From contig RPFO01000167.1 in assembly GCA_009746045.1 (NCBI GenBank), positions 1,874,011 through 1,938,010 on the forward strand: DNA of 64,000 nucleotides. The letters run 5' to 3'. Of this stretch, positions 1-64,000 are shown in pieces; position 1 is the stretch's first letter; every line of letters begins with the position of its first letter. The notes under the pieces were generated by a model. That model was given only the letters and a program-made list of their open reading frames with translations. It was not told where the DNA came from and did not search any database. The position numbers were made by a program, and so were the translations under genes. Origin of the DNA: Mesostigma viride (lineage: Eukaryota > Streptophyta > Mesostigmatophyceae > Mesostigmatales > Mesostigmataceae).

Positions 1-256
1 TCTGCTTTTGAGATCATGGTAGCGCGAAAGATGGGTGACCACTCACTGCATGTGATTGCCACGAGCCACGAGCCACGAGGTAGCCATGGCTGACGACGGA
101 GCTCAGAACTTTCAAGCGTCTGAGCCCCAAATTCCGTCAGATCACTTGCAACCGATCCGTCTTTTCTAGGCGCATCTGCTACTTTTTTCCTCCTGTTCAC
201 CTTTGCCCGGACTTACAGACTTTTTTTTTGCAAACTTATAGCCCGAGGCGGGGCCC
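1..256. other. left-edge flank, no gene seen
   Basis: This stretch holds no coding region I can support. It has a long T run near 220-230 and ends in a GC-rich segment directly before the inverted-repeat element that follows. The window begins inside it, so it may belong to a feature cut off on the left. Confidence 0.5.
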
Positions 257-307
257 GAGATTAATTAAGAGGTACCTTGAAATTAAATAAGAGCCATGCC
301 TCTATCC

Positions 308-1550
308 ATATATATTTTTGGCCTGCCGGCTCCTGCCCCTTTTGGCTACGGCAGCGCCTGACCTCCTGGACCCCAGCAGCCCTGTGCCCTTCGTCACCGC
401 CATCCAGGAGGCCTATGCTGAGATCCAGCAGGCCTGTTCTCCCGTCCGTGCCGCTCAGGCGGTACAGCGCCACCTGGCCTCGCGGCACTCCCTCGGTCGC
501 CTCCGTTCAATCTCCCGCCGCATTCCCTGCTCGCGTCATCGATAAACACCAGAAAACCTACGCGGGTATTCTGCACACGGCTGATTGGATTGCTCTTTTC
601 GCGGACCTCAACGCCCAGGGACGTGCGTGGCTGTTCTCGCTTTCCTTGCGGAGTGTGGGCTCGGCGTACCTTCGTGCTCTTCCCATGGCCCCCCCATTCG
701 CCTTGGCTCCCAGCCACTACTCGGTGGCGCTCCGGCACCAGCTATTTGCCCCGCAGCCTCTTGTTCCGGCCGGGCGGCCTTGTGGTAGCTGTGGGCAGCC
801 GCTGGATCCCACGGGGACTCACTACCTTGCCTGCATGGGGGGCCAACAGAATCAGAATTGGTATTTGTATTTGCACACTGTCCTCCTGACGGTGGTGCTC
901 GCCATGATTCGGTCGGTTTTCCCCCACGCGAACATCCGGTCCGAGGATGCGGATGGCGCTGCCTTCTATTCCCCCAACCACCGGCCTGACATCGTGGTGC
1001 TGGACTTTGAGGGGGGTGGCCGGCATCTGCTTATTGACGTTTCGGTGGCGCGGCCCTTGGCTCTTAGCCACGTGGCTGGGGCCTCCCTCACGGCAGGTTA
1101 CACGGCGGACCGGGCGGAGCGGGCCAAGCTCCTGGCCTACGGCGACGTCGGGCACCATCGTGTGGTGCCCTTTGTTCTGGAGGAGTTTGGGGCCATGGGG
1201 CCCCTGACCTCCGCCTTCTTCAAGGAGTGTTGCCGGCTCCGGGAGGACCGGCTGGACCTGGAGGGCCAGCGGGCCCCATGGTCGGCGCGGACCTGGACGT
1301 CATATTGGCGTCAGCGCTTGTCGGTGGCGCTGACTCGGGCCATGGCTGACATCATGCTCCGCCGTACGCGGGCTGATTTTGCGGTGCAGCAGGGCTATTA
1401 GGTTCCTCCCGTTAGGCGTTTCCATTGGTCTTATCGTAGTATAGAGCTTTGACATGGCTCTGTATATAGGTTTATAGCTGGGCGTTTGCTTTGGTTTGAG
1501 TGATTTCACTCTGTTGTAAGTAATTATATTTTTAATATATATATTTTTGG
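308..1550 (+). mobile_element. REL-endonuclease retroelement fragment, copy 1, with target duplication
   Basis: A unit of about 1.2 kb sits inside the left inverted repeat of the surrounding TIR element. It is flanked by a 14-base direct repeat (atatatatttttgg at 308-321 and 1537-1550), which I read as its target-site duplication. If the unit is removed, the split inverted repeat becomes continuous with its partner at 1945-2062. A nearly identical copy with the same 5' boundary and the same 3' untranslated tail lies at 41402-42620. Insertion therefore followed the DNA element. Confidence 0.75.
324..1401 (+). pseudogene. restriction-like (REL) endonuclease region of a non-LTR retrotransposon, frameshifted
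   Basis: The translated product has a C-x2-C-x8-H-x3-C zinc knuckle (CGSCGQPLDPTGTHYLAC, about 777-833) followed some 60 residues later by RPDIVVLDF and then LLIDVSVARP. The C-C-H-C plus RPD...D arrangement is the hallmark of the C-terminal nuclease that lets R2, NeSL and Dualen-type retrotransposons nick their target. The frame shifts once near 476, where this copy has one base more than the copy at 41402. It then runs intact to the stop at 1399-1401. No reverse transcriptase is attached. The assignment rests on motif spacing; a related domesticated nuclease is the main alternative. Confidence 0.6.
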
Positions 1551-2361
1551 ACGCGAGTTCCGATTGGCGTTAAGTTGTAGTTTTGGACGACAAGTCGACA
1601 ACATGTCAAGCCGTTTAATTCATTTCGACTTTTACATTTTCACGTAATCGTCAAAAAAGGATCACTTATATACCCGACTTCTCCGTTAAATCTCATCGAC
1701 CGGGTTTCGAAACAACCCACGAACGCCGTAGATGCAGATCAAACGGAGTAAACAACGTCACGACCGACGCGGCGCCAAATAGTCGCCTAGGTTCCTAGCT
1801 TTTCTGCGAGCCATTTTCGTGCCGCGTCGTGTACCCGTGAGATGTACCCGTGAGATGTACCCGTGAGATGCAAAATCCGCTTGCCAGACCGGGATTCCGG
1901 GAACTCCGTCCAATACCGTCGTGCAGTACCACCAATGCACTACCAATCTATCAATCGTACAATACTACGACTTAACGCCAACAGAAACTCGCCTCCAAAA
2001 CTATATATTCATAGAGGCACGCCTCTTATTTAATTTCAAGGTACCTCTTATTTAATCTCAGCCCCCGCAGACTTGTCAGTTGTCTTCTCCCGGTTAGGGC
2101 TAAGTTTTGCAAAAAACCTCAGTCCTAAGTCGAAACCATTTTTTCCTCGTGTCTGCTACTAGCAACGGTTACAGCTGTACGCAGTGTATTGTGACCAGCC
2201 TGCAGCTATTACGCGAACTGATATAATTTTCCGAAGCTAAAACGCAATAGGACGAGCAAACGCTCCTCGACGCAACGCAGCCTTGCGACTGCGCTCAGTG
2301 AGCCCTGAAAATACGTCTGCAGCCCCGGCTGCAGCTTAGCCCTCAGGCCGGGAAGGCAGCG

Positions 2362-3400
2362 GTGACACTAGTCGTGCACTGGTTGTTGCCCAATGCCCAG
2401 CCCCCTCCCGGACTTGCCTCGCCCTCTGCATCGCCGGAGCCTAAACGCAGCCGCCCTGAGGATCCGCCCCCTGCCGAGCCGAGCTGGAAAGAAATCGACT
2501 TTGACGTCACCTCAGCCACATGGTGGACAAACTGCCACGCAGCTCCCACCCGGTTTATGACCGCCGTGTTCTTCGGGTCGCGCACCTCGCTAATCTTGCC
2601 CTGTGCCAGCACCTTAACGTCCTCGGTCGCCTCACTCCGCCTGGCCACGTGGACGGTGCTTACATGCCGGATCTGTCCAGCTTCCCCCGCCCCCGCCTTT
2701 GAGCTCCTCGCCCTCTGCTCCGGCCCTCCTTGGGCGCTCTGTCGCCAAGATCTCCAGGGGCTCCCACTTCCATGCATTCCACCTCCGAAATCATGCTCCA
2801 TGGCATCTGACAACCAGGCCCACGCGCAGCACGTGACACCCGGCCTCGCCGCAGATGTGGCGGCCATGGGCGGCAAGCTGGCTGCCGAGCTTCCCCTCCT
2901 CTCCTCCACCACCACCGCCACCTCCAAGCTCCTCGCCTCCACCTCCACCACCACTGACGCCCTCACCGCCCAGCTCCTCGCCATCGACAAGCGCCTGCAG
3001 GACAATTGATGCCATAGCCATCGAATGCTTGCAAAACACCGCAGGCATCACTGCCGGCAGGCGGTGAAGGACATCGCCGCCCGGCCAGCCCCTCAGTGCT
3101 GGCCCTGCTGGCGATGCCCCTCGATCCCATCCAGACCTGGGCGCAGCCATGCTGATGAACCACACCATGCACCACCACCACCTCTGCCATCGCCGCCCAG
3201 CTTAAGCAGCAGACGCTGGACCTCCGCGAGGAGGCCGAGCTCGACAAGCGCAGCCTTAATTAATGTCATAGTCAAGCACTTCGACCAGAATACCCAGAGC
3301 AGGCGGCAGGCTCGCATCCTCCGCCTGCAGGACAAGCTCCATGCGATGAAAACCACTATTCCACCCCCCTCCCTCCCCTCGGGCGCTGTCTGACCGTTTC
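2362..3400 (+). pseudogene. LINE ORF1 remnant
   Basis: The longest frame (2362-3009) gives a proline-rich start followed by a Ser/Thr/Ala-rich helical segment ending in LLAIDKRLQDN. A shifted frame continues with a polar stretch rich in Arg, Gln and Glu (3190-3340). Homology to the ORF1-type sequence on the minus strand at 43160-44735 supports it: both share the segment DVAAMGxxLxAELPLL. ORF1 proteins of L1-like elements bind the element RNA. No complete frame remains. Confidence 0.5.
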
Positions 3401-3487
3401 ATCCCCACCCCCACCTTCCGCTGCATCCACCCCCATCTCCCATCGTCGTTCTCCCCTGTTGGGCCAGCAGGCATCCTTGGCCCTCAC

Positions 3488-4330
3488 AACTTTCAACGTA
3501 CGCACATTGCTAGAAGATAGCGACCATATAGCTACCGGGTGGAGGAGCTCGTTGCCTTTTGCATGGCACATCGTGTGTCTATTCTAGGCGTGCAGGAGCA
3601 TCGTCGCACGGTGCCATTTGGCACGGTGCGCACTGATCGCCTAGTAGTAGGCGGTTGGCGTTTTTACTTCGCTGGCAGTGGGACGCCAGCTAGGCCAAGG
3701 TGGTGTTGGCATTTTGTGTTCGCCGCTGGCAGCTATACATGCCAGCCTCGATCAGCACGCTAAAGTTTCTAACCCCACGCCTTTTGGTCACACATTTCAC
3801 CTCAGTTGAGGGGCGACCGGTCTAAACACCACCTCATGGTTGGGGTGGGTTACGCACCCCATAGTGGTCTACCCGGCTGAGTTGGAACGCCAGAAGTTCT
3901 TCGCGGACTTGCATAGCCTTGAGGGGGCCACCCGGCGGCCCGATGTCCACTTCTTGGTCATGCTGCTCGACGCCCAACGCCGCACGCTCCCCGTGGGCAC
4001 TGCTGGCAGTCCGGCCGTTGCGCCTGCCAGCACGGCTGCTATAACGACAACACTCCCCTGTTTTCTGCCTTTTTGCGGGATATCTAGCGGGATGGTTGCT
4101 CAGTCAACTGCCACTTCCAACGTCCCTCACAGGACTTGGTCACTTTTCGGGGCCCTAACGACCGTCAGGCCTGTCCAGTGGACTACGCGGCCGGTGGTAC
4201 GGCACTGAGTCCCGGTGTCAGTGGCTTCGGTTCTGGACACCCGAGTATTCGACACGCCCACGGTGTGCTCTGACCACCGGTTGGTGCGCGCGACCATTCG
4301 GCTCCGGTTTCATGTCCCCGAGTGCCGCGC
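3488..4330 (+). pseudogene. LINE ORF2 endonuclease (EEP/APE-type) remnant
   Basis: Near 3539 the translation reads VEELVAFCMAHRVSILGVQEHRR. This corresponds to the N-terminal strand of apurinic-like endonucleases, where a glutamate followed by H or T sits after LGVQE. About 700 bases on, VCSDHRLVRATIRL (4264-4308) carries the C-terminal SDH catalytic triplet. The segments between are in different frames, so the domain is not functional. It normally nicks target DNA for target-primed reverse transcription. Confidence 0.6.
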
Positions 4331-5079
4331 CCAGTGGCCGGCCCGCCCCGACTGGTCTGCTCCGGACCGGGGCCCGGTCCGGGGGGATACTGAGGAGTGG
4401 CCGGACGGACGCCGAGCACGTACGCCGATCGGAACCGGTGCCGACAGGAGTACCTGGCTGCCCTGGACGCCCGGGCGGACGTCGACGCTCTGGACAAGGC
4501 TGCTCCCAACGCCGCCATTTTTGCGGGCTTAACAATTTGCGGCCCATGCCCCGTTGCTGGCGGCCCGGCACCTGCCGGTCATGCCCCGCCGCAGCCCCGG
4601 CCAGTAGCTCTACCGCCAGGACCCGGCCCAAGGTCTTGGCCGCCCGGCACCGCCTCAAGCGTAGCCGGGACCCGTTCCAGAAACCGCCAAACCGGTGCTC
4701 AAGGCCGCCCTTGTGGAGGCCTACGAGCACGCTCAGGACGCAGAGGCGGCCCAGTGCATCGCAGATGCCAAGGCCTAATAATCAAGCTCGCAACCAGGGC
4801 AAGGACATGTGGTACCACCTCGACCGGCTCGGCGGCCGGCGGCAGCGCACCCCGGTGGAGCACACGGTGGACGGCACGGCGCCGGTCAGCCTTCAATGAC
4901 CGCTGGCTGGCCCACAGTGTTTCCTTGAAGGTGGGGCTCGCGCCCCCCCCCCCCGCCGCTTCACCTCGAGACGGCCGCCCGCGCTTCGGTGTTGCAGGAC
5001 ACCCCGGGGGCCGCCGCCGGCCCCACTCTCCTCGGCCGCGGACTACCAAGTCCCGGCCGGCCTTGCAGGAGGGCTGACT

Positions 5080-5599
5080 TGCCAGCAAGGACGTCCGGTA
5101 CGTCCACCCCTTCACTTTGAAGGAATTGGACGGCGCCCTGGCTCGCCTTCGGTGACGACGCGGCGGTCGGTCAGTGCCGACCATGTACCTTTCTGCTGAG
5201 CTGCTGAAGACCCCTGACCCCGGCGCGGTGAGGGATCTTCTGCTGGCGTTCTGCAACCGTGTCGATCCTGCTCTCAGATGAGCCTCCGCCTGCTGAGTGG
5301 CAGACGGCCATCCGAGTCATGCTGTACAAGAAGGGCTCTGCTGCTGACGTACCCGGCCCCGATAACTATCGGGGTGTCTGCCTCCAGAGCGCCGCGCTGA
5401 AGGTCTTCATGCGTATGATGCTGCACAGGCTCCGCGCCGCGCTGGACCCACACCTGGGTGAGTCTCAGATGGGTTTCCGTCGTCGTCGTAACACTGTCAT
5501 GGCTGTATTTGTCGCGCGCCGGTTGATGAAGGAGGTGTGTCGCCTTTGCCCTGATGGTTCGCCGCTGGTCTTCATTTTTGTCGACTATATCAAGGCCTC
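5080..5599 (+). pseudogene. LINE reverse transcriptase, 5' portion, interrupted
   Basis: The frame 5259-5599 encodes the N-terminal fingers and palm entry of a non-LTR reverse transcriptase: WQTAIRVMLYKKGS, then NYRGVCLQSAALKVF, RLRAALDPHLGESQMGFR and FIFVDYIKA. The last is catalytic motif A (DxxKAFD). It is cut after YIKA by an inserted element at 5600. Downstream of that insertion, at about 6313, the same frame region resumes with FDTVLWEALWP. The two halves once formed one motif. Confidence 0.75.
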
Positions 5600-6302
5600 C
5601 CCACTCACGGGACAAGGCGGCTCCCCCACCAGTCCTACTCACCTTCCCCTCCCCTGAGGATAAGCAGCGGTTCCTCTCTCGTCGCAAGCGGTACGTTGCA
5701 CGACCTCACCTGGACGCTGGATGACGACCTCACCCCCGCTCAGCAACAGCAGCGACGCGACCTGTGGCCGGAATACCTCGATCCGCCATAAGCAGGACCC
5801 CCAGAAGCCCAAGGTGTACTGGAGGGGCGGGGACCTGATGATCAACCACAAGATGTGGACGCCCCCAGCGGGCTAGAATAGCAATAGCCCTAGCTTGTAA
5901 CCATTGGCGTCACTGCCGCTAAGGCAGCCATGCCTAGATCAATGTTGCCTAGCTGTGCCAACACACCTAGTCACGTGCCGCCAACGCACGGTACACAACC
6001 AGCCATAGCCTTAGCCTAGCTAGTCCTAGTACAGCCATGCTACGCCCTGGCTATGTTCAGATTACCTGCCCACGCTCCTTGCTATGATATGCTCACATGG
6101 GTCTTATTGCACCCACAGTTTGCCGGATCGTTAGCCTGTCCTTTTAGCTAGCCGCGCCCGATTGCAGCTGTGGCATGCCTTTGGCATGAAGGAGACTGGG
6201 GGTCTCTGCCCTTTCTCCTGTAGTGCACACACAGGGATTAAAAGCACTTCGGTGCTCCGTGACTCCCCAACGGGAGCACGAGTTTAATTAATTAATTAAT
6301 TA
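5600..6302 (+). mobile_element. nested internally deleted LINE derivative with 11-bp target duplication
   Basis: The insertion is bracketed by atcaaggcctc at 5589-5599 and 6303-6313. Its 5' part (5660-5880) encodes, in broken frames, the C-terminal end of LINE ORF1 (the LTxAQQQxRRxLW type of sequence seen at 43160-43400 on the other strand). Its 3' end is the (C)CAAC-loop hairpin (6259-6288) and (TTAA)n. No reverse transcriptase lies between, so this is an ORF1-plus-tail derivative that must have been mobilised in trans. Confidence 0.8.
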
Positions 6303-6313
6303 ATCAAGGCCTC

Positions 6314-6846
6314 AGTTTGACACGGTCCTCTGGGAGGCTCTTTGGCCCATCAGTGATCCTAGCTCCGGATCGGGTACCACCAGCGTTTATTGCTGCCATT
6401 CGTCTGACTGTGTGAGGGCGCTCACAGGCAGTAGTGCGGACTGCGGAAGGCACCACCCCACCATCCCCCCTTCACCACGGGGTGTGGCAAGGTTGTGTCC
6501 TAGGTCCCCATATCTGTTCATTATTGTCGTGGATCACGTCATGCCGGCCGGGCACGTGCGCGCTTTACTGCTCTTAACGTGTTCGAGCCTGGCTTGGACA
6601 TTCTTAACGAGCGCGAGCACGGCGGGGGTGGCACTGGCTACCGCCTGGCCGACCTGATTTATGCGGATGACACCACCCTCATCGCGCGCCCCAAGCACAT
6701 TCACTACCTGGCTGGACTGTCTGGGCTTGGAGGCGAGGGTGGTGGGGTTGGAGATTAGTGTCAACACTGAGGCGATGGTGATTGGGGCCTCCAGTCGCCC
6801 GCCGCTGCCGCGCCTGCTCGACGGGACGGAGGTCGACCCGTACTCG
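6314..6846 (+). pseudogene. LINE reverse transcriptase, 3' portion
   Basis: After the nested insertion the reverse transcriptase continues in several frames: a segment equivalent to HHGVWQGCVL (about 6478-6505) and LADLIYADDTTLIARPKH (about 6648-6700), the latter holding catalytic YADD motif C. GLEISVNTEAMVIGASS follows. The closely related and better preserved version on the minus strand at 47545-48676 confirms the reading. At 6897 the sequence jumps into the 3' tail of another element. Confidence 0.75.
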
Positions 6847-6896
6847 TGATCGCTTCAAGTTGGTAAGGAGCATGCTCCCCGACACCACCGACTGAT

Positions 6897-7106
6897 GTGG
6901 ACATCCGCATATAGATAGATGTTGTAGTTAGCATGCTGTTAGATTCATGTAGTATGTAGCTGATGTAGATAGATTAGACCGGTAGGACTGTTTGCACCCA
7001 CCCATCCATCCATCCATCCATCCATCCATCGGGGTTAATGCTCCGTGACTCCCCAACGGGAGCACGAGTCTAAATAATTAATTAATTAATTAATTAATTA
7101 TAATTA
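6897..7106 (+). mobile_element. short LINE 3'-end fragment
   Basis: This contains the generic 3' untranslated motif (gttgtagttagcatg, then gattagaccggtagga), a (CCATC)n run at about 7005-7029, the CAAC-loop hairpin at 7040-7069 and (TTAA)n to 7106. The same string recurs at 7660-7817 and 33240-33374, so these are separate 3' ends of one family. Confidence 0.7.
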
Positions 7107-7817
7107 ATGGTGGTGAGGGGGTGGGGAGCCCAGAGCTCCTCGGTGGAGTGCCCAAGGGAGAAGAGGGCGCACAGCTGAAGGCGGGGACGAGAGCTTAGCT
7201 ATACGCAGGCGTTCAAGCCAAAGTATAGGAGATCCCGTCGCCACCTGCGCGGAGGCGGTTCCGGTGGCAGAAGTGCTTGCACAGTTCAAGAAGCGAGGGG
7301 TACGACCCATGAAATACATGCTCTGGACAGTAGTGTGTGTTGGCCCTTTTGAACATAGCCGGGCCAGTTGACACAAAAGTTGCAGTCGTTCCCGCTCGGT
7401 TCTTCAGGGCGACTGCGCTTGGGCTCAGGCAATGCCTCCTGACGTGGGCTGGGCCTAGTGATGTTAGACGCCGCAAGGCCCGCACCTTCAAGGAACAGCT
7501 AGTAGAGGACATGGGGGGCCTCGGCCTCTCCGTGATTTGGAAGAAGATGATGGACAAGGCCAAGTGGGCCCAGGCGATCATAGAGGACAATGAGCCCCCC
7601 CCAGTGGGGAAGCGCCCGCGCGTGCAATCCCGCGGGAGGCACGCCAGATAGCTCCCCCTCGTGCGGCTGCCTAGATAGATGTTGTAGTTAGTATGTTGTT
7701 AGATAGATGTAGATAGATTAGACCGGTAGGAATGTTGCACCCATCCATCCATCCATCGGGGTTAATGCTCCGTGACTCCCCAACGGGAGCACGAGTCTAA
7801 TTAATTAATTAATTAAT
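7107..7817 (+). mobile_element. rearranged LINE fragments ending in a third 3' tail
   Basis: About 7107-7330 resembles the antisense of LINE ORF1 (compare 44160-44390), so this piece is inverted. From 7335 a plus-strand frame ending at 7651 gives an open C-terminal segment (VRRRKARTFKEQLVEDMGG...). It is followed by the usual 3' region, the hairpin at 7765-7794 and (TTAA)n. No function is left. Confidence 0.5.
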
Positions 7818-8598
7818 GCCGATGGCAAGGCCGCAGGAGGAGCCGAGTAGACTGGTCACTAAAGCTTGACAGTACTGAAGCTTGACAGTGATGGTTGTAC
7901 ATAATTTCTTCTTCGCATCTTTCCTCTCAGACAACTACCCTAGTTATTCCACGACGTTGGAACAACGTACGTGCCCAAACTTAATAGTTGTCTTATGTAA
8001 CACAGGACCTGCTGCTTTGATCGTAAATATACACGTCGATAACTGTACTTGAATGGAAGTCAACACAAGAGCTGCATGGCGTAAATGGTCACCAACTACG
8101 GCCAACCAATTGCCATAACCCACCAGCTTCAGTGCCAACGATGAACTATCTCCCCCCCCCCCTGTTAATTTTTCAGGCCCCTTTCTACAAAGCAGCTAAA
8201 AACATAACAGGACACGCCAAGCATCCCTGCCTTTGTCCTACAACGCCAAGGGTACGTCGCTTCGATAGGGTACACACCCTCGTCCTGACAGAAAAACTTG
8301 CTCAAGCCCCACAACCTGGTCTATGGACCTGTTTCCCTCTACCCAAAATCACAGGCCTGCCGACTGACCCCCACTTTCTCCCGGCGTACAGCCTCTCCCC
8401 TCTCAAGCCCAAGAGCAGATGCAGCGATCAGCGTTCAATATTTCACCCAACCATTGAACATAATTGAACAGTGATGTGGGTGGCCCAGCATTTTAAAGCT
8501 TGATGCCAAACACTTCTCACGATTTCCCGAGTTCCCCTTGTGTGGCTCATGCACCCATTTCATGACCACAACACAAGGGCCTTGCCAAGCCGTATGAC
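7818..8598. other. 3' flank of the nucleoporin gene, no gene seen
   Basis: This is AT-neutral sequence with no supported coding region. It lies just beyond the stop codon of the minus-strand Nup98-Nup96 gene and should include that gene's 3' untranslated region. A C run stands at 8152-8162. Confidence 0.45.
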
Positions 8599-11500
8599 CT
8601 AGGTCCGGATCGGGCGCTCCAGGCACTCAAACAGGTGCACCGACGCGCGCTGGATGTGCGATATGGCATAGTCCTCGCACTTGAAAGGGGGCCGAAAGGG
8701 CCGGCACGACAGCACGTGCGCCGCGCCTTCGAGCTCACTTCCCCGCAGGTCCCTCGCCCGCTTGTCGACCACCGCTCGTGCCATCGTAGACAGCGCCACC
8801 CTGCGGGGAGACCAGCAAAACAAACAAAGCAAACCCGTGACCCGGAACCGTGAAACGGACGAAACACCAGAAGTTATTAAAGCAAACCCATGGCCCCAAC
8901 ATAAGCAAAGACTTTGATACACGGTCGTACACAGAGGTCCAGGGTGTCCGTGCCTACCCTGCCAAGTATATCGGTCCCATACATAGAACGTAGTTGTGTT
9001 GCCTGTCTCATTCTCCGAACTTAGCATTACATAGGCAGCAGAGACTTGGGCGCAAAGAGCCTGCTCCAAGCTGCCAAAGCCCGCGCTGTCGAGGCGACTG
9101 CGATGGGACAAGAAGTGGTGAGAGTCTGAGAGATGGGATTGCGTGGAATACCCGGTGTGAGGTTTCCTCGCGCTCTGCTGAACATGCCTGCGTGGTCTGT
9201 ACTAGAACAAAAAGACTGAAAATAGCAAAGATGTAAAGAAGCCGCGGTGAGAGCAAGCGGGAGAGAACGCGTGTGAATGAGCAGTGGTGTGAGCAAAAGG
9301 GGACGGCGAGCCAAGCGCACGCACCTGCACGCGCTGGCGTCGGGGCCCGCTCGCTCGTCGGGGCACCAGGTCTTCACAGCCTGGGACACGCGCTCGAGGA
9401 ACTGCTGGCATTCCGCTCCGGGTTGCTGCAGGGGCAGAATGTTGCGCAGGGTGACAACAGCAGGTCACAAACTCAGGTAGTGGCATTCAGATCGTGCAAG
9501 TTGTTTTGTGTGCATGGGCCTTGGTTTTGTGTGCATGGGCCTTGGTTTTGTGTGCATGGGCCATCGCATGGGGCCGCAAAGGCAGGGATGCATGAAACAT
9601 GGCACGAAGCACATGCGGCCACAATTGTTGGTGATATTTAAAACAGGGGCACACGTGCAGCTGCGAGGTCGGAGATGATGGTAGCCAGCAGCAAGTGTTG
9701 GTGATATTTGTAACCAGCAGGTCGTTTGTAACCAGCAGGTGGGCGATAGATGTAACCAGCAGCAAGGATGGCAATGTACAACATCCCCGCACACATGCAG
9801 CCGATGCGTCCGTCTAACGGCTTTGGTGACGTCGGCGGGGTGCAACGATACCATGCGACCATGCATACCGCAGACTTCGTCGCCAACATATCGCATGCGC
9901 TGGTTGTCTGCTGGGTACCATGGTCACTATAGCACAGCAATGCCATGCCTGCGCTGGTTGTCTGCTGGGTACCATGGTCACTATAGCATAGTAATGCCAT
10001 GCCTGCGCTGGTTGTCTGCTGGGTACCATGGTCACTATAGCACAGCAATGCCATGCCTGCGCTGGTTGTCTGCTGGGTACCATGGTCACTATGGCATAGT
10101 AATGCCATGCGTGCACTGGTTGTCTGCTGGTGTCTGCAGGCAGAGATGAGAGAGCCCGTGGCGACCGCCTGCGCAGTGAGAGAGAGCGGGAACGCAGAGG
10201 GAGATTGCTTCCTGACAACGCCACAGGCATGCGCGCAATCCTACCCAGGATGCAAAGAGGGTGGTCGGAAATGGGGTGGGGAAACAACAAAGCCAGCGCC
10301 CGCACCATACAAGGGGTTCCTCCGCGAAGCCGTACACCTCCCAGCCCATAAACATAAACACCTGAGTCGATACGTCCTCCCCACGCTGCCTGCACGTGCC
10401 CACCCGCCCGTACCGCGTTACCTGTCTGTATGCCCACCCGTCCTCTACACATGGCCCACACACACGAGCGTCCTTGCCACATTGCCCACACGCGTGCCCA
10501 CCCACCCGAATGCGTGCCAACCCTTGCCAAATTGCCGTCCACCCGCTCGTACCACATTGCCTGCATGCTTGTCCATCCGTGCTTACCAAGCAGCCTACAT
10601 GCTTGCTTGTACCCTGCATCCTTATAGCCTACATGGCTGCCACCCACACGCCCGCCCTTACCACGTTGTCCATCAGCCGGTAGTAGTCGAGGTACAGCTG
10701 CCCACCCTCACTCCAGTGATTCACCGGCGCCACCAGCTCGCCCAAGGAGGAGCCACCCTCGCGGACACGCGCGGGGTCCTGGTAGAAGCGCAGCAGCTGG
10801 TCGACCAGCCGCGATGTCTCGCCTGCAAACACAGCGCGTGGCAAGAGAAAAAAGGGCGAATGGTGGGAACAGAACCCAAAGGGCGAATGGTGGGGAAAGA
10901 GACCAATACAAGCACAATACAAGCGCACAACGCAAAGCGCAGCGAGAGATCAGCCGTGATGTCCCGCCTGCACCACAAGCGGTGGCCATGGAGGGAAACA
11001 AAGAGTTTATGGCAGGGCACAGGGGGGAGGCGTGGGGTGGGCGGGGGTAAGAATCGTGCACGGGCCTAACGACGGAAACAGCAGGAGTGTTGGGAACTAG
11101 AACTTCGCAAGGCAAACCCCTTAAACAGGGGTGGTTGGAGAGCTTAGAGGACATGGCCTGATGAGAAAGGAGACGAATGAGGGAGCGGAGGCGGTGCTGT
11201 CACGCCACCATGTCATTACATCACCACGGGCACATCACTTGACGCGACTGCATCCCCTCACTGCCCTTGAGCCAGCCAGCTCTTAATCCCCGCAATCCTC
11301 CCTGCGAATCGACCACTTGGCTGCAGCTGGGTACCCTCCCCCTCCCCCTCCCCCTCCCCCTCCCCCCTCCTCCCCCTCCCCCTCCCCCCCCCTCCCCCCC
11401 TCCCCCTCCCCCCCTCCCCCCTCCCCCTCCCCCCTCCCCCCTCCCCCTCCCCTCCCCCCCTCCCCCCTCCCCCCTCCCCCCCCCCTCCCCCTCCCCCCCC

Positions 11501-14500
11501 CCCTCACCTCGGTTGAACCAGCTTGGCGCGAGCTTGGTCGCCAGCAGCTCGTGTGCGCGTGACCACAGCCGGCCACGCATGCAGTGCTCCAGCTCCAGCA
11601 CGGCATCGCACATGTACTTCGCCCAGAGCGCCTGTTTCGTGCGAGAGTCGTGATAAAGGGGGGGCGTGGTACAGGGGGGGCACGATAAAGGGGGGGCATG
11701 GTCAGCGCATGCGGAGCAGCATGGTAGCCCGGGAAGCATAGCAACTTTTTCCTAATCCAACCCCCTTTCAGGGTCGCCTTGCGAAGCCGTAGAGCAATGG
11801 GGGGCATGCTTCGCAAGCAACACAGCATGCAGCCGTCCCGCTCCGACCAACGTCAAGTGTGTAGCCTGCGCTCACCCTAACCAGGTGTTAAGCTGTCATG
11901 GTGCCTGGGGATATGTCGCAGGCCACGTGCAGTGTGCGTGGGAGCGCACGCATGGGATGCGGTGGGGCCTAGGGACCGTGTGGCCTAGGGACCGGGGCAT
12001 GAGAGTGGCCTGGGAGGGTGATCCGGTGGCGATGCGGGGGGTTAGGGTTTAGGTAAGAGCAAGGGATGCGGGGGGGCACAAAAGAGCACGAGATGCGGGG
12101 GGGGCACAAAAGAGCAAGGGATGCGGGGGGGCACAAAAGAGCAAGGGATGCGGGGGCACAAAAGAGCAAGGGATGCGGGGGGGCACAAAAGAGCAAGGGA
12201 TGCGGGGGGCACAAAAGAGCAAGGGATGCGGGGGCACAAAAGAGCACGCGATGCGGGGGCACAACAGAGCAAGGGATGCGGGGGCACAACAGAGCAAGGG
12301 ATGCGGGAGGGCACAAAAGAGCAAGGGATGCGGGGGAAGGAAAGCACACTGGCGAATGCCAACACGCGCATAACTGACATAAGCGATCCAGCATACTAGA
12401 AGCATGCACAGAGATGCCATAGCAAAATTAGTCCTGCTCCACCAGAACATACCCATGCTAAAGCACCTGCCTTGGCTCGACGGACTACATACCTTGCTCT
12501 GATGTAGCCAGTGCAGCGGCACGCCCAGCGTCTTCACCAAGAACCGGCCCTTGTCCATTCGTGACGCCGCGTCGGTCGACGCGGGAGAGGGCGGCCGGAC
12601 CGGCGGCACCGCATGGGCGGCTTGCTCCCACTCGAGTGCCGCGAGGGGCGAGGTGGGCACATCCCAGCTGTCGCAGGACAGGTGCAGCAGCTCGCGCACC
12701 GCGTGCTCCCGCAGCGCACCCCAGCTGCAGGCGCGATGGCAGGGAACAGCACGACAAGGAACAGCGCCGCGAAAGACAAAGAGAAAGCAGGTAGTTGATT
12801 GACAAATGACTTACTGGCCGTCTGTCTGTCGGTCGGTCAGTCTGCCTGCCTGCATGTTTGTTTCTAAACTCATTGTCTGGTTGGAGAACAAGGCAGCATT
12901 AGTCAACTGGCACTTGGTTCAGGATTCGAGCAACTTGTGTGAAGGCCGTAGCCACGCGATACAAGGCCAAGCATCTACCCCACCGCCCGTCCACAGCAAC
13001 AACCCCAAAAGGAGTCGCCTTATTGTGTTGGCAAGTGGCTGTACTGACAGGCACTCGGTATGACCCATTTGCCATGGGCAGCACATGTCAAATGTCGTCT
13101 CTTATCACCCCTCCCCCAAAGGGGATTCTCCCAAAGAAGGGACTCCCCCCCCAAGGGAAGAATCCCCCACGCGCAGAAGTTCACGGGAGGCAGAAGTTCA
13201 CAGCCGCATCACGGACCTAGCGCGTAGCTGCAGTCGTTGTGGCCGTGTCGCACCACATGCCTACAACTACAGACTCCAACCCACACAAGATGTGACCCCA
13301 TCTGATTTGCACGATGTGACCCCCCCCCCCCCCCCCCCCCCAACACCTACTGAACAACAGGCAACCTCTCGCGCATACGTGCGGTCGTTGTGAATGCGGC
13401 ACGCCGCATGCCTACAACGGTACAAACCATCACCTTCACCCAGACCCCATTCCCCACCCCTCCCCTATTCAAGAACTCCCCCATTTTCCAACAACACAGA
13501 TAACTGTGTCCGTACCTGCGGTCGTTGTGCACGTGCAGCGCCACAAAGACGGCCCACTCGGGCATGCCCAGAAGCGCCAGCTGCGCCGCAAAGTCCATGT
13601 GCAGGCGGTTCACGTCCGCAAGGGTCAGCGGCACGGTGGCCAAGCCGCGCGGGTTGGAGGGGGGACCCTGGGTGAGGCCGAGCGACGCCAGCACACACAG
13701 CAGGTGCCAGGACATCTGCGTAGACAGGTGCACGCAAGTAGGACGGAATGGAAACGGCCAAGTGGACAAGTGTAGGCGGAAAGTAAAGGCAAAATGGGGT
13801 TAGCTCATTGGATGGTGATGAGATAGGACGGCAGGGCAGTGTGGCACGCGTCCCGCGCTCGAGACAGCAGCTGCCCCCGCGGGACACGGCAAGGTTATGC
13901 TTTTTATGGCAAGCTGGTCACGGATGCATCCACCACATGTTTAGGGTGCAGGGTTTCGCCTTGCCACATTCCCTCTAAACATGATATGATATGACCCTGA
14001 CCTCCTGATCCCTCTACATTCATCTCAACCCCACCTCGCCTCATCCCCTCACAAAATATCCCCTACCTTACTCCTGCGAACCATCCTGATTGAAGTCAGC
14101 TGGAAGAGAGCGCCATCCCCTCTTGCCTTGCTGTATCAATCCCTAGTCCAACACACACACAAAATGATTCCTCCTCCCTTCTCCTTCAGGTTCGTACCCT
14201 GGACATTGAGCGGGTTGGGAGAGAACAACACCCCCTCTGGCGTAATCCCTATTGTCCCACATCCCCTACCCACTTCTCCATTCACGTATCCTAGCTCCTC
14301 ACCTGGAAATCGAGTGGGTTGGGAGAGAACGCCGCCGACCGCAACAACCGCCGCCACAGCGACCGCGCCGACAATCCCCCTCCCCCCGCTGCCGTTGCCG
14401 CTCGAAGTCCCCCACTAGATGGTGCCGACATCCCTCCGGTGGGCGCAGCGCCTGCTTGCACCGCCTCTGCCCCCATCCCATGGCCCTCCTCCACCTCCAT

Positions 14501-17500
14501 CTCGTCCGCCTCTTGCGGCACGATCCCACTGGCCTCGAGCGCACAACGCTGGAACAGCTGCATCAGGTAGAAGCCGGCGTCGTACACGGGACCATGCACC
14601 ACGTCCAGGTCCACATCGCGGCAACGAACCACCTGGTGGGCCTGACCCGAGCCTTGGCCCTGACCTACGCCTTGGCCATCACCCGCGCTTTGGCCATGAT
14701 CCGCGTCTTCGCCCTGGCCTGCGTCATGGCCGTGGCTGGAGTCGCCCTGTGCCGCGCGTCCGCCCGTCGCCATCCAATTCCTGCCCGCTTCCATCATCTC
14801 GATGCCATCCCTCACCACCATCCCAATGCCAACAGAGCTGACGGGCTGCCCAGCGGTTCCCTGTCCTGGCGCCCGCCACACCGGCGTCCTCGGCTCCTCC
14901 CTGTCATCGCCATGCGACCACTGCCCCCTCCCCTCTTTGTCTGCGGATGCGTGCGATGGAGCGTCGGAGCTGGTGACGTAATGGGGGAAGGGTGCGGGCA
15001 CGCGGCGCTCGCCCACCATGCGCACAAACTCGCCCAGCGATGTGACCAGCTCGGTGGCCGGCCCGTGGTGGTACCAGAGGTACATGCCCAGCGTCCGCTC
15101 CCAGTCGACCTTGATCCCAGCGCATGTCACCGCGCCGGCGAGCGCCCCCGCGACGTCCCCCGCAAGGACTTGGTACAAGCATGCACGCAGCGGGTCGATG
15201 CCATGTACCCTGGCGTTGTCGGCCCCTCGTGGCCCGTTGTTGCTGCTGTTGCTTGCGCCATTGTAGCTGCTGCCGCTCGGACCTCGGATACCCCATGGGT
15301 TGCCGCTGCCAGCGCTGCCCATGGGCGGCCTGGTCAGTGCCATGCCAAGCGCAGGATTGCCCGTAGCGTCCGACACAGAGGTGCTACCGTTACCCGTTCC
15401 CGGCGTGGCCCCCATGAAGCTGCCATCCGGACCAAGGCCCCCCTCGAACGAACCGGGCGGCTGCGGTGGCGCAGGCAGGTAGCCCTTGCTCTGCCATATC
15501 CAGAGCTGGTGCGCGACGGAGGCGCGGCCGGCGGTGGTCCCGCCCGCGTGCGCCAGCAGCGTGGCCAGACGGACGTCGCGCGACTCCAGCGCGGCCGCGA
15601 CCGCCCCCTCGATGTCCCGCACGGAGAGGCACGAGAGGATGGCGCGCAGGCGGGGGTCGACAGCAGGGGGGGCGGCACCAGTGGAGGTGCTCCCGTCGGC
15701 ACCCGTGCCGTCCGGGTTGTTCCCGCGGGACGAGGTGGTTGTCGAGCCAGTCATGGACGCATTGGGGTGTGTGGACGACTGGGCCGAGGGGCAGCCATCG
15801 GAGGCGACGTATTTCTGGTGGGTGGGCGCAGGTTGGGGATGGTGTCAGGGACGGGACATGGACGACAGGGGGGGGAACGGTGGCAGGGGTATGGCGGTCA
15901 ATATACTTGGGGGGGGTTCCAACCACGGACAAGACATGGCGTGTCAACAGCGCGAAGAGAGGAAACCGTGGAGCGCTCTTGCCTGTAGCGGGCGCCCTAA
16001 CACCCTACACCTTTCCCACACACCTGCAGCCACTTGCTGAAGCAACCACCCCCTACCATTCTACAAAGTCAACCCTTCTATTACGTGGCTGCCTTGCAAA
16101 GCACTCGTTCACCAACCAGCAGCCACTTGCAGAAGCAGGCACGCTACACCCTACGCTCTTCCCACACACCTGCAGCCACTTGCTGAAACGGGCGCGTCGA
16201 CGCAGCTCCTCCTTGCGGCGTGCCACCCGCTCCTGCTCCGTGGCTGCTTCGTCATCATGTGGGTGCGAGGCCATCGGCGGCCCCCCTGTGACCATCGGGT
16301 CCGCCTCGCCCCCCAACGGGGATCCCTGCACCACTCCCGTGCCCAGGTCGCGCTGCACCCACGCATCCCCCCCGCTCTCCTCCGCCATGGTGACCTCAGC
16401 GGGGGAGCGTCCATCTCGCAGTGGCTGGAAATGACCGCCGCGGGGGGTATAATCGCCCCCATTCGCGGCTGGCTCGCCACCGTTCCCCGCCCCATCACCC
16501 AGGCCGTGGTTACCACCGCCGTCATGCCCGCCCGTGGCCTTCCCATCCCCCCGCGTGCCATCCCGACGGAACAGGATCTCGCACAGTTCCCACAGCTTGG
16601 CATGCTGGCGGGAAAGCTCTGCCCACGCGGCACTGCCACCTGCATCCTCCCCACCCGCCCCGCCACCACTCCCCGCAGCCACCGCATTCCCCGGCCCGCC
16701 CGCAAGGCCCTTTTGGTTACTTGCTGCTGCAACATTACCCCCCCCCCATGTGACCTCGTCTCCAACGCTGCGACCACCTCCGCCTCGCCCACCCGCGCGC
16801 CCAACACCTCGCACAGCTCGCGCAGCTTGTCCCCCCGGTTGCACGATAATCGCGCCCGCCGCACGCTCTGCTCGCTATCCCAGGGTCCCCCCGTGGCTGG
16901 GTCCAGCACAACCCTCACTTCCCCCTGCACCCGCATGACATCATACCAAGGCTCCTCGCTGCCTTGACCGCCCCCGCCGCTATTGCCGCCCGACCTGCCC
17001 GCATTCCCCTCATCCTCGTCGGCGACAGCTGGCGGCCCCGAATTTACCAGCGCGAGCGCGAGGCTCGGCGCGTAGCGGAGCTCCGCCGCCTCCGTCAAGA
17101 CGTCTGCCAGAGGCGCACTGGCCGCCCTCGCCGCGATCATCCCCTCATGAGCCGCGCCTAGGATGCCCCCGAGGGCCCCTCTGGCCCCCGTGCCATACAG
17201 GTTGCCTCGCGCAGCGGGACCCCCCATGCCATCGGCCAGCGAGGCAGCCTCCACGAGGAGGCTGCCCTCCGCCCTACCCATCTTTCCCTGCACGGATGCT
17301 TGCAGTAGCGGTGGTGTCTTCTGGACGAGCGGGTCGATCAAGGGCCGGGAGAATGTGACCCGTGACGACGCCACCACGACGATAGAGGCCCCGGGGGTCG
17401 GACCAGCTGGGTCAGACTGGGCATTGCTGGCAATGTTGCTGATAGCAGTGCTGGAGGTAACGCTGGACTTGTCGGTGTCACTGCCGGCCGCCACGCGCAT

Positions 17501-20500
17501 GTCCGTGTGCCAGAGACGGCCGAAACGGTCCCAACCCACGCGGAAGGAGCGGCCAAGGAAGAGCGCTGCGTCTGCACCCATGTGGGCCACGGTCGCTCCC
17601 ATCGTCTCCACACTTGAGCCCATCCCCGTTCCTACCCTTGCGGCATTTGGACCCGATCTGCCCACAGCGGTGGCACTTGGGACAATGGGCAACAAGGCCA
17701 TGGACACGGGGTCATCGAACACCTCTCCTGAGAGTGCTACTGGTATCGTTCGAAAGCACCCATGCTTGTCCTCCCGTCGGCGCGTCAACACCGAGTCTGC
17801 CCCAGGCACTGGCGCCGTCGCAACGACGGCTGCCACCTCCCCCTCCTGCCCTGGGACCCCCCCGGCCCCTGCCGGCTGCTTTGGGGTTGTCTGGCGCGTC
17901 TTACCCGTCGCACGCACTGGCGTGCCGGATGAAGGCATCCACCGGCTGCCCACCCATCGGCCCGGCTGGCCAGACACCCCACCCCCCGGCGTGGCTGTGC
18001 CCAGCCCCCGCCGCCGTCCCAGGCCATTGCCCTCGTCGTCCTCGTCCTCGGCATCCCACCCGCCCAGCGACGGCTCTCCCCCACCAAACAGACACGAGCG
18101 CATCACGTGCGTGCGCTGGGGGTCCAGCCCCAGCTGCGCAGGCAAGCTGTGCGTGAGCGCGACACCAGGGCCCATCGAGGCGATCCGCTCGCGCCGCGCA
18201 TCCTGCGGGTTCCCCCCACTGGCAAGGCTGGCCTCCCCGGCAACCCCTCCATCCTCCTCGTACATCATCCCGTCACCCATGCTGCCATCTGCGCCCGTGA
18301 CCCCGAGCACGCCCTGGAGGTTACGGACCGCCGCGTCGGAATGAGACCCAAGCATCCCGCCCTTGGCATAATTGTTGATGTTATTTGTGGCATACGACTG
18401 GACGCCGCCCCCCCGGATTCCAGCAGCCCCGCCGTGGATGCCCTGCGGGGCCAACGCCCCCTCCTCGCCCTCGTCCTCCTCCATGCTGACATCCCCCCCC
18501 GTGGCCACCCTGCCACCTGCGGCACGCCCATTGTCACCCTCCCACTGGACTCCGAACTCCCTCGAGCCTCGCGCGCCCCGGGGAGGGGGGACCCCCCCCC
18601 TTGCGCCCCCCTCTGCCCCTCCCCTCGGCCTCCCCTCTTCCCCCTCATCCTCGTCATCATCGTCCGTGTCGTCGGGGACGCCGTAGCGGCTGAAATGCTC
18701 CACCTGGAACACCCACGTGCCCTCGCGGGGGTCATACTTGACAAACTTGCCACCGCCACCCGTGTCCCGCTCCACCGTCCTCTGCAGCCGCGTCGTGAAC
18801 TTCTCGATCTTGCCCGGGTCGTTCGTGGGCTTCCCCGTGGCCTTGTCGCGGCAGAACACGCCCAGGAGGGTCACCTCGGCCGGCCGATTCAGCCCTTGGC
18901 CCACGGGGGGCTTCCGGTCGCCTGCGTTCGGGTACACATACACCTCCCCGGGAGAGAACTGGACGACCTGGTTCAGATTGCCCAGCCCCCGGACGTCGAC
19001 GTCGCCCAAGAAACGCACGTCCCCGACCCCGCGCCGCCCGACCGTGAAGTCGGCCACGCGGCCCAGCGACCCAGGGTCCCTGTGCGCCATGCGCACGAGG
19101 TCATTGATCGGCGGGTTGGTGTAGTACTCCAGGTTGTCCAGGTACGGGAGGCCGTAGTCGTCAATATCGCCGTCCGGCGCCGACTGCCCCTGTGGACCCG
19201 GTGACGTTCGGTGGCTCGTCCCGTTGGCCCCGCCGCGCGCCCCGCCCGGTGCTGCCTTGGTTGAACTCTGCCACCCGTCACCTAGAACCTCCCCACTGGA
19301 CCGGCGACCGGGCGCCGTCCCCCTCCCCCCACTCGTCGCCCCAAACCCTCCCCTCTCGTCGCTGCTCACTCCCTTCTGGGTCCGATTATTATTCTGGCCA
19401 TTGTCACCGAGACGCGCCCCCCGGCCGACCTCCTGCGGCCCATCCCGGGCGACCGCACGACACAACCTCGTGTAGAACTCGGTGGGCGCCGTGGCCGCCG
19501 GGGACGGCTGTGGGCGGACCATCTGCGACGACGACGTGGCGTTCGAGCCGCTGCCCGCCGTGTTCCCGGGGGACTCCTTCTGGCCGCCGTAACCGGGCCA
19601 CTGGCCTGCACCCCGCTGGTGGTTTGGGTGGGCCGACTCCGGCGTGCCGTCCCCAAACAGCCGCCCCGTGGGGGCCTCGCTCGCGTCGTTGGACCCTTGC
19701 GGGCGGGGGAACCCGCCAAAGCCATCCCCAGCACCACGCCCGTCCCTCGTCCTCCCCTCATCCCCCCCTCGGTCGTCGTAATCGCCACGGGGACCATACC
19801 CGCCCCCGTCAGCGTTATTCGCGAGCGAGGGGGAGGCCTCCCCATCCAGATTGCGCCCCGCGAGGCTGAAGCTATTCCCAGGGCTGTCCCCCCCGTCACC
19901 ACCATGTCGCGATGCACCGCCACCAACGCCAGCATACCCATTCTGGCCGCCGCCATCATTCCCACCACGCGGCCATCCCGGCGGCGCGCTCGGCCGGCCG
20001 GCTTCGTCCCCACGCTGGGCACTGGGACGGGTCCGCAACGGCGAGGACGGAGATGCCGCGTCTATTGCGGTGGCTGCTCCCGACGCACTCCCGAGCTTCT
20101 GGCCACCGGCGGACGTCACGGGGGACGGCTTGATCGCGTCCGGGCGGATGAAAAGCCGGCGCGGGTCATCCTGCGTGGCAAACAGGCTCGAGCGGGCGAT
20201 CCCCGAGCTGGGCGGGCTGTCATCTGTGTCACCCCCGAGAGAGAAGAGGGAGCTCAGGGTGGTGCCGGAGCCAAGACCGCCCGCAGAGGGAGGGTACCCG
20301 CCCCCGCCCGGTGTGTGCCGGCGTGGCCGCACGCGCATGGACGAGCGCGGGGTGATGGTGCGGGGTGCCAGAAGAGAGGCCGCAGGAGGACTCGCGGTCA
20401 TTTTGAGGGCACCGGCCGCAGAGGCGAGCGGGGCGTTCCCAAAGGGGGTGAAGCTGAGCGGGCCGGCGGACGCACCGGGGGTGGCAGACACCCCTGCGAA

Positions 20501-23500
20501 ACTAGGCATCGGGGGCATCTGGCCAAACGGCTGCGATTGGGACATGGGGGGAAGGGGGGTGGACGCGGCCTGAGGCGTCGTGGTCGCGCTCGGTGTCCCG
20601 AATAGCGACGGCGTGGTAGTGGTGGGGGCGCCGAAGGTGCTCCCGAACAGCCCCCCCGCGGATAGCCCGGGCGTGCTGCTCCCCAGGCCACCGAACGTCG
20701 GCGCGGGCGTCTGTGAGAAACTGAATGGGCCTGGCGTCGAGGACGGCGCCGCGGGCGTGGTCGTGGTTCCTCCGAAGCTGAACGCCGGCGCGGGGGCGGT
20801 ACCCGTGGACGCGCCCCCGAACGAGAACGGGGACGGGGAGGACGTCGCGGGGGCGCCAAAGGGTGTCGGGGTCGTTGCTGGCTTCTGGGCGCCAAACCCT
20901 CCAAACCCGGTTGACAATGGGGTCGACCCGAACGCGCTCGTGGTGGACCCCGCCATGAGCCCGCCGCCCCCAAAGAGACCCCCGCTGCTCGCGGGAGTCG
21001 CGGAGCTTGCGGAGCCAAACCCGCCAAAGCCAAAGCCGGTGCTCGCGGGAGCAGCGGTGGACCCAAAGAGGGAGGGGGTGGACGCGGGGGCGCCGAAGCT
21101 AGGGGTGGACGAGGCCGTGCCGAAGAGGGAGGGAGTGGATGCCGCGGACCCGAACGCAGGGGTGCTGCTCGTGGAGCCAAACATGCCGCCCCCGCCCCCG
21201 AATAGCGACGGGGTGGACGAGGGGGTGCCGAAGGATGGCATCGACGAGGGGTTCTGGAGACCAAACCCGCCCATGGAAGGGGTGGCACCGAACGCTGGGG
21301 CGGGGGTGGCCGGCGCGCCGAACGGGTTGGTGGACGTGCTGGGTGTGGTGGTCCCAAATAAAGGGGTCTGTTGGGGTGCGCCAAAGGTGGACGCGGGCGA
21401 GGCTCCAAATGCGGGCGCGGGGGCACCAAACGGGTTGCTCGCGGGCTGGGTGGAGCCAAACCCCATGCCCATCGTGGGCTGAGTTGACCCGAACAGGGAG
21501 GAGGTGGCGGGCGCCGCGCCAAACGGGTTGCTGGCAGGGGCGGGCAGGCCGCTTCCACCTGTGGGAGGGGGAGAGGGGGACCAAAGAATGGACATTAGAT
21601 AGAGGGCCGCAACCGGACGCCACGAGATGGATGCCATGGAAGAAAGGGTCTTTCAGTAATGCTGGCGCATGTCCGGGCTTGCATGCATGTGCATGCCTGG
21701 GAGTAGTGTATTACGAGGGCACCGGCCGGATATTCAAGTCCTTGCCTACCACCCCTAACCCCTCACCTTTGAACCCCTCCTGGTCGTCCTTGCCTACCAC
21801 CCCTAACCCCTCACCTTTGAACCCCTCCTGGTCGTCCTTGCCTACCACCCCTAACCCCTCACCTTTGAACCCCTCCTGGTCGTCCTTGCCTACCACCCCT
21901 AACCCCTCACCTTTGAACCCCTCCTGGTCGTCCTTGCCTACCACCCCTAACCCCTCACCTTTGAACCCCGCCTGGTCGTCCTTGCCTACCACCCCTAACC
22001 CCTCACCTTTGAACCCGGCCTGGTCGTCCTTGCCTACCACCCCTAACCCCTCACCTTTGACCCCCCCTGGTAGTCCTTGCCTACCACCCCTAACCCCTCA
22101 CCTTTGAACCCCTCCTGGTCGTCCTTGCCTACCACCCCTAACCCCTCACCTTTGACCCCCCCCTGGTAGTCCTCCCAGCGCAGTTCCTCAGGGCTCTTGC
22201 TCTTGTACTGCGGCATCGCACTGATGGACATGTACCGGTTGTTCTGTGCCACGCCACCCGCCGTGGACGGCTCCGCCTCCTGTAGACCAGAGGGGAAAGA
22301 ATGGTGGCAAAGGGAAAGGCGGCCAAAGGTGGAAAAGGATTAGTGGAAAAGAAAAGGTGGCAAAGGGAAGGCGGCAAAGGGAAGGCGGCCGAGGGAAGGT
22401 GGCAAAGGGAAGGCGGCAAAGGGAAGGCGGCCGAGGGAAGGTGGCAAAGGGAAGGCGGCAAAGGGAAGGCGGCCGAGGGAAGGTGGCAAAGGGAAGGCGG
22501 CAAAGGGACGGCAGTGAGGAAAGAGGGTTGTGTGTGGGGAACCGGGGTCCGGGGGTAACAGAAGTCAGCGACATATCACCATCGTGTCAGAAAACCTCAG
22601 AAAGCCCAGAACTTGAGCAAGCCAGCAAGGGCAGGACATGCTCCTACGCATTACCCCTATATGGAGGCCATTATCAATAACTACCCTTATTATTATTACC
22701 ATTATTAGTATTACTACCATTACTTTTATCATTATTTTTAATTGTCTTGTTGACATGGGATCGCCATTCTCTACGCCATCCATCAGCTACCACGCCAAAT
22801 CAACAGATCGCCGAGAAGAGCCACCGTGTGGATTGGTCCACCGAGAAGCCCTGCCACCCAGTAGCATCTCTATGCTAGCCGCATCCATCAGTGCGGAGCA
22901 GCCCTGGCCCCCCAAGCGATCCTGCTTGCACGTCCAAAGCGCTACCCTACCGACCACCCCGCAGCTGGTCCCCCACAACCATGCCCCACCGACAGAACCC
23001 AGCCCACGACAACATGATCCCCAACCGTTCCATGCCCCCTATCCGGGATGCCACCCAAGGCGTGGGGCGCTGCCCACTCCTTTCCGCCCCGTAGACCACC
23101 CCACTCACAATCTCGCACGCACGCCCCACCAAACATGAAACTGGTAACACCCCCGACACACCCACACACACAGACAAATACGACCCCCGAAGTCATCGAT
23201 ACAAGCCACCAACAGACCACCCCCACTTGCCTGGAATGCATTGAAAGGGATGGAGCGTGTGCCGGTGGGCACCGCGCCGCCCATCGCGCTGCCAAAGGAG
23301 CCAAACGCGGGAGTCGTGGTGGCTGCTGCAAGCACGTGATGGGGCATGTGCGCAAGATCAGCAAGCACGTGATGGGGCATGTGCGCAGGATCAGCAAGCA
23401 CGCGATGGGGCATGTGCGCAGGATCACGGGGAGGGATGGGGTGGGGTAGAGAGGGGAACCCACCCATCCATGGGTCAGACAACTCCCTCTTTTCTGCATG

Positions 23501-26277
23501 TGCGCAGGATCACGGGGAGGGATGTGGTGGGGTAGAGAGGGGAACCCACCCATCCATCCATGGGTCAGACAACTCCCTCTTTTTTGCATGCGCGCAGGAT
23601 CACGGGGAGGGATGGGGTGGGGTAGAGAGGGGAACCCACCCATCCATCCATGGGTCAGACAACTCCCTCTTTTTTGCAAGCGATTGCGCCCCCCTTCTCT
23701 GGTCGGGCTTGCCTTCGCTCGTCATTCTATTCCATTCAACCCAGTCAATCCATTCATGATCGACCGGCCACTCGTCCAATCAGCCCCCCACTGTCACCAT
23801 CTCGTCCAAACTGCCCCCTCGCCCAATCCGTCCCCTCAAATATCATATCCCTCATGGAGACGAATCTGAAGACACAGGAGAGAGGCGGAGGAGCATCCGC
23901 CCATGGCACATCAGTGTGTCATCATGGAGCTACGGTGTACATGCAGTGGAGTGCTACGGTACAAGCCGCAATACAGGACATAACAGAAACCACCGTCCCT
24001 ATATTGAAAGAATTAATTTTTAAGACTTTGAAAGAATGAAAGGAGTGCCAAGAGTTAAACTGTGCCCTAGGGGGAATAAAAGGGAGTGGCGCAAACCCGT
24101 GCCAAGCATATGGCCGCCAACGGAACTGGAAGCTGGCTAGAAGCGCCGGAAGGTCGTTTGCACAGTGCAGGGTGGTTGCAGGGTGGCATGGGTGGAGGGT
24201 GTTCTTGAAAGGAGGGGTGAAGAGGGGCGGGATGGGGGGGGTGGGGTGGGGAGGAGGGGGGAGTGGCAGGCGAGCAGGCTCCTGACATGCAACCCTAGTA
24301 TTGTCTGTATTGAAGACTAATATTGTAGGCCTATTCCTAAATACTGGCCCGAATTACCATGCCATCTACCAAATTCACACCGTCACTGTCAAATAGGGAC
24401 TTGTCTACGTCCATCAGAAGTGCGTGTATAGCTTCAGCTACTGCAAAAGCTTAAGACCCTCTCAGCAACGGCTCACCGGCTCCAAAAGCAGGGGTGGGCG
24501 TCGAACCGAAGGCACCTGGACAAGACATACACATCGAACCAAAGGATTTTTTTTTCCAGGTGGAGGGATGGGAAAGGGCAGGGGGCACATACGTCAGACA
24601 CTAGAAAGGACCCTACAGATGCCTCCCGCCACTTAAAAACAACATATCTACACTATATCGCGATACTGTAGTGCAAGTCGAGCAAGAGACTATGATGTAC
24701 ACGTATGTGCTATCATGAAGCGGCGTGGGTAGAGGATGCTATCAAACCATAGGAATAGGGAAGCCAACACGATGCTGCAATGCCAGGACGACAACGATCT
24801 CGTCCGAACACACTACGACACGCTCAGGATGGGGAGTAGGTAGAATTCCATGGTTCCTGGCGGGTGAGCAAGAATCGGAGGGGTGAGGAGATGTGGGATA
24901 GGGAAGCCAGGACGGCACGAAAAGAGCAAGTAAGAGATGAGTAGGTGATGTGGGAGAGGAGAGCAAGGGGAGTAGGGGGAGTGGCAATGAAGCGGATGAT
25001 GGACAGGCACTTGCACGTACACAACAGTGACGGTGTGTTCGTTTGCATATGGCCTGGGTCATGTAACGGTTGCTAGCAACATTCCACCAAGGGATGCCGG
25101 CACCCATTCACCGAGAAATGCCAGTCCCCATGGAACCCCGTATCCATCCGTATGGGCAGATATAGTTGTCTCGTTGCGCTTGACCAGCGCGACAGGTCAG
25201 ACTTGCGACTGGCGGATTGGTAGGAGCTAGAGAGGTTGGCAAGATGAAAACGGCTTTGCGCGTCGATTGGTCTGATACGCTAGTACCGCTGTGAGTACAT
25301 TTATCATATAAAATAATCACTCGTATACATAATACAATGATATAATACAATGAGACATCAAGGCTCACTCCTGAGGGTAGAAAGCAAAGACACCATCCTG
25401 GAAAGGGGGGGGGGGGGCACTCACTTGTGGAGGCACCAAACCCCATGGATGGCGTCAGGGAGCTCCCAAAGGGGGACGTCGACTGCCCAAACGCGGGGGC
25501 CGGGGTGGTGGACCCAAACGCAGGTGTGGCGGAGCCGAACGCCGACGTTGTCTGCCCGAACGCCGGTGTGGGCGTGGTCGAGCCAAACGCCGGCGTGGCG
25601 CTGCCAAACGCACTCGACTGGCCAAAGGCCGGCGTGGATGATGGCTGCGCGCCAAAACCGAACGCGGGCGTCGGTGTCTGGGCACCGAACGCCGCTGCAG
25701 GGAGACAAGGATCAAAGCAAGGGGCACGTCTGGGTTAGCCCAGGAGGGACTTGGACGCCAGCATTACGGGAAACATGACGGGGACTACGACTCGTGGGAT
25801 GGGAAATGGAAATCACGGGGGGTGAACGTACAGCTTGTTTGACCAAACGGGGTGCCAAATGCTGACGGAGTGGGAGTAGCGCCGAAAGCTGGCGCCTGTT
25901 GACCGAATGCCGGAGTCGCCGAGGGCCAGACACCGGTAGCGGCACTGGAACCGAACGCGCTCTGGGTTTGTGGAGCACCAAACGTCGGTGTTGAGCCGAA
26001 GGGCGTCGATCCGAACGCCGACGGCGCACCGAAGGCTGCAAGGGAAACCAACAGTCAGCCAAAGCAACAAAAGGCATGGAGGGAAAAAGCGCGCATGGAG
26101 TCTTAAAACCAACAGACAGGTTTATAGAAAGACTGGTGATGCCCTTACGTGCACTAAATAGCGGCACAACAGGCGGTGGCAAGCGAATGAGCCCTTTTTC
26201 ACGAAAGTTAAGGACTAAAACATGGTGACGTGAAACTCACGGCTCGGGGACCCACCACCCATGCCGAATCCCGCCAT
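8599..26277 (-). CDS. NUP98-NUP96: Nup98-Nup96 nucleoporin precursor, about 14 exons
   Basis: This gene encodes the polyprotein that normally cleaves itself into Nup98 (FG nucleoporin of the pore channel and cytoplasmic/nuclear faces) and Nup96 (scaffold of the Y complex). Exons inferred from GT-AG sites with matching phase: 26241-26277, 25832-26035, 25425-25694, 23231-23325, 22150-22279, 16170-21558, 14303-15778, 13516-13715, 12493-12724, 11508-11631, 10662-10822, 9325-9425, 9031-9097 and about 8599-8800. Exon 1 starts MAGFGMGGG; exons 2-3 are FG repeats. Exon 5 carries [12 protein letters not shown] then EELRWEDYQ, the conserved segment before the second FG block, closer to the plant wording than the animal one. 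The Nup96 half contains the [10 protein letters not shown] and [13 protein letters not shown] helices and the SWHLL and [13 protein letters not shown] segments. The phase at the last junction does not reconcile, so the C-terminus is provisional. Confidence 0.9.
9500..9560. repeat. 22-bp tandem repeat, three units
   Basis: Three units of ttgttttgtgtgcatgggcc follow each other within the intron between Nup96 exons 11 and 12. Confidence 0.8.
9895..10140. repeat. 54-bp minisatellite in a Nup96 intron
   Basis: The phrase tggttgtctgctgg recurs at 9901, 9955, 10009, 10063 and 10117, an exact 54-base period with about 4.6 copies. Units differ by a few substitutions (atagcaca versus atagcata). The array lies between exons 11 and 12 and creates spurious open frames on both strands. 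Confidence 0.9.
11335..11507. repeat. C-rich polypyrimidine tract directly after a 5' splice site
   Basis: About 170 bases consist only of C and T on the plus strand ((C)n T units). On the coding (minus) strand this is a G-rich purine tract beginning within the donor GTGAGG of exon 10 (boundary 11508). It can form G-quadruplex or triplex structures, and G runs near donors are known intronic splicing enhancers. The proline-rich frames it produces are not genes. Confidence 0.85.
12060..12335. repeat. 19-28-bp minisatellite in a Nup96 intron
   Basis: About eleven units of aaaagagcaagggatgcggg followed by a variable G run and gcac lie between exons 9 and 10. Variation is mostly in the length of the G run (five to eight), plus substitutions such as gagcacgagat. 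Confidence 0.85.
13319..13341. repeat. poly-C run, about 22 bases
   Basis: A nearly pure C homopolymer lies in the intron between exons 8 and 9. Its exact length is likely unreliable in any assembly. Confidence 0.8.
14303..15778 (-). CDS. NUP98-NUP96: Nup98-Nup96 exon 7: Nup96 core
   Basis: This 1476-base exon (492 codons, phase 0 at both ends) holds the central alpha-solenoid of Nup96. Recognisable segments are [31 protein letters not shown] and [11 protein letters not shown], later [29 protein letters not shown] and [19 protein letters not shown], ending NPLDFQ. A low-complexity Gly/Asp/His/Gln insertion (about 14640-14800) separates two helical blocks. The exon's last about 30 bases are imperfectly repeated in the following intron at 14203-14226. 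Confidence 0.88.
16170..21558 (-). CDS. NUP98-NUP96: Nup98-Nup96 exon 6: FG repeats, autoproteolytic domain, Nup96 N-terminus
   Basis: This giant exon begins with dense FG/GLFG-like repeats (FGSTQP, SLFGST, GGLFGGG; about 20600-21550). A Gly/Ser/Asn-rich linker follows, then the Nup98 autoproteolytic domain (about 18670-19170). The domain has [42 protein letters not shown] and, at its end, VEHFSRYGV (about 18680-18710). Cleavage in this family occurs between F and S of HFS, so the required HFS is present. An acidic stretch and the Nup96 start ([19 protein letters not shown], about 18095-18150) follow. Near the exon's end the frame shifts at a run of ten Gs on the coding strand (16738-16747). 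One extra G would restore the frame that continues to RFSKWLQ at the donor. Confidence 0.88.
21739..22166. repeat. 48-bp minisatellite copying a Nup98 exon end and its 5' splice site
   Basis: Nine units with an exact 48-base period start at 21745 and end at 22129 plus one unit. On the minus strand each unit reads like the last codons of exon 5 (DYQ/DDQ, GG/EG, V/F, KG) followed by GTGAGGGGTTAGGGG. It therefore duplicates the exon end together with its donor. Because 48 is a multiple of three, the array stays open in the exon's frame down to about 21711. Confidence 0.92.
22330..22505. repeat. 33-bp purine-rich minisatellite in a Nup98 intron
   Basis: Units of ggcaaagggaaggcggc with gagggaaggt repeat about five times between exons 4 and 5. 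They are A/G rich on the plus strand, hence pyrimidine rich on the transcribed strand just upstream of the exon 5 acceptor at 22280. Confidence 0.8.
23330..23680. repeat. nested 30-bp and about 88-bp tandem repeats upstream of Nup98 exon 4
   Basis: Three units of about 30 bases (agcacgtgatggggcatgtg) at 23330-23415 run into three units of about 88 bases (gcgcaggatcacggggaggg, with ccatccatgggtcagac inside) ending at 23680. On the coding strand these lie immediately before the exon 4 acceptor. Confidence 0.8.
23681..25424. other. large Nup98 intron interior, no gene seen
   Basis: This is the interior of the intron between exons 3 and 4. It has mixed composition and a G-rich stretch at 24225-24265. 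I found no conserved coding segment on either strand. Confidence 0.5.
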
Positions 26278-26891
26278 CGCGACGAATTCAGAAGGCAATA
26301 CAATCCACTACAGTTAAACGCACTGCTTTAAGAACCCCGAACATTACCGGGTTCTTGTATCCTTGGCTGTACATCAAACCACTTTATTCTCCGTTCATGT
26401 CCATCTACCGCCATCGCTCATAAAGAGGAGGCAAGGTACATAATGCCTACATGCATTTTGCTGCTGCCCAGCGCATCGTCTTTTATTTGAGCGCATGTTC
26501 AGCCTTGAGGTGCGTGCAAAATGCAAGCCCGGAGGGCGAGGGCGGGGCAGTTCATTGAGTTCAGAAACCGGTTCATATTCACTGGACACTGCTGTGTCAT
26601 CGTCAGCGGCCTTGTAACTACTAATAATGAAGCAAGAGTCTGATGATTTCTCATTTCTGCTATTCGAGCTGCTATTCGAGCAGCAGGCGAGCTTGCACCA
26701 GGGCAACCGCCAGTGACAAACGCGCCGCGCCAGTCGCGTGGTGGCGCGCCGCGGGCGCCATCCTGAACGCCCGCATTTTTCCGGGTAAATGGGTATTTTT
26801 ATTAACCAATAGGAATATCATTAGGTGAAGAGGTACCACGTATCGACCATCTGGTTACCCTCTGAGGGTAGTGTTCCTGAACGCCCGCATT
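26278..26891. other. upstream region of the nucleoporin gene
   Basis: This region must include the Nup98-Nup96 promoter and 5' untranslated leader (minus strand). The string gaacgcccgcatt occurs at about 26766 and 26879, the first followed by a diverged version of the 88-base inverted repeat that begins at 26892. No coding region is supported. Confidence 0.5.
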
Positions 26892-28834
26892 CGGGGAAAT
26901 GGGTATATTTTATTAGCCAATTATGGACCAAAGAGGTGAGAGGGGAAATGAGTATCAGCGAATCCTAATTAAGGTGGGCTGAACGCCCGCATTCGCCCTC
27001 AGCATTCAGCAACTCGCGAGCACTTGTGAGTTCAACGAGCGCTGAGCGCATGCAGCTTTGCGCACAGGCTGAACAACACTGAGCAACTATTCTGATCAGA
27101 CACTCCGCAAAGGTGAAAACCTTTGCGTTCAGTGCCAGGCCGCGGAAAACGCGGAAAACGTGAGCAACTAATATTATTTCGTACAAAGGACTCCCATGGT
27201 ACTGGCAGCGCATATGGACAGGTTACAATAAGCTCAAGCCGGGTCGCCTAGTCTTTCCTACTACTCGAGAGGAGGTGGCACGGCAGCCACTCTTTTTTAA
27301 TGACTTAATCACAGACGCTACTAACAAGCCCCTCGGCGCTCTCCACGGACACAACCCGTATGATGGCTTTCTGCGCGCGTCACCGCCGATTGTCAGGGTG
27401 CTGGACCTCTACCTGGGGCACGGCGCTACGTATCGACGGCTCAGCTACGACGAGGTCAGCACTTGGGTCTCCCACATGCCCTCCCTGCAAGCGTGGCACA
27501 CCCTTATAAGTGCGATACCAGCTGCGTGGCATGCGTTGATGACTGCCCCACGCAAGCCAATTATAACCGGCGACTGGGTTAGCTTCTACGCCGACGGAGT
27601 CACGCCTGCGTGCAAGCCGGGTTTAGTCGTGACGGTTCTGCCACAAGATGGGCTCCAACTACAACTGCTGGAAGCTATTTCTGGCCACAATGGGTGTCTG
27701 TATCAACTATCCACCTTATATGCGTACACGCCATCTTCCCAGTGTCACCGCATACGCGTAGTCCCATGGTCTGTGCCAAGATCTTGCATGATCCAGCCGG
27801 ACCCATTATCCCCGGTTGAGAGCATTACATGGCTACACGTGGGCAACACACGGCTCGATCTACTACATCTGGACCCGGTTGAATTTGGATGGGTCTTAAC
27901 CAAGGGGGACATCAGAACCAGCAAATGTATCTTTGAGTACACCGCAGATTGGGGTTATGATATCTTGTTGCATACGTACCATCAGCCCCATCCGGGCCGA
28001 GGCCGCTGGGGAATACATTGGCCGGGCTACACTTGGGTTAAGCTGATTACCCTGGCGGTAGACCACCCTCTCGTGGACCGCAGGGCCACTGATGTACAAC
28101 ATCTTTTGATGCATAGGGCGATAGGGGTCTGCGCTACGCTCCACCGAGCGTTTTGGTCATGATGCATCATGCCTGTGCACGCACCCTAGTGAAACCATTG
28201 AGCACAGGTTCCTTTTCTGTAATCTCCCAGGGGTTTGGACGTGGCTAATTAACATCTGGGCCGCATGGACGGCATCGCCACCCAATCTCCCAATTAGCGT
28301 GCGTACCATCATTTTCGGTATTGCTGGCACACCAGGGACCGAGCTTTCAGTTTCCCAAGCAGAATGGATATGGCTACGCACTACTATGCTATACGCGATC
28401 TGGACCATACGCAACGAGACAGTCTTTAATGTCCGCGAGGAGTATACCCGCGGCGGCGTAGTCCGGCGCTTTATCAAAGAAACAACCAGCGCAGGCCAGA
28501 AATTTATATACCTATGGAATGCGGCTATGCGCCGCTACTGGCTGTTAGCTCAGGAACAACACAGGGTGTGGGACCCAGGGCCCAATAACGACAAGCCCAG
28601 CCCGCTCCAGCTTTTTCATGATCTACTGGGCCGTAATCAGGTATTCGCCAGTATGCCTCATGGCGACATTACTCAGGTCCAATGGCTTCCCTGGTCTACT
28701 AACGCGCCCTATTAGCCTTTCACCTGTCACCGCCACACGTGTGTGTGCCCACCTTAATTAGGATTCGCTGATACTGATTTCCCCTCTCACCTCTTTGGTC
28801 CATAATTGGCTAATAAAATATACCCATTTCCCCG
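26892..28834. mobile_element. unit bounded by 88-bp terminal inverted repeats, carrying a LINE tail
   Basis: Bases 26892-26979 and the reverse complement of 28747-28834 are the same 88-base sequence with, by eye, a single mismatch (ggaaatgagtatc versus ggaaatcagtatc). Between them lies the C-terminal part of a LINE ORF2. Retrotransposons do not have such ends. Either a TIR element captured a LINE piece, a LINE inserted into a TIR element, or this is an inverted duplication. I see no clean target duplication outside the repeats. Confidence 0.75.
27275..28715 (+). pseudogene. LINE ORF2 C-terminus with zf-RVT domain, frameshifted
   Basis: The frame 27275-28160 has a diffuse C-terminal reverse-transcriptase-associated sequence (RQPLFFNDLITDAT...). 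After a frame change near 28160 the reading continues CLCTHPSETIEHRFLFCNLP and VWTWLINIWAAW. This is the zinc-binding C-x-C...ETxEHxFxxC...W signature typical of plant and algal LINE ORF2 C-termini (zf-RVT). The frame then runs to 28715 without further breaks. The polymerase domain itself is absent. Confidence 0.7.
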
Positions 28835-32607
<3,773 letters not shown>

Positions 32608-33002
32608 ATGGGGTGCGAAGGAGTTTGCTAGTGTAGCTGCTCTGGGTTGCTTTGCCCGCGGACAGGTTCTCCCGTTTGTGTAGCGTAATTTTTTTAATGA
32701 CTTCGCAATAAATTCTGCGTTCATGTATCGGTGTAGGCATCAGTAGGCAGTGCAGGCAAGTAATTCTTTTTTCAGGAACCGCAAACTTGCAGGTTGACAT
32801 GCAGAAAATTCGGACATTGTGCAGACGTGGGTGCAAGGGGGAAAATGCCAACATTGCAACTACACACACAAATCTGTGGCAGTTCGGCGAACTAAACATT
32901 TTGTATCACTTTCAGGAATAGTTGTCTCACTATTCCTCCCTAGTCGCCCTAAAGTTTGTCTAGGTAACAAGATTCATTCATTCATATAGTTGTCTTAATT
33001 CA
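32608..33002. other. 3' flank of the reductoisomerase gene
   Basis: This holds the probable 3' untranslated region with AATAAA at about 32707, then sequence without recognisable features. Confidence 0.5.
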
Positions 33003-33374
33003 CATGGGTTGACGGCGTCGCAACCGATGAGTGGTGGGGCTCGAGGTCAGCAAGAAGACAGAGGCCCTGGCGGTACGTTGGGCTCACTCAGCCACCCCCC
33101 GACCTCTTCCTCCCTGATGGCTCTCGCGTCCAGTGTAACGGGACCGCGTCAAGCTGCTGGTTAGCTTCACTGCCCAGCTCCGAGGCCGACGTGGACCACC
33201 GTATCTCCTTTGTTGATTGAGTTGATAGATTTAGACTACATGTAGATAGCTGTTGTAGATAGATTAGACCTTGTCTCCTTGAGATTAGACCGGTAGGACT
33301 GTTTGCACCCATCCATCGGGGTTAATGCTCCGTGACTCCCCAACGGGAGCACGAGTCTAATTAATTAATTAATC
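33003..33374 (+). mobile_element. LINE 3'-end fragment
   Basis: This fragment has the family's 3' untranslated motif (gattagaccggtaggactg), a short CCATC run, the CAAC-loop hairpin (33325-33354) and (TTAA)n ending at 33374. It matches the tails at 7040 and 7765. It lies between two convergent host genes. Confidence 0.7.
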
Positions 33375-33795
33375 TCCTTTGTCGCGTTTGCGTGCGACTA
33401 TCTCCAGCAACACTACTTGACCTTAGCACACGCTGTCTCGAAGCCACACGTGAAGCTAGCAAGTAAACCAATGTGGCTAGTCTGAGTGCACGATGGGAGG
33501 GATAGGTGGGTACCCTATTTATTAAGTGAGAAAACTATTCCTGGACGCATGGCGATCATGATGATCTATGAGACAACCTCATTATGGTCTTTTGCATCGC
33601 GGAAAGACCTTGCAGGAAAGATAGATACCGCGAACATTACATACGCATGGTTTTCAACACGTTATGGCAACTTACATTATCAGCCAGTGATGTCGCACGT
33701 GCGAATATACACTGGAAACACTTGACAACTGATCGTTCTCTTGACTACAGGGTACTAAAGCAATTGATCTATAAAACACATGCGTGGTGCATGAT

Positions 33796-35958
33796 TTAAA
33801 GGCGCAGGCCACCTGCGAACGTGCCCGAGGCCGCAGCGATCGGCCCCAAGAGGGAGATGGGGATCTTCTCAAACACCGGCTTGAGGGCGGGCACCTGCTC
33901 GGCCGCCTTCTTGACAGCAATTGCGACAGCTGGCGTGGAGATGCCCCAGATAATCACGCTGCGGGTGATGCGCGCGAAGAAGTCGTTCACAAAGTGGCGG
34001 ATGAACGCCTGGAACTCGCGCCGGTCCAGCTTGCCGTTCTGGTCAATGTCACATTTCTGGGGACAGGCAGAGGGCCGGGAAATGAAAAAGGCGGGGTGTG
34101 AAGACAACCCCGCATCGGCATACATGACCAAAGAAAGGAGTTTCAGTGCCAGTCCTGGTAACATGAGAGGGGGTGCGGCGATAGAATTGGCTACACAGTT
34201 TTTGTCCACCCTCTTGGAATGGTGAAAGAAGGAGAAGAAAAAAAAGCCAAGCAACCCCAAGAAAGGAATGTGAAGAAGGCGCGACCGGATGACGCAACGC
34301 GAGTGAGAAGGGCTGCCCGTCCCCGCTACGGAAACGAAGGCGAAAAGCACAAGAGGGGGAGAGAGGGGAGAATGCATAAGAGCAGGGAGGAGGGTTAGCA
34401 AATGGGGTGGGGTGGGGGGATAGAGACCACCGCCCATGGGGTAGATGGTAAGGGAAACCCCAACATTCCAGAAGACGGTGAATGATATAACTAACAAAGT
34501 AAACCAATAAATTATAGCAGTATATGATGACCGCACACAGTTTCTCCTCTTCCCTAGAAACCTCCCGATGACTCTGCCTCCTTGTTAATCCCCCCCCCCT
34601 CCCCCGTGTTATAAAATAGGTGGAATGTAAAAGAAATGATGTTACTTTCACTTGTACCAGGCCGTTCCGCCTCGGTGACCTCACTGGCGCACATGTACAA
34701 AATGCTTGCTTCCGGCTCCAGTCTCCCATGGACGCATGCGGCAAAACAGCAGTGTATTTCAGTTATATTACGCACATACGTCCAGCAATGACCACCTGAA
34801 ACCAGTCCCAGGCGAGGGGGGACCTGTCCATGCCATGCTTTGACGTTTCCATATCTTATCAGCCTGGCCCTGCAACCTCTATTTCACAGCAACGCAGCAG
34901 ACTCTGTAGCTTTGCGCTAAACGACACAATCCACTTCGCATTAATTGCAAAAAACAATCCGCTTCTTTGAACATCGGTCAGATTCCAAAGTTCAGGGGGG
35001 GGGGAGATTGCTGTATATGGGCGTGTTCCTTCATGATCGTGGGGGGGCCCAACACCTCACCTTCATCATCTCCTCCACGGCCGCGCGGCTGGGTGGCATC
35101 TGGGGAGCGTGCGTGAGCCGCTTGTTGAGCTCGTTGTACACCATGAGCACCGCGTCGTACATCTCGTGCACGTCAATCGTGTTATTGCCGTCCTTGTCCA
35201 CCTTCTTGAAGAAGACGTCCGACGTCATCCTGGTGAACTGCGACTCGGAGAGCTTGCCTGAGGACGCGCCGCGCCGGCCGGGGGGGGGTACGTAAAGGGT
35301 CGAATGAAGGCCGCGGAGTGCCCGGGGAAAAGGGGGGGAAAGGGAGAACCGGAAGCAAGCAGAGGGCACGTACACGAGGCCATGTATGCGTCAGAGTGGA
35401 ATACAATGCGTCAGAGTGGAATACAGGGGACAGTTGTTGTCATGGCGTTAAGTGGGGATGGAACTGTGATGTGCAAACACGCGATCACTGGAGGCAACCC
35501 TTGCAGATGACTTGCGCGTGCTGCAATGTACGTCTTCACTGTGTGGCGCACGTGCCACCGTGTGTACCGGCACAAAGGTTTCTGCACGTTTTGCTAAAAA
35601 TAACTGGCTTTCCTGAAAAGTACCGCATTACATTCGTATACTGGAATAGTAAAATAACGTCGGGTTGGGGCATGCATCATGCATAACACCAAAAGGCCAT
35701 AGACCTGAAAGGCATTGTAGATGGAAATCGCACAGCTAGCTAGCAGTACGTAAATACATCGCGTCAAGGCTTCACATGCTTCGCGCATTACTCGCATAAA
35801 GCCCGCTCATGCAGGGCCGTACGCAGGCCACGCAAAAATATCTTGTAAGCACGAAGAGACTGGCAGTCTTAACCCCGGGCGCGCATCTAAATTACATAAA
35901 AGTAGAAAGCAAAAAAGAAGAAAGCATAGCGACGCGATTTACCATTGCCGGCACCCAT
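33796..35958 (-). CDS. small EF-hand calcium-binding protein with hydrophobic C-terminus
   Basis: Three exons with matching phases (35943-35958, 35061-35257, 33796-34056) give 157 residues. EF-hand loop 1 is DKDGNNTIDVHE (residues 26-37) and loop 2 is DIDQNGKLDRRE (74-85). Both keep Asp at positions 1, 3 and 9 and Glu at 12, so both should bind Ca2+. About 37 residues separate the loops. After loop 2 an amphipathic helix leads to a largely hydrophobic tail (SVIIWGISTPAVAIAV, ISLLGPIAAASGTFAGG) that may insert into or lie on a membrane. The ATG at 35958 gives a 25-residue lead-in. An in-frame upstream extension to about 36174 is open, so a longer N-terminus cannot be excluded. The function is unknown. 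Confidence 0.85.
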
Positions 35959-37330
35959 TCTAGCAGCGGTTGAGGAAGCGTTGCCGAGGCGGAAGTTGAG
36001 CAGGCGCGATGGCTCTCCTCGACTTCCCCGGTTCGGTAGATATCTGTTGTATCTCCCTCTGTCAGCAATGGCTGCGAGTGCCAGCGCTGGCTGGGGTTCG
36101 GGAATCGGGAATCGGGGCCGTGCATGGCGCGAGCACCCCCGCCCAGAGACTGCGACTCTCTTGTTGTTGTTCAAGTTCTTGTTACACGACTCTCCTTGGC
36201 CTGGTCAATGCTCGAGCTCGCGCTGATTCGTTTGGATCCCTGCAACTGCGGTGCTGCAGCTACGAAGCTATTGCCGTACGACGGAAAAACGACCGCTCGA
36301 GTATCAGAGGATGTAAGTCGCTGGATTCATAAGGCAGGGGGATACAGAACGGTACTCAAATTGCCGGGAAAACTGTGATCCAGTATTCCTCGCGGGAAAC
36401 TTCGCGCAAAAATTTTTGTTCCCACCATTCCTCGAGTCCCTAGACGTGCGATGGTTCCAAAAGCAAAGCCCGTTGTTGCCCAAGACTTAATAAAACTCGA
36501 GCGACGTGTTGCGCATGACTAAAAGCTTACCAACCCATGTAAGGTGGCTTGCACGCCACGGCTGCCCACGGCACCGCGTAATGACCATGAACGCGCGCGT
36601 AATGAGCGCTTCTGGTTCACCTAAGGAATAAAATCGATACACAACTAGACCATTACAGCTAGTATGCGCGCACACATCGCAGTATCGGATTCTGGTTTGA
36701 CAAACGGTGGAATAAACTGAGGTATCTGCTAAGCTTCCACTGCGGCGTGGAGGCCCCTGTTGAGTTTTGGCCCACAAGAGCGCCGTGGCGGCGCAGCCGC
36801 TGCGGCCATCAGACATGCTCTTCCGTTAATTACTTCCGCATAACTCCCGTGCAGATGGGAAGAATAATCTTTACATTACCATCTTCTCTGGCGGCTGATT
36901 ACTATACTATCCCGAACTGCATACGGCAGGATTTTCGGTGAGGTTGGTTTACCACTCAGTCATTTGTCAGAATGCCTGCTGGACTTTCCAATTATTTAGG
37001 CTCGATACACTGCATGGTCTGGTCTTATCCTCCCCCCCCCCCCCCCCCCTGCCCCCCCCCCCCCTTCTGGAATTCGCCCTTGCAGTTGGCTTTTCCATGT
37101 CATACAATCCCTCGTTGTTTTCATCGAGCTGTTTTGTGCAGTTGGCAGCTCGATGCCACGTCCGCCCAGTGGTACGTGTCTCTTGTCCAATGTTTTTTTT
37201 CATCAGAAAGGTACCATGGCCAGTAGGCACTAGCGGCAGTTAGAGCAAAGCACCCCCCCCAGTCCATGTTAACATCATGTCGTGGAAGCGCAAGCACGTG
37301 TAGTCTGCGCAGCAATCGGTCGAAAATGAC
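35959..37330. other. upstream of the EF-hand gene, no second gene seen
   Basis: This contains the EF-hand promoter region (minus strand). Two long C runs at about 37030-37050 and 37053-37065 flank a single G. Open frames here have no protein-like character and I do not annotate them. Confidence 0.5.
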
Positions 37331-37334
37331 AATA

Positions 37335-37920
37335 ACCCTCCATGTCCATTGTCCAATGTACTCCATGCTGAACTGTGCACACGGCAATAAAGCAAGCCAG
37401 CCGCCGTATAAGCAATGGTCAGCATGGCAATAAAGCTATCTGGTCGTAGCGCCAGACTGTGAGCTAGGGTTTACCACCAACCAGTAGCTTGGTGCATCGG
37501 TCTTCGTGCCATGCAGGAACGAGGTCTGAATGACCCTCCATGTCCATTGTCCAATGTCCATGCTGAACTGTGCGCACGGCAATAAAGCAAGCCAGCCGCC
37601 GTATAAGCAATGGTCAGCATGGCAATAAAGCTATCTGGTCGTAGCGCCAGACTGTGAGCTAGGGTTTACCACCAACCAGTAGCTTGGTGCATCGGTCTTC
37701 GTGCCATGCAGGAACGAGGTCTGAATGACCCTCCATGTCCATTGTCCAATGTCCATGCTGAACTGTGCGCACGGCAATAAAGCAAGCCAGCCGCCGTATA
37801 AGCAATGGTCAGCATGGCAATAAAGCTATCTGGTCGTAGCGCCAGACTGTGAGCTAGGGTTTACCACCAACCAGTAGCTTGGTGCATCGGTCTTCGTGCC
37901 ATGCAGGAACGAGGTCTGCA
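37335..37920. repeat. 195-bp tandem satellite, three units
   Basis: The phrase accctccatgtccattgtcc recurs at 37335, 37533 and 37728. Units 2 and 3 are essentially identical. Unit 1 carries three extra bases (act) and a few changes. Each unit contains aataaag twice. It does not encode a protein. Confidence 0.9.
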
Positions 37921-37989
37921 TGCATGTATAGCTCTAGCTGCAAATTTGCTAGAGTTCGATTCTACCTGATCGATCGATGCAAGCGTGCC

Positions 37990-38115
37990 GCTTGCAGTTA
38001 ATATTAATTAATTAATTAACTAATTAATTAATTAATTAAACTCGTGCTCCCGTTGGGGAGTCATGGAGCATTGACCCCGATGGATGGATTGATGGATGGA
38101 TGGATGAATGGATGG
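37990..38115 (-). mobile_element. LINE 3'-tail fragment, minus strand
   Basis: This consists of (TTAA)n, the CAAC-loop hairpin in reverse (about 38039-38070) and a GGATG run, so the element's 3' end faces left. It abuts a plus-strand LINE fragment at 38116, giving a tail-to-body junction. Confidence 0.7.
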
Positions 38116-38725
38116 ATAAATGATAACTAGGATGCTCCGCCAGGCCCTGCGGAATGTCGGGTTTTCCACTCATAGGTCTCTAGAATCTAATTGTACCAGG
38201 GCATGCCTCGCATTTCGGACGAGATTCAAGACAGCGTAGGATAGCATTCGTAGGACATCTTGCTCGCACCAGCCAGGTAGACACCGCCCTCGGTCTGGCC
38301 GGCCCCCAGCGGCTAATTGGCCAGCCAGGACGGCATATCCTGACCTGGCCCGGCCCCAAGGTCATACCTAGAAGAAGGTAGGCAAACATGTCATGACCTA
38401 CCCACAGCAGTTGATGGCTGACCTAGTGGTCCCAGCGCAGTTTGAACATCGCATTCACTCCCTCGCTCTTGCTTGGACTGCTATGCAGGACAAGAAGAGG
38501 TGGAAGACCATTGTCCAGGCTCATATACGCCCGCCCCTGTGGGCAAGCCCCCCCCCACCAAGCGGAAGGGGCGCTTTGCTGAGTAGAATAGACGTAGGGT
38601 TTTCTAGATAAGATTAGCTTAGAGTTAGATTAGTTCGGTTTCGCGGCTTTGTCCCCCCTCCATCCATCCACGGGAATATGTGCTACATGATCTCCCAACG
38701 GAGTCATGTTATAATTTAATTTTAA
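38116..38725 (+). mobile_element. LINE ORF2 C-terminal fragment with AT-type tail
   Basis: The broken translation (MLRQALRNVG, RRSLESLY, RISDEI, DTALGLAGPQR) corresponds line by line to residues about 225-290 of the better copy at 47545. The tail has the second tail type: gctacatgatctcccaacgg with CAAC loop, then (TTTAA)n at about 38712-38730. Confidence 0.75.
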
Positions 38726-38888
38726 TTTTAATGGATGGATGCAGGGTACACGCAATCCTGACAGTCTAACTTTAGAAGCTATCTACAAGCTATCTACAAA
38801 AACAGTACGTCCTATAACTATGGTGCCCGCGACCCTAGGGGTTAATATAGCAGTTAATATACCTACTATGGGGTTAATGACCTAGACA

Positions 38889-40442
38889 CCGGGTTGGCAA
38901 ATACGTGTACGGGGTATAATACGCAGACCTAAAATACGCGTATTATACGTGGGGGGTGTAAAATACGCGGCGGTGTATAATACGCGACTGTGTAAAATAC
39001 GGGGCGGTATAATACGCGACAGCTTTTGTGGTCCCATTGTCAGTCACCCAATTACAGTAGCACGCTCCTTCTTGATGATGGTCATGCAGTTATTGCAACT
39101 GAAATTTGGTGTATATGCTTATTTATTAACATCATCCATTTGTGCCCTGCAATCCTATCTGATTATGATTTGTTAAATGCAGGGGGGAGCAGGCTGCAAC
39201 GGGAATTGTAAGGAAAGCCATTCACTATATAATGCATGAGAGGATATAAGACACAATTAAGGACCAGTGATGCTCTCAAGGATCCCACAACAAGCTCCAT
39301 ACACATACACACATGTGCACACACATTCATCATTGACAAAATGCACAACAGCACCCCCACTGCCATGGAGATTACTCCACGTTGGTCCATGCAATTATTT
39401 AAGCCAGCATGACCATGCTTTTTTAACGGCAGCGCATGCAGCCCTTGTTCTCACTATACTATTGCTAGTAACTTGTGAGTTATAACTTAGTGTCCCATCC
39501 ATCACATGGGTCCATGCAACCATCGGCCATCACCCGGCCACTGCCATCACATACTACACCGGCTCAACATGGTATAAGTATTATGCGCTTTATGGAAATT
39601 CGGCAGCCAGCAGCTGGACACCTTTCTCGTCGACGGGAACCAGCCATTTGGTGATGCTCAGCTGGCCTTTGTTGGGAACCGATGACAAGTCAGCAGGCGC
39701 AGCCCCTCCCATCTCCGCCATTGCCCTGTTCAAATGGTGATGCTTCTTGGCGTCTGACTTCTGCAACTTGTTGTTAGCAATCCTGATAAACCTGCTCCGG
39801 ATATTCGGTGGAATTTGGTCGCAGGGTAACATCCCTTCCCCTGTGATTCCAGCAAAGTGTGCACGGACTCGGAATACGCTGATTGGCCCCGCCTTCTAGG
39901 AGAACTTCTTGTTGCAAAATGAGCAGAGCATCTTCGACACATACAGCGTTTTCTTACTATAAACAGCATCTGTGACTGCTTCTTTCTTCTCGACAACAAA
40001 ATCCCATTCAGGCCCTTTCTTCGGCATGGCTGCAAATCGAAAATGGCTGCACACTGTCGCACAGTCGCACTGGCCTCGTCGTAGCTATACTGCATTACAC
40101 CGTCAGTAGCACAACTGGCATTTGCTGGCATACTGTTATTATGCGTTATGTACCTAGTCCTAGCTGTCTCCTACCGGCCAAACATTTTGCAAGGCTTGCG
40201 CTTTATGGAATTAAGAACTGCACGCATCTACTTCTAGTAGTAAAAATCTCAAATGTGCAGTGAACGCGCCGCGCCCAGAACCTGGGCACCGCGCCAGTGC
40301 CCGCTGCACGCTGGTACCCCCGAAAAATTCTAAGTCCAAATCGCGTATTCTAAAATAAATACGCGTATATACGGCGGAGGCCTCCTGTACGCGTTAAATT
40401 CCCGTATTTTTGCGGCTCCGTACGGCGTACTGACCAACCCGG
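38889..40442 (-). mobile_element. internally deleted hAT transposon with 8-bp target duplication
   Basis: The ends are inverted repeats (ccgggttggcaaatacg at 38889; the reverse complement of the right end gives ccgggttggtcagtacg). They are flanked by an exact 8-base duplication, cctagaca, at 38881-38888 and 40443-40450. Eight-base duplications are diagnostic of hAT elements. Subterminal copies of tataatacgcg cluster at 38920-39020, as expected for transposase-binding motifs. Only the N-terminal part of a transposase remains inside, so the element is non-autonomous. Confidence 0.88.
39590..40027 (-). pseudogene. BED zinc finger of a hAT transposase, truncated
   Basis: From ATG at 40027 the frame reads MPKKGPEWDFVVEKK, then LCSFCNKKFS, a stop codon, and RVRAHFAGITGEGMLPCDQIP. 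This is the C-x2-C...H...C pattern with C-x-x-IP that marks the BED DNA-binding finger of plant-type hAT transposases. One in-frame TAG at about 39899 interrupts it. The catalytic RNase H-like domain is missing. The frame closes at 39590. Confidence 0.75.
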
Positions 40443-40450
40443 CCTAGACA

Positions 40451-41401
40451 CTCCCGGCCAGTTAGGCTCGAAACACACGCCCTGATCAAGCATGCTGTTT
40501 CCGGCCCCACCGTCTAGGTCATCTAGTCGCTCTACACGTAAGCCAGCCATAATTTCAATGCACAAGGATACACATTTCCATCACCATTCATCTTCATCAT
40601 CCTGAACGACTCGAACACGCGGACAAGATAACGGCAGGCTCGAGCTACCATGGTCCGCATTCTCCCGATTTCTGGCCTGCGCTGGTTGTCTCCTTGATAC
40701 CTATGACATGATGTGATGCACGATACACTACAAGGTATATACCCCGGCAATGATCTGTAAATTCACGCGTACATATGTACACCGCTTAGGCGCTTACACA
40801 ATATTCACTGTGCCTACTGCCTTTACTTGATTACTCCATATATATGCATTGCGCGGGGTGCGTCTTTTTCTCGGTGTCGGTACCCAAAAAATGGTAGAAA
40901 AACTTGAAGGATGTGTGTGCAGTACCGCAGGAATGCCTTCATGCATGTGCATGCACTTATTGCACTAGCTGTCTCCGCTCGATAGCTAGGGTAGCGCACG
41001 CCGTGCCGGTGTGTATGTGCAATGATGTGACGATAGCGATAATTTATCGTGATCATAGTCCTTCCACGGCGTTGGATCGCCATGCGTCAAGGCATAGTTG
41101 TCTCACTTCATAGCGATTTATTTATCGTGATTCAATCGCGCCAGGGCGCTGCATATCAACCCCACACAATATGCAACACTAGCTGGATGTTTGATAGGCA
41201 CACATTCCATATTATATGACCACCCATTTCGCTTATCTTAATTACGTACGCTTGATCGCGAGACACAGTCTACGAGTTATAAAACTTTATGAAGTGAGAC
41301 AACTTTATATTTATTACTGTGTGTAAGCTATGCTTCTGAGCCTTCGATCCTATGGTATTGCATGGTACGGTAGTAGCTTACGGAGAAGCTCGATCTATAT
41401 A
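40451..41401. other. intergenic repeat-derived DNA
   Basis: This stretch holds one member of a 180-base dispersed repeat (40517-40694) and otherwise nothing I can identify. Confidence 0.45.
40517..40694. repeat. dispersed 180-bp repeat, copy 1
   Basis: It is nearly identical, in the same orientation, to 45213-45392 (both include ctagtcgctctacacgtaag and ggcctgcgctggttgtctcc). On the minus strand the first bases resemble the LINE segment at 28478-28502 (acaaccagcgcaggcc), so it may be a piece of that LINE lineage. Confidence 0.8.
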
Positions 41402-42620
41402 GGCCGGCTCCTGCCCCTTTTGGCAACGGCAGCGCCTGACCTCCTGGACCCCAGCAGCCCTTTGCCCTTCGTCACCGCCATCCAGGAGGCCTATGCTGAG
41501 ATCCAGCAGGCCTGTTCTCCCGTCCGTGCCGCTCAGGCGGTACAGCGCCACCTCCCTCGCGGCACTCCCTCGGTCGCCTCCGTTCAATCTCCCGCCGCAT
41601 TCCCTGCTCGCGTCATCGATAAACACCAGAAAACCTACGCGGGTATTCTGCACACGGCTGATTGGATTGCTCTTTTCGCGGACCTCAACGCCCAGGGACG
41701 TGCGTGGCTGTTCTCGCTTTCCTTGCGGAGTGTGGGCTCGGCGTACCTTCGTGCTCTTCCCATGGCCCCCCCATTCGCCTTGGCTCCCAGCCACTACTCG
41801 GTGGCGCTCCGGCACCAGCTATTTGCCCCGCAGCCTCTTGTTCCGGCCGGGCGGCCTTGTGGTAGCTGTGGGCAGCCGCTGGATCCCACGGGGACTCACT
41901 ACCTTGCCTGCATGGGGGGCCAACAGAATCAGAATTGGTATTTGTATTTGCACACTGTCCTCCTGACGGTGGTGCTCGCCATGATTCGGTCGGTTTTCCC
42001 CCACGCGAACATCCGGTCCGAGGATGCGGATGGCGCTGCCTTCTATTCCCCCAACCACCGGCCTGACATCGTGGTGCTGGACTTTGAGGGGGTGGCCGGC
42101 ATCTACTTATTGACGTTTCGGTGGCGCGGCCCTTGGCTCTTAGCCACGTGGCTGGGGCCTCCCTCACGGCAGGTTACACGGCGGACCGGGCGGAGCGGGC
42201 CAAGCTCCTGGCCTACGGCGACGTCGGGCACCATCGTGTGGTGCCCTTTGTCCTGGAGGAGTTTGGGGCCATGGGGCCCCTGACCTCCGCCTTCTTCAAG
42301 GAGTGTTGCCGGCTCCGGGAGGACCGGCTGGACCTGGAGGGCCAGCGGGCCCCATGGTCGGCGCGGACCTGGACGTCATATTGGCGTCAGCGCTTGTCGG
42401 TGGCGCTGACTCGGGCCATGGCTGACATCATGCTCCGCCGTACGCGGGCTGATTTTGCGGTGCAGCAGGGCTATTAGGTTCCTCCCGTTAGGCGTTTCCA
42501 TTGGTCTTATCGTAGTATAGAGCTTTGACATGGCTCTGTATATAGGTTTATAGCTGGGCGTTTGCTTTGGTTTGAGTGATTTCACTCTGCTGTAAGTAAT
42601 TATATTTTTAATATATATGG
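41402..42620 (+). mobile_element. REL-endonuclease retroelement fragment, copy 2
   Basis: This is nearly identical to the unit at 322-1536, from the first bases (ccggctcctgcccc) to the 3' tail ending in taattatatttttaatatatat. Its coding frame is continuous where copy 1 is broken (about 41553) but loses one base in a G run at about 42085-42091, just before the RPD...IDVSV catalytic segment. Between the two copies the ancestral frame is clear. The stop is at 42475-42477. Confidence 0.75.
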
Positions 42621-42679
42621 CGACCTCCCTCCTCCGATTATGTCTACTAGGGGTTGATTGAAGGTTGAATCCGGTCTTT

Positions 42680-44735
42680 AATTAATTACCTAGGAACCTA
42701 ACGATCCGTTGGGAGTATATGTAGCACATATCCCAGAGATGGGGCATATCATGGCTTTTAATACATTCTAACTAATTAAGCTATACTTCCTGCAAGGGTG
42801 GGAATGTAAACGACACTTGCTCGAGGTGCGGCCAAGGGCACCTGCACCACCATGATGAATCGGAGCTCGATCAACCCAACTAAGGGTAGCCCGTCATGGG
42901 GGGGAATTAAGATCAGCATGGCTATACATTAAGGCTGGCTAGGGCATGGCTTCTCAGCAGAGAGTAGCTCTCTGCGTACGTGGGCACAGCATAACTAAAT
43001 AAGGCTAGGCAGCATCTGGTGTGTGGCACATCATGGGCACACATGTACATGGCTAAATAATGCTCTTGAATCAGCTGGTATAGTGCCTGTAGGAGGCGTA
43101 CATGTGCAAGGCCACAGTCTATCTATTCTACACTACTATACTGATTTATACTATTCCCCTAAGCTGGGGCGTCTGGAGTCGCTGGGGCCGCGGTGGTCGT
43201 GGGGGTCGCGTGCCATGGCTTGTGGCCGACGTAGAGTGGCCGCCCTGTTACAGTACACTGGCTTTCCCGGCCGGTGGTCTGCCGGAGCTGGAGGTAGGTC
43301 GGCCATAACTCCCGTCGCCGTTGTTGCTGCGCCAGGGTCAAGTCGTCGTCTAGGTTCGTGAAGTGAGTCTTCTCGAGCCGCTTGCGGCGTCTGAGAAAAG
43401 AAATCTTGTCCGCCGGGTTCCGCAGGTGAGAAGGAGCGGCCGGCGGCGCCCCTGCCTCATACCCTGCGCGCGGGGAAGGCAGTGGGCGACCAGCTCGATC
43501 TCACCAGTAAGGCCCATGCGACCATGCAAGGATTTCTCTCTCAAACGCACGCGCAATTAGCTTCTCGGAATTCTCACCTTCCTCCATGTCGAAGTTCTAG
43601 TTGACGATGACGTTTACGGGCTGCCGCGCTTGGCGAGCTGCATGGGCCTCCTCGCGGAGCTAGGTCAAGCGTCTCACTGCCGCTGGAGCTGGGCTGCGAG
43701 TGGTTGCACAGATTGATTGTGCTCGACGGCGGAGGTCACTGCATGGTGGAGGTGCAGTGTGTCGCTTAAGCATGTCCGCCCAGATCTGGGGGCCGGGGGG
43801 AGCATCGCCAGCCAGGCCAGCAGGGGCTGGCTTGCATGGCGGCATGCAATTATGTCCTTCACCGCCTGGGCGGTGAGGCCTGCGGTACGTGTTTTGCAGG
43901 AGTCACCTCGATGGCGATGGCGTTCGGTCCTTGAGGCGCTGGTCGACTGTCGCGGAGCAGCATGGGCGGTGATGGCGGCGGAGGTGGGGGTGGTGCCAGG
44001 CGGTGGAGGAGGCGAGGAGGGTGGAGGTGGCGGTGGAGATGGTGGAGAGCCAGGAGGGGGAGCTCGGCAGTCAGAGTGCTGCCCATGGCCGCCACATCTG
44101 TGCACAGCGAGACCGGGGCCACGGGCTGCTCGAGGGCCTCCTAATAAGGAGTGAGCGGATGGAGGATTCGGTCAAGGTGGTGGTGATGGGCTGGAGGGGC
44201 CAGAGCTCCTCGATGGAGCGTCCAAGGAGGGAGAAGAGGGCGAATTAATGTTTGCAGTCGGGGGCGAGGGGCGGTGAAGATGTAGTCGAATGGGCGCCTC
44301 TGACTTGGAAAGCATTGACGAGGCGACGACCCCAGGTGGTGGAAGAGCTGCTTGCATGCGCACAGTTCAATAAGCGAGGCGGTTGATCCCCAGAACAGGT
44401 AGGTCAGGATCTTGTCGTGGGTGAGCTTGTCAAAAAAGCCGGGCTGGCTGGCGTCAAAGTCGAATTACTCTTCCCAGGTCGGCTCGGCAGGGCGACTGCG
44501 CTTGGCCCGGGGCTCAGGCGACGCTGCAGGCGATTGAGGCGAGCCCGGGGGGCTGAGCGACCACTAGGGCTTGGCTAGTGGCGCCGCTGCCTTCAAGGCC
44601 GGAGGGCGAAGCTGCAGCCGGAGCTGCAGACGTATTTTCAGGGCCGAGCGCAGCCGCCAGGCTGCGTTGCGCGGAGGAGCGTTTGCTCGCCATATATTGC
44701 ATGAGAGCTTCGGGAAATTATATCAGCATGTGCTT
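42680..44735 (-). mobile_element. ORF1-only LINE derivative
   Basis: Read on the minus strand, the 5' end at 44735 matches the start of the LINE at 2217. Degenerate ORF1 follows, closing with a recognisable C-terminus (LDDDLTLAQQQRRRELWPTY, about 43270-43330). The sequence then passes straight into an AT-type 3' tail with tcccaacgg at about 42710. The whole of ORF2 is missing. This mirrors HAL1-type half-L1 elements known from mammals. Confidence 0.65.
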
Positions 44736-45879
44736 AGAAAGGTACGAAGCGATTGTGATATTCACAGCCGCATTCGGTGCTCAAACGTGAAAGTTATGAG
44801 CTCCGCCGTCAGCCATGGCTACCTCGAGGCTCGTGGGTCGTGGCTCGTGGGAGAAAAAGGTTCCTTTATTGGTACCCACATAACGCAGTCTACATGCTTT
44901 GAATTTAATTTATAATTTTATTACATATGTGATTTTAATTAATTATGTTGTGTGACATTAATTAAGTTATTTAATAATGTATACTAAGTGAGACAGATGG
45001 AATAGCTGGCACCAAGCCCGCGCCCAGCCTGGGCGATATGTCCTCACCTGGGGTGCCCCCGGTAGCGCGCGGCAGGGCCGCCCCGGCCCCGTGGACTTTT
45101 CGTACGTGATAGACTCGGCATGGACATGTGCTACACTAGACGTGACGGGCTTGAGCACACCCGGGCAGCCTCCTGGTTTGTCTGTAATCTGGAGGCAGAT
45201 GGTGCACAAGGATAGATCTAGTCGCTCTACACGTAAGCCAGCCATAATTGGCAATGCACAAGGATACACATTTCCATCACCATTCATCTTCATCATCCTG
45301 AACGACTCGAACACGCGGACAAGATAACGGCAGGCTCGAGCTACCATGGTCCGGATTCTCCCGATTTCTGGCCTGCGCTGGTTGTCTCCTTGCTAGATGG
45401 CATGCAACTACGTAGTGATGAAGGAGACCACCCAGCCCAAGTGGGGGCTCCGCGTGTGACCGCGTATGGCATTCACAGCGATTCGGGCCGTGGTGCACAC
45501 AACCCTGTAACTCTAGGACCTAGTTAGCTTACACCATCCATTCCATCCCATGTTACCCTCCCACGTGAGGACTTATGCGTCACGTGTCTATTAATCAATT
45601 AATTAATTAAGTGAGACAACTAAATTCCTGGACTAGCCTAGACATCTAGGTCTCATGATGCACGCGTAGCTAAATTTGGTGTGCGGCAGCGCATGCATTG
45701 ATCCAATGGATTCATTATGCATTGAAACTGCTTGCGCGTGTTATGGAAACCTCAGCACATTGAGAGTTTTTTCCCTTCTCAGGTAGTGGGACATCAGTGC
45801 ATGAAGTTGGATATTGCACTATAACATACAGTTGCATGCATGCATAACGTTCATAATGTCTCACTAACTGCGTGCATGC
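44736..45879. other. repeat-derived intergenic DNA
   Basis: A degenerate minus-strand-like LINE C-terminal segment may lie at 45000-45120 (plus-strand reading QPGRYVLTWGAP resembles QPGRHILTWPGP of the copy at 47545). The second copy of the 180-base repeat is at 45213-45392. The rest is unassigned. Confidence 0.4.
45213..45392. repeat. dispersed 180-bp repeat, copy 2
   Basis: This is the direct-orientation partner of 40517-40694. The similarity ends abruptly at both sides. Confidence 0.8.
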
Positions 45880-46105
45880 ATGCATGCATTAAATTAAATT
45901 AAAATTAAATTAAATTATAACATGCCTCCGTTGGGAGATCGATCATGTAGCACATATTCCTTGATGGGTGGTGGAGTGGAGAGAGCCGCGTAATCTGACT
46001 ATCCTAACGCTAATCTATCTAGTCTAGAAAAATCCTAACTACCCTACTCATCAAAACGCCTCCTCCTCTTGGGGGGAGGTGGCTTGCCCACACGGTCGGA
46101 AATGC
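45880..46105 (-). mobile_element. 5'-truncated LINE 3' end
   Basis: Minus-strand reading: the last residues of ORF2 (VGKPPPPKR-like), a 3' untranslated region and an AT-type tail with tcccaacggagg and (AATTT)n. Short atgcatgcat strings on both sides may be its target duplication. Confidence 0.65.
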
Positions 46106-47378
46106 ATGCATGGAAATGTAATTAAGAAAGGCGCGCCGACTCAACACTCAAATTGATCGCTTGCAGACTCCCAAGACCTAATTAATAATTAATTAGTCAC
46201 GTATCCCCGTTGAGGGACCACGACTCCCAAGACCTAACTTGGTGGGGTGGGTGTACATACGTCAGAAACAGCGTCGATCACTCACTTCATTGTCTGGACG
46301 GACGGACCTGCCCCCCCCAAAATTGAATACACATGTTTTGCACTCAATACCCATGCTGGCAATGCAAATGATGATGGGGGACCATAAATATGACCCTTGG
46401 TGCATGGGCATGCATCCCACTACTTGTTGAGTTCAAGGCCCATCACAATACATGTGCAGGGAGCTAAATCTGGCAAGGACACGTCCTACAAGCACGGATT
46501 GCCTAGGACAACCCCCCCACACTTGTGTACCAAACACCATAAAAAGTTCAAATCCCCACCCAGACCAAAGAATGGAGCTAATTTGCAGCACCAAAATCGC
46601 ACGTCTGGGCATACTTATGCAGTTTACCGAAAAATACGTCTTTTTTGTGACTAAAAAAAAAAAATCAAATCAAATACGCATGGGTTGGGCCCAGGGAGAT
46701 AAAAATAACTTCCACAGGGTGGGAATATCAATGGCACCAATTTTCAGCTCATTCTGACCACGTATGTGAACAGCCAACACTTTTGTATGAAAAAAAAAAT
46801 GCACGAAAATACGGTTTTATGCCAAATGGCTGCACCAATCACAACCTTGCCCACCACCAAGTGGGGCAAACAAGGTGCCAGCACGTCATTGATTATGCAA
46901 ACTATCTTGGAATCAAAATTCAGGCCATTCTGAGCTAGACTGATGGCATAAACTAGTGTCCTCAACTGCCACCCCTCAAACCTAGTATAGACTGGCATGA
47001 GCTCAAACATAACCCTTTTCATCACCTGCCCACCACAAATCATCAGAATCCTAACATAGACGGCTGCCAATTGAGTTATACAAACAGCCACCAAATGCAG
47101 GATCAAGATGAGCATGAGCCTTGAGTACTAGAGAGGTCATTCATAGCATGCAGCACCACACTATGGTAGCATAGTTGGCAATCTTCATTGGTAATAACAG
47201 AAATGTTTAGAGGCCCAAGCAACGTTCAATAGCAACAGAAACATGTGGGATTAGATGGGTGACTCGTACATGCTAGCCACACCCCACACCTCACCATGGT
47301 TGTAAACCATGCTCAGCAATAAGGTGCATAAACAGCATGCTCATATACACGTGCTATGCTGACTTAGAGTAGAGGATG
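46106..47378. other. intergenic, no gene seen
   Basis: This has a further degenerate hairpin-plus-TTAA tail at about 46180-46225, short A runs at 46650-46670 and 46790-46800, and no supportable coding region. Confidence 0.5.
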
Positions 47379-48686
47379 ATGCCTCAATTAAAAATTAAAT
47401 TAAATTAAATTATAACATGTCTCCGTTGGGAGATCATGTAGCACATATTCCAGGTTGGATGGGTGGTGTGGAGGCCTGGAGGGAGCCGCGTAATCGAACT
47501 AACCTAACTCTAAGCTATAGCTAGTCTAGAAAAGCCTATCTACGCTACTCATCAAAGCGGCTCCTCCTTTTGGGGGGAGGCGGCTTGCCCACAGGGGCTG
47601 GCGTGTGCGCCTTGACAATCTTCTTCCACCGCGTCTTGTCCTGCATGGCAGTCCAAAGACGGGAGAGAGAGTGGATGCGGTGCTCAAACTGGGCTGGGAC
47701 CACTAGGTCGTCCAGCAACATCTGGGTATAGGTCATGGCATGTTTCCCTACCTTTTTAGGAATGTTCTTGGGGCCAGGCCAGGTCAAAATGTGCCGCCCC
47801 GGTTGGCCGAGCCGCTGGGGACCGGCCAGACCAAGGGCGGTGTCGACCTGGCTGGTGCGAGCAAGATGTCCTACAAATGCTATCCTACGCTGCCTAATCT
47901 CGTCCGAAATACGCGCCGGCATACCGTGATACAAAGACTCTAATGACCTACGCTGAGAATACCCGACATTCAGGACCTGTCGGAGCATCCGGGTTACCGT
48001 GCCGTCGAGCTTGGCTGCCAGTGTTGCGGCCGTGAGTGTCCATGCCTCGGCGCCATACGTGAGCACCGTGAGGACGAGGACCTTGAAGAGCATGCGCTTG
48101 CGGTGCTCGTCCAGGCCCTTGGAGCGCCAGTAGGTGTTGAGCGAACGGAGCTTGGCCCAGGAAAGGCCGATGCGGGTGTCCACATCGTCGGCAGTGTCAG
48201 GAAGCCAACTCCCCAACAGCTTGAAGCGGTCGCGGAATGGGACCGCCGTCCCATCGAGCAGGCGCGGCAGCGGTGGGCGACTGGAGGCCCCAATCACCAT
48301 CGCCTCAGTTTTGACACTAATCTCCAACCCCACCGCCCTCGCCTCCAGGCCCAGACAGTCCAGCCAGGTCTGAATGTGCTCGGGGCGCGCGATGAGGGTG
48401 GTGTCGTCCGCATAAATCAGGTCAGCCAGGCGGTAACCCGTGCTAACCCCGCCGTGCCCACGCTCGTTAAGGATGTCCAAGCCTGGCTCGAACCCCTTAA
48501 GAGCAGTAAAGCGCGCACGTGCCTGGCGCATGACGTGGTCCACGACAATAATGAACAGGTATGGAGACAGGACACAACCTTGCCACACCCCGTGGTGAAG
48601 GGGGAATGGTGGGGTGGTGCCTTCCGCAGTCCGCACTACTGCCTGTGCGCCCTCATACAGTCGGCGAATGGCAGCAATGCCTCAAT
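47379..48686 (-). mobile_element. 5'-truncated LINE with 10-bp target duplication
   Basis: The element body spans 47389-48676 and is flanked by atgcctcaat at 47379-47388 and 48677-48686. At its 3' end (left) is the AT-type hairpin tail (about 47410-47440) and an (AATTT)n run. It is the youngest-looking LINE copy in the window because its frame is unbroken. Confidence 0.85.
47545..48676 (-). CDS. LINE ORF2 fragment: reverse transcriptase palm and C-terminus
   Basis: The frame is open from the truncation point to the stop at 47545. It covers RRLYEGAQAVVRTAEG, HHGVWQGCVLSPYLFII (motif B region), LADLIYADDTTLIARPEH with catalytic YADD, the thumb (FKLLGSWLPDTADDVDTRI), LTYGAEAWTL and a long C-terminal tail ending PPPPKRRSRFDE. 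There is no zinc-binding zf-RVT signature like the one at 28 kb, so at least two LINE lineages are present. Lacking the endonuclease and the first palm motif, it cannot transpose by itself. Confidence 0.85.
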
Positions 48687-48990
48687 CAACCAGCAATAAT
48701 AACACAATGTTCTAACCCTGCAGGTTCACATCACCCCGTTAAAAAACCAACCAACAAAACAGAACTGTAAGCGCAAACACGAAATACAGCAAAGCCATAA
48801 GAGAAATGGCTTGCAGCCATCCTCATAAGCATGGCTAGCATTCTTGAGAGCACATTGATTGTGATGCATAGTGGCTGTGATCCACAAATCTACAGAGAAC
48901 ACACACGTAAGCATAGCTTACACATATACAAAGCATGGCCAGCAAGAGAAGTATAGCCACCTTGTTTCCCAGCACGTTGAGACGCACGGC
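48687..48990. other. last host-like segment before the viral block
   Basis: Composition and short motifs match the intergenic DNA to the left. At 48991 the sequence enters the viral palindrome, so the host-virus junction is placed at about 48990. Confidence 0.5.
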
Positions 48991-49259
48991 CAGCAACTAC
49001 GTGAGCTACCCCCCAGAGCCTCTGCAGCCCCCAGTCCCCCTAGACCCCCTAGACCCCTTGGACCCCCCGGAGCCCCCGGTCCGAACAGAAGTCCTGTAAT
49101 CTCCACCGCCGCCGTCGCCTGTCCCGGCCCTGGGAGGCGGCGAAGGGGCAAACGAGGGGGGAGAAGGTAATCCACCTCCGACCGGCGAGAGGGGCCGGAG
49201 AGGCCCCGCCAATTTCACTCGCCCCCCGCCCCGGCCCTCCCGATGGGCGACGCTTGCTT

Positions 49260-49411
49260 GGATTCTCTTGCACTACTTCTTTTTTAGACTCTTTCAAAAA
49301 TAATTATATGGGTAATGAAAAATTGCAAAGGGTATAGGCTATATATAGGGCTATATATACAGGAATAATATTTCCCGGGGTGGCTGAAAAAGAAGTCGTG
49401 CACGAGAATCC
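49260..49411. promoter_or_regulatory. paired inverted 26-bp motif around an AT-rich core (left arm)
   Basis: A 26-base motif beginning ggattctcttgcactacttc at 49260-49285 is repeated in reverse at 49386-49411 (reverse complement ggattctcgtgcacgacttc). The 100-base core is AT-rich with tataggctatatataggg. The same architecture occurs at 61603-61747. A bidirectional promoter, a replication element or a MITE-like insertion are all possible. Confidence 0.75.
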
Positions 49412-49631
49412 ACTCCACCTCCGATGGTCGGGGGCGGCGGGAGAGGTGGCGGCAGGTTCGCTCGCCCCCCGTCCCGGGTCCGTCGCGCCCCGAGTCTGGA
49501 TGTGTTTGAAACGTCCTTTTCCCTCCTGGAGGGGCGGCGCGGGCGGGTGGGGGGTCGAGGGTGGATGAGAATGCGTGGTTTCGGTCGGGCTTCTTTTGGG
49601 CTCGGATCCGTTCTGGACAGTCTGCGTCCCG

Positions 49632-49695
49632 GCGCCCCCCGGGCCGGGGTTGGGAGGGGGTTGCGCTTAGGGGGCGGGAAATAAAATGTGGGGGT
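49632..49695 (+). promoter_or_regulatory. duplicated viral promoter, upstream of zinc protein gene (left arm)
   Basis: This 68-base block continues into the start codon at 49696. It is repeated with about seven differences before the next gene (50199-50266). Shared core: tgcgctta, a G-rich spacer, then aataaaatgtgggggtatga. The T/A-rich aataaaatg just before the start is in the position expected of a compact viral promoter. Confidence 0.7.
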
Positions 49696-50178
49696 ATGAG
49701 TATGGAGACCTCCGCCTGCTGCGAGTGCGGACGCGCCCTCCCGATGAACGGCCCCCCTTCCTTCTGCGCCGAGTGCCGGCGGGCGATCCCGCCGCAGCCC
49801 AGGACCCTGGAGGACATCCTGACCTGCCACGACTGCCGGCGCGGCATCCCGCTGGAGGGCTGGGACCCGGACGACAAGGAGGACACGCGCGCGTACATGC
49901 GGGGTCTGGTGCCGGCCATGTGGCCCGGCCAGGAGAGCGGCCCGTGCCTGGTCTGCCGCGGGTGCCACGCGAAGGAGGCGAGGCAGGAGGAGTGGGAGGA
50001 CCCTCCGCCGTTGCTGGACGAGCCGTTGAGCGCGGACGCCATGCTGATCCTCTGCATCCTGAAGGGCGTGAAGCTGCCCTCTAAGTACGAGTGGCAGACC
50101 CCTCCGGCCATGTGGGTGGTTCGCGACGGGGGAGTGGTGCTGGCCAGCCCGGCGACCCTGGGCCCGGCGGGTGAGTGA
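49696..50178 (+). CDS. cysteine-rich zinc-ribbon protein, left copy
   Basis: The protein has 160 residues if translation begins MSMETSACCECG directly after the repeated promoter. An upstream in-frame start at 49561 would pass through the promoter block and is not preferred. Cysteines occur as C9-x-C11, C24-x2-C27, C44-x2-C47 and C84-x2-C87-x2-C90, enough for two zinc ribbons. The C-terminal third is plain and ends GPAGE. An identical gene lies in the opposite arm at 52865-53347. I do not recognise a named family. A nucleic-acid-binding or protein-adaptor role is a guess from the zinc sites. Confidence 0.75.
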   Translation: MSMETSACCECGRALPMNGPPSFCAECRRAIPPQPRTLEDILTCHDCRRGIPLEGWDPDDKEDTRAYMRGLVPAMWPGQESGPCLVCRGCHAKEARQEEWEDPPPLLDEPLSADAMLILCILKGVKLPSKYEWQTPPAMWVVRDGGVVLASPATLGPAGE

Positions 50179-50198
50179 CGGATGCGAGTCTGGTGCCC

Positions 50199-50252
50199 GC
50201 GCCCCCCGGGCCGGGGTTAAGAGGGGGCTGCGCTTACGGGGGAGGGAATAAA
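50199..50252 (+). promoter_or_regulatory. duplicated viral promoter, upstream of HNH gene (left arm)
   Basis: This is the second member of the promoter pair. It starts 21 bases after the previous stop codon and ends with aataaa directly at the next ATG (50253). The copy shares gccccccgggccggggtt and ctgcgctta with the first. Confidence 0.7.
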
Positions 50253-51181
50253 ATGTGGGGGTATGATAACAGCGGCGACGGGCGAGAAACGGAGATGGCA
50301 ACCCCGGAGTTCTACGTGACGAACGACGCGGAGGACAAGTGGCGCCAGAGGGTGGGGTCTTCGGTGCAGACCTTCAACTCTGCCCTGCGGTACAAGTGCG
50401 CGAAGACGGGGAGGGGGTTCAAGCGTTTCCGCGAGTCGAAGGCCCGCGACATGTGGGACGGCAAGTGCGCCAAGTGCGCGACCCCGATCCGCTTCCACTC
50501 GTCGGAGGAGGTCCCCCGCATGGGGATCCTGGTGCGTTATCTGGTCCCGGACGGCGCGGGGCTGTCTCTGACCGAGTCGGCGACGGGCATGCCCCCGAGT
50601 GGAGGTGCGGGCGTTGCAGGGTGGGCCCTCTGGAATCGGAGTACGACGAGCTGAAGCACCTCAGGATGGAGGAGGAGTACCTGCGCGCCCGGAAGGGGCT
50701 GCCCATCCCGGACGACTCCCCGCCCGTGCTGCCCTTCCCGGAGGCGGCACCGGCCGGGAAGCGGCCCAGGAGCCCTTGCCAGCATTACGGGGAGTGCCCC
50801 CCCGATGTCGACCCCGCGGTGTGGTCGCACGTGAAGAAAGCGTTCTACGGCGTCCAGTCGAGGGTGAAGAGCGACCTGCCCCTGAGCTGGCAGTCCACGC
50901 CCCACGGGGAGCGAGACCTGTCCCCGCGCCTGCTGGAGGCCGTCAGGAAACTGGAGAGCCAGGAGTGGCACTGCGGCCACTGCGAGGGGCGGATGTCGCT
51001 GGACTCCCCTGAGCTCGCCCCGTCCCCCGACAAGACGGACACGTTCGACAGGACGTACTTCCCCGACAACTACAGGTGGCTGCACGCGGGGTGCAACCGG
51101 GCCAAAGCCGTGGACGACTCCATAGACCAGTGCAGGCGCAGGATGGCGGAGTACGAGAAGCTGCCGGACCCCGTGGAATGA
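50253..51181 (+). pseudogene. HNH-type zinc nuclease, left copy, frameshifted
   Basis: This is the same gene as 51861-52790 but with five instead of six Cs at 50592-50596. That throws the reading out of frame at GMPPEWRCGRC. The frame up to 50654 gives the N-terminal zinc ribbon. The remainder (to 51181) encodes the nuclease end. Whether this is real decay or a run-length error is open; see the mirror copy for the function. AATAAA follows at 51197. Confidence 0.85.
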
Positions 51182-51254
51182 TAAACGCCGTATGCTAATA
51201 AAGACACCCCTCGTCCAATGCCACGTGTCACCTCATCGCTAGACAGTCCCAAAG

Positions 51255-51405
51255 CAAAAAGGGCCAGGTTCGCCAGCACAAGGGGCTGGTTTCAAACAGG
51301 GTGGGCCGGGTTTGACAGCATAAGAGGCTGGTTTCAAACAGGGTTCGCCAGCATAAGGGGCTGGTTTCAAACAGGGTGGGCCGGGTTTGACAGCATAAGG
51401 GCGGT
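51255..51405. repeat. 37-bp-type tandem repeats next to the palindrome centre (left arm)
   Basis: Units alternate between ggctggtttcaaacaggg followed by tgggccgggtttgacagcat and a shorter form with ttcgccagcataagg. Four to five units lie here and are mirrored at about 51640-51785. Short tandem repeats close to the terminus are a common feature of hairpin-ended viral genomes. Confidence 0.85.
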
Positions 51406-51637
51406 GCGGTTACTGGAAAAAATATCTAACCCCATGGTATAGGATATACCTGAGAGTCTAGGCCCCTACCGGCCCTGTCCAGGGCCTGCCATGGGACATG
51501 TCCCCGGGACTGATCAGAAACGTTTCTGATCAGTCCCGGGGACATGTCCCATGGCAGGCCCTGGACAGGGCCGGTAGGGCCTAGACTCTCAGGTATATCC
51601 TATACCATGGGGTTAGATATTTTTTCCAGTAACCGCA
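51406..51637. other. palindrome centre, candidate joined hairpin telomere
   Basis: About 115 bases on each side of 51521/51522 are a nearly perfect inverted repeat. They include a smaller internal palindrome (ggtataggatatacc, 51436-51450), AT-rich atatttttt, and at the very centre gatcagaaac|gtttctgatc with no loop. One run differs by a base (ggcccct versus ggccct). A resolved virus would have a closed hairpin here. Confidence 0.8.
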
Positions 51638-51860
51638 CCGCCCCTTATGCTGTCAAACCCGGCCCACCCTGTTTGAAACCAGCCCCTTATGCTGGCGAAC
51701 CCTGTTTGAAACCAGCCTCTTATGCTGTCAAACCCGGCCCACCCTGTTTGAAACCAGCCCCTTATGCTGGCGAACCGGCCCTTTTTGCTTTGGGACTGTC
51801 TAGCGATGAGGTGACACGTGGCATTGGACGAGGGGTGTCTTTATTAGCATACGGCGTTCA

Positions 51861-52790
51861 TCATTCCACGGGGTCCGGCAGCTTCTCGTACTCCGCCATC
51901 CTGCGCCTGCACTGGTCTATGGAGTCGTCCACGGCTTTGGCCCGGTTGCACCCCGCGTGCAGCCACCTGTAGTTGTCGGGGAAGTACGTCCTGTCGAACG
52001 TGTCCGTCTTGTCGGGGGACGGGGCGAGCTCAGGGGAGTCCAGCGACATCCGCCCCTCGCAGTGGCCGCAGTGCCACTCCTGGCTCTCCAGTTTCCTGAC
52101 GGCCTCCAGCAGGCGCGGGGACAGGTCTCGCTCCCCGTGGGGCGTGGACTGCCAGCTCAGGGGCAGGTCGCTCTTCACCCTCGACTGGACGCCGTAGAAC
52201 GCTTTCTTCACGTGCGACCACACCGCGGGGTCGACATCGGGGGGGCACTCCCCGTAATGCTGGCAAGGGCTCCTGGGCCGCTTCCCGGCCGGTGCCGCCT
52301 CCGGGAAGGGCAGCACGGGCGGGGAGTCGTCCGGGATGGGCAGCCCCTTCCGGGCGCGCAGGTACTCCTCCTCCATCCTGAGGTGCTTCAGCTCGTCGTA
52401 CTCCGATTCCAGAGGGCCCACCCTGCAACGCCCGCACCTCCACTCGGGGGGCATGCCCGTCGCCGACTCGGTCAGAGACAGCCCCGCGCCGTCCGGGACC
52501 AGATAACGCACCAGGATCCCCATGCGGGGGACCTCCTCCGACGAGTGGAAGCGGATCGGGGTCGCGCACTTGGCGCACTTGCCGTCCCACATGTCGCGGG
52601 CCTTCGACTCGCGGAAACGCTTGAACCCCCTCCCCGTCTTCGCGCACTTGTACCGCAGGGCAGAGTTGAAGGTCTGCACCGAAGACCCCACCCTCTGGCG
52701 CCACTTGTCCTCCGCGTCGTTCGTCACGTAGAACTCCGGGGTTGCCATCTCCGTTTCTCGCCCGTCGCCGCTGTTATCATACCCCCACAT
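51861..52790 (-). CDS. HNH-type zinc nuclease, intact right copy
   Basis: The frame gives 309 residues from MWGYDNSGD (52790) or 295 from MATPEFYVT (52748). There is an N-terminal ribbon (GKCAKCATPIRF), a second C-x2-C (WRCGRC), a helical charged middle, and a C-terminal module WHCGHCEGRM...FDRTYFPDNYRWLHAGCNRAK. A C-x2-C followed by a (S/F)(L/D)DR-type turn, an Asn and a CN.AK helix is the layout of zinc-bearing HNH/endonuclease VII-like folds; here the second zinc pair is reduced to a single Cys with His (HAGCN). The protein at 54799-55506 is a paralog. The role is likely DNA cleavage or recombination near the genome ends, inferred only. An AATAAA lies just beyond the stop. Confidence 0.75.
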   Translation of the reverse strand: MWGYDNSGDGRETEMATPEFYVTNDAEDKWRQRVGSSVQTFNSALRYKCAKTGRGFKRFRESKARDMWDGKCAKCATPIRFHSSEEVPRMGILVRYLVPDGAGLSLTESATGMPPEWRCGRCRVGPLESEYDELKHLRMEEEYLRARKGLPIPDDSPPVLPFPEAAPAGKRPRSPCQHYGECPPDVDPAVWSHVKKAFYGVQSRVKSDLPLSWQSTPHGERDLSPRLLEAVRKLESQEWHCGHCEGRMSLDSPELAPSPDKTDTFDRTYFPDNYRWLHAGCNRAKAVDDSIDQCRRRMAEYEKLPDPVE

Positions 52791-52844
52791 TTTATTCCCT
52801 CCCCCGTAAGCGCAGCCCCCTCTTAACCCCGGCCCGGGGGGCGC
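52791..52844 (-). promoter_or_regulatory. viral promoter before HNH gene (right arm)
   Basis: This is the mirror image of 50199-50252, with the same aataaa-atg junction at 52790. Confidence 0.68.
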
Positions 52845-52864
52845 GGGCACCAGACTCGCATCCG

Positions 52865-53347
52865 TCACTCACCCGCCGGGCCCAGGGTCGCCGGGCTGGC
52901 CAGCACCACTCCCCCGTCGCGAACCACCCACATGGCCGGAGGGGTCTGCCACTCGTACTTAGAGGGCAGCTTCACGCCCTTCAGGATGCAGAGGATCAGC
53001 ATGGCGTCCGCGCTCAACGGCTCGTCCAGCAACGGCGGAGGGTCCTCCCACTCCTCCTGCCTCGCCTCCTTCGCGTGGCACCCGCGGCAGACCAGGCACG
53101 GGCCGCTCTCCTGGCCGGGCCACATGGCCGGCACCAGACCCCGCATGTACGCGCGCGTGTCCTCCTTGTCGTCCGGGTCCCAGCCCTCCAGCGGGATGCC
53201 GCGCCGGCAGTCGTGGCAGGTCAGGATGTCCTCCAGGGTCCTGGGCTGCGGCGGGATCGCCCGCCGGCACTCGGCGCAGAAGGAAGGGGGGCCGTTCATC
53301 GGGAGGGCGCGTCCGCACTCGCAGCAGGCGGAGGTCTCCATACTCAT
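52865..53347 (-). CDS. cysteine-rich zinc-ribbon protein, right copy
   Basis: This is the mirror copy of 49696-50178 with the same 160-residue reading (MSMETS start at 53347). No frame difference between the copies was seen. Two identical copies at a palindromic end give a double dose if the locus is transcribed. Confidence 0.75.
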   Translation of the reverse strand: MSMETSACCECGRALPMNGPPSFCAECRRAIPPQPRTLEDILTCHDCRRGIPLEGWDPDDKEDTRAYMRGLVPAMWPGQESGPCLVCRGCHAKEARQEEWEDPPPLLDEPLSADAMLILCILKGVKLPSKYEWQTPPAMWVVRDGGVVLASPATLGPAGE

Positions 53348-53411
53348 ACCCCCACATTTTATTTCCCGCCCCCTAAGCGCAACCCCCTCCCAACCCCGGC
53401 CCGGGGGGCGC
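53348..53411 (-). promoter_or_regulatory. viral promoter before zinc protein gene (right arm)
   Basis: This is the mirror of 49632-49695. Confidence 0.68.
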
Positions 53412-53631
53412 CGGGACGCAGACTGTCCAGAACGGATCCGAGCCCAAAAGAAGCCCGACCGAAACCACGCATTCTCATCCACCCTCGACCCCCCACCCGC
53501 CCGCGCCGCCCCTCCAGGAGGGAAAAGGACGTTTCAAACACATCCAGACTCGGGGCGCGACGGACCCGGGACGGGGGGCGAGCGAACCTGCCGCCACCTC
53601 TCCCGCCGCCCCCGACCATCGGAGGTGGAGT

Positions 53632-53783
53632 GGATTCTCGTGCACGACTTCTTTTTCAGCCACCCCGGGAAATATTATTCCTGTATATATAGCCCTATAT
53701 ATAGCCTATACCCTTTGCAATTTTTCATTACCCATATAATTATTTTTGAAAGAGTCTAAAAAAGAAGTAGTGCAAGAGAATCC
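53632..53783. promoter_or_regulatory. paired inverted 26-bp motif around an AT-rich core (right arm)
   Basis: This is the mirror of 49260-49411, including gctatatatagggctatata in the core. Confidence 0.75.
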
Positions 53784-54033
53784 AAGCAAGCGTCGCCCAT
53801 CGGGAGGGCCGGGGCGGGGGGCGAGTGAAATTGGCGGGGCCTCTCCGGCCCCTCTCGCCGGTCGGAGGTGGATTACCTTCTCCCCCCTCGTTTGCCCCTT
53901 CGCCGCCTCCCAGGGCCGGGACAGGCGACGGCGGCGGTGGAGATTACAGGACTTCTGTTCGGACCGGGGGCTCCGGGGGGTCCAAGGGGTCTAGGGGGTC
54001 TAGGGGGACTGGGGGCTGCAGAGGCTCTGGGGG

Positions 54034-54128
54034 GGTAGCTCACGTAGTTGCTGGGAAGGCTTTAGGGTGGCTTTCACCGTGGCTAAGGCACCCCTAAACC
54101 CTTCCCAGCAACTGCGTGAGTGACCCCC
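54034..54128. repeat. imperfect hairpin at the inner edge of the palindrome
   Basis: gctcacgtagttgctgggaa (54039-54058) pairs with ttcccagcaactgcgtgag (about 54101-54119). Stems extend through tttaggg/ccctaaa. The palindrome's similarity ends inside the left stem, at 54053, and the same stem sequence forms the host junction at 48991. Confidence 0.8.
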
Positions 54129-54395
54129 TCTTTTCCCCCTGTTCCCCCCTGCGTGTCCCCCCCGTTCCGCGCCGAGTGCTTGGGGACCCCGCAGCGTGTC
54201 CCCCCCGTTCCGCGCCGAGTGCTTGTCTGTTTCCCTGTTCCCCCCGCGCGTGATTGTCTGTCCCCCGCGCGCGAGTCCGTGATCGAGAGTACGAGTGTGC
54301 GAGTGTGTGAGTACGTCGGCAAGTCCGCTGGCGGTGTGCGTGCGTTTATGGTCGCGCTAAAATAATCTCGTCGTTCGGCATATCAGTGTCGCGCC
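54129..54395. repeat. GC-rich leader with a 41-bp direct repeat
   Basis: gcgtgtcccccccgttccgc with gccgagtgcttg occurs twice (about 54152-54183 and 54193-54224). A ccccgcgcg motif follows, then gtgcgagtgtgtgagta. There is no gene. It may be the promoter region of the following plus-strand gene. Confidence 0.6.
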
Positions 54396-54844
54396 ATGAT
54401 GCATCCGGGTTGGTTGTCCGAGGCGCGTCTGATGTGCGAGTTCGTGGGCGCGTGCGTGCAGCCGTCGTCGCACATCCAGGAGTGGCCGGCGGCGGGCAAG
54501 CTGGCGGACGCCTTCAACGCGTTCCTCGCGGCGAAGGGTCTGCCCCCGTACGCCGCGTCCCGTCTGGCGGGCCCCTGCCCGGTGGCGGACGACCTGGCCC
54601 TGTGGTCCGGCGTGCTGGCGGGCAAGGGGGGCGTGCTGATGCACGTGGCGGGGGTCGCTGGGGGCGAGAGCGGGGGGTGGTACTGGGCGCAGGCGGCCGG
54701 CACCCTCCTTGGATCCGCCTCCCCGGGGCCCACGCCTATACGTACTATCATGGGAGCGATCCCGAGGATCTCGAGGAGACCGAATCGCCTCTTTACATTC
54801 ACCCCCCCGAGCGACAGCCTGCGCGGCGGAGACGCAGGCGGTAG
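54396..54844 (+). pseudogene. unidentified viral protein, one apparent frameshift
   Basis: From ATG at 54396 the frame gives MMHPGWLSEARLMCEFVGAC, a helical segment (KLADAFNAFLAAKGLPPYAA) and DDLALWSGVLAGKGG. Near the four-base runs at 54721-54728 the sensible frame changes: one extra base would lead to AHAYTYYHGSDPEDLEE and an Arg-rich end at 54844. The helix pattern FVGAC...L..AF..FL loosely recalls the DNA-binding segment found after viral D5-like ATPases. I do not rely on this. The 3' end overlaps the convergent HNH gene by 46 bases. Confidence 0.5.
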
Positions 54845-55506
54845 AGGCGCAGTCCGTCGCGCAGGCGCTTTGCGTGGTTGCAGGCGAAGCACAGCAGGGC
54901 CGCGTTCCGCCCGCAGTAGCTCCTGTCGGCCGGGTCGCGCCTGTCGAGCGAGGGGCGGTCCCCCTTCCTGGCGCGGGGTCCGATGTCCAGCGGCTTGCGA
55001 CACAGGGCGCACCGCGGTCGGCGCAGGAGCGAGCGGTAGAGCGCCGTGACGTGCGCGGTGCCCAGACACGGCCTGGCCCCGTCGGCCCGCATGCGCGCGT
55101 TGGCGTTCCTGGCCATCTTCTCTGCGCGCGCCCACGCGGCGGGGCGCACGCCCGTCGGCCTGCGGATGGGCGGGGGGCGTATGCCGGAGTCTGCCTTCAC
55201 GGGCCTGGGCAGGCCGCACCTGCGCGCCCTGTCCCTGGCCTCCACCAGCTCGTCGAAGAGGGGGGCGAGGGGCAGGCGGGCGCAGGGCCAGCAGGTCCAC
55301 GCGCCGGGGCGGCCGAACACGGCCGAGCGGTCTCGCAGGGAGATGGGGCTGGCGCACCTGCTGCACCTGCCCGTCCAGGCCCGGGCGGCCCGGGCGAGGG
55401 GCACGGGGCGGAAGGTCCGTCCGGCGCTCGCGGCCACGTAGGCGCTCTGGTCGTTGTACTTGCGCACGAGCTCTTCCATGGTGTGCTGGCGTCTGTCACG
55501 TTCCAT
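54799..55506 (-). CDS. HNH endonuclease with two zinc ribbons
   Basis: The protein has 235 residues. An N-terminal ribbon is C48-x2-C51 with C72-x2-C75. The C-terminal nuclease module is C166-x2-C169, SLDRRD (187-192), N201 and C206-x2-C-N210-x-AK, the standard arrangement of zinc-stabilised HNH nucleases common in giant viruses and phages. The N-terminal GRCSRCASPISL and the overall plan match the palindrome-arm protein (GKCAKCATPIRF), making the two genes paralogs. The start codon at 55506 is the first ATG in frame. Likely a DNA endonuclease; target unknown. Confidence 0.82.
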   Translation of the reverse strand: MERDRRQHTMEELVRKYNDQSAYVAASAGRTFRPVPLARAARAWTGRCSRCASPISLRDRSAVFGRPGAWTCWPCARLPLAPLFDELVEARDRARRCGLPRPVKADSGIRPPPIRRPTGVRPAAWARAEKMARNANARMRADGARPCLGTAHVTALYRSLLRRPRCALCRKPLDIGPRARKGDRPSLDRRDPADRSYCGRNAALLCFACNHAKRLRDGLRLYRLRLRRAGCRSGG

Positions 55507-55535
55507 ACATCAGTATGATGAGGTTATAGTATCGA

Positions 55536-56070
55536 TCACCTCCTCACGCTGCTGCCCTTAGTCCTGACCTTGCCCCTGCGGATTCCGCGTGGAGCGCCCG
55601 CCTCGTGCAGGCGGTACCTGACACGCGGCAGCTCTGGGACGCTCGTTTGGGGGGCCCCTCCATGCCCCCCGCCTGCCACCCGTAGGTGTCTTCTTCGGGC
55701 GGAGGAAGTTTGAACGGGCCAGCCGGCCCCCACGAGTGGATCATTTCCGCCATGCGGTCATTCGCTTCCTGCGCGGTCGACGGCGGCGGCGGCAGTGGCG
55801 CGTAGGGTGGGAAGACCCCCGCCGTTCTCGACTGCGGAGGGGGCATCACCGGGGCGCCGCCCCTGAGGAGCGTCTGCATCTGCGGGGGGAGGCCGGACGA
55901 GGCCTGCGCCGATTCGGCGCGCTGACCGCTTCCTCGCCCCGTTCCCAGGTGTTCTGGGCCTCGGTGCTGGACGCGCGCACCCTGTGCGCGGCGCACCGAC
56001 CATGGCAGGCACCTGAGGCGGGGCGGCGGCACCTGAGGCCCTTGGATGTGAGAGAAGTGCACTTAGTCAT
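55536..56070 (-). pseudogene. CxxxT-type small zinc protein with C-terminal extension, two frameshifts
   Basis: The N-terminus MTKCTSLTSKGLRCRRPAS, then C and CAAH, is the C-x4-(T/S)-x2-G-x2-C...C-x3-H motif of a small zinc module found repeatedly in giant viruses (DUF5763-like). Two one-base gaps at six-base runs (55884-55889 and 55649-55654) appear to break a longer protein. Its middle reads EANDRMAEMIHSWGPAGPF and its end VPELPRVRYRLHEAG. Without the corrections the protein stops after 74 residues. The protein at 61239 carries the same motif. Confidence 0.6.
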
Positions 56071-56108
56071 GCGAGCGAGTCATGCACGATACGCAGAGAT
56101 ATTTGTGT

Positions 56109-56666
56109 TCATTCCTCCCCGAGGGCGTCGATGAAGCGGGCGATCGCGTCCTGGGGCACGACCTTGTAGCCCCTGGCCTTCATGTAGTCCCTCCTCTGCT
56201 TGTAGTTGCGGACGAAGTCGGGGTAGTTGGAGGGTATGCTCGCGAGGTTGGCCACGCGGGGGATGTCGATGTCCCTGGGGTCCGCGACCTCGCGCACGTG
56301 CCTGCGCAGGTCGTCGGCGCGCGTGACGTACTTGTCCACCTCGCGCAGGAGCAGGCGGCGGTAGGCGGCGGGGTGGTCCTCGAGGCGGATGAAGAACTTG
56401 TGGTTCGCCCTGGGGGGCGCGTGCAGGCCGACGAACACGAGCGGGCGGTCTCGCTCCCTGTCCCTGACGAGCTCTCGTATCATGCGGTTCACGAGGGCTC
56501 GCTTGTTGACGGCCCTCTGCCCGTCTCGCTTCCTCTCGTCGGCTATGTCGTCGGCCTTGGCCCACAGGTCGTCCGTGTCCACGCACTTGGCCTTGATCCT
56601 GAGCATGGAGCAGAGGAAGGTCTTGCCCGATCCCGGCACGCCCTCCACGTGCACGATCGCCGACAT
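56109..56666 (-). CDS. P-loop NTPase / nucleotide kinase-like protein
   Basis: The protein has 185 residues starting MSAIVHVEGVPGSGKT, so the Walker A motif (GVPGSGKT, 9-16) is almost at the N-terminus, as in small-molecule and nucleotide kinases. CVDTDDLW looks like a substrate-binding strand. RPLVFVGLHAPPR is a hydrophobic strand with possible Walker B function, and an Arg-rich lid-like helix (ADDLRRHVREV) follows. The open frame extends upstream to 56957, but that stretch overlaps the divergent gene at 56745, so the 56666 start is preferred. The exact substrate is unknown. A 78-base intergenic region separates it from the divergent neighbour. Confidence 0.75.
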   Translation of the reverse strand: MSAIVHVEGVPGSGKTFLCSMLRIKAKCVDTDDLWAKADDIADERKRDGQRAVNKRALVNRMIRELVRDRERDRPLVFVGLHAPPRANHKFFIRLEDHPAAYRRLLLREVDKYVTRADDLRRHVREVADPRDIDIPRVANLASIPSNYPDFVRNYKQRRDYMKARGYKVVPQDAIARFIDALGEE

Positions 56667-56744
56667 GGGCCGCTCGTATATGACGTACGGCACACAAAAT
56701 TTGATGGTCCGGGCGAGTTTTTTTTCGCGTGCTGCTATTTGAAG
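56667..56744. promoter_or_regulatory. short divergent promoter region
   Basis: This 78-base gap lies between the start codons of two divergent genes. It includes tatgacgtacgg, an AT-rich cacacaaaatttgatgg and a T8 run (56717-56725). Confidence 0.5.
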
Positions 56745-57029
56745 ATGGCGCGCAAGGGGATCAACCGGGCGGCCGAGAGGGCGGCGCTGGAGGAATACTT
56801 CTACATGAAGCGCTGGCTGGAGGAGACCACCCGCTGGTTCATCGCCGTGGGTCTCAGGCGCCGGGTGTCGCTGTCGGACGCGCGCGCCCGTTTCGAGAGC
56901 GAGGCGGCCCGGATCTGGGCGCGGGTGGGGGTCAGAGATTGGCCGGGGCACGTGCAAGATATCATGGCGGGGATCCTGGCCAGAAGCGCCGTGCGGGTGA
57001 AAAGGTCACTCCCAAAAAGTAGCAAATGA
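56745..57029 (+). CDS. small helical viral protein, unknown
   Basis: The protein has 94 residues starting MARKGINRAAERAAL, predicted mostly helical and basic, with WLEETTRWFIAVGLRRRVSL in the centre and a basic end (VKRSLPKSSK). No motif is recognised. The start is chosen because the open frame further upstream lies antisense to the P-loop gene. Confidence 0.65.
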   Translation: MARKGINRAAERAALEEYFYMKRWLEETTRWFIAVGLRRRVSLSDARARFESEAARIWARVGVRDWPGHVQDIMAGILARSAVRVKRSLPKSSK

Positions 57030-57089
57030 TCCATCCGGCTTAGTAAACATATATTCGCGGAATATAAAAACACACGCGCGTATTGTAAC

Positions 57090-57488
57090 ATGGCGGCAAA
57101 CAAAACGCGCACCCCACGACGCGCACACCGCTCACGAGCCGCTGCAGTGCTGACGCCGGCCATGGAGCATAATTACAACGCGGCATCGGGGATGCTGGCG
57201 TATCGTTTCGGCGGGGCGTTGGAGGCATTGGCGAAGGCGAAGGTGTCGGCGAAGGGCGATGTCCCCCCTGATCAGTACAGGAGAGATCTCAGGGAGGCCA
57301 ATGCGGTGGAGCGGAACCTGCAGCGGGCGTGGCTCGTGGCTATGGATAAACTGCGCCGACTGAGAGAACGAGGCGCGGGCATCCTTTATAGAGGGCCGGA
57401 CGCCATCGTCGATTGGGTCATGAGAGCCGCCAAGACCGTCGTCACGCCTGGTAGGCGGGGACTCGCGGGTAAGCGTAAACGTTTCTGA
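57090..57488 (+). CDS. basic helical viral protein, unknown
   Basis: The protein has 132 residues. The N-terminus is strongly basic (TRTPRRAHRSR), followed by long helices (GALEALAKAKVSAKG, NLQRAWLVAMDKLRRLRERG) and a basic end (GRRGLAGKRKRF). The ATG at 57090 follows an AT-rich region, and AAAAAA stands after the stop. It could bind nucleic acid or be a core protein; neither is shown. Confidence 0.65.
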   Translation: MAANKTRTPRRAHRSRAAAVLTPAMEHNYNAASGMLAYRFGGALEALAKAKVSAKGDVPPDQYRRDLREANAVERNLQRAWLVAMDKLRRLRERGAGILYRGPDAIVDWVMRAAKTVVTPGRRGLAGKRKRF

Positions 57489-57523
57489 TTAAAAAAGATC
57501 GGTTAGCTGTATACGCGATACGG

Positions 57524-57595
57524 ATGCCTGTCGGCAGATGCACCGGGTGCAAGGCCAAGAAGTTTTTCTCGTTCGGGAAGGCCAAGTGCAAGTGA
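57524..57595 (+). CDS. 23-residue micro-protein sharing the C-terminal tag of the next gene
   Basis: MPVGRCTGCKAKKFFSFGKA and three more residues (KCK) make a complete small ORF 36 bases after the previous stop and 40 bases before the next start. Its RC-x2-CKAKKFFSFG-x-AKCK ending is nearly the same as the last 17 residues of the 174-residue protein that follows (RCKAKKIFSIGFAKCK). The conserved amino acids argue for translation. Codons differ between the two, so this is not a recent copy. Three or four Cys could bind a metal or form disulfides. Confidence 0.6.
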   Translation: MPVGRCTGCKAKKFFSFGKAKCK

Positions 57596-57634
57596 TCGAT
57601 ATCGGTTTTATAGCTGCGTCTATGGTAGTGCGAC

Positions 57635-58159
57635 ATGCGCGCGTATCTGATCGTGACCCTGATACTGGTACTCACCCTCAGCCTGTGGCTGGGCCTGCGC
57701 GATGCCTCCAAGCCCGACCCGCTGCTGACCGCGCGGCTGCCCGAGTACGAGTCCGTGCCGCTCTACCGGTCGGAGGCGATCGAGGCGCTTCTGGAGACGG
57801 GCCTGAGCGCGCCCCCTCCCGCGCTGCCGGTGGCGGCGGCGGCGGGCGGCGAGGACAAGGGCCGCAAGCGGCGGCGGAGGGCCAAGGCGGTGCTGAGGAC
57901 GGCGCTGGTGGAGGGGCAGAAGGCGGCGTACATCGCGTCCTCCTACCCTCTGCTGTCGATAGCCGACGGCGTGTCTAGCGTGCTGGGGCTGATGGGGCCG
58001 GGGGGCAAGAAGCTGGCCAAGGTGGTGGGCAAACCGGTGAACTTCGCGCTGAAACACAATCCTATCGGCGCGTTCTTCGGCGCGATATTCAACAAGAAAC
58101 TGAGCGCGCGGTGCAAGGCCAAGAAGATATTCTCGATTGGTTTCGCCAAGTGCAAGTAG
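57635..58159 (+). CDS. membrane-anchored viral protein with CKAKK tail
   Basis: The protein has 174 residues. Residues 3-20 (AYLIVTLILVLTLSLWLG) form a signal anchor. A soluble segment with a very basic cluster (KGRKRRRRAK) follows, then a hydrophobic, glycine-rich stretch (LLSIADGVSSVLGLMGPGG) and the tail ARCKAKKIFSIGFAKCK. This is the profile of a virion or membrane protein. The tail is shared with the 23-residue ORF just upstream. The family is not recognised. Confidence 0.72.
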   Translation: MRAYLIVTLILVLTLSLWLGLRDASKPDPLLTARLPEYESVPLYRSEAIEALLETGLSAPPPALPVAAAAGGEDKGRKRRRRAKAVLRTALVEGQKAAYIASSYPLLSIADGVSSVLGLMGPGGKKLAKVVGKPVNFALKHNPIGAFFGAIFNKKLSARCKAKKIFSIGFAKCK

Positions 58160-58252
58160 TGGGAATGACGCCCAATGAGTGACACGCCACAGAAACTGTA
58201 ATTTATTGATGAATAAATAAATATATAAAAGATTACAGAAGAACGTATCGGG
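58160..58252. terminator. AT-rich convergent 3' end with poly(A) signals
   Basis: This lies between two convergent stop codons. It contains tttattgatgaataaataaa (AATAAA on the plus strand; TTTATT, i.e. AATAAA on the minus strand) and tatataaaag. It probably serves both genes. Confidence 0.65.
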
Positions 58253-59468
58253 TCAGCACAGAACGTCGGAGGCCAGCACGATCGGCCAGCGCTCCTTCCA
58301 CTCGGCCAGGTCCGCGTCCCGGACGTCGAGACCGCGGCCGTGCACGCTCAACACCGCGTCCCCCGCCTGGCCCTCCCTCGGCGTGCGCCCGACCACGCGC
58401 ACCGTCGCCTGGGGGCGCCCATCGGTGACGCGGACGCGGACGTCCTGCTGGGCGGGGACGGTGGGGGAGTCGTCCACCAGCAGGTCCACCGCCCCCCTCA
58501 CGGCCGTCACGTCCCCTTCGCCGACCAGGAGGGGCCGGGTGTCCTCCGTGAAGCAGGTGCAGGGGGCCATGCCGCGGCCGTTGTCCCGGCAGTGCGCGTT
58601 GTACCGTTCGTGCACCACCGGGTTGATGAGGTCGACGCCCCCCACGTCCTGGTTGAAGTAGAAGGTCGACACGCTGTCGTGCGCCCCCATGACGACGGTG
58701 CCTCTCGCCGTCGCCATGAAAACGGCCGTGCCGCCTGCGCCGGCTCGCACCTGCGACAGGGCATAGCGAAAGGTGCCCCCAGCGCGATGGTCTGGGCCCC
58801 GAGGAAGTCTATGCTGCCCCCGCACCTGGCCAGCGCCTGGGTCAGCGGTTGGCGGATCGCGGCGGGGGCCACCGCGTAGGCGAAGCTCGAGTTGGAGCGC
58901 AACACGAGGAGGAGTCGGCACGAGGGGAGCGAGACGCCCTCCGCCGCGCAGACCACCAGGCCGGCCAGGACGGCGTAGTCGAAGGAGAGCTCCCACCCAT
59001 CCCTGCGCTTGGCCGCGTCGAGGAGGAAGATGACGACCCCCGGCACCTTCCGCACGAAGGCGGCGAGCCTCCTCCACTCGACCAGGTGGGGCATCAGGCC
59101 GCAGTCCTCCTCCCGCACAAAGTCGCTGGGGGCTCCAGCCGCGAGTCGGCATCGTACACTGTCACCCTGAGGACGGGCACGCCGGCGAAGGAGAGGTCCC
59201 CAGGGGTCAGCACCCGGTCCCTCCACACGCGGTGGACAAACCGCCGGTCGGCCTCGTCGGTGGCCCGCGCGTGGTGCTCCCTGTATGTGGGCCACAGGGC
59301 CTCCCAGGCCGCCTTGGAGGTGAGCATCATCAACATGCAGGCCTTCCGGTCCAGCCTGCACATGTTCTTGACGAATACCTCGAGCAGGTCATCGTCCAGG
59401 TCGTCCACCCACGGGATGAACGGGTCGACGGTCCTGCGTCCGGTGCTCGTGCGCAGGAATGCTGGCAT
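58253..59468 (-). pseudogene. F-box-like viral protein, two apparent frameshifts
   Basis: The product is about 404 residues if one base is added at each of two runs (ggggg at 59128-59132; ccccc at 58775-58779). The N-terminal 100 residues contain PWVDDLDDDLLEVFVKNMC and ACMLMMLTSKAAWEAL. This resembles the F-box helices that recruit Skp1 ubiquitin ligases, frequent in giant viruses. The middle reads HLVEWRRLAAFVRKVPGVVI and LVVCAAEGVSLPSCRLLLVL. The end reads TVVMGAHDSVSTFYFNQD and AHCRDNGRGMAPCTCF. The body domain is unknown. Without the two extra bases only about 124 residues would be made. Confidence 0.6.
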
Positions 59469-60542
59469 AGCGTGATAAAACGGCTTCTAGGTCACGCGCC
59501 CTGGTGAAAGGAGAATGGCGTCGTACGCCCCGGTAAAACGAGACCCGAAGCCGCGCGCCCCGGTAAAACAATCAAGGCCGACGCCCCGCGCGCTGACAAA
59601 ACAAAGGCCGGCGTCCCACGCCCTGATAAAACAAAGGATCGACGCCCCACGCCTCGGGAGTAAGGCCCTGAACGTCGCACGCCTCGAGGAGACGCAGCGA
59701 CCCGAGAAGGCGGCCGAGAACCGGTTGGGATTGCCTGCCAGGCCAGGTAACCAGGTTTTCAGGTAGGTAACGTCGCCGCTAACCGCGAGAGAGAGAGCGA
59801 ATGGAGTGCGACCCACGATAAAAAATCTGTCAGCGCGCTCAACCACGGGCCACTTTTCCTTTGCCGAATGCTGGAGTGCCTATTTTACCGCTTTACTTTT
59901 CCTCTCAGCAATGCACAAGGGACAGATAATGGGCGACAGTTCATTTATTCACGGTGCATCGTAATTGCACGTGTCTATTAATGAATCGTAATTGCCCGTG
60001 GTGCCGGTGCCAGTGTACATTTAGTCAGTGGGGGCCGGTGCCAGTGTACATTTAGTCAGTGGGGGCCGGTGCCAGTACATTTTGGGGGGGCGGTGCCAGT
60101 ACCTTTTTGGGTCGGTGACGGTGCCAGTACCTTTTTGGGTCGGTGACGGTGCCAGTACCTTTTTGGGTCGGTGACGGTGCCAGTACCTTTATTATTGGGG
60201 GCCGGTGCCAGTACCTTTCTTGGTCGGTGACGCTGCCATTACCTTTAGTCGGTGGGGACCGGCGCCAGTACCTCATAACTGGTGGGTGACGGTGACGGTG
60301 CCTCATAACCGGTGGGCGACTTGTAAAGAAATAAGGAGTGGGCACGCTTGCAAAATGAATAAGTCGACTACGTCGGTGGATGCTTCTTGAAATCCCGATC
60401 GAGCCCGTGGCTGAGAGGCGATAGTCCTCGCTGGTAGACGATTCTCTGTGGCTGCGGAGGGACAGGAAAGGACTGTCGCGATTGCCCGCGGTCCCGCGTT
60501 GGTCGCGTCGTGCATAGAAAAGATCCGGGGCTGCCAGGTACC
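59469..60542. repeat. gene-free viral region with two tandem-repeat arrays
   Basis: Array 1 (about 59490-59700): about five degenerate 30-33-base units of the form acgcccYgataaaacaaagg ending gacgcc. Array 2 (about 60000-60310): about nine units of ggtgccagtacctttttggg with tcggtgac between, varying in length. This is the longest gene-free stretch in the viral block. Such arrays act as enhancers or replication origins (hr regions) in some large DNA viruses; that role is only a suggestion here. Confidence 0.75.
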
Positions 60543-61198
60543 ATGTTTCGAATGATGCCGCCCCCCCGTGGCTGGGACACGTCCGAGCGACGACCCGAGA
60601 AAGTCCCGGGACTGTGGGGAAAGTACCCCCAGTGCCAGTATTGCGGCGACTGGAAGGACCCTTGCACCTTCTTTGGTGGGAAGGCGCTCTATTGCTCGGA
60701 ATGCCGCGGATACGAGCTGGAATTTCGAGTGAACGCCCCCTCCCACGCCAAAAACGACGAGGCCTTCTGCAAGATTGCCGAGGACCGTGCGGCCGCCCTC
60801 CATCTTTCGCTGCTCGGCGCAGCCCCGGGGGTCGTGACACGCGCGCGTGTGACCCCGGCCAACGCGGCAGGGGTGCGGCAGCTCGCGGAGGGGGTGCAGG
60901 CCGGCGGGCGCCCCTGTGTCCGGCCCGTGTACCGCGTGCCCGAGGGGGGGCTCGCGTGTCTTGCGGGGTTTGCATGGAAAAGCAGTCGCGGCGGGGGTTC
61001 CTCCCCGTCCACGCTCCCGTCGGCCAGGGGAAGCGCGCGCCCCCTCCCCACGACCTCCCCATCTGCCTCTGGTGCATGACCGTGTACCTGCACGACGACG
61101 CCATCCCCTCCCGCGGCCAGTGCCCGCTCTGCCTGGCCGAGCGCAGGCCCGCGCCCGAGAGGCTGGCCTTCCCCTTCTTCGAGCACGCGGCCGAGTGA
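60543..61198 (+). pseudogene. RING-like zinc protein, one apparent frameshift
   Basis: MFRMMPPPRGWDTSE leads to a zinc ribbon CQYCGDWKDPC...YCSEC. After a frame change at a seven-G run (60944-60950) the C-terminal part reads SCGVCMEKQ...HDLPICLWCMTVYLHD...QCPLCLAE. The three C-x2-C pairs with an intervening His resemble a RING finger, which would make it a candidate E3 ubiquitin ligase. The length would be about 218 residues. Together with the F-box-like neighbour it suggests attention to the host ubiquitin system, by family inference only. Confidence 0.65.
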
Positions 61199-61238
61199 GC
61201 CGCGTTTTTTCTCGCTGACGCTAGTGTGAACCGCCGCG

Positions 61239-61421
61239 ATGGCACGATGCGTCGAGATAACCCCCCAGGGGACCAAATGCAACAAGCCGCGCGCACCTAG
61301 GGGCAAGCGGTGCGCGGTCCATCTGGCCATCAGGGCCAGGGAGCGCGCGGCCAGGAAGCCCGCGTACAGCCCCCATGATATCCTGGACAAGATGATGCGG
61401 CTTAGGCTGTCTGTGTCGTGA
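61239..61421 (+). CDS. 60-residue CxxxT..C..C..H zinc protein
   Basis: MARCVEITPQGTKCNKPRAP then RGKRCAVHL fits the module C-x3-T-x2-G-x2-C-x8-C-x2-H, the same as the N-terminus at 56070. The rest is a basic helix (AIRARERAARK) and a short tail. Stand-alone modules of this kind (DUF5763-like) are abundant in giant viruses; their function is unknown. The frame is intact and begins 41 bases after the preceding stop. Confidence 0.75.
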   Translation: MARCVEITPQGTKCNKPRAPRGKRCAVHLAIRARERAARKPAYSPHDILDKMMRLRLSVS

Positions 61422-61602
61422 TGAATCGTTGAATGAATATTATTCCATTTCTTTAATCCAATCTGTTTTCATTCGCGACCCCCCGTGTCTACTCATGCAT
61501 GCATACATATCACATCCACGCTCGACAGGCGGCGAACCTGGACCGGCCATCGACCGAGTGGGGCGGTTCCTGTCCGGGTACAGCCACGCCTCGAGTTTGG
61601 TT

Positions 61603-61747
61603 GGATTCTTTTGCGCGACTTCTTTTTTGCACGCCGGCCTGAATAGTTTTTCATATATATGTGCATGCACCTGTAGAATCATAGAGGGTCTATAGCCATA
61701 AATTTATTTTTAGATTCATCAGAAAAAGAAGTAGTGCAGGAGAATCC
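61603..61747. promoter_or_regulatory. paired inverted 26-bp motif around an AT-rich core (internal locus)
   Basis: Left motif 61603-61628 starts ggattcttttgcgcgacttc. The right motif 61722-61747 reads ggattctcctgcactacttc in reverse complement. The 93-base core contains tatatatgtgcatgc and gggtctatagccataaattt. It is the third occurrence of the element seen in both palindrome arms, so it is not peculiar to the terminus. Confidence 0.75.
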
Positions 61748-61904
61748 AAGCCAGGGCCGAGCAGCGGGCGGGCGGGGGCGGGGCGCGAGTTGGATTGTCG
61801 ACCCCTCTCTAGGCGCCGCCGCAGGCCGACTGCGGATGTGCTTCTCCCATCCAACGGCAGCCGTTACGAGGTGGCGCTGGGTCGTCAGCACCTGACAGGG
61901 CGGG

Positions 61905-61996
61905 ATTTGGCATAAATAGGGGTCGCGACGGCACAGGCGCCATCGTTGGGTGCCGCGCACCGGGCAGGCGTCCGCCAGGAGACAAGGGATCCAGTC
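61905..61996 (+). promoter_or_regulatory. promoter region of the KilA-N/nuclease gene
   Basis: The TATA-like cataaatagggg stands at about 61911-61922, roughly 80 bases before the ATG at 61997. The open frame can be extended upstream only from a TTG at 61946, which I do not accept as a start. Confidence 0.5.
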
Positions 61997-62740
61997 ATGG
62001 ACACTGCGGACGGGACACGGGTAAATTCGCTAGGGGGGGCGGACGCGGTGGACAGGGCGTGGGCGGAGAGGACCTACGCGGACTACCTGTCCTTCAGACG
62101 CGAGGAGGACGAGTTCTGGGTGTTCTCTGTCAAGCCCCAGGACGACATGGAGGTGGACGCGTCCAAGGACGTCCGCGTGCGGAAGAGCGACGGACGGGTG
62201 CAGCTCAAAGCGTTCACACGCGCAATGTCGAATGGCAAAAAGGATGTCACGGACTGGACACGATCGTCCTTGGCCGATGAGTGGCGCTGTCACCTGGAGT
62301 TTGTAAAAACTTCTGATAATGACAAGAGAGGCACGTGGAGTGATCGTGCGCCCTTGCCTGAACTTATAAGGTGGATAAAGAAATCTCCCAACAACCGGGT
62401 CGAGCTCGAGATCCAACACCGGCTGTCCAGCTGTGTCAATGGGGAGTGCGAGGTTCAGTGCCGTTACGGGTACATCGACATCGTCACGTACGACCCAAAG
62501 TCCATCATCGAGGTCAAGGACATGCGCAGTTGGATGACTGGTGTTGGTCAACTCCTGGCGTATGGGATGGACTTCCCAGAGCATGCCAGGAGGCTGCATC
62601 TGTTCAGCTCTAAGAAGAGCGATTGGTTCACTACTCATCAGCACGCTCTCATCAAGGAAGCGTGCGAATCTCAAGGCATCCAGCTGACGTTGGATGCTAG
62701 CGTGTTCAATAAGAGACCCTACATGGATGGACCTCATTGA
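61997..62740 (+). CDS. KilA-N-like N-terminus fused to a PD-(D/E)XK nuclease
   Basis: The protein has 247 residues from MDTADGTRVN. Residues 38-95 (EFWVFSVKPQDD, DVRVRKSDGRVQL, DVTDWTRSS) align with the start of the KilA-N protein that follows (KFWIFRLK, DIKVRKSDKKIL, DFKEWWRWG), so they are read as the first half of a KilA-N DNA-binding domain. Residues 130-205 form a nuclease core: ELEIQHRL (acidic helix), YGYIDIVT with D161, IIEVK with E172 and K174, then GVGQLLAYG (Q185). The spacing D-x10-E-x-K followed by a Q-containing helix is the PD-(D/E)XK pattern. The frame is intact. I infer a sequence-targeted DNA nuclease. Confidence 0.75.
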   Translation: MDTADGTRVNSLGGADAVDRAWAERTYADYLSFRREEDEFWVFSVKPQDDMEVDASKDVRVRKSDGRVQLKAFTRAMSNGKKDVTDWTRSSLADEWRCHLEFVKTSDNDKRGTWSDRAPLPELIRWIKKSPNNRVELEIQHRLSSCVNGECEVQCRYGYIDIVTYDPKSIIEVKDMRSWMTGVGQLLAYGMDFPEHARRLHLFSSKKSDWFTTHQHALIKEACESQGIQLTLDASVFNKRPYMDGPH

Positions 62741-62815
62741 AAACTGGCTATGAGAATGGAGACTGCTCAACAAGTGTGTTTAAATCTGTTAAAAAATATT
62801 GTGAGTTGTTAAATC

Positions 62816-63844
62816 ATGACAATGGCTCTGAGCGTGACATCCCCCCCTTTCACACATGCATTGTTTGCGCTGAGTAGCGAGAATGACAAGTTTTGGATAT
62901 TTCGACTTAAGGCTGCTGCCGGCTTTCGAGTTGATATTACTAAAGACATCAAGGTTCGCAAAAGCGATAAGAAGATCCTAGGAAAGGACCTGTGCCATGC
63001 AGCATCAAACGGCACAAAGGATTTCAAGGAGTGGTGGAGGTGGGGCCATGTTCAGAGCTATGTGAGGACCCTTCACAAGCGTTTGTCGAATGGGGGTGAA
63101 TTCACGCCCATGTGCACAGACACTTATGAGGCCGTAAAAAATGGACCACTAGAAGACCGTGGCATCTGGATCCACCCCAAGCTGGTAAACAGGCTGGCTG
63201 CCTGGATTAGTGACGAATTTGAGCTGGAGGCGATGGACTGGGTGGACCGCATCATGGCGGGGGACATCTCGATGATGGGTGTGGTGCGCGACGCCCACGA
63301 CGCGGTCCACGGCACGAGCACCACGGTGGCGGTGCTGACCCGACCGGGCAACGGTCGCACGAGGCCGGACTACGTGGCGCCTGTGCGCGAGTGCGACCCG
63401 ACCCTGCGCCTGCGCGCGAAGGACACGCAGCACAGGCTGGCGGACCTGGTGAGCTCGGTCGTCCCCAAGGAGCGCGTGGGGAGCGTGATGGCGTTCCTGG
63501 GCGACAAGACCTGCGAGGCGGCCACGGGGATGAGCGCGTCGGCCTTCAAGGAGCTGAACGGCGTGAGGGCCGGTAGCGCCAGGGACGCGATGGACGACGG
63601 TCAGCTGGCGAACGCCTGGTTCTTCATGTACAAGGTCATGGACCGGGCGCCGGACAAGGACCTTCACGAGGCGGCGGTCGAGGTGAAGCGGGCGATGGCC
63701 GCGTTCGTGAAGCCGCCGGAGGGGCCCACCCCGGCGGGCATCGTGGACAGGAACAGACGGGAGATGAGGGATGACTTGCTCTTGACCCGGCCCCTGAACC
63801 GCGACCGGTTCTCGAGGGTGGGGCCCAAGAGGGTCAAGATCTAG
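62816..63844 (+). CDS. KilA-N domain protein
   Basis: The protein has 342 residues. KilA-N spans about residues 24-150. It includes the closing signature GIWIHPKLVNRLAAWISDEF (116-135), which matches the typical G-x-W-xH-P-x-L-x3-A-x-W-IS-x-x-F. KilA-N is a DNA-binding fold frequent in large DNA viruses and phages. The C-terminal 190 residues (after PDYVAPVREC) are helical and unrecognised, including GDKTCEAATGMSASAFKELN and a basic end (RVGPKRVKI). The gene lies 75 bases after the nuclease fusion and shares its N-terminal half, so the pair arose by duplication. G/C usage rises strongly in the 3' half, from about 63230. Confidence 0.88.
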   Translation: MTMALSVTSPPFTHALFALSSENDKFWIFRLKAAAGFRVDITKDIKVRKSDKKILGKDLCHAASNGTKDFKEWWRWGHVQSYVRTLHKRLSNGGEFTPMCTDTYEAVKNGPLEDRGIWIHPKLVNRLAAWISDEFELEAMDWVDRIMAGDISMMGVVRDAHDAVHGTSTTVAVLTRPGNGRTRPDYVAPVRECDPTLRLRAKDTQHRLADLVSSVVPKERVGSVMAFLGDKTCEAATGMSASAFKELNGVRAGSARDAMDDGQLANAWFFMYKVMDRAPDKDLHEAAVEVKRAMAAFVKPPEGPTPAGIVDRNRREMRDDLLLTRPLNRDRFSRVGPKRVKI

Positions 63845-64000
63845 CTGTCGGTGGGGAGTTCGTTGGCGCGACCCCGCCCCTCTCGACAGCGCGGACCTTG
63901 ACACTGTGCGCTTAGATATTCGTGCGCGCTTGAACGCATGCTGATTGCTCCGTTTAATCGGAATCGAGTTTCATTTTTATCCCATCCCGGTGTATCATCG
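63845..64000. other. right window edge, no complete gene
   Basis: This non-coding sequence follows the KilA-N gene. The viral block evidently continues beyond the window. Confidence 0.5.

Follow-up and report, generated by a model that had tools for sequence, protein, structure and literature searches.

The palindrome and its flanks

In the window (the whole 64,000-nucleotide stretch of Mesostigma viride DNA that we analysed) lies a 5-kb palindrome at 48990-54054. Its left arm runs from edge to tip (48990..51521, plus strand, 2532 bp) and its right arm from tip to edge (51522..54054, minus strand, 2533 bp), and sequence comparison placed the centre at 51521/51522 with 0 bp between the arms, which bears out the claim of the first-pass annotation that two 2.53-kb arms are joined without a loop. 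The inverted arms are 99.7% identical. As that annotation had also stated, they differ both by substitutions (2) and by run lengths (5 one-base length differences, 4 of them in C/G runs). Five of these seven differences fall within 338 bp of the centre (P ~6e-4 if they were distributed uniformly), 3 of the five in the sub-terminal tandem repeats. The centre is exactly symmetric over 58 bp per side (51464..51579; the proposed fused telomere tips), and for this reason a poxvirus-like mismatched loop was dropped as a candidate. Single-strand folding of the 120 nt on each side of the centre revealed nothing unusual (z of −0.23 and −1.70), and the GC change point in this region, at 49414, lies away from the palindrome edge.

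The first-pass annotation placed two genes and sub-terminal repeats in both arms, and we find the same; both genes are small, and the left copy of gene 2 is frame-shifted relative to the right. Arm gene 1 is cysteine-rich and ~160 aa long, with putative starts in both its left copy (49696..50178, plus strand) and its right copy (52865..53347, minus strand). The left copy of arm gene 2 (50175..51181, plus strand) is split into ORFs at 50175-50654 and 50339-51181; the right copy (51861..52868, minus strand) is open and is related to an ORF outside the arms at 54799-55506 on the minus strand (26% identity, E 4e-14). Closer to the tip of the left arm are tandem repeats (51261..51401, plus strand; mirror copy 51640-51781), and closer to its edge is an inverted pair of 26-mers around an AT-rich core (49259..49412; mirror copy 53631-53784), a third copy of which lies outside the arms at 61602-61748.

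The DNA to the left of the palindrome is host-like (Nup98, a plant-type KARI and a reverse transcriptase), whereas that to the right is virus-like, with KilA-N genes and high GC, so the initial description of host-like DNA on one side and viral DNA on the other held. From 54001, GC is 61-73% in nine of ten 1-kb rows and 52.5% in the tenth. The virus-like body (54693..64000 in the window) continues to position 2026982 of contig C1502, giving an element of ~104 kb, and includes the relative of arm gene 2, a P-loop ORF (56109-56666, minus strand) and KilA-N ORFs at 61997-62740 and 62816-63844 (plus strand). Among nine body ORFs taken from three other places (L014, L021 and L025), one had a Pfam match above the cut-off (KilA-N, 3.9e-11). 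In IMG/VR, arm gene 2, the KilA-N ORFs and the P-loop ORF had no relatives and the inverted 26-mer pattern had no exact match; nor did arm gene 2 have a match in a phage collection.

Recurrence and the edges of the integrated element

The same palindrome structure was found at 26 further places in the same genome, several of them in Mb-sized contigs. The resulting total of 27 is a lower bound on the number of places and does not equal 27 independent events, because certain places have flanks in common or arms that are identical. A spacer-free centre was present in 23 of the 26 other places, including two in which the tip-proximal 1.7 kb is only ~75-81% identical to that of the window, and exact symmetry at the centre extended over at least 91 bp in 22 of the 26 and over 12 bp in L020. 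The three places without a complete spacer-free centre are L021, which has no left arm, L022, in which one tip is 87 nt short, and L031, in which 14 symmetric bases are followed by a run of N.

The two arms of any one place were closely alike. In all 24 fetched two-armed places they differed by 0-1 substitutions over 1250 bp, a tip substitution in L010 was present on both sides of the palindrome, and repeat number varied as a place-specific variant common to both arms. The stretch containing gene 1 was absent from 22 of the 26 places, and from both arms wherever both were readable. The asymmetry of the flanks recurred as well, with GC of 0.63-0.69 on the viral side versus 0.44-0.61 on the opposite side at all 22 fetched places measured on both sides (a count that leaves out L014, which has no flank, L021, L030 and L031).

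At 22 of the 27 places, with 18 distinct flanks, the outer arm edge met other DNA at the same base (CCAGCAAC...). In the window this exact boundary between flank and element is terminus A (CCAGCAACTACGTGAG; 48990..49005, plus strand). On the inner side, the arm is followed by a 50-bp spacer (54055..54104, plus strand), then by a second terminus (CCAGCAACTGCG...), terminus B (CCAGCAACTGCGTGAG; 54105..54120, plus strand), and then by the body. The inner edge of the right arm sits within a strong imperfect hairpin made of A′, spacer and B (54031..54128, z −9.96), the sole strong non-microsatellite hairpin outside the arms at the threshold used. The spacer was found in 26 of 26 fetched places; it is oriented as in the window in 24 of the 26 other places (once with one extra base) and flipped in 2. 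A 21-base pattern for B had 76 matches genome-wide, 71 of them exact, and at 19 of the 20 sites read the far end of the element stopped exactly at B, joined to flanking DNA that was not spacer. A and B have a 16-bp terminus in common, with one difference, and it is this short inverted terminus, CCAGCAACTRCGTGAG, rather than the long repeat, that lies at both host junctions.

In the window the dinucleotide GG immediately precedes A (48988..48989) and is repeated directly after the far end at C1502:2026982. Such a 2-bp target duplication was present in 7 of 7 elements for which both ends were available (GG, AA, TA, TT, CC, GG and TA), as compared with 4 of 42 mismatched combinations of ends. No motif was evident by eye in the base counts beside A for 19 flanks, one of which is the spacer. 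The left flank contains a partial match to the edge motif (TTCCCAGC at 48966); 160 of 4895 scored segments reach as high a score, which is the range of ordinary host DNA, and we therefore take it as no evidence of a target motif.

One explanation for a palindrome of this kind is an assembly or fold-back read artefact. Consistent with this possibility, 4 of the 5 length differences between the window arms are in C/G runs, and artefacts of this type are known in hairpin-ended viruses, according to the part of the literature consulted (PMC7248222). An artefact would not account for 27 places whose flanks differ while the edge stays fixed, several of them within Mb-sized contigs, nor for 2-bp duplications that match at the two ends. 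Because the flanks differ among these places and the duplications match at both ends of 7 elements, the concern about fold-back reads is answered; an artefact is very improbable and largely refuted, and we conclude that the 5-kb palindrome is confirmed as real and did not arise as an isolated artefact of one read.

The first-pass annotation had also considered the palindrome a possible product of ligating two ends. If two viral ends had joined by chance and had then been broken and repaired into host DNA, the single place in the window would be explained; such events, however, cannot yield the same edge base at 22 places, a spacer-free centre at 23 and a 2-bp duplication in all 7 of the elements with both ends available, and we give this origin almost no credence. 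The edge at 48990 is a fixed, reused terminus, and integrated copies regularly include the palindrome, which is neither a chance ligation nor a random break.

Two ends of the virus-like body

The virus-like body has two different ends, which we term class I (the end beside the palindrome in the window) and class II. Of the 27 places, 14 have the palindrome at the class I end and 13 at the class II end. From this the far end of each element is predicted to be of the opposite class, and the prediction held in 3 of 3 cases tested. For two class I elements, those of the window and C887, the far ends matched all 13 class II places and none of class I. For one class II element (C1:1477236), the far end matched no class II place and 11 of the 14 in class I; the stretch by which this last end was recognised is missing from the window, L022 and L023. 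Sequences that cease to match the window at 3171 from the tip were considered as another virus strain; this was rejected, since they are the other body end. Both body ends occur beside the same B, spacer and arm, which corresponds to a genome with a terminal inverted repeat at each end. The inner part of this repeat, common to the other body end, measures 588 bp in the window (54105..54692) versus ~370 bp in 11 other class I places.

We also considered whether the palindrome, from A to A′, could be a mobile element or satellite in its own right that rides on a body delimited by B and B′. The near-identical 16-bp termini of A and B would suit such an arrangement, as would the existence of a body-only element (C1776), which has B at both ends and no palindrome. 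However, among 22 palindromes whose edge was mapped, not one has non-viral DNA on both sides, the spacer accompanied every fetched palindrome, and in the C1878 element the order B′-spacer-A occurs at the second body end too, followed by ~255 bp of arm. An independent satellite is thus improbable.

Proposed origin and relation to known systems

We consider it probable that two telomeres of a large DNA virus or virus-like element meet in the palindrome and that their junction persists at one border of the integrated copy. This reading starts from direct observations, namely the fixed termini A and B, the 2-bp duplications, the two equivalent orientations, the spacer-free centres and the likeness of arms within a place; from them we infer closure by hairpins, a circular or concatemeric form and the participation of enzymes. 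The free form would be a linear genome with ~3-kb terminal inverted repeats, each ordered as tip, 2.53-kb arm, terminus A, 50-bp spacer, terminus B and ~370-590 bp. Its tips would be joined via hairpin ends, or by replication round them, to give a circle or concatemer in which spacer and B would stand on each side of the palindrome. A putative integrase would then make two cuts, one at the A that borders one side of the palindrome and one at the B′ of the opposite body end; the spacer between the cut sites would be lost and the remainder inserted with a 2-bp target duplication. If the two integrase sites are equivalent, the palindrome would therefore land on either body end. Some observations speak against this reading: the centre has no mismatched loop of the poxvirus and chlorovirus kind, one element (C1776) has B at both ends and carries no palindrome, and a complete spacer-free centre is missing from L021, L022 and L031. 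The original proposal is supported in part, namely in its view of a head-to-head joined viral end that stands at a virus/host boundary and records entry into the chromosome.

A virus with a permanently circular genome could integrate in the same manner, its palindrome being built in (for example as an origin or recombination site) and its arms kept alike by gene conversion, with no telomeres involved. This alternative fits all of the genome data equally well, and an origin could lie in the inverted 26-mers that surround an AT-rich core in each arm. Long palindromes with no spacer, however, tend to be unstable in vivo; copying of one arm from the other in each round would be expected to give the near-perfect symmetry that 23 of 26 places show right at the centre, which is less to be expected of a static repeat; and sub-terminal tandem repeats with long inverted repeats, both found here, typify linear viral ends. 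We regard the permanently circular form as unlikely and retain the telomere junction as the preferred reading.

Searches for hallmark genes bear on whether these elements are giant viruses (Nucleocytoviricota), as first suggested. Family B DNA polymerase (PF00136) gave 11 matches, all on C2222, C1646 and C667 and none on palindrome-bearing contigs, in a search that could miss a strongly diverged polymerase. Among 150 scored of 507 candidates, the double jelly-roll major capsid protein (PF04451) had hits on C446, C1585, C1 and C47 that lie 14-97 kb from B termini, with none listed in the window element, and a link between NCLDV-type capsid genes and these elements is only suggestive. No tyrosine recombinase (PF00589) was found in mapped bodies among 150 scored of 824 candidates, and no telomere resolvase gene turned up in a search of limited depth. 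It is quite possible, although we would stop short of calling it probable, that the elements represent an unrecognised lineage of ~100-kb integrating algal DNA viruses that lack a family B polymerase and integrate through their own fused telomeres. The telomere junction would lie between two mirror-image attachment sites, either of them usable, the conserved 50-bp spacer would be discarded, and the provirus would keep a perfect 5-kb edge palindrome that could be resolved again into a linear genome.

In the sources consulted, few systems have been worked out for the entry of large DNA viruses into eukaryotic chromosomes, two of them algal. Since the present elements occur in many copies with sharp ends, their termini, target duplications, integrating form and ageing as proviruses can be read from the sequence. 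The elements also suggest that a eukaryotic chromosome can pass on the telomere-telomere junctions of a linear virus as near-perfect palindromes that have become fixed.

In phage N15, Borrelia and Agrobacterium, as described in the accounts consulted, replicated telomere junctions are likewise palindromes and are resolved by an enzyme to hairpin ends; here, in contrast, the palindrome is fixed in a eukaryotic chromosome. The hairpin loops of poxviruses and chloroviruses are imperfectly paired, with mismatches, whereas the centre found here is exact and lies in chromosomal DNA, and chloroviruses are not known to integrate. The chlorovirus PBCV-1 has a linear genome with terminal inverted repeats that fold into hairpins, and we propose such repeats for the present elements as well; its long-read assemblies, as the consulted sections of one report describe, contained inverted duplications at each end that doubled the genes of the terminal ~2.5 kb and that its authors judged to be artefacts (PMC7248222).

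The phaeovirus proviruses of Ectocarpus are likewise large DNA viruses integrated in an alga, for which, in the text available from two reports, circular and linear forms have been proposed (PMC13236599, PMC12993054) and reads turn back at a palindromic telRL-like site (PMC13236599). According to the same text, they integrate at a fixed CC dinucleotide (CG in Feldmannia), with a tyrosine recombinase implicated (PMC13236599, PMC12993054), as opposed to the variable duplication found here (GG, AA, TA, TT or CC); the present elements also differ in losing a 50-bp spacer and in carrying a 5-kb palindrome of fused arms at the provirus edge. The punuivirus proviruses of Chlamydomonas, as those reports outline them, are also integrated and have terminal inverted repeats and target duplications (PMC13236599, PMC12993054). 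The elements described here share with them inverted repeats at both host junctions, which here are short, and a target duplication, which here is 2 bp long (7 of 7), but where punuiviruses have large terminal inverted repeats (PMC13236599, PMC12993054), the long repeats here are joined together at one end.

Structure and surroundings of the palindrome

The first-pass annotation had described a spacer-free palindrome here, and the alignment bears this out: arms of 2532 and 2533 bp fill positions 48990-54054 and meet at 51521/51522 with no base between them. The arms are 99.7% identical and, as had been claimed, differ by substitutions as well as run lengths (2 substitutions and 5 single-base length differences, of which four fall in C/G runs). 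Five of these seven differences lie no more than 338 bp from the centre (P about 6e-4 for uniformly distributed differences), and three of the five sit within tandem repeats; consensus errors in repeats may be a source of these near-centre differences. The same two small genes are indeed present in each arm, with arm gene 2 open in the right copy and frame-shifted in the left. The ORF at 54799-55506 is a relative of arm gene 2 (26% identity, E 4e-14), and comparison of the arm genes with Pfam gave sub-threshold matches only.

The division into host-like DNA on one side and virus-like DNA on the other was also supported. To the left are Nup98 (PF04096, 6e-39), Nup96 (PF12110), KARI and a reverse transcriptase ORF (47545-48636) that we label LINE-like. 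The two best solved relatives of KARI are plant enzymes, the second of which, 1qmg, we take to be the spinach enzyme; this type of KARI suggests a host from the green lineage. A stretch overlapping the reverse transcriptase ORF (48170-48678) is 89% identical to 6389-6910, and a 1.2-kb repeat occurs at 325-1542 and 41403-42618 (copies 99.3% identical) and is also inserted into the viral-side arm of two palindromes elsewhere in the genome (L016, L019). To the right GC rises, and there are KilA-N ORFs (4e-15, and 0.0012, which misses the cut-off), together with a P-loop ORF whose match is below cut-offs.

Inverted pairs of a 26-mer surround an AT-rich core about 100 bp long at 49259-49412, 53631-53784 and 61602-61748. 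Their presence in both arms and at the third position links the right-hand DNA to the arms. The host part of the window, searched at the same loose threshold, gave one unpaired match with nine mismatches. These elements, which occur in paired form only within the viral part of the window, are candidates for an origin or a bidirectional promoter.

Recurrence and symmetry across the genome

When the 440-Mb genome (2243 contigs) was searched with the tip-proximal arm, at least 82 matches were obtained, grouping into at least 27 places including the window, which itself lies at C1502:1874011-1938010. All 26 other places (L009-L034) were retrieved, and the centre is spacer-free in 23 of them; the exceptions are L021, which has no left arm, L022, one arm of which is 87 nt short at its tip, and L031, in which 14 symmetric bases are followed by an N run. 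Two places, L033 and L034, have spacer-free centres despite arms whose identity to the window arm is only about 75% in the 1.7 kb nearest the tip (80-81% for the first 1250 bp if gaps are ignored) and 92-97% further out.

Within a place, the two arms differ over the first 1250 bp by 0-1 substitutions in all 24 retrieved two-armed places and by 0-4 gaps, except for nine in L020; the window's own arms show 2 substitutions and 4 gaps. A slightly longer multiple alignment gave 8 arm-versus-arm substitutions in L020, 4 in L026, 3 in the window and 2 in L015. Because the arms of several places are identical to those of another place, the case for joint arm evolution rests mainly on changes common to both arms, namely a tip substitution in L010, loss of the gene-1 stretch in 22 of the 26 other places, and repeat number in L028 and L029. 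At one locus (L021/L046, C1468:4591038-4601646) the flank joins the start of terminus B, followed by body-like DNA and then a palindrome tip with one arm only; this arrangement suggests an element that has been rearranged or has lost a part.

Termini, target duplications and body orientation

The switch from flank to terminus A, the arm edge, falls at the same base in 22 of the 27 places, which represent 18 distinct flanks (a twenty-third junction entry, L016, is spacer and was left out). Four pairs of places have a common flank and may be haplotypes. No edge is readable in five places: L016 and L019, in both of which the arm on the flank side breaks off at about 2.2 kb; L021; L030, at a contig end; and L031, because of an N run. 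GC was 0.63-0.69 on the viral side versus 0.44-0.61 on the other in all 22 retrieved places measured on both sides, a set without L014 (no flank), L021, L030 and L031. About 1 kb past the flank-side palindrome edge on contig C392 lies a capsid match (C392:15462-16025); here one viral element is next to or inside another, so not every flank is simple host sequence. Judged by eye, the flanks of L009, L013, L020 and L046 contain the same words (gatgacaccatgggagcc), suggesting that these elements inserted into different copies of a single host repeat. In three places (C1790, C1878, C1502:803995) the insertion target is a (GTT)n microsatellite.

A scan of the whole window for strong ungapped hairpins returned a microsatellite, the palindrome centre, a mirrored arm pair and just one other, at 54031-54128 (z -9.96), which straddles the inner edge of the right arm. 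It consists of A' (the inverted copy of terminus A, ending GTTGCTGG), a 50-bp spacer (54055-54104) and terminus B (starting CCAGCAACTGCG). The spacer between these inverted termini is flipped in 2 of the 26 other places (L009, L010) and otherwise unchanged, apart from one extra base in L016; in L033 and L034 it is identical to that of the window although arm identity is only about 75-81%.

Genome-wide, a 21-base B pattern was matched at 76 sites (71 exact), and ten inverted B pairs, spaced by 33-116 kb, mark out bodies. Of these sites, 20 were read (12 belonging to elements of interest and 8 unpaired): at 19, other DNA is joined directly at CCAGCAACTGCG, whereas at the remaining one (C1878) the spacer, A and some 255 bp of arm follow. 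In all seven elements with both ends available (the other three pairs being without a readable end), the final two bases of one flank are repeated as the first two of the other (GG, AA, TA, TT, CC, GG, TA), compared with 4 of 42 mismatched end combinations. The C1790 element lies inside a (GTT)n run, where longer duplication matches are also possible. The window's element spans C1502:1923000-2026982 (103,983 bp). Another element (C1776:3539-75853) has B at both ends, a TA duplication and no palindrome; its far flank is that of the C1107 element although its near flank differs.

Past terminus B, the window and the class II places have 588 bp in common; 11 class I places share about 370 bp, followed by other sequence and then by window sequence again from 3167 bp from the tip. 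Beyond the common stretch, two mutually exclusive sequences define class I (the window, L011, L013-L016, L019, L020, L022-L024 and L030-L032; 14 places) and class II (L009, L010, L012, L017, L018, L021, L025-L029, L033 and L034; 13 places), with L016 and L020, which gave no match in the class search, placed in class I from the far-end comparison. If the classes represent opposite ends of a single body, class II sequence must be found at the far end of every class I element, and class I sequence at that of every class II element. This prediction was borne out in 3 of 3 elements (300 bases each). For two class I elements, the window's and C887, the far end matches all 13 class II places (98.7-100%) and none in class I; for the class II element C1:1477236, it matches 11 of the 14 class I places (94-99.7%) and none in class II. 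The three class I places left unmatched, namely the window, L022 and L023, lack the stretch concerned.

The simplest account of the data is a linear genome whose terminal inverted repeats are fused at their tips; of its steps, the termini, duplications, two classes and symmetry are the ones observed. A permanently circular genome containing the palindrome as an integral part is the main rival and explains these genome data too. Under the linear-genome model, each terminal repeat would comprise the arm, A', spacer, B and a few hundred bp, and the free form would have tips closed as hairpins. Fusion of the tips would give a circle or concatemer whose palindrome has spacer and B on both sides. 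Integration, through a presumed integrase, at A on one side and at B' of the body would then yield the structure seen; choice of the other side would yield the mirror class, and cutting at B on both sides the palindrome-free form, as in C1776.

Viral affinity and comparison with known systems

The NCLDV-type capsid domain PF04451 gave at least 150 matches genome-wide (150 of 507 candidates scored), including matches near elements of the palindrome-bearing family on C446, C1585, C1 and C47 and, among the matches listed, none in the window's element. Many have identical scores and they often occur as two adjacent genes, and the genome appears loaded with endogenous viruses. Family B polymerase gave 11 matches genome-wide and none on palindrome contigs. 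Among nine body ORFs from three other places, one Pfam match exceeded the cut-off, to KilA-N. No tyrosine recombinase fell in the mapped bodies among the 150 scored of 824 candidates; long, nearly identical frames resembling retroelements dominate the candidates. Of the four strongest scored matches, three are on contig C2011, which may be a bacterial contaminant.

In the titles and abstract openings of the literature found, a coverage that mostly leaves aside subscription papers and likewise the original punuivirus report, a fused-telomere palindrome at a provirus edge is not described, and 'palindrom' is absent from the main text of PMC12210455, PMC12455990 and PMC10675990. Long-read assemblies of PBCV-1 contain inverted terminal duplications, regarded as artefacts by the authors (PMC7248222). 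Two further papers describe punuiviruses as bounded by large terminal inverted repeats, with duplicated target sites and an integrase of retroviral type, and phaeoviruses as integrating at a fixed CC, with a tyrosine recombinase implicated (PMC13236599; PMC12993054). In phaeovirus nanopore data, reads double back at a telRL-like palindrome (PMC13236599).
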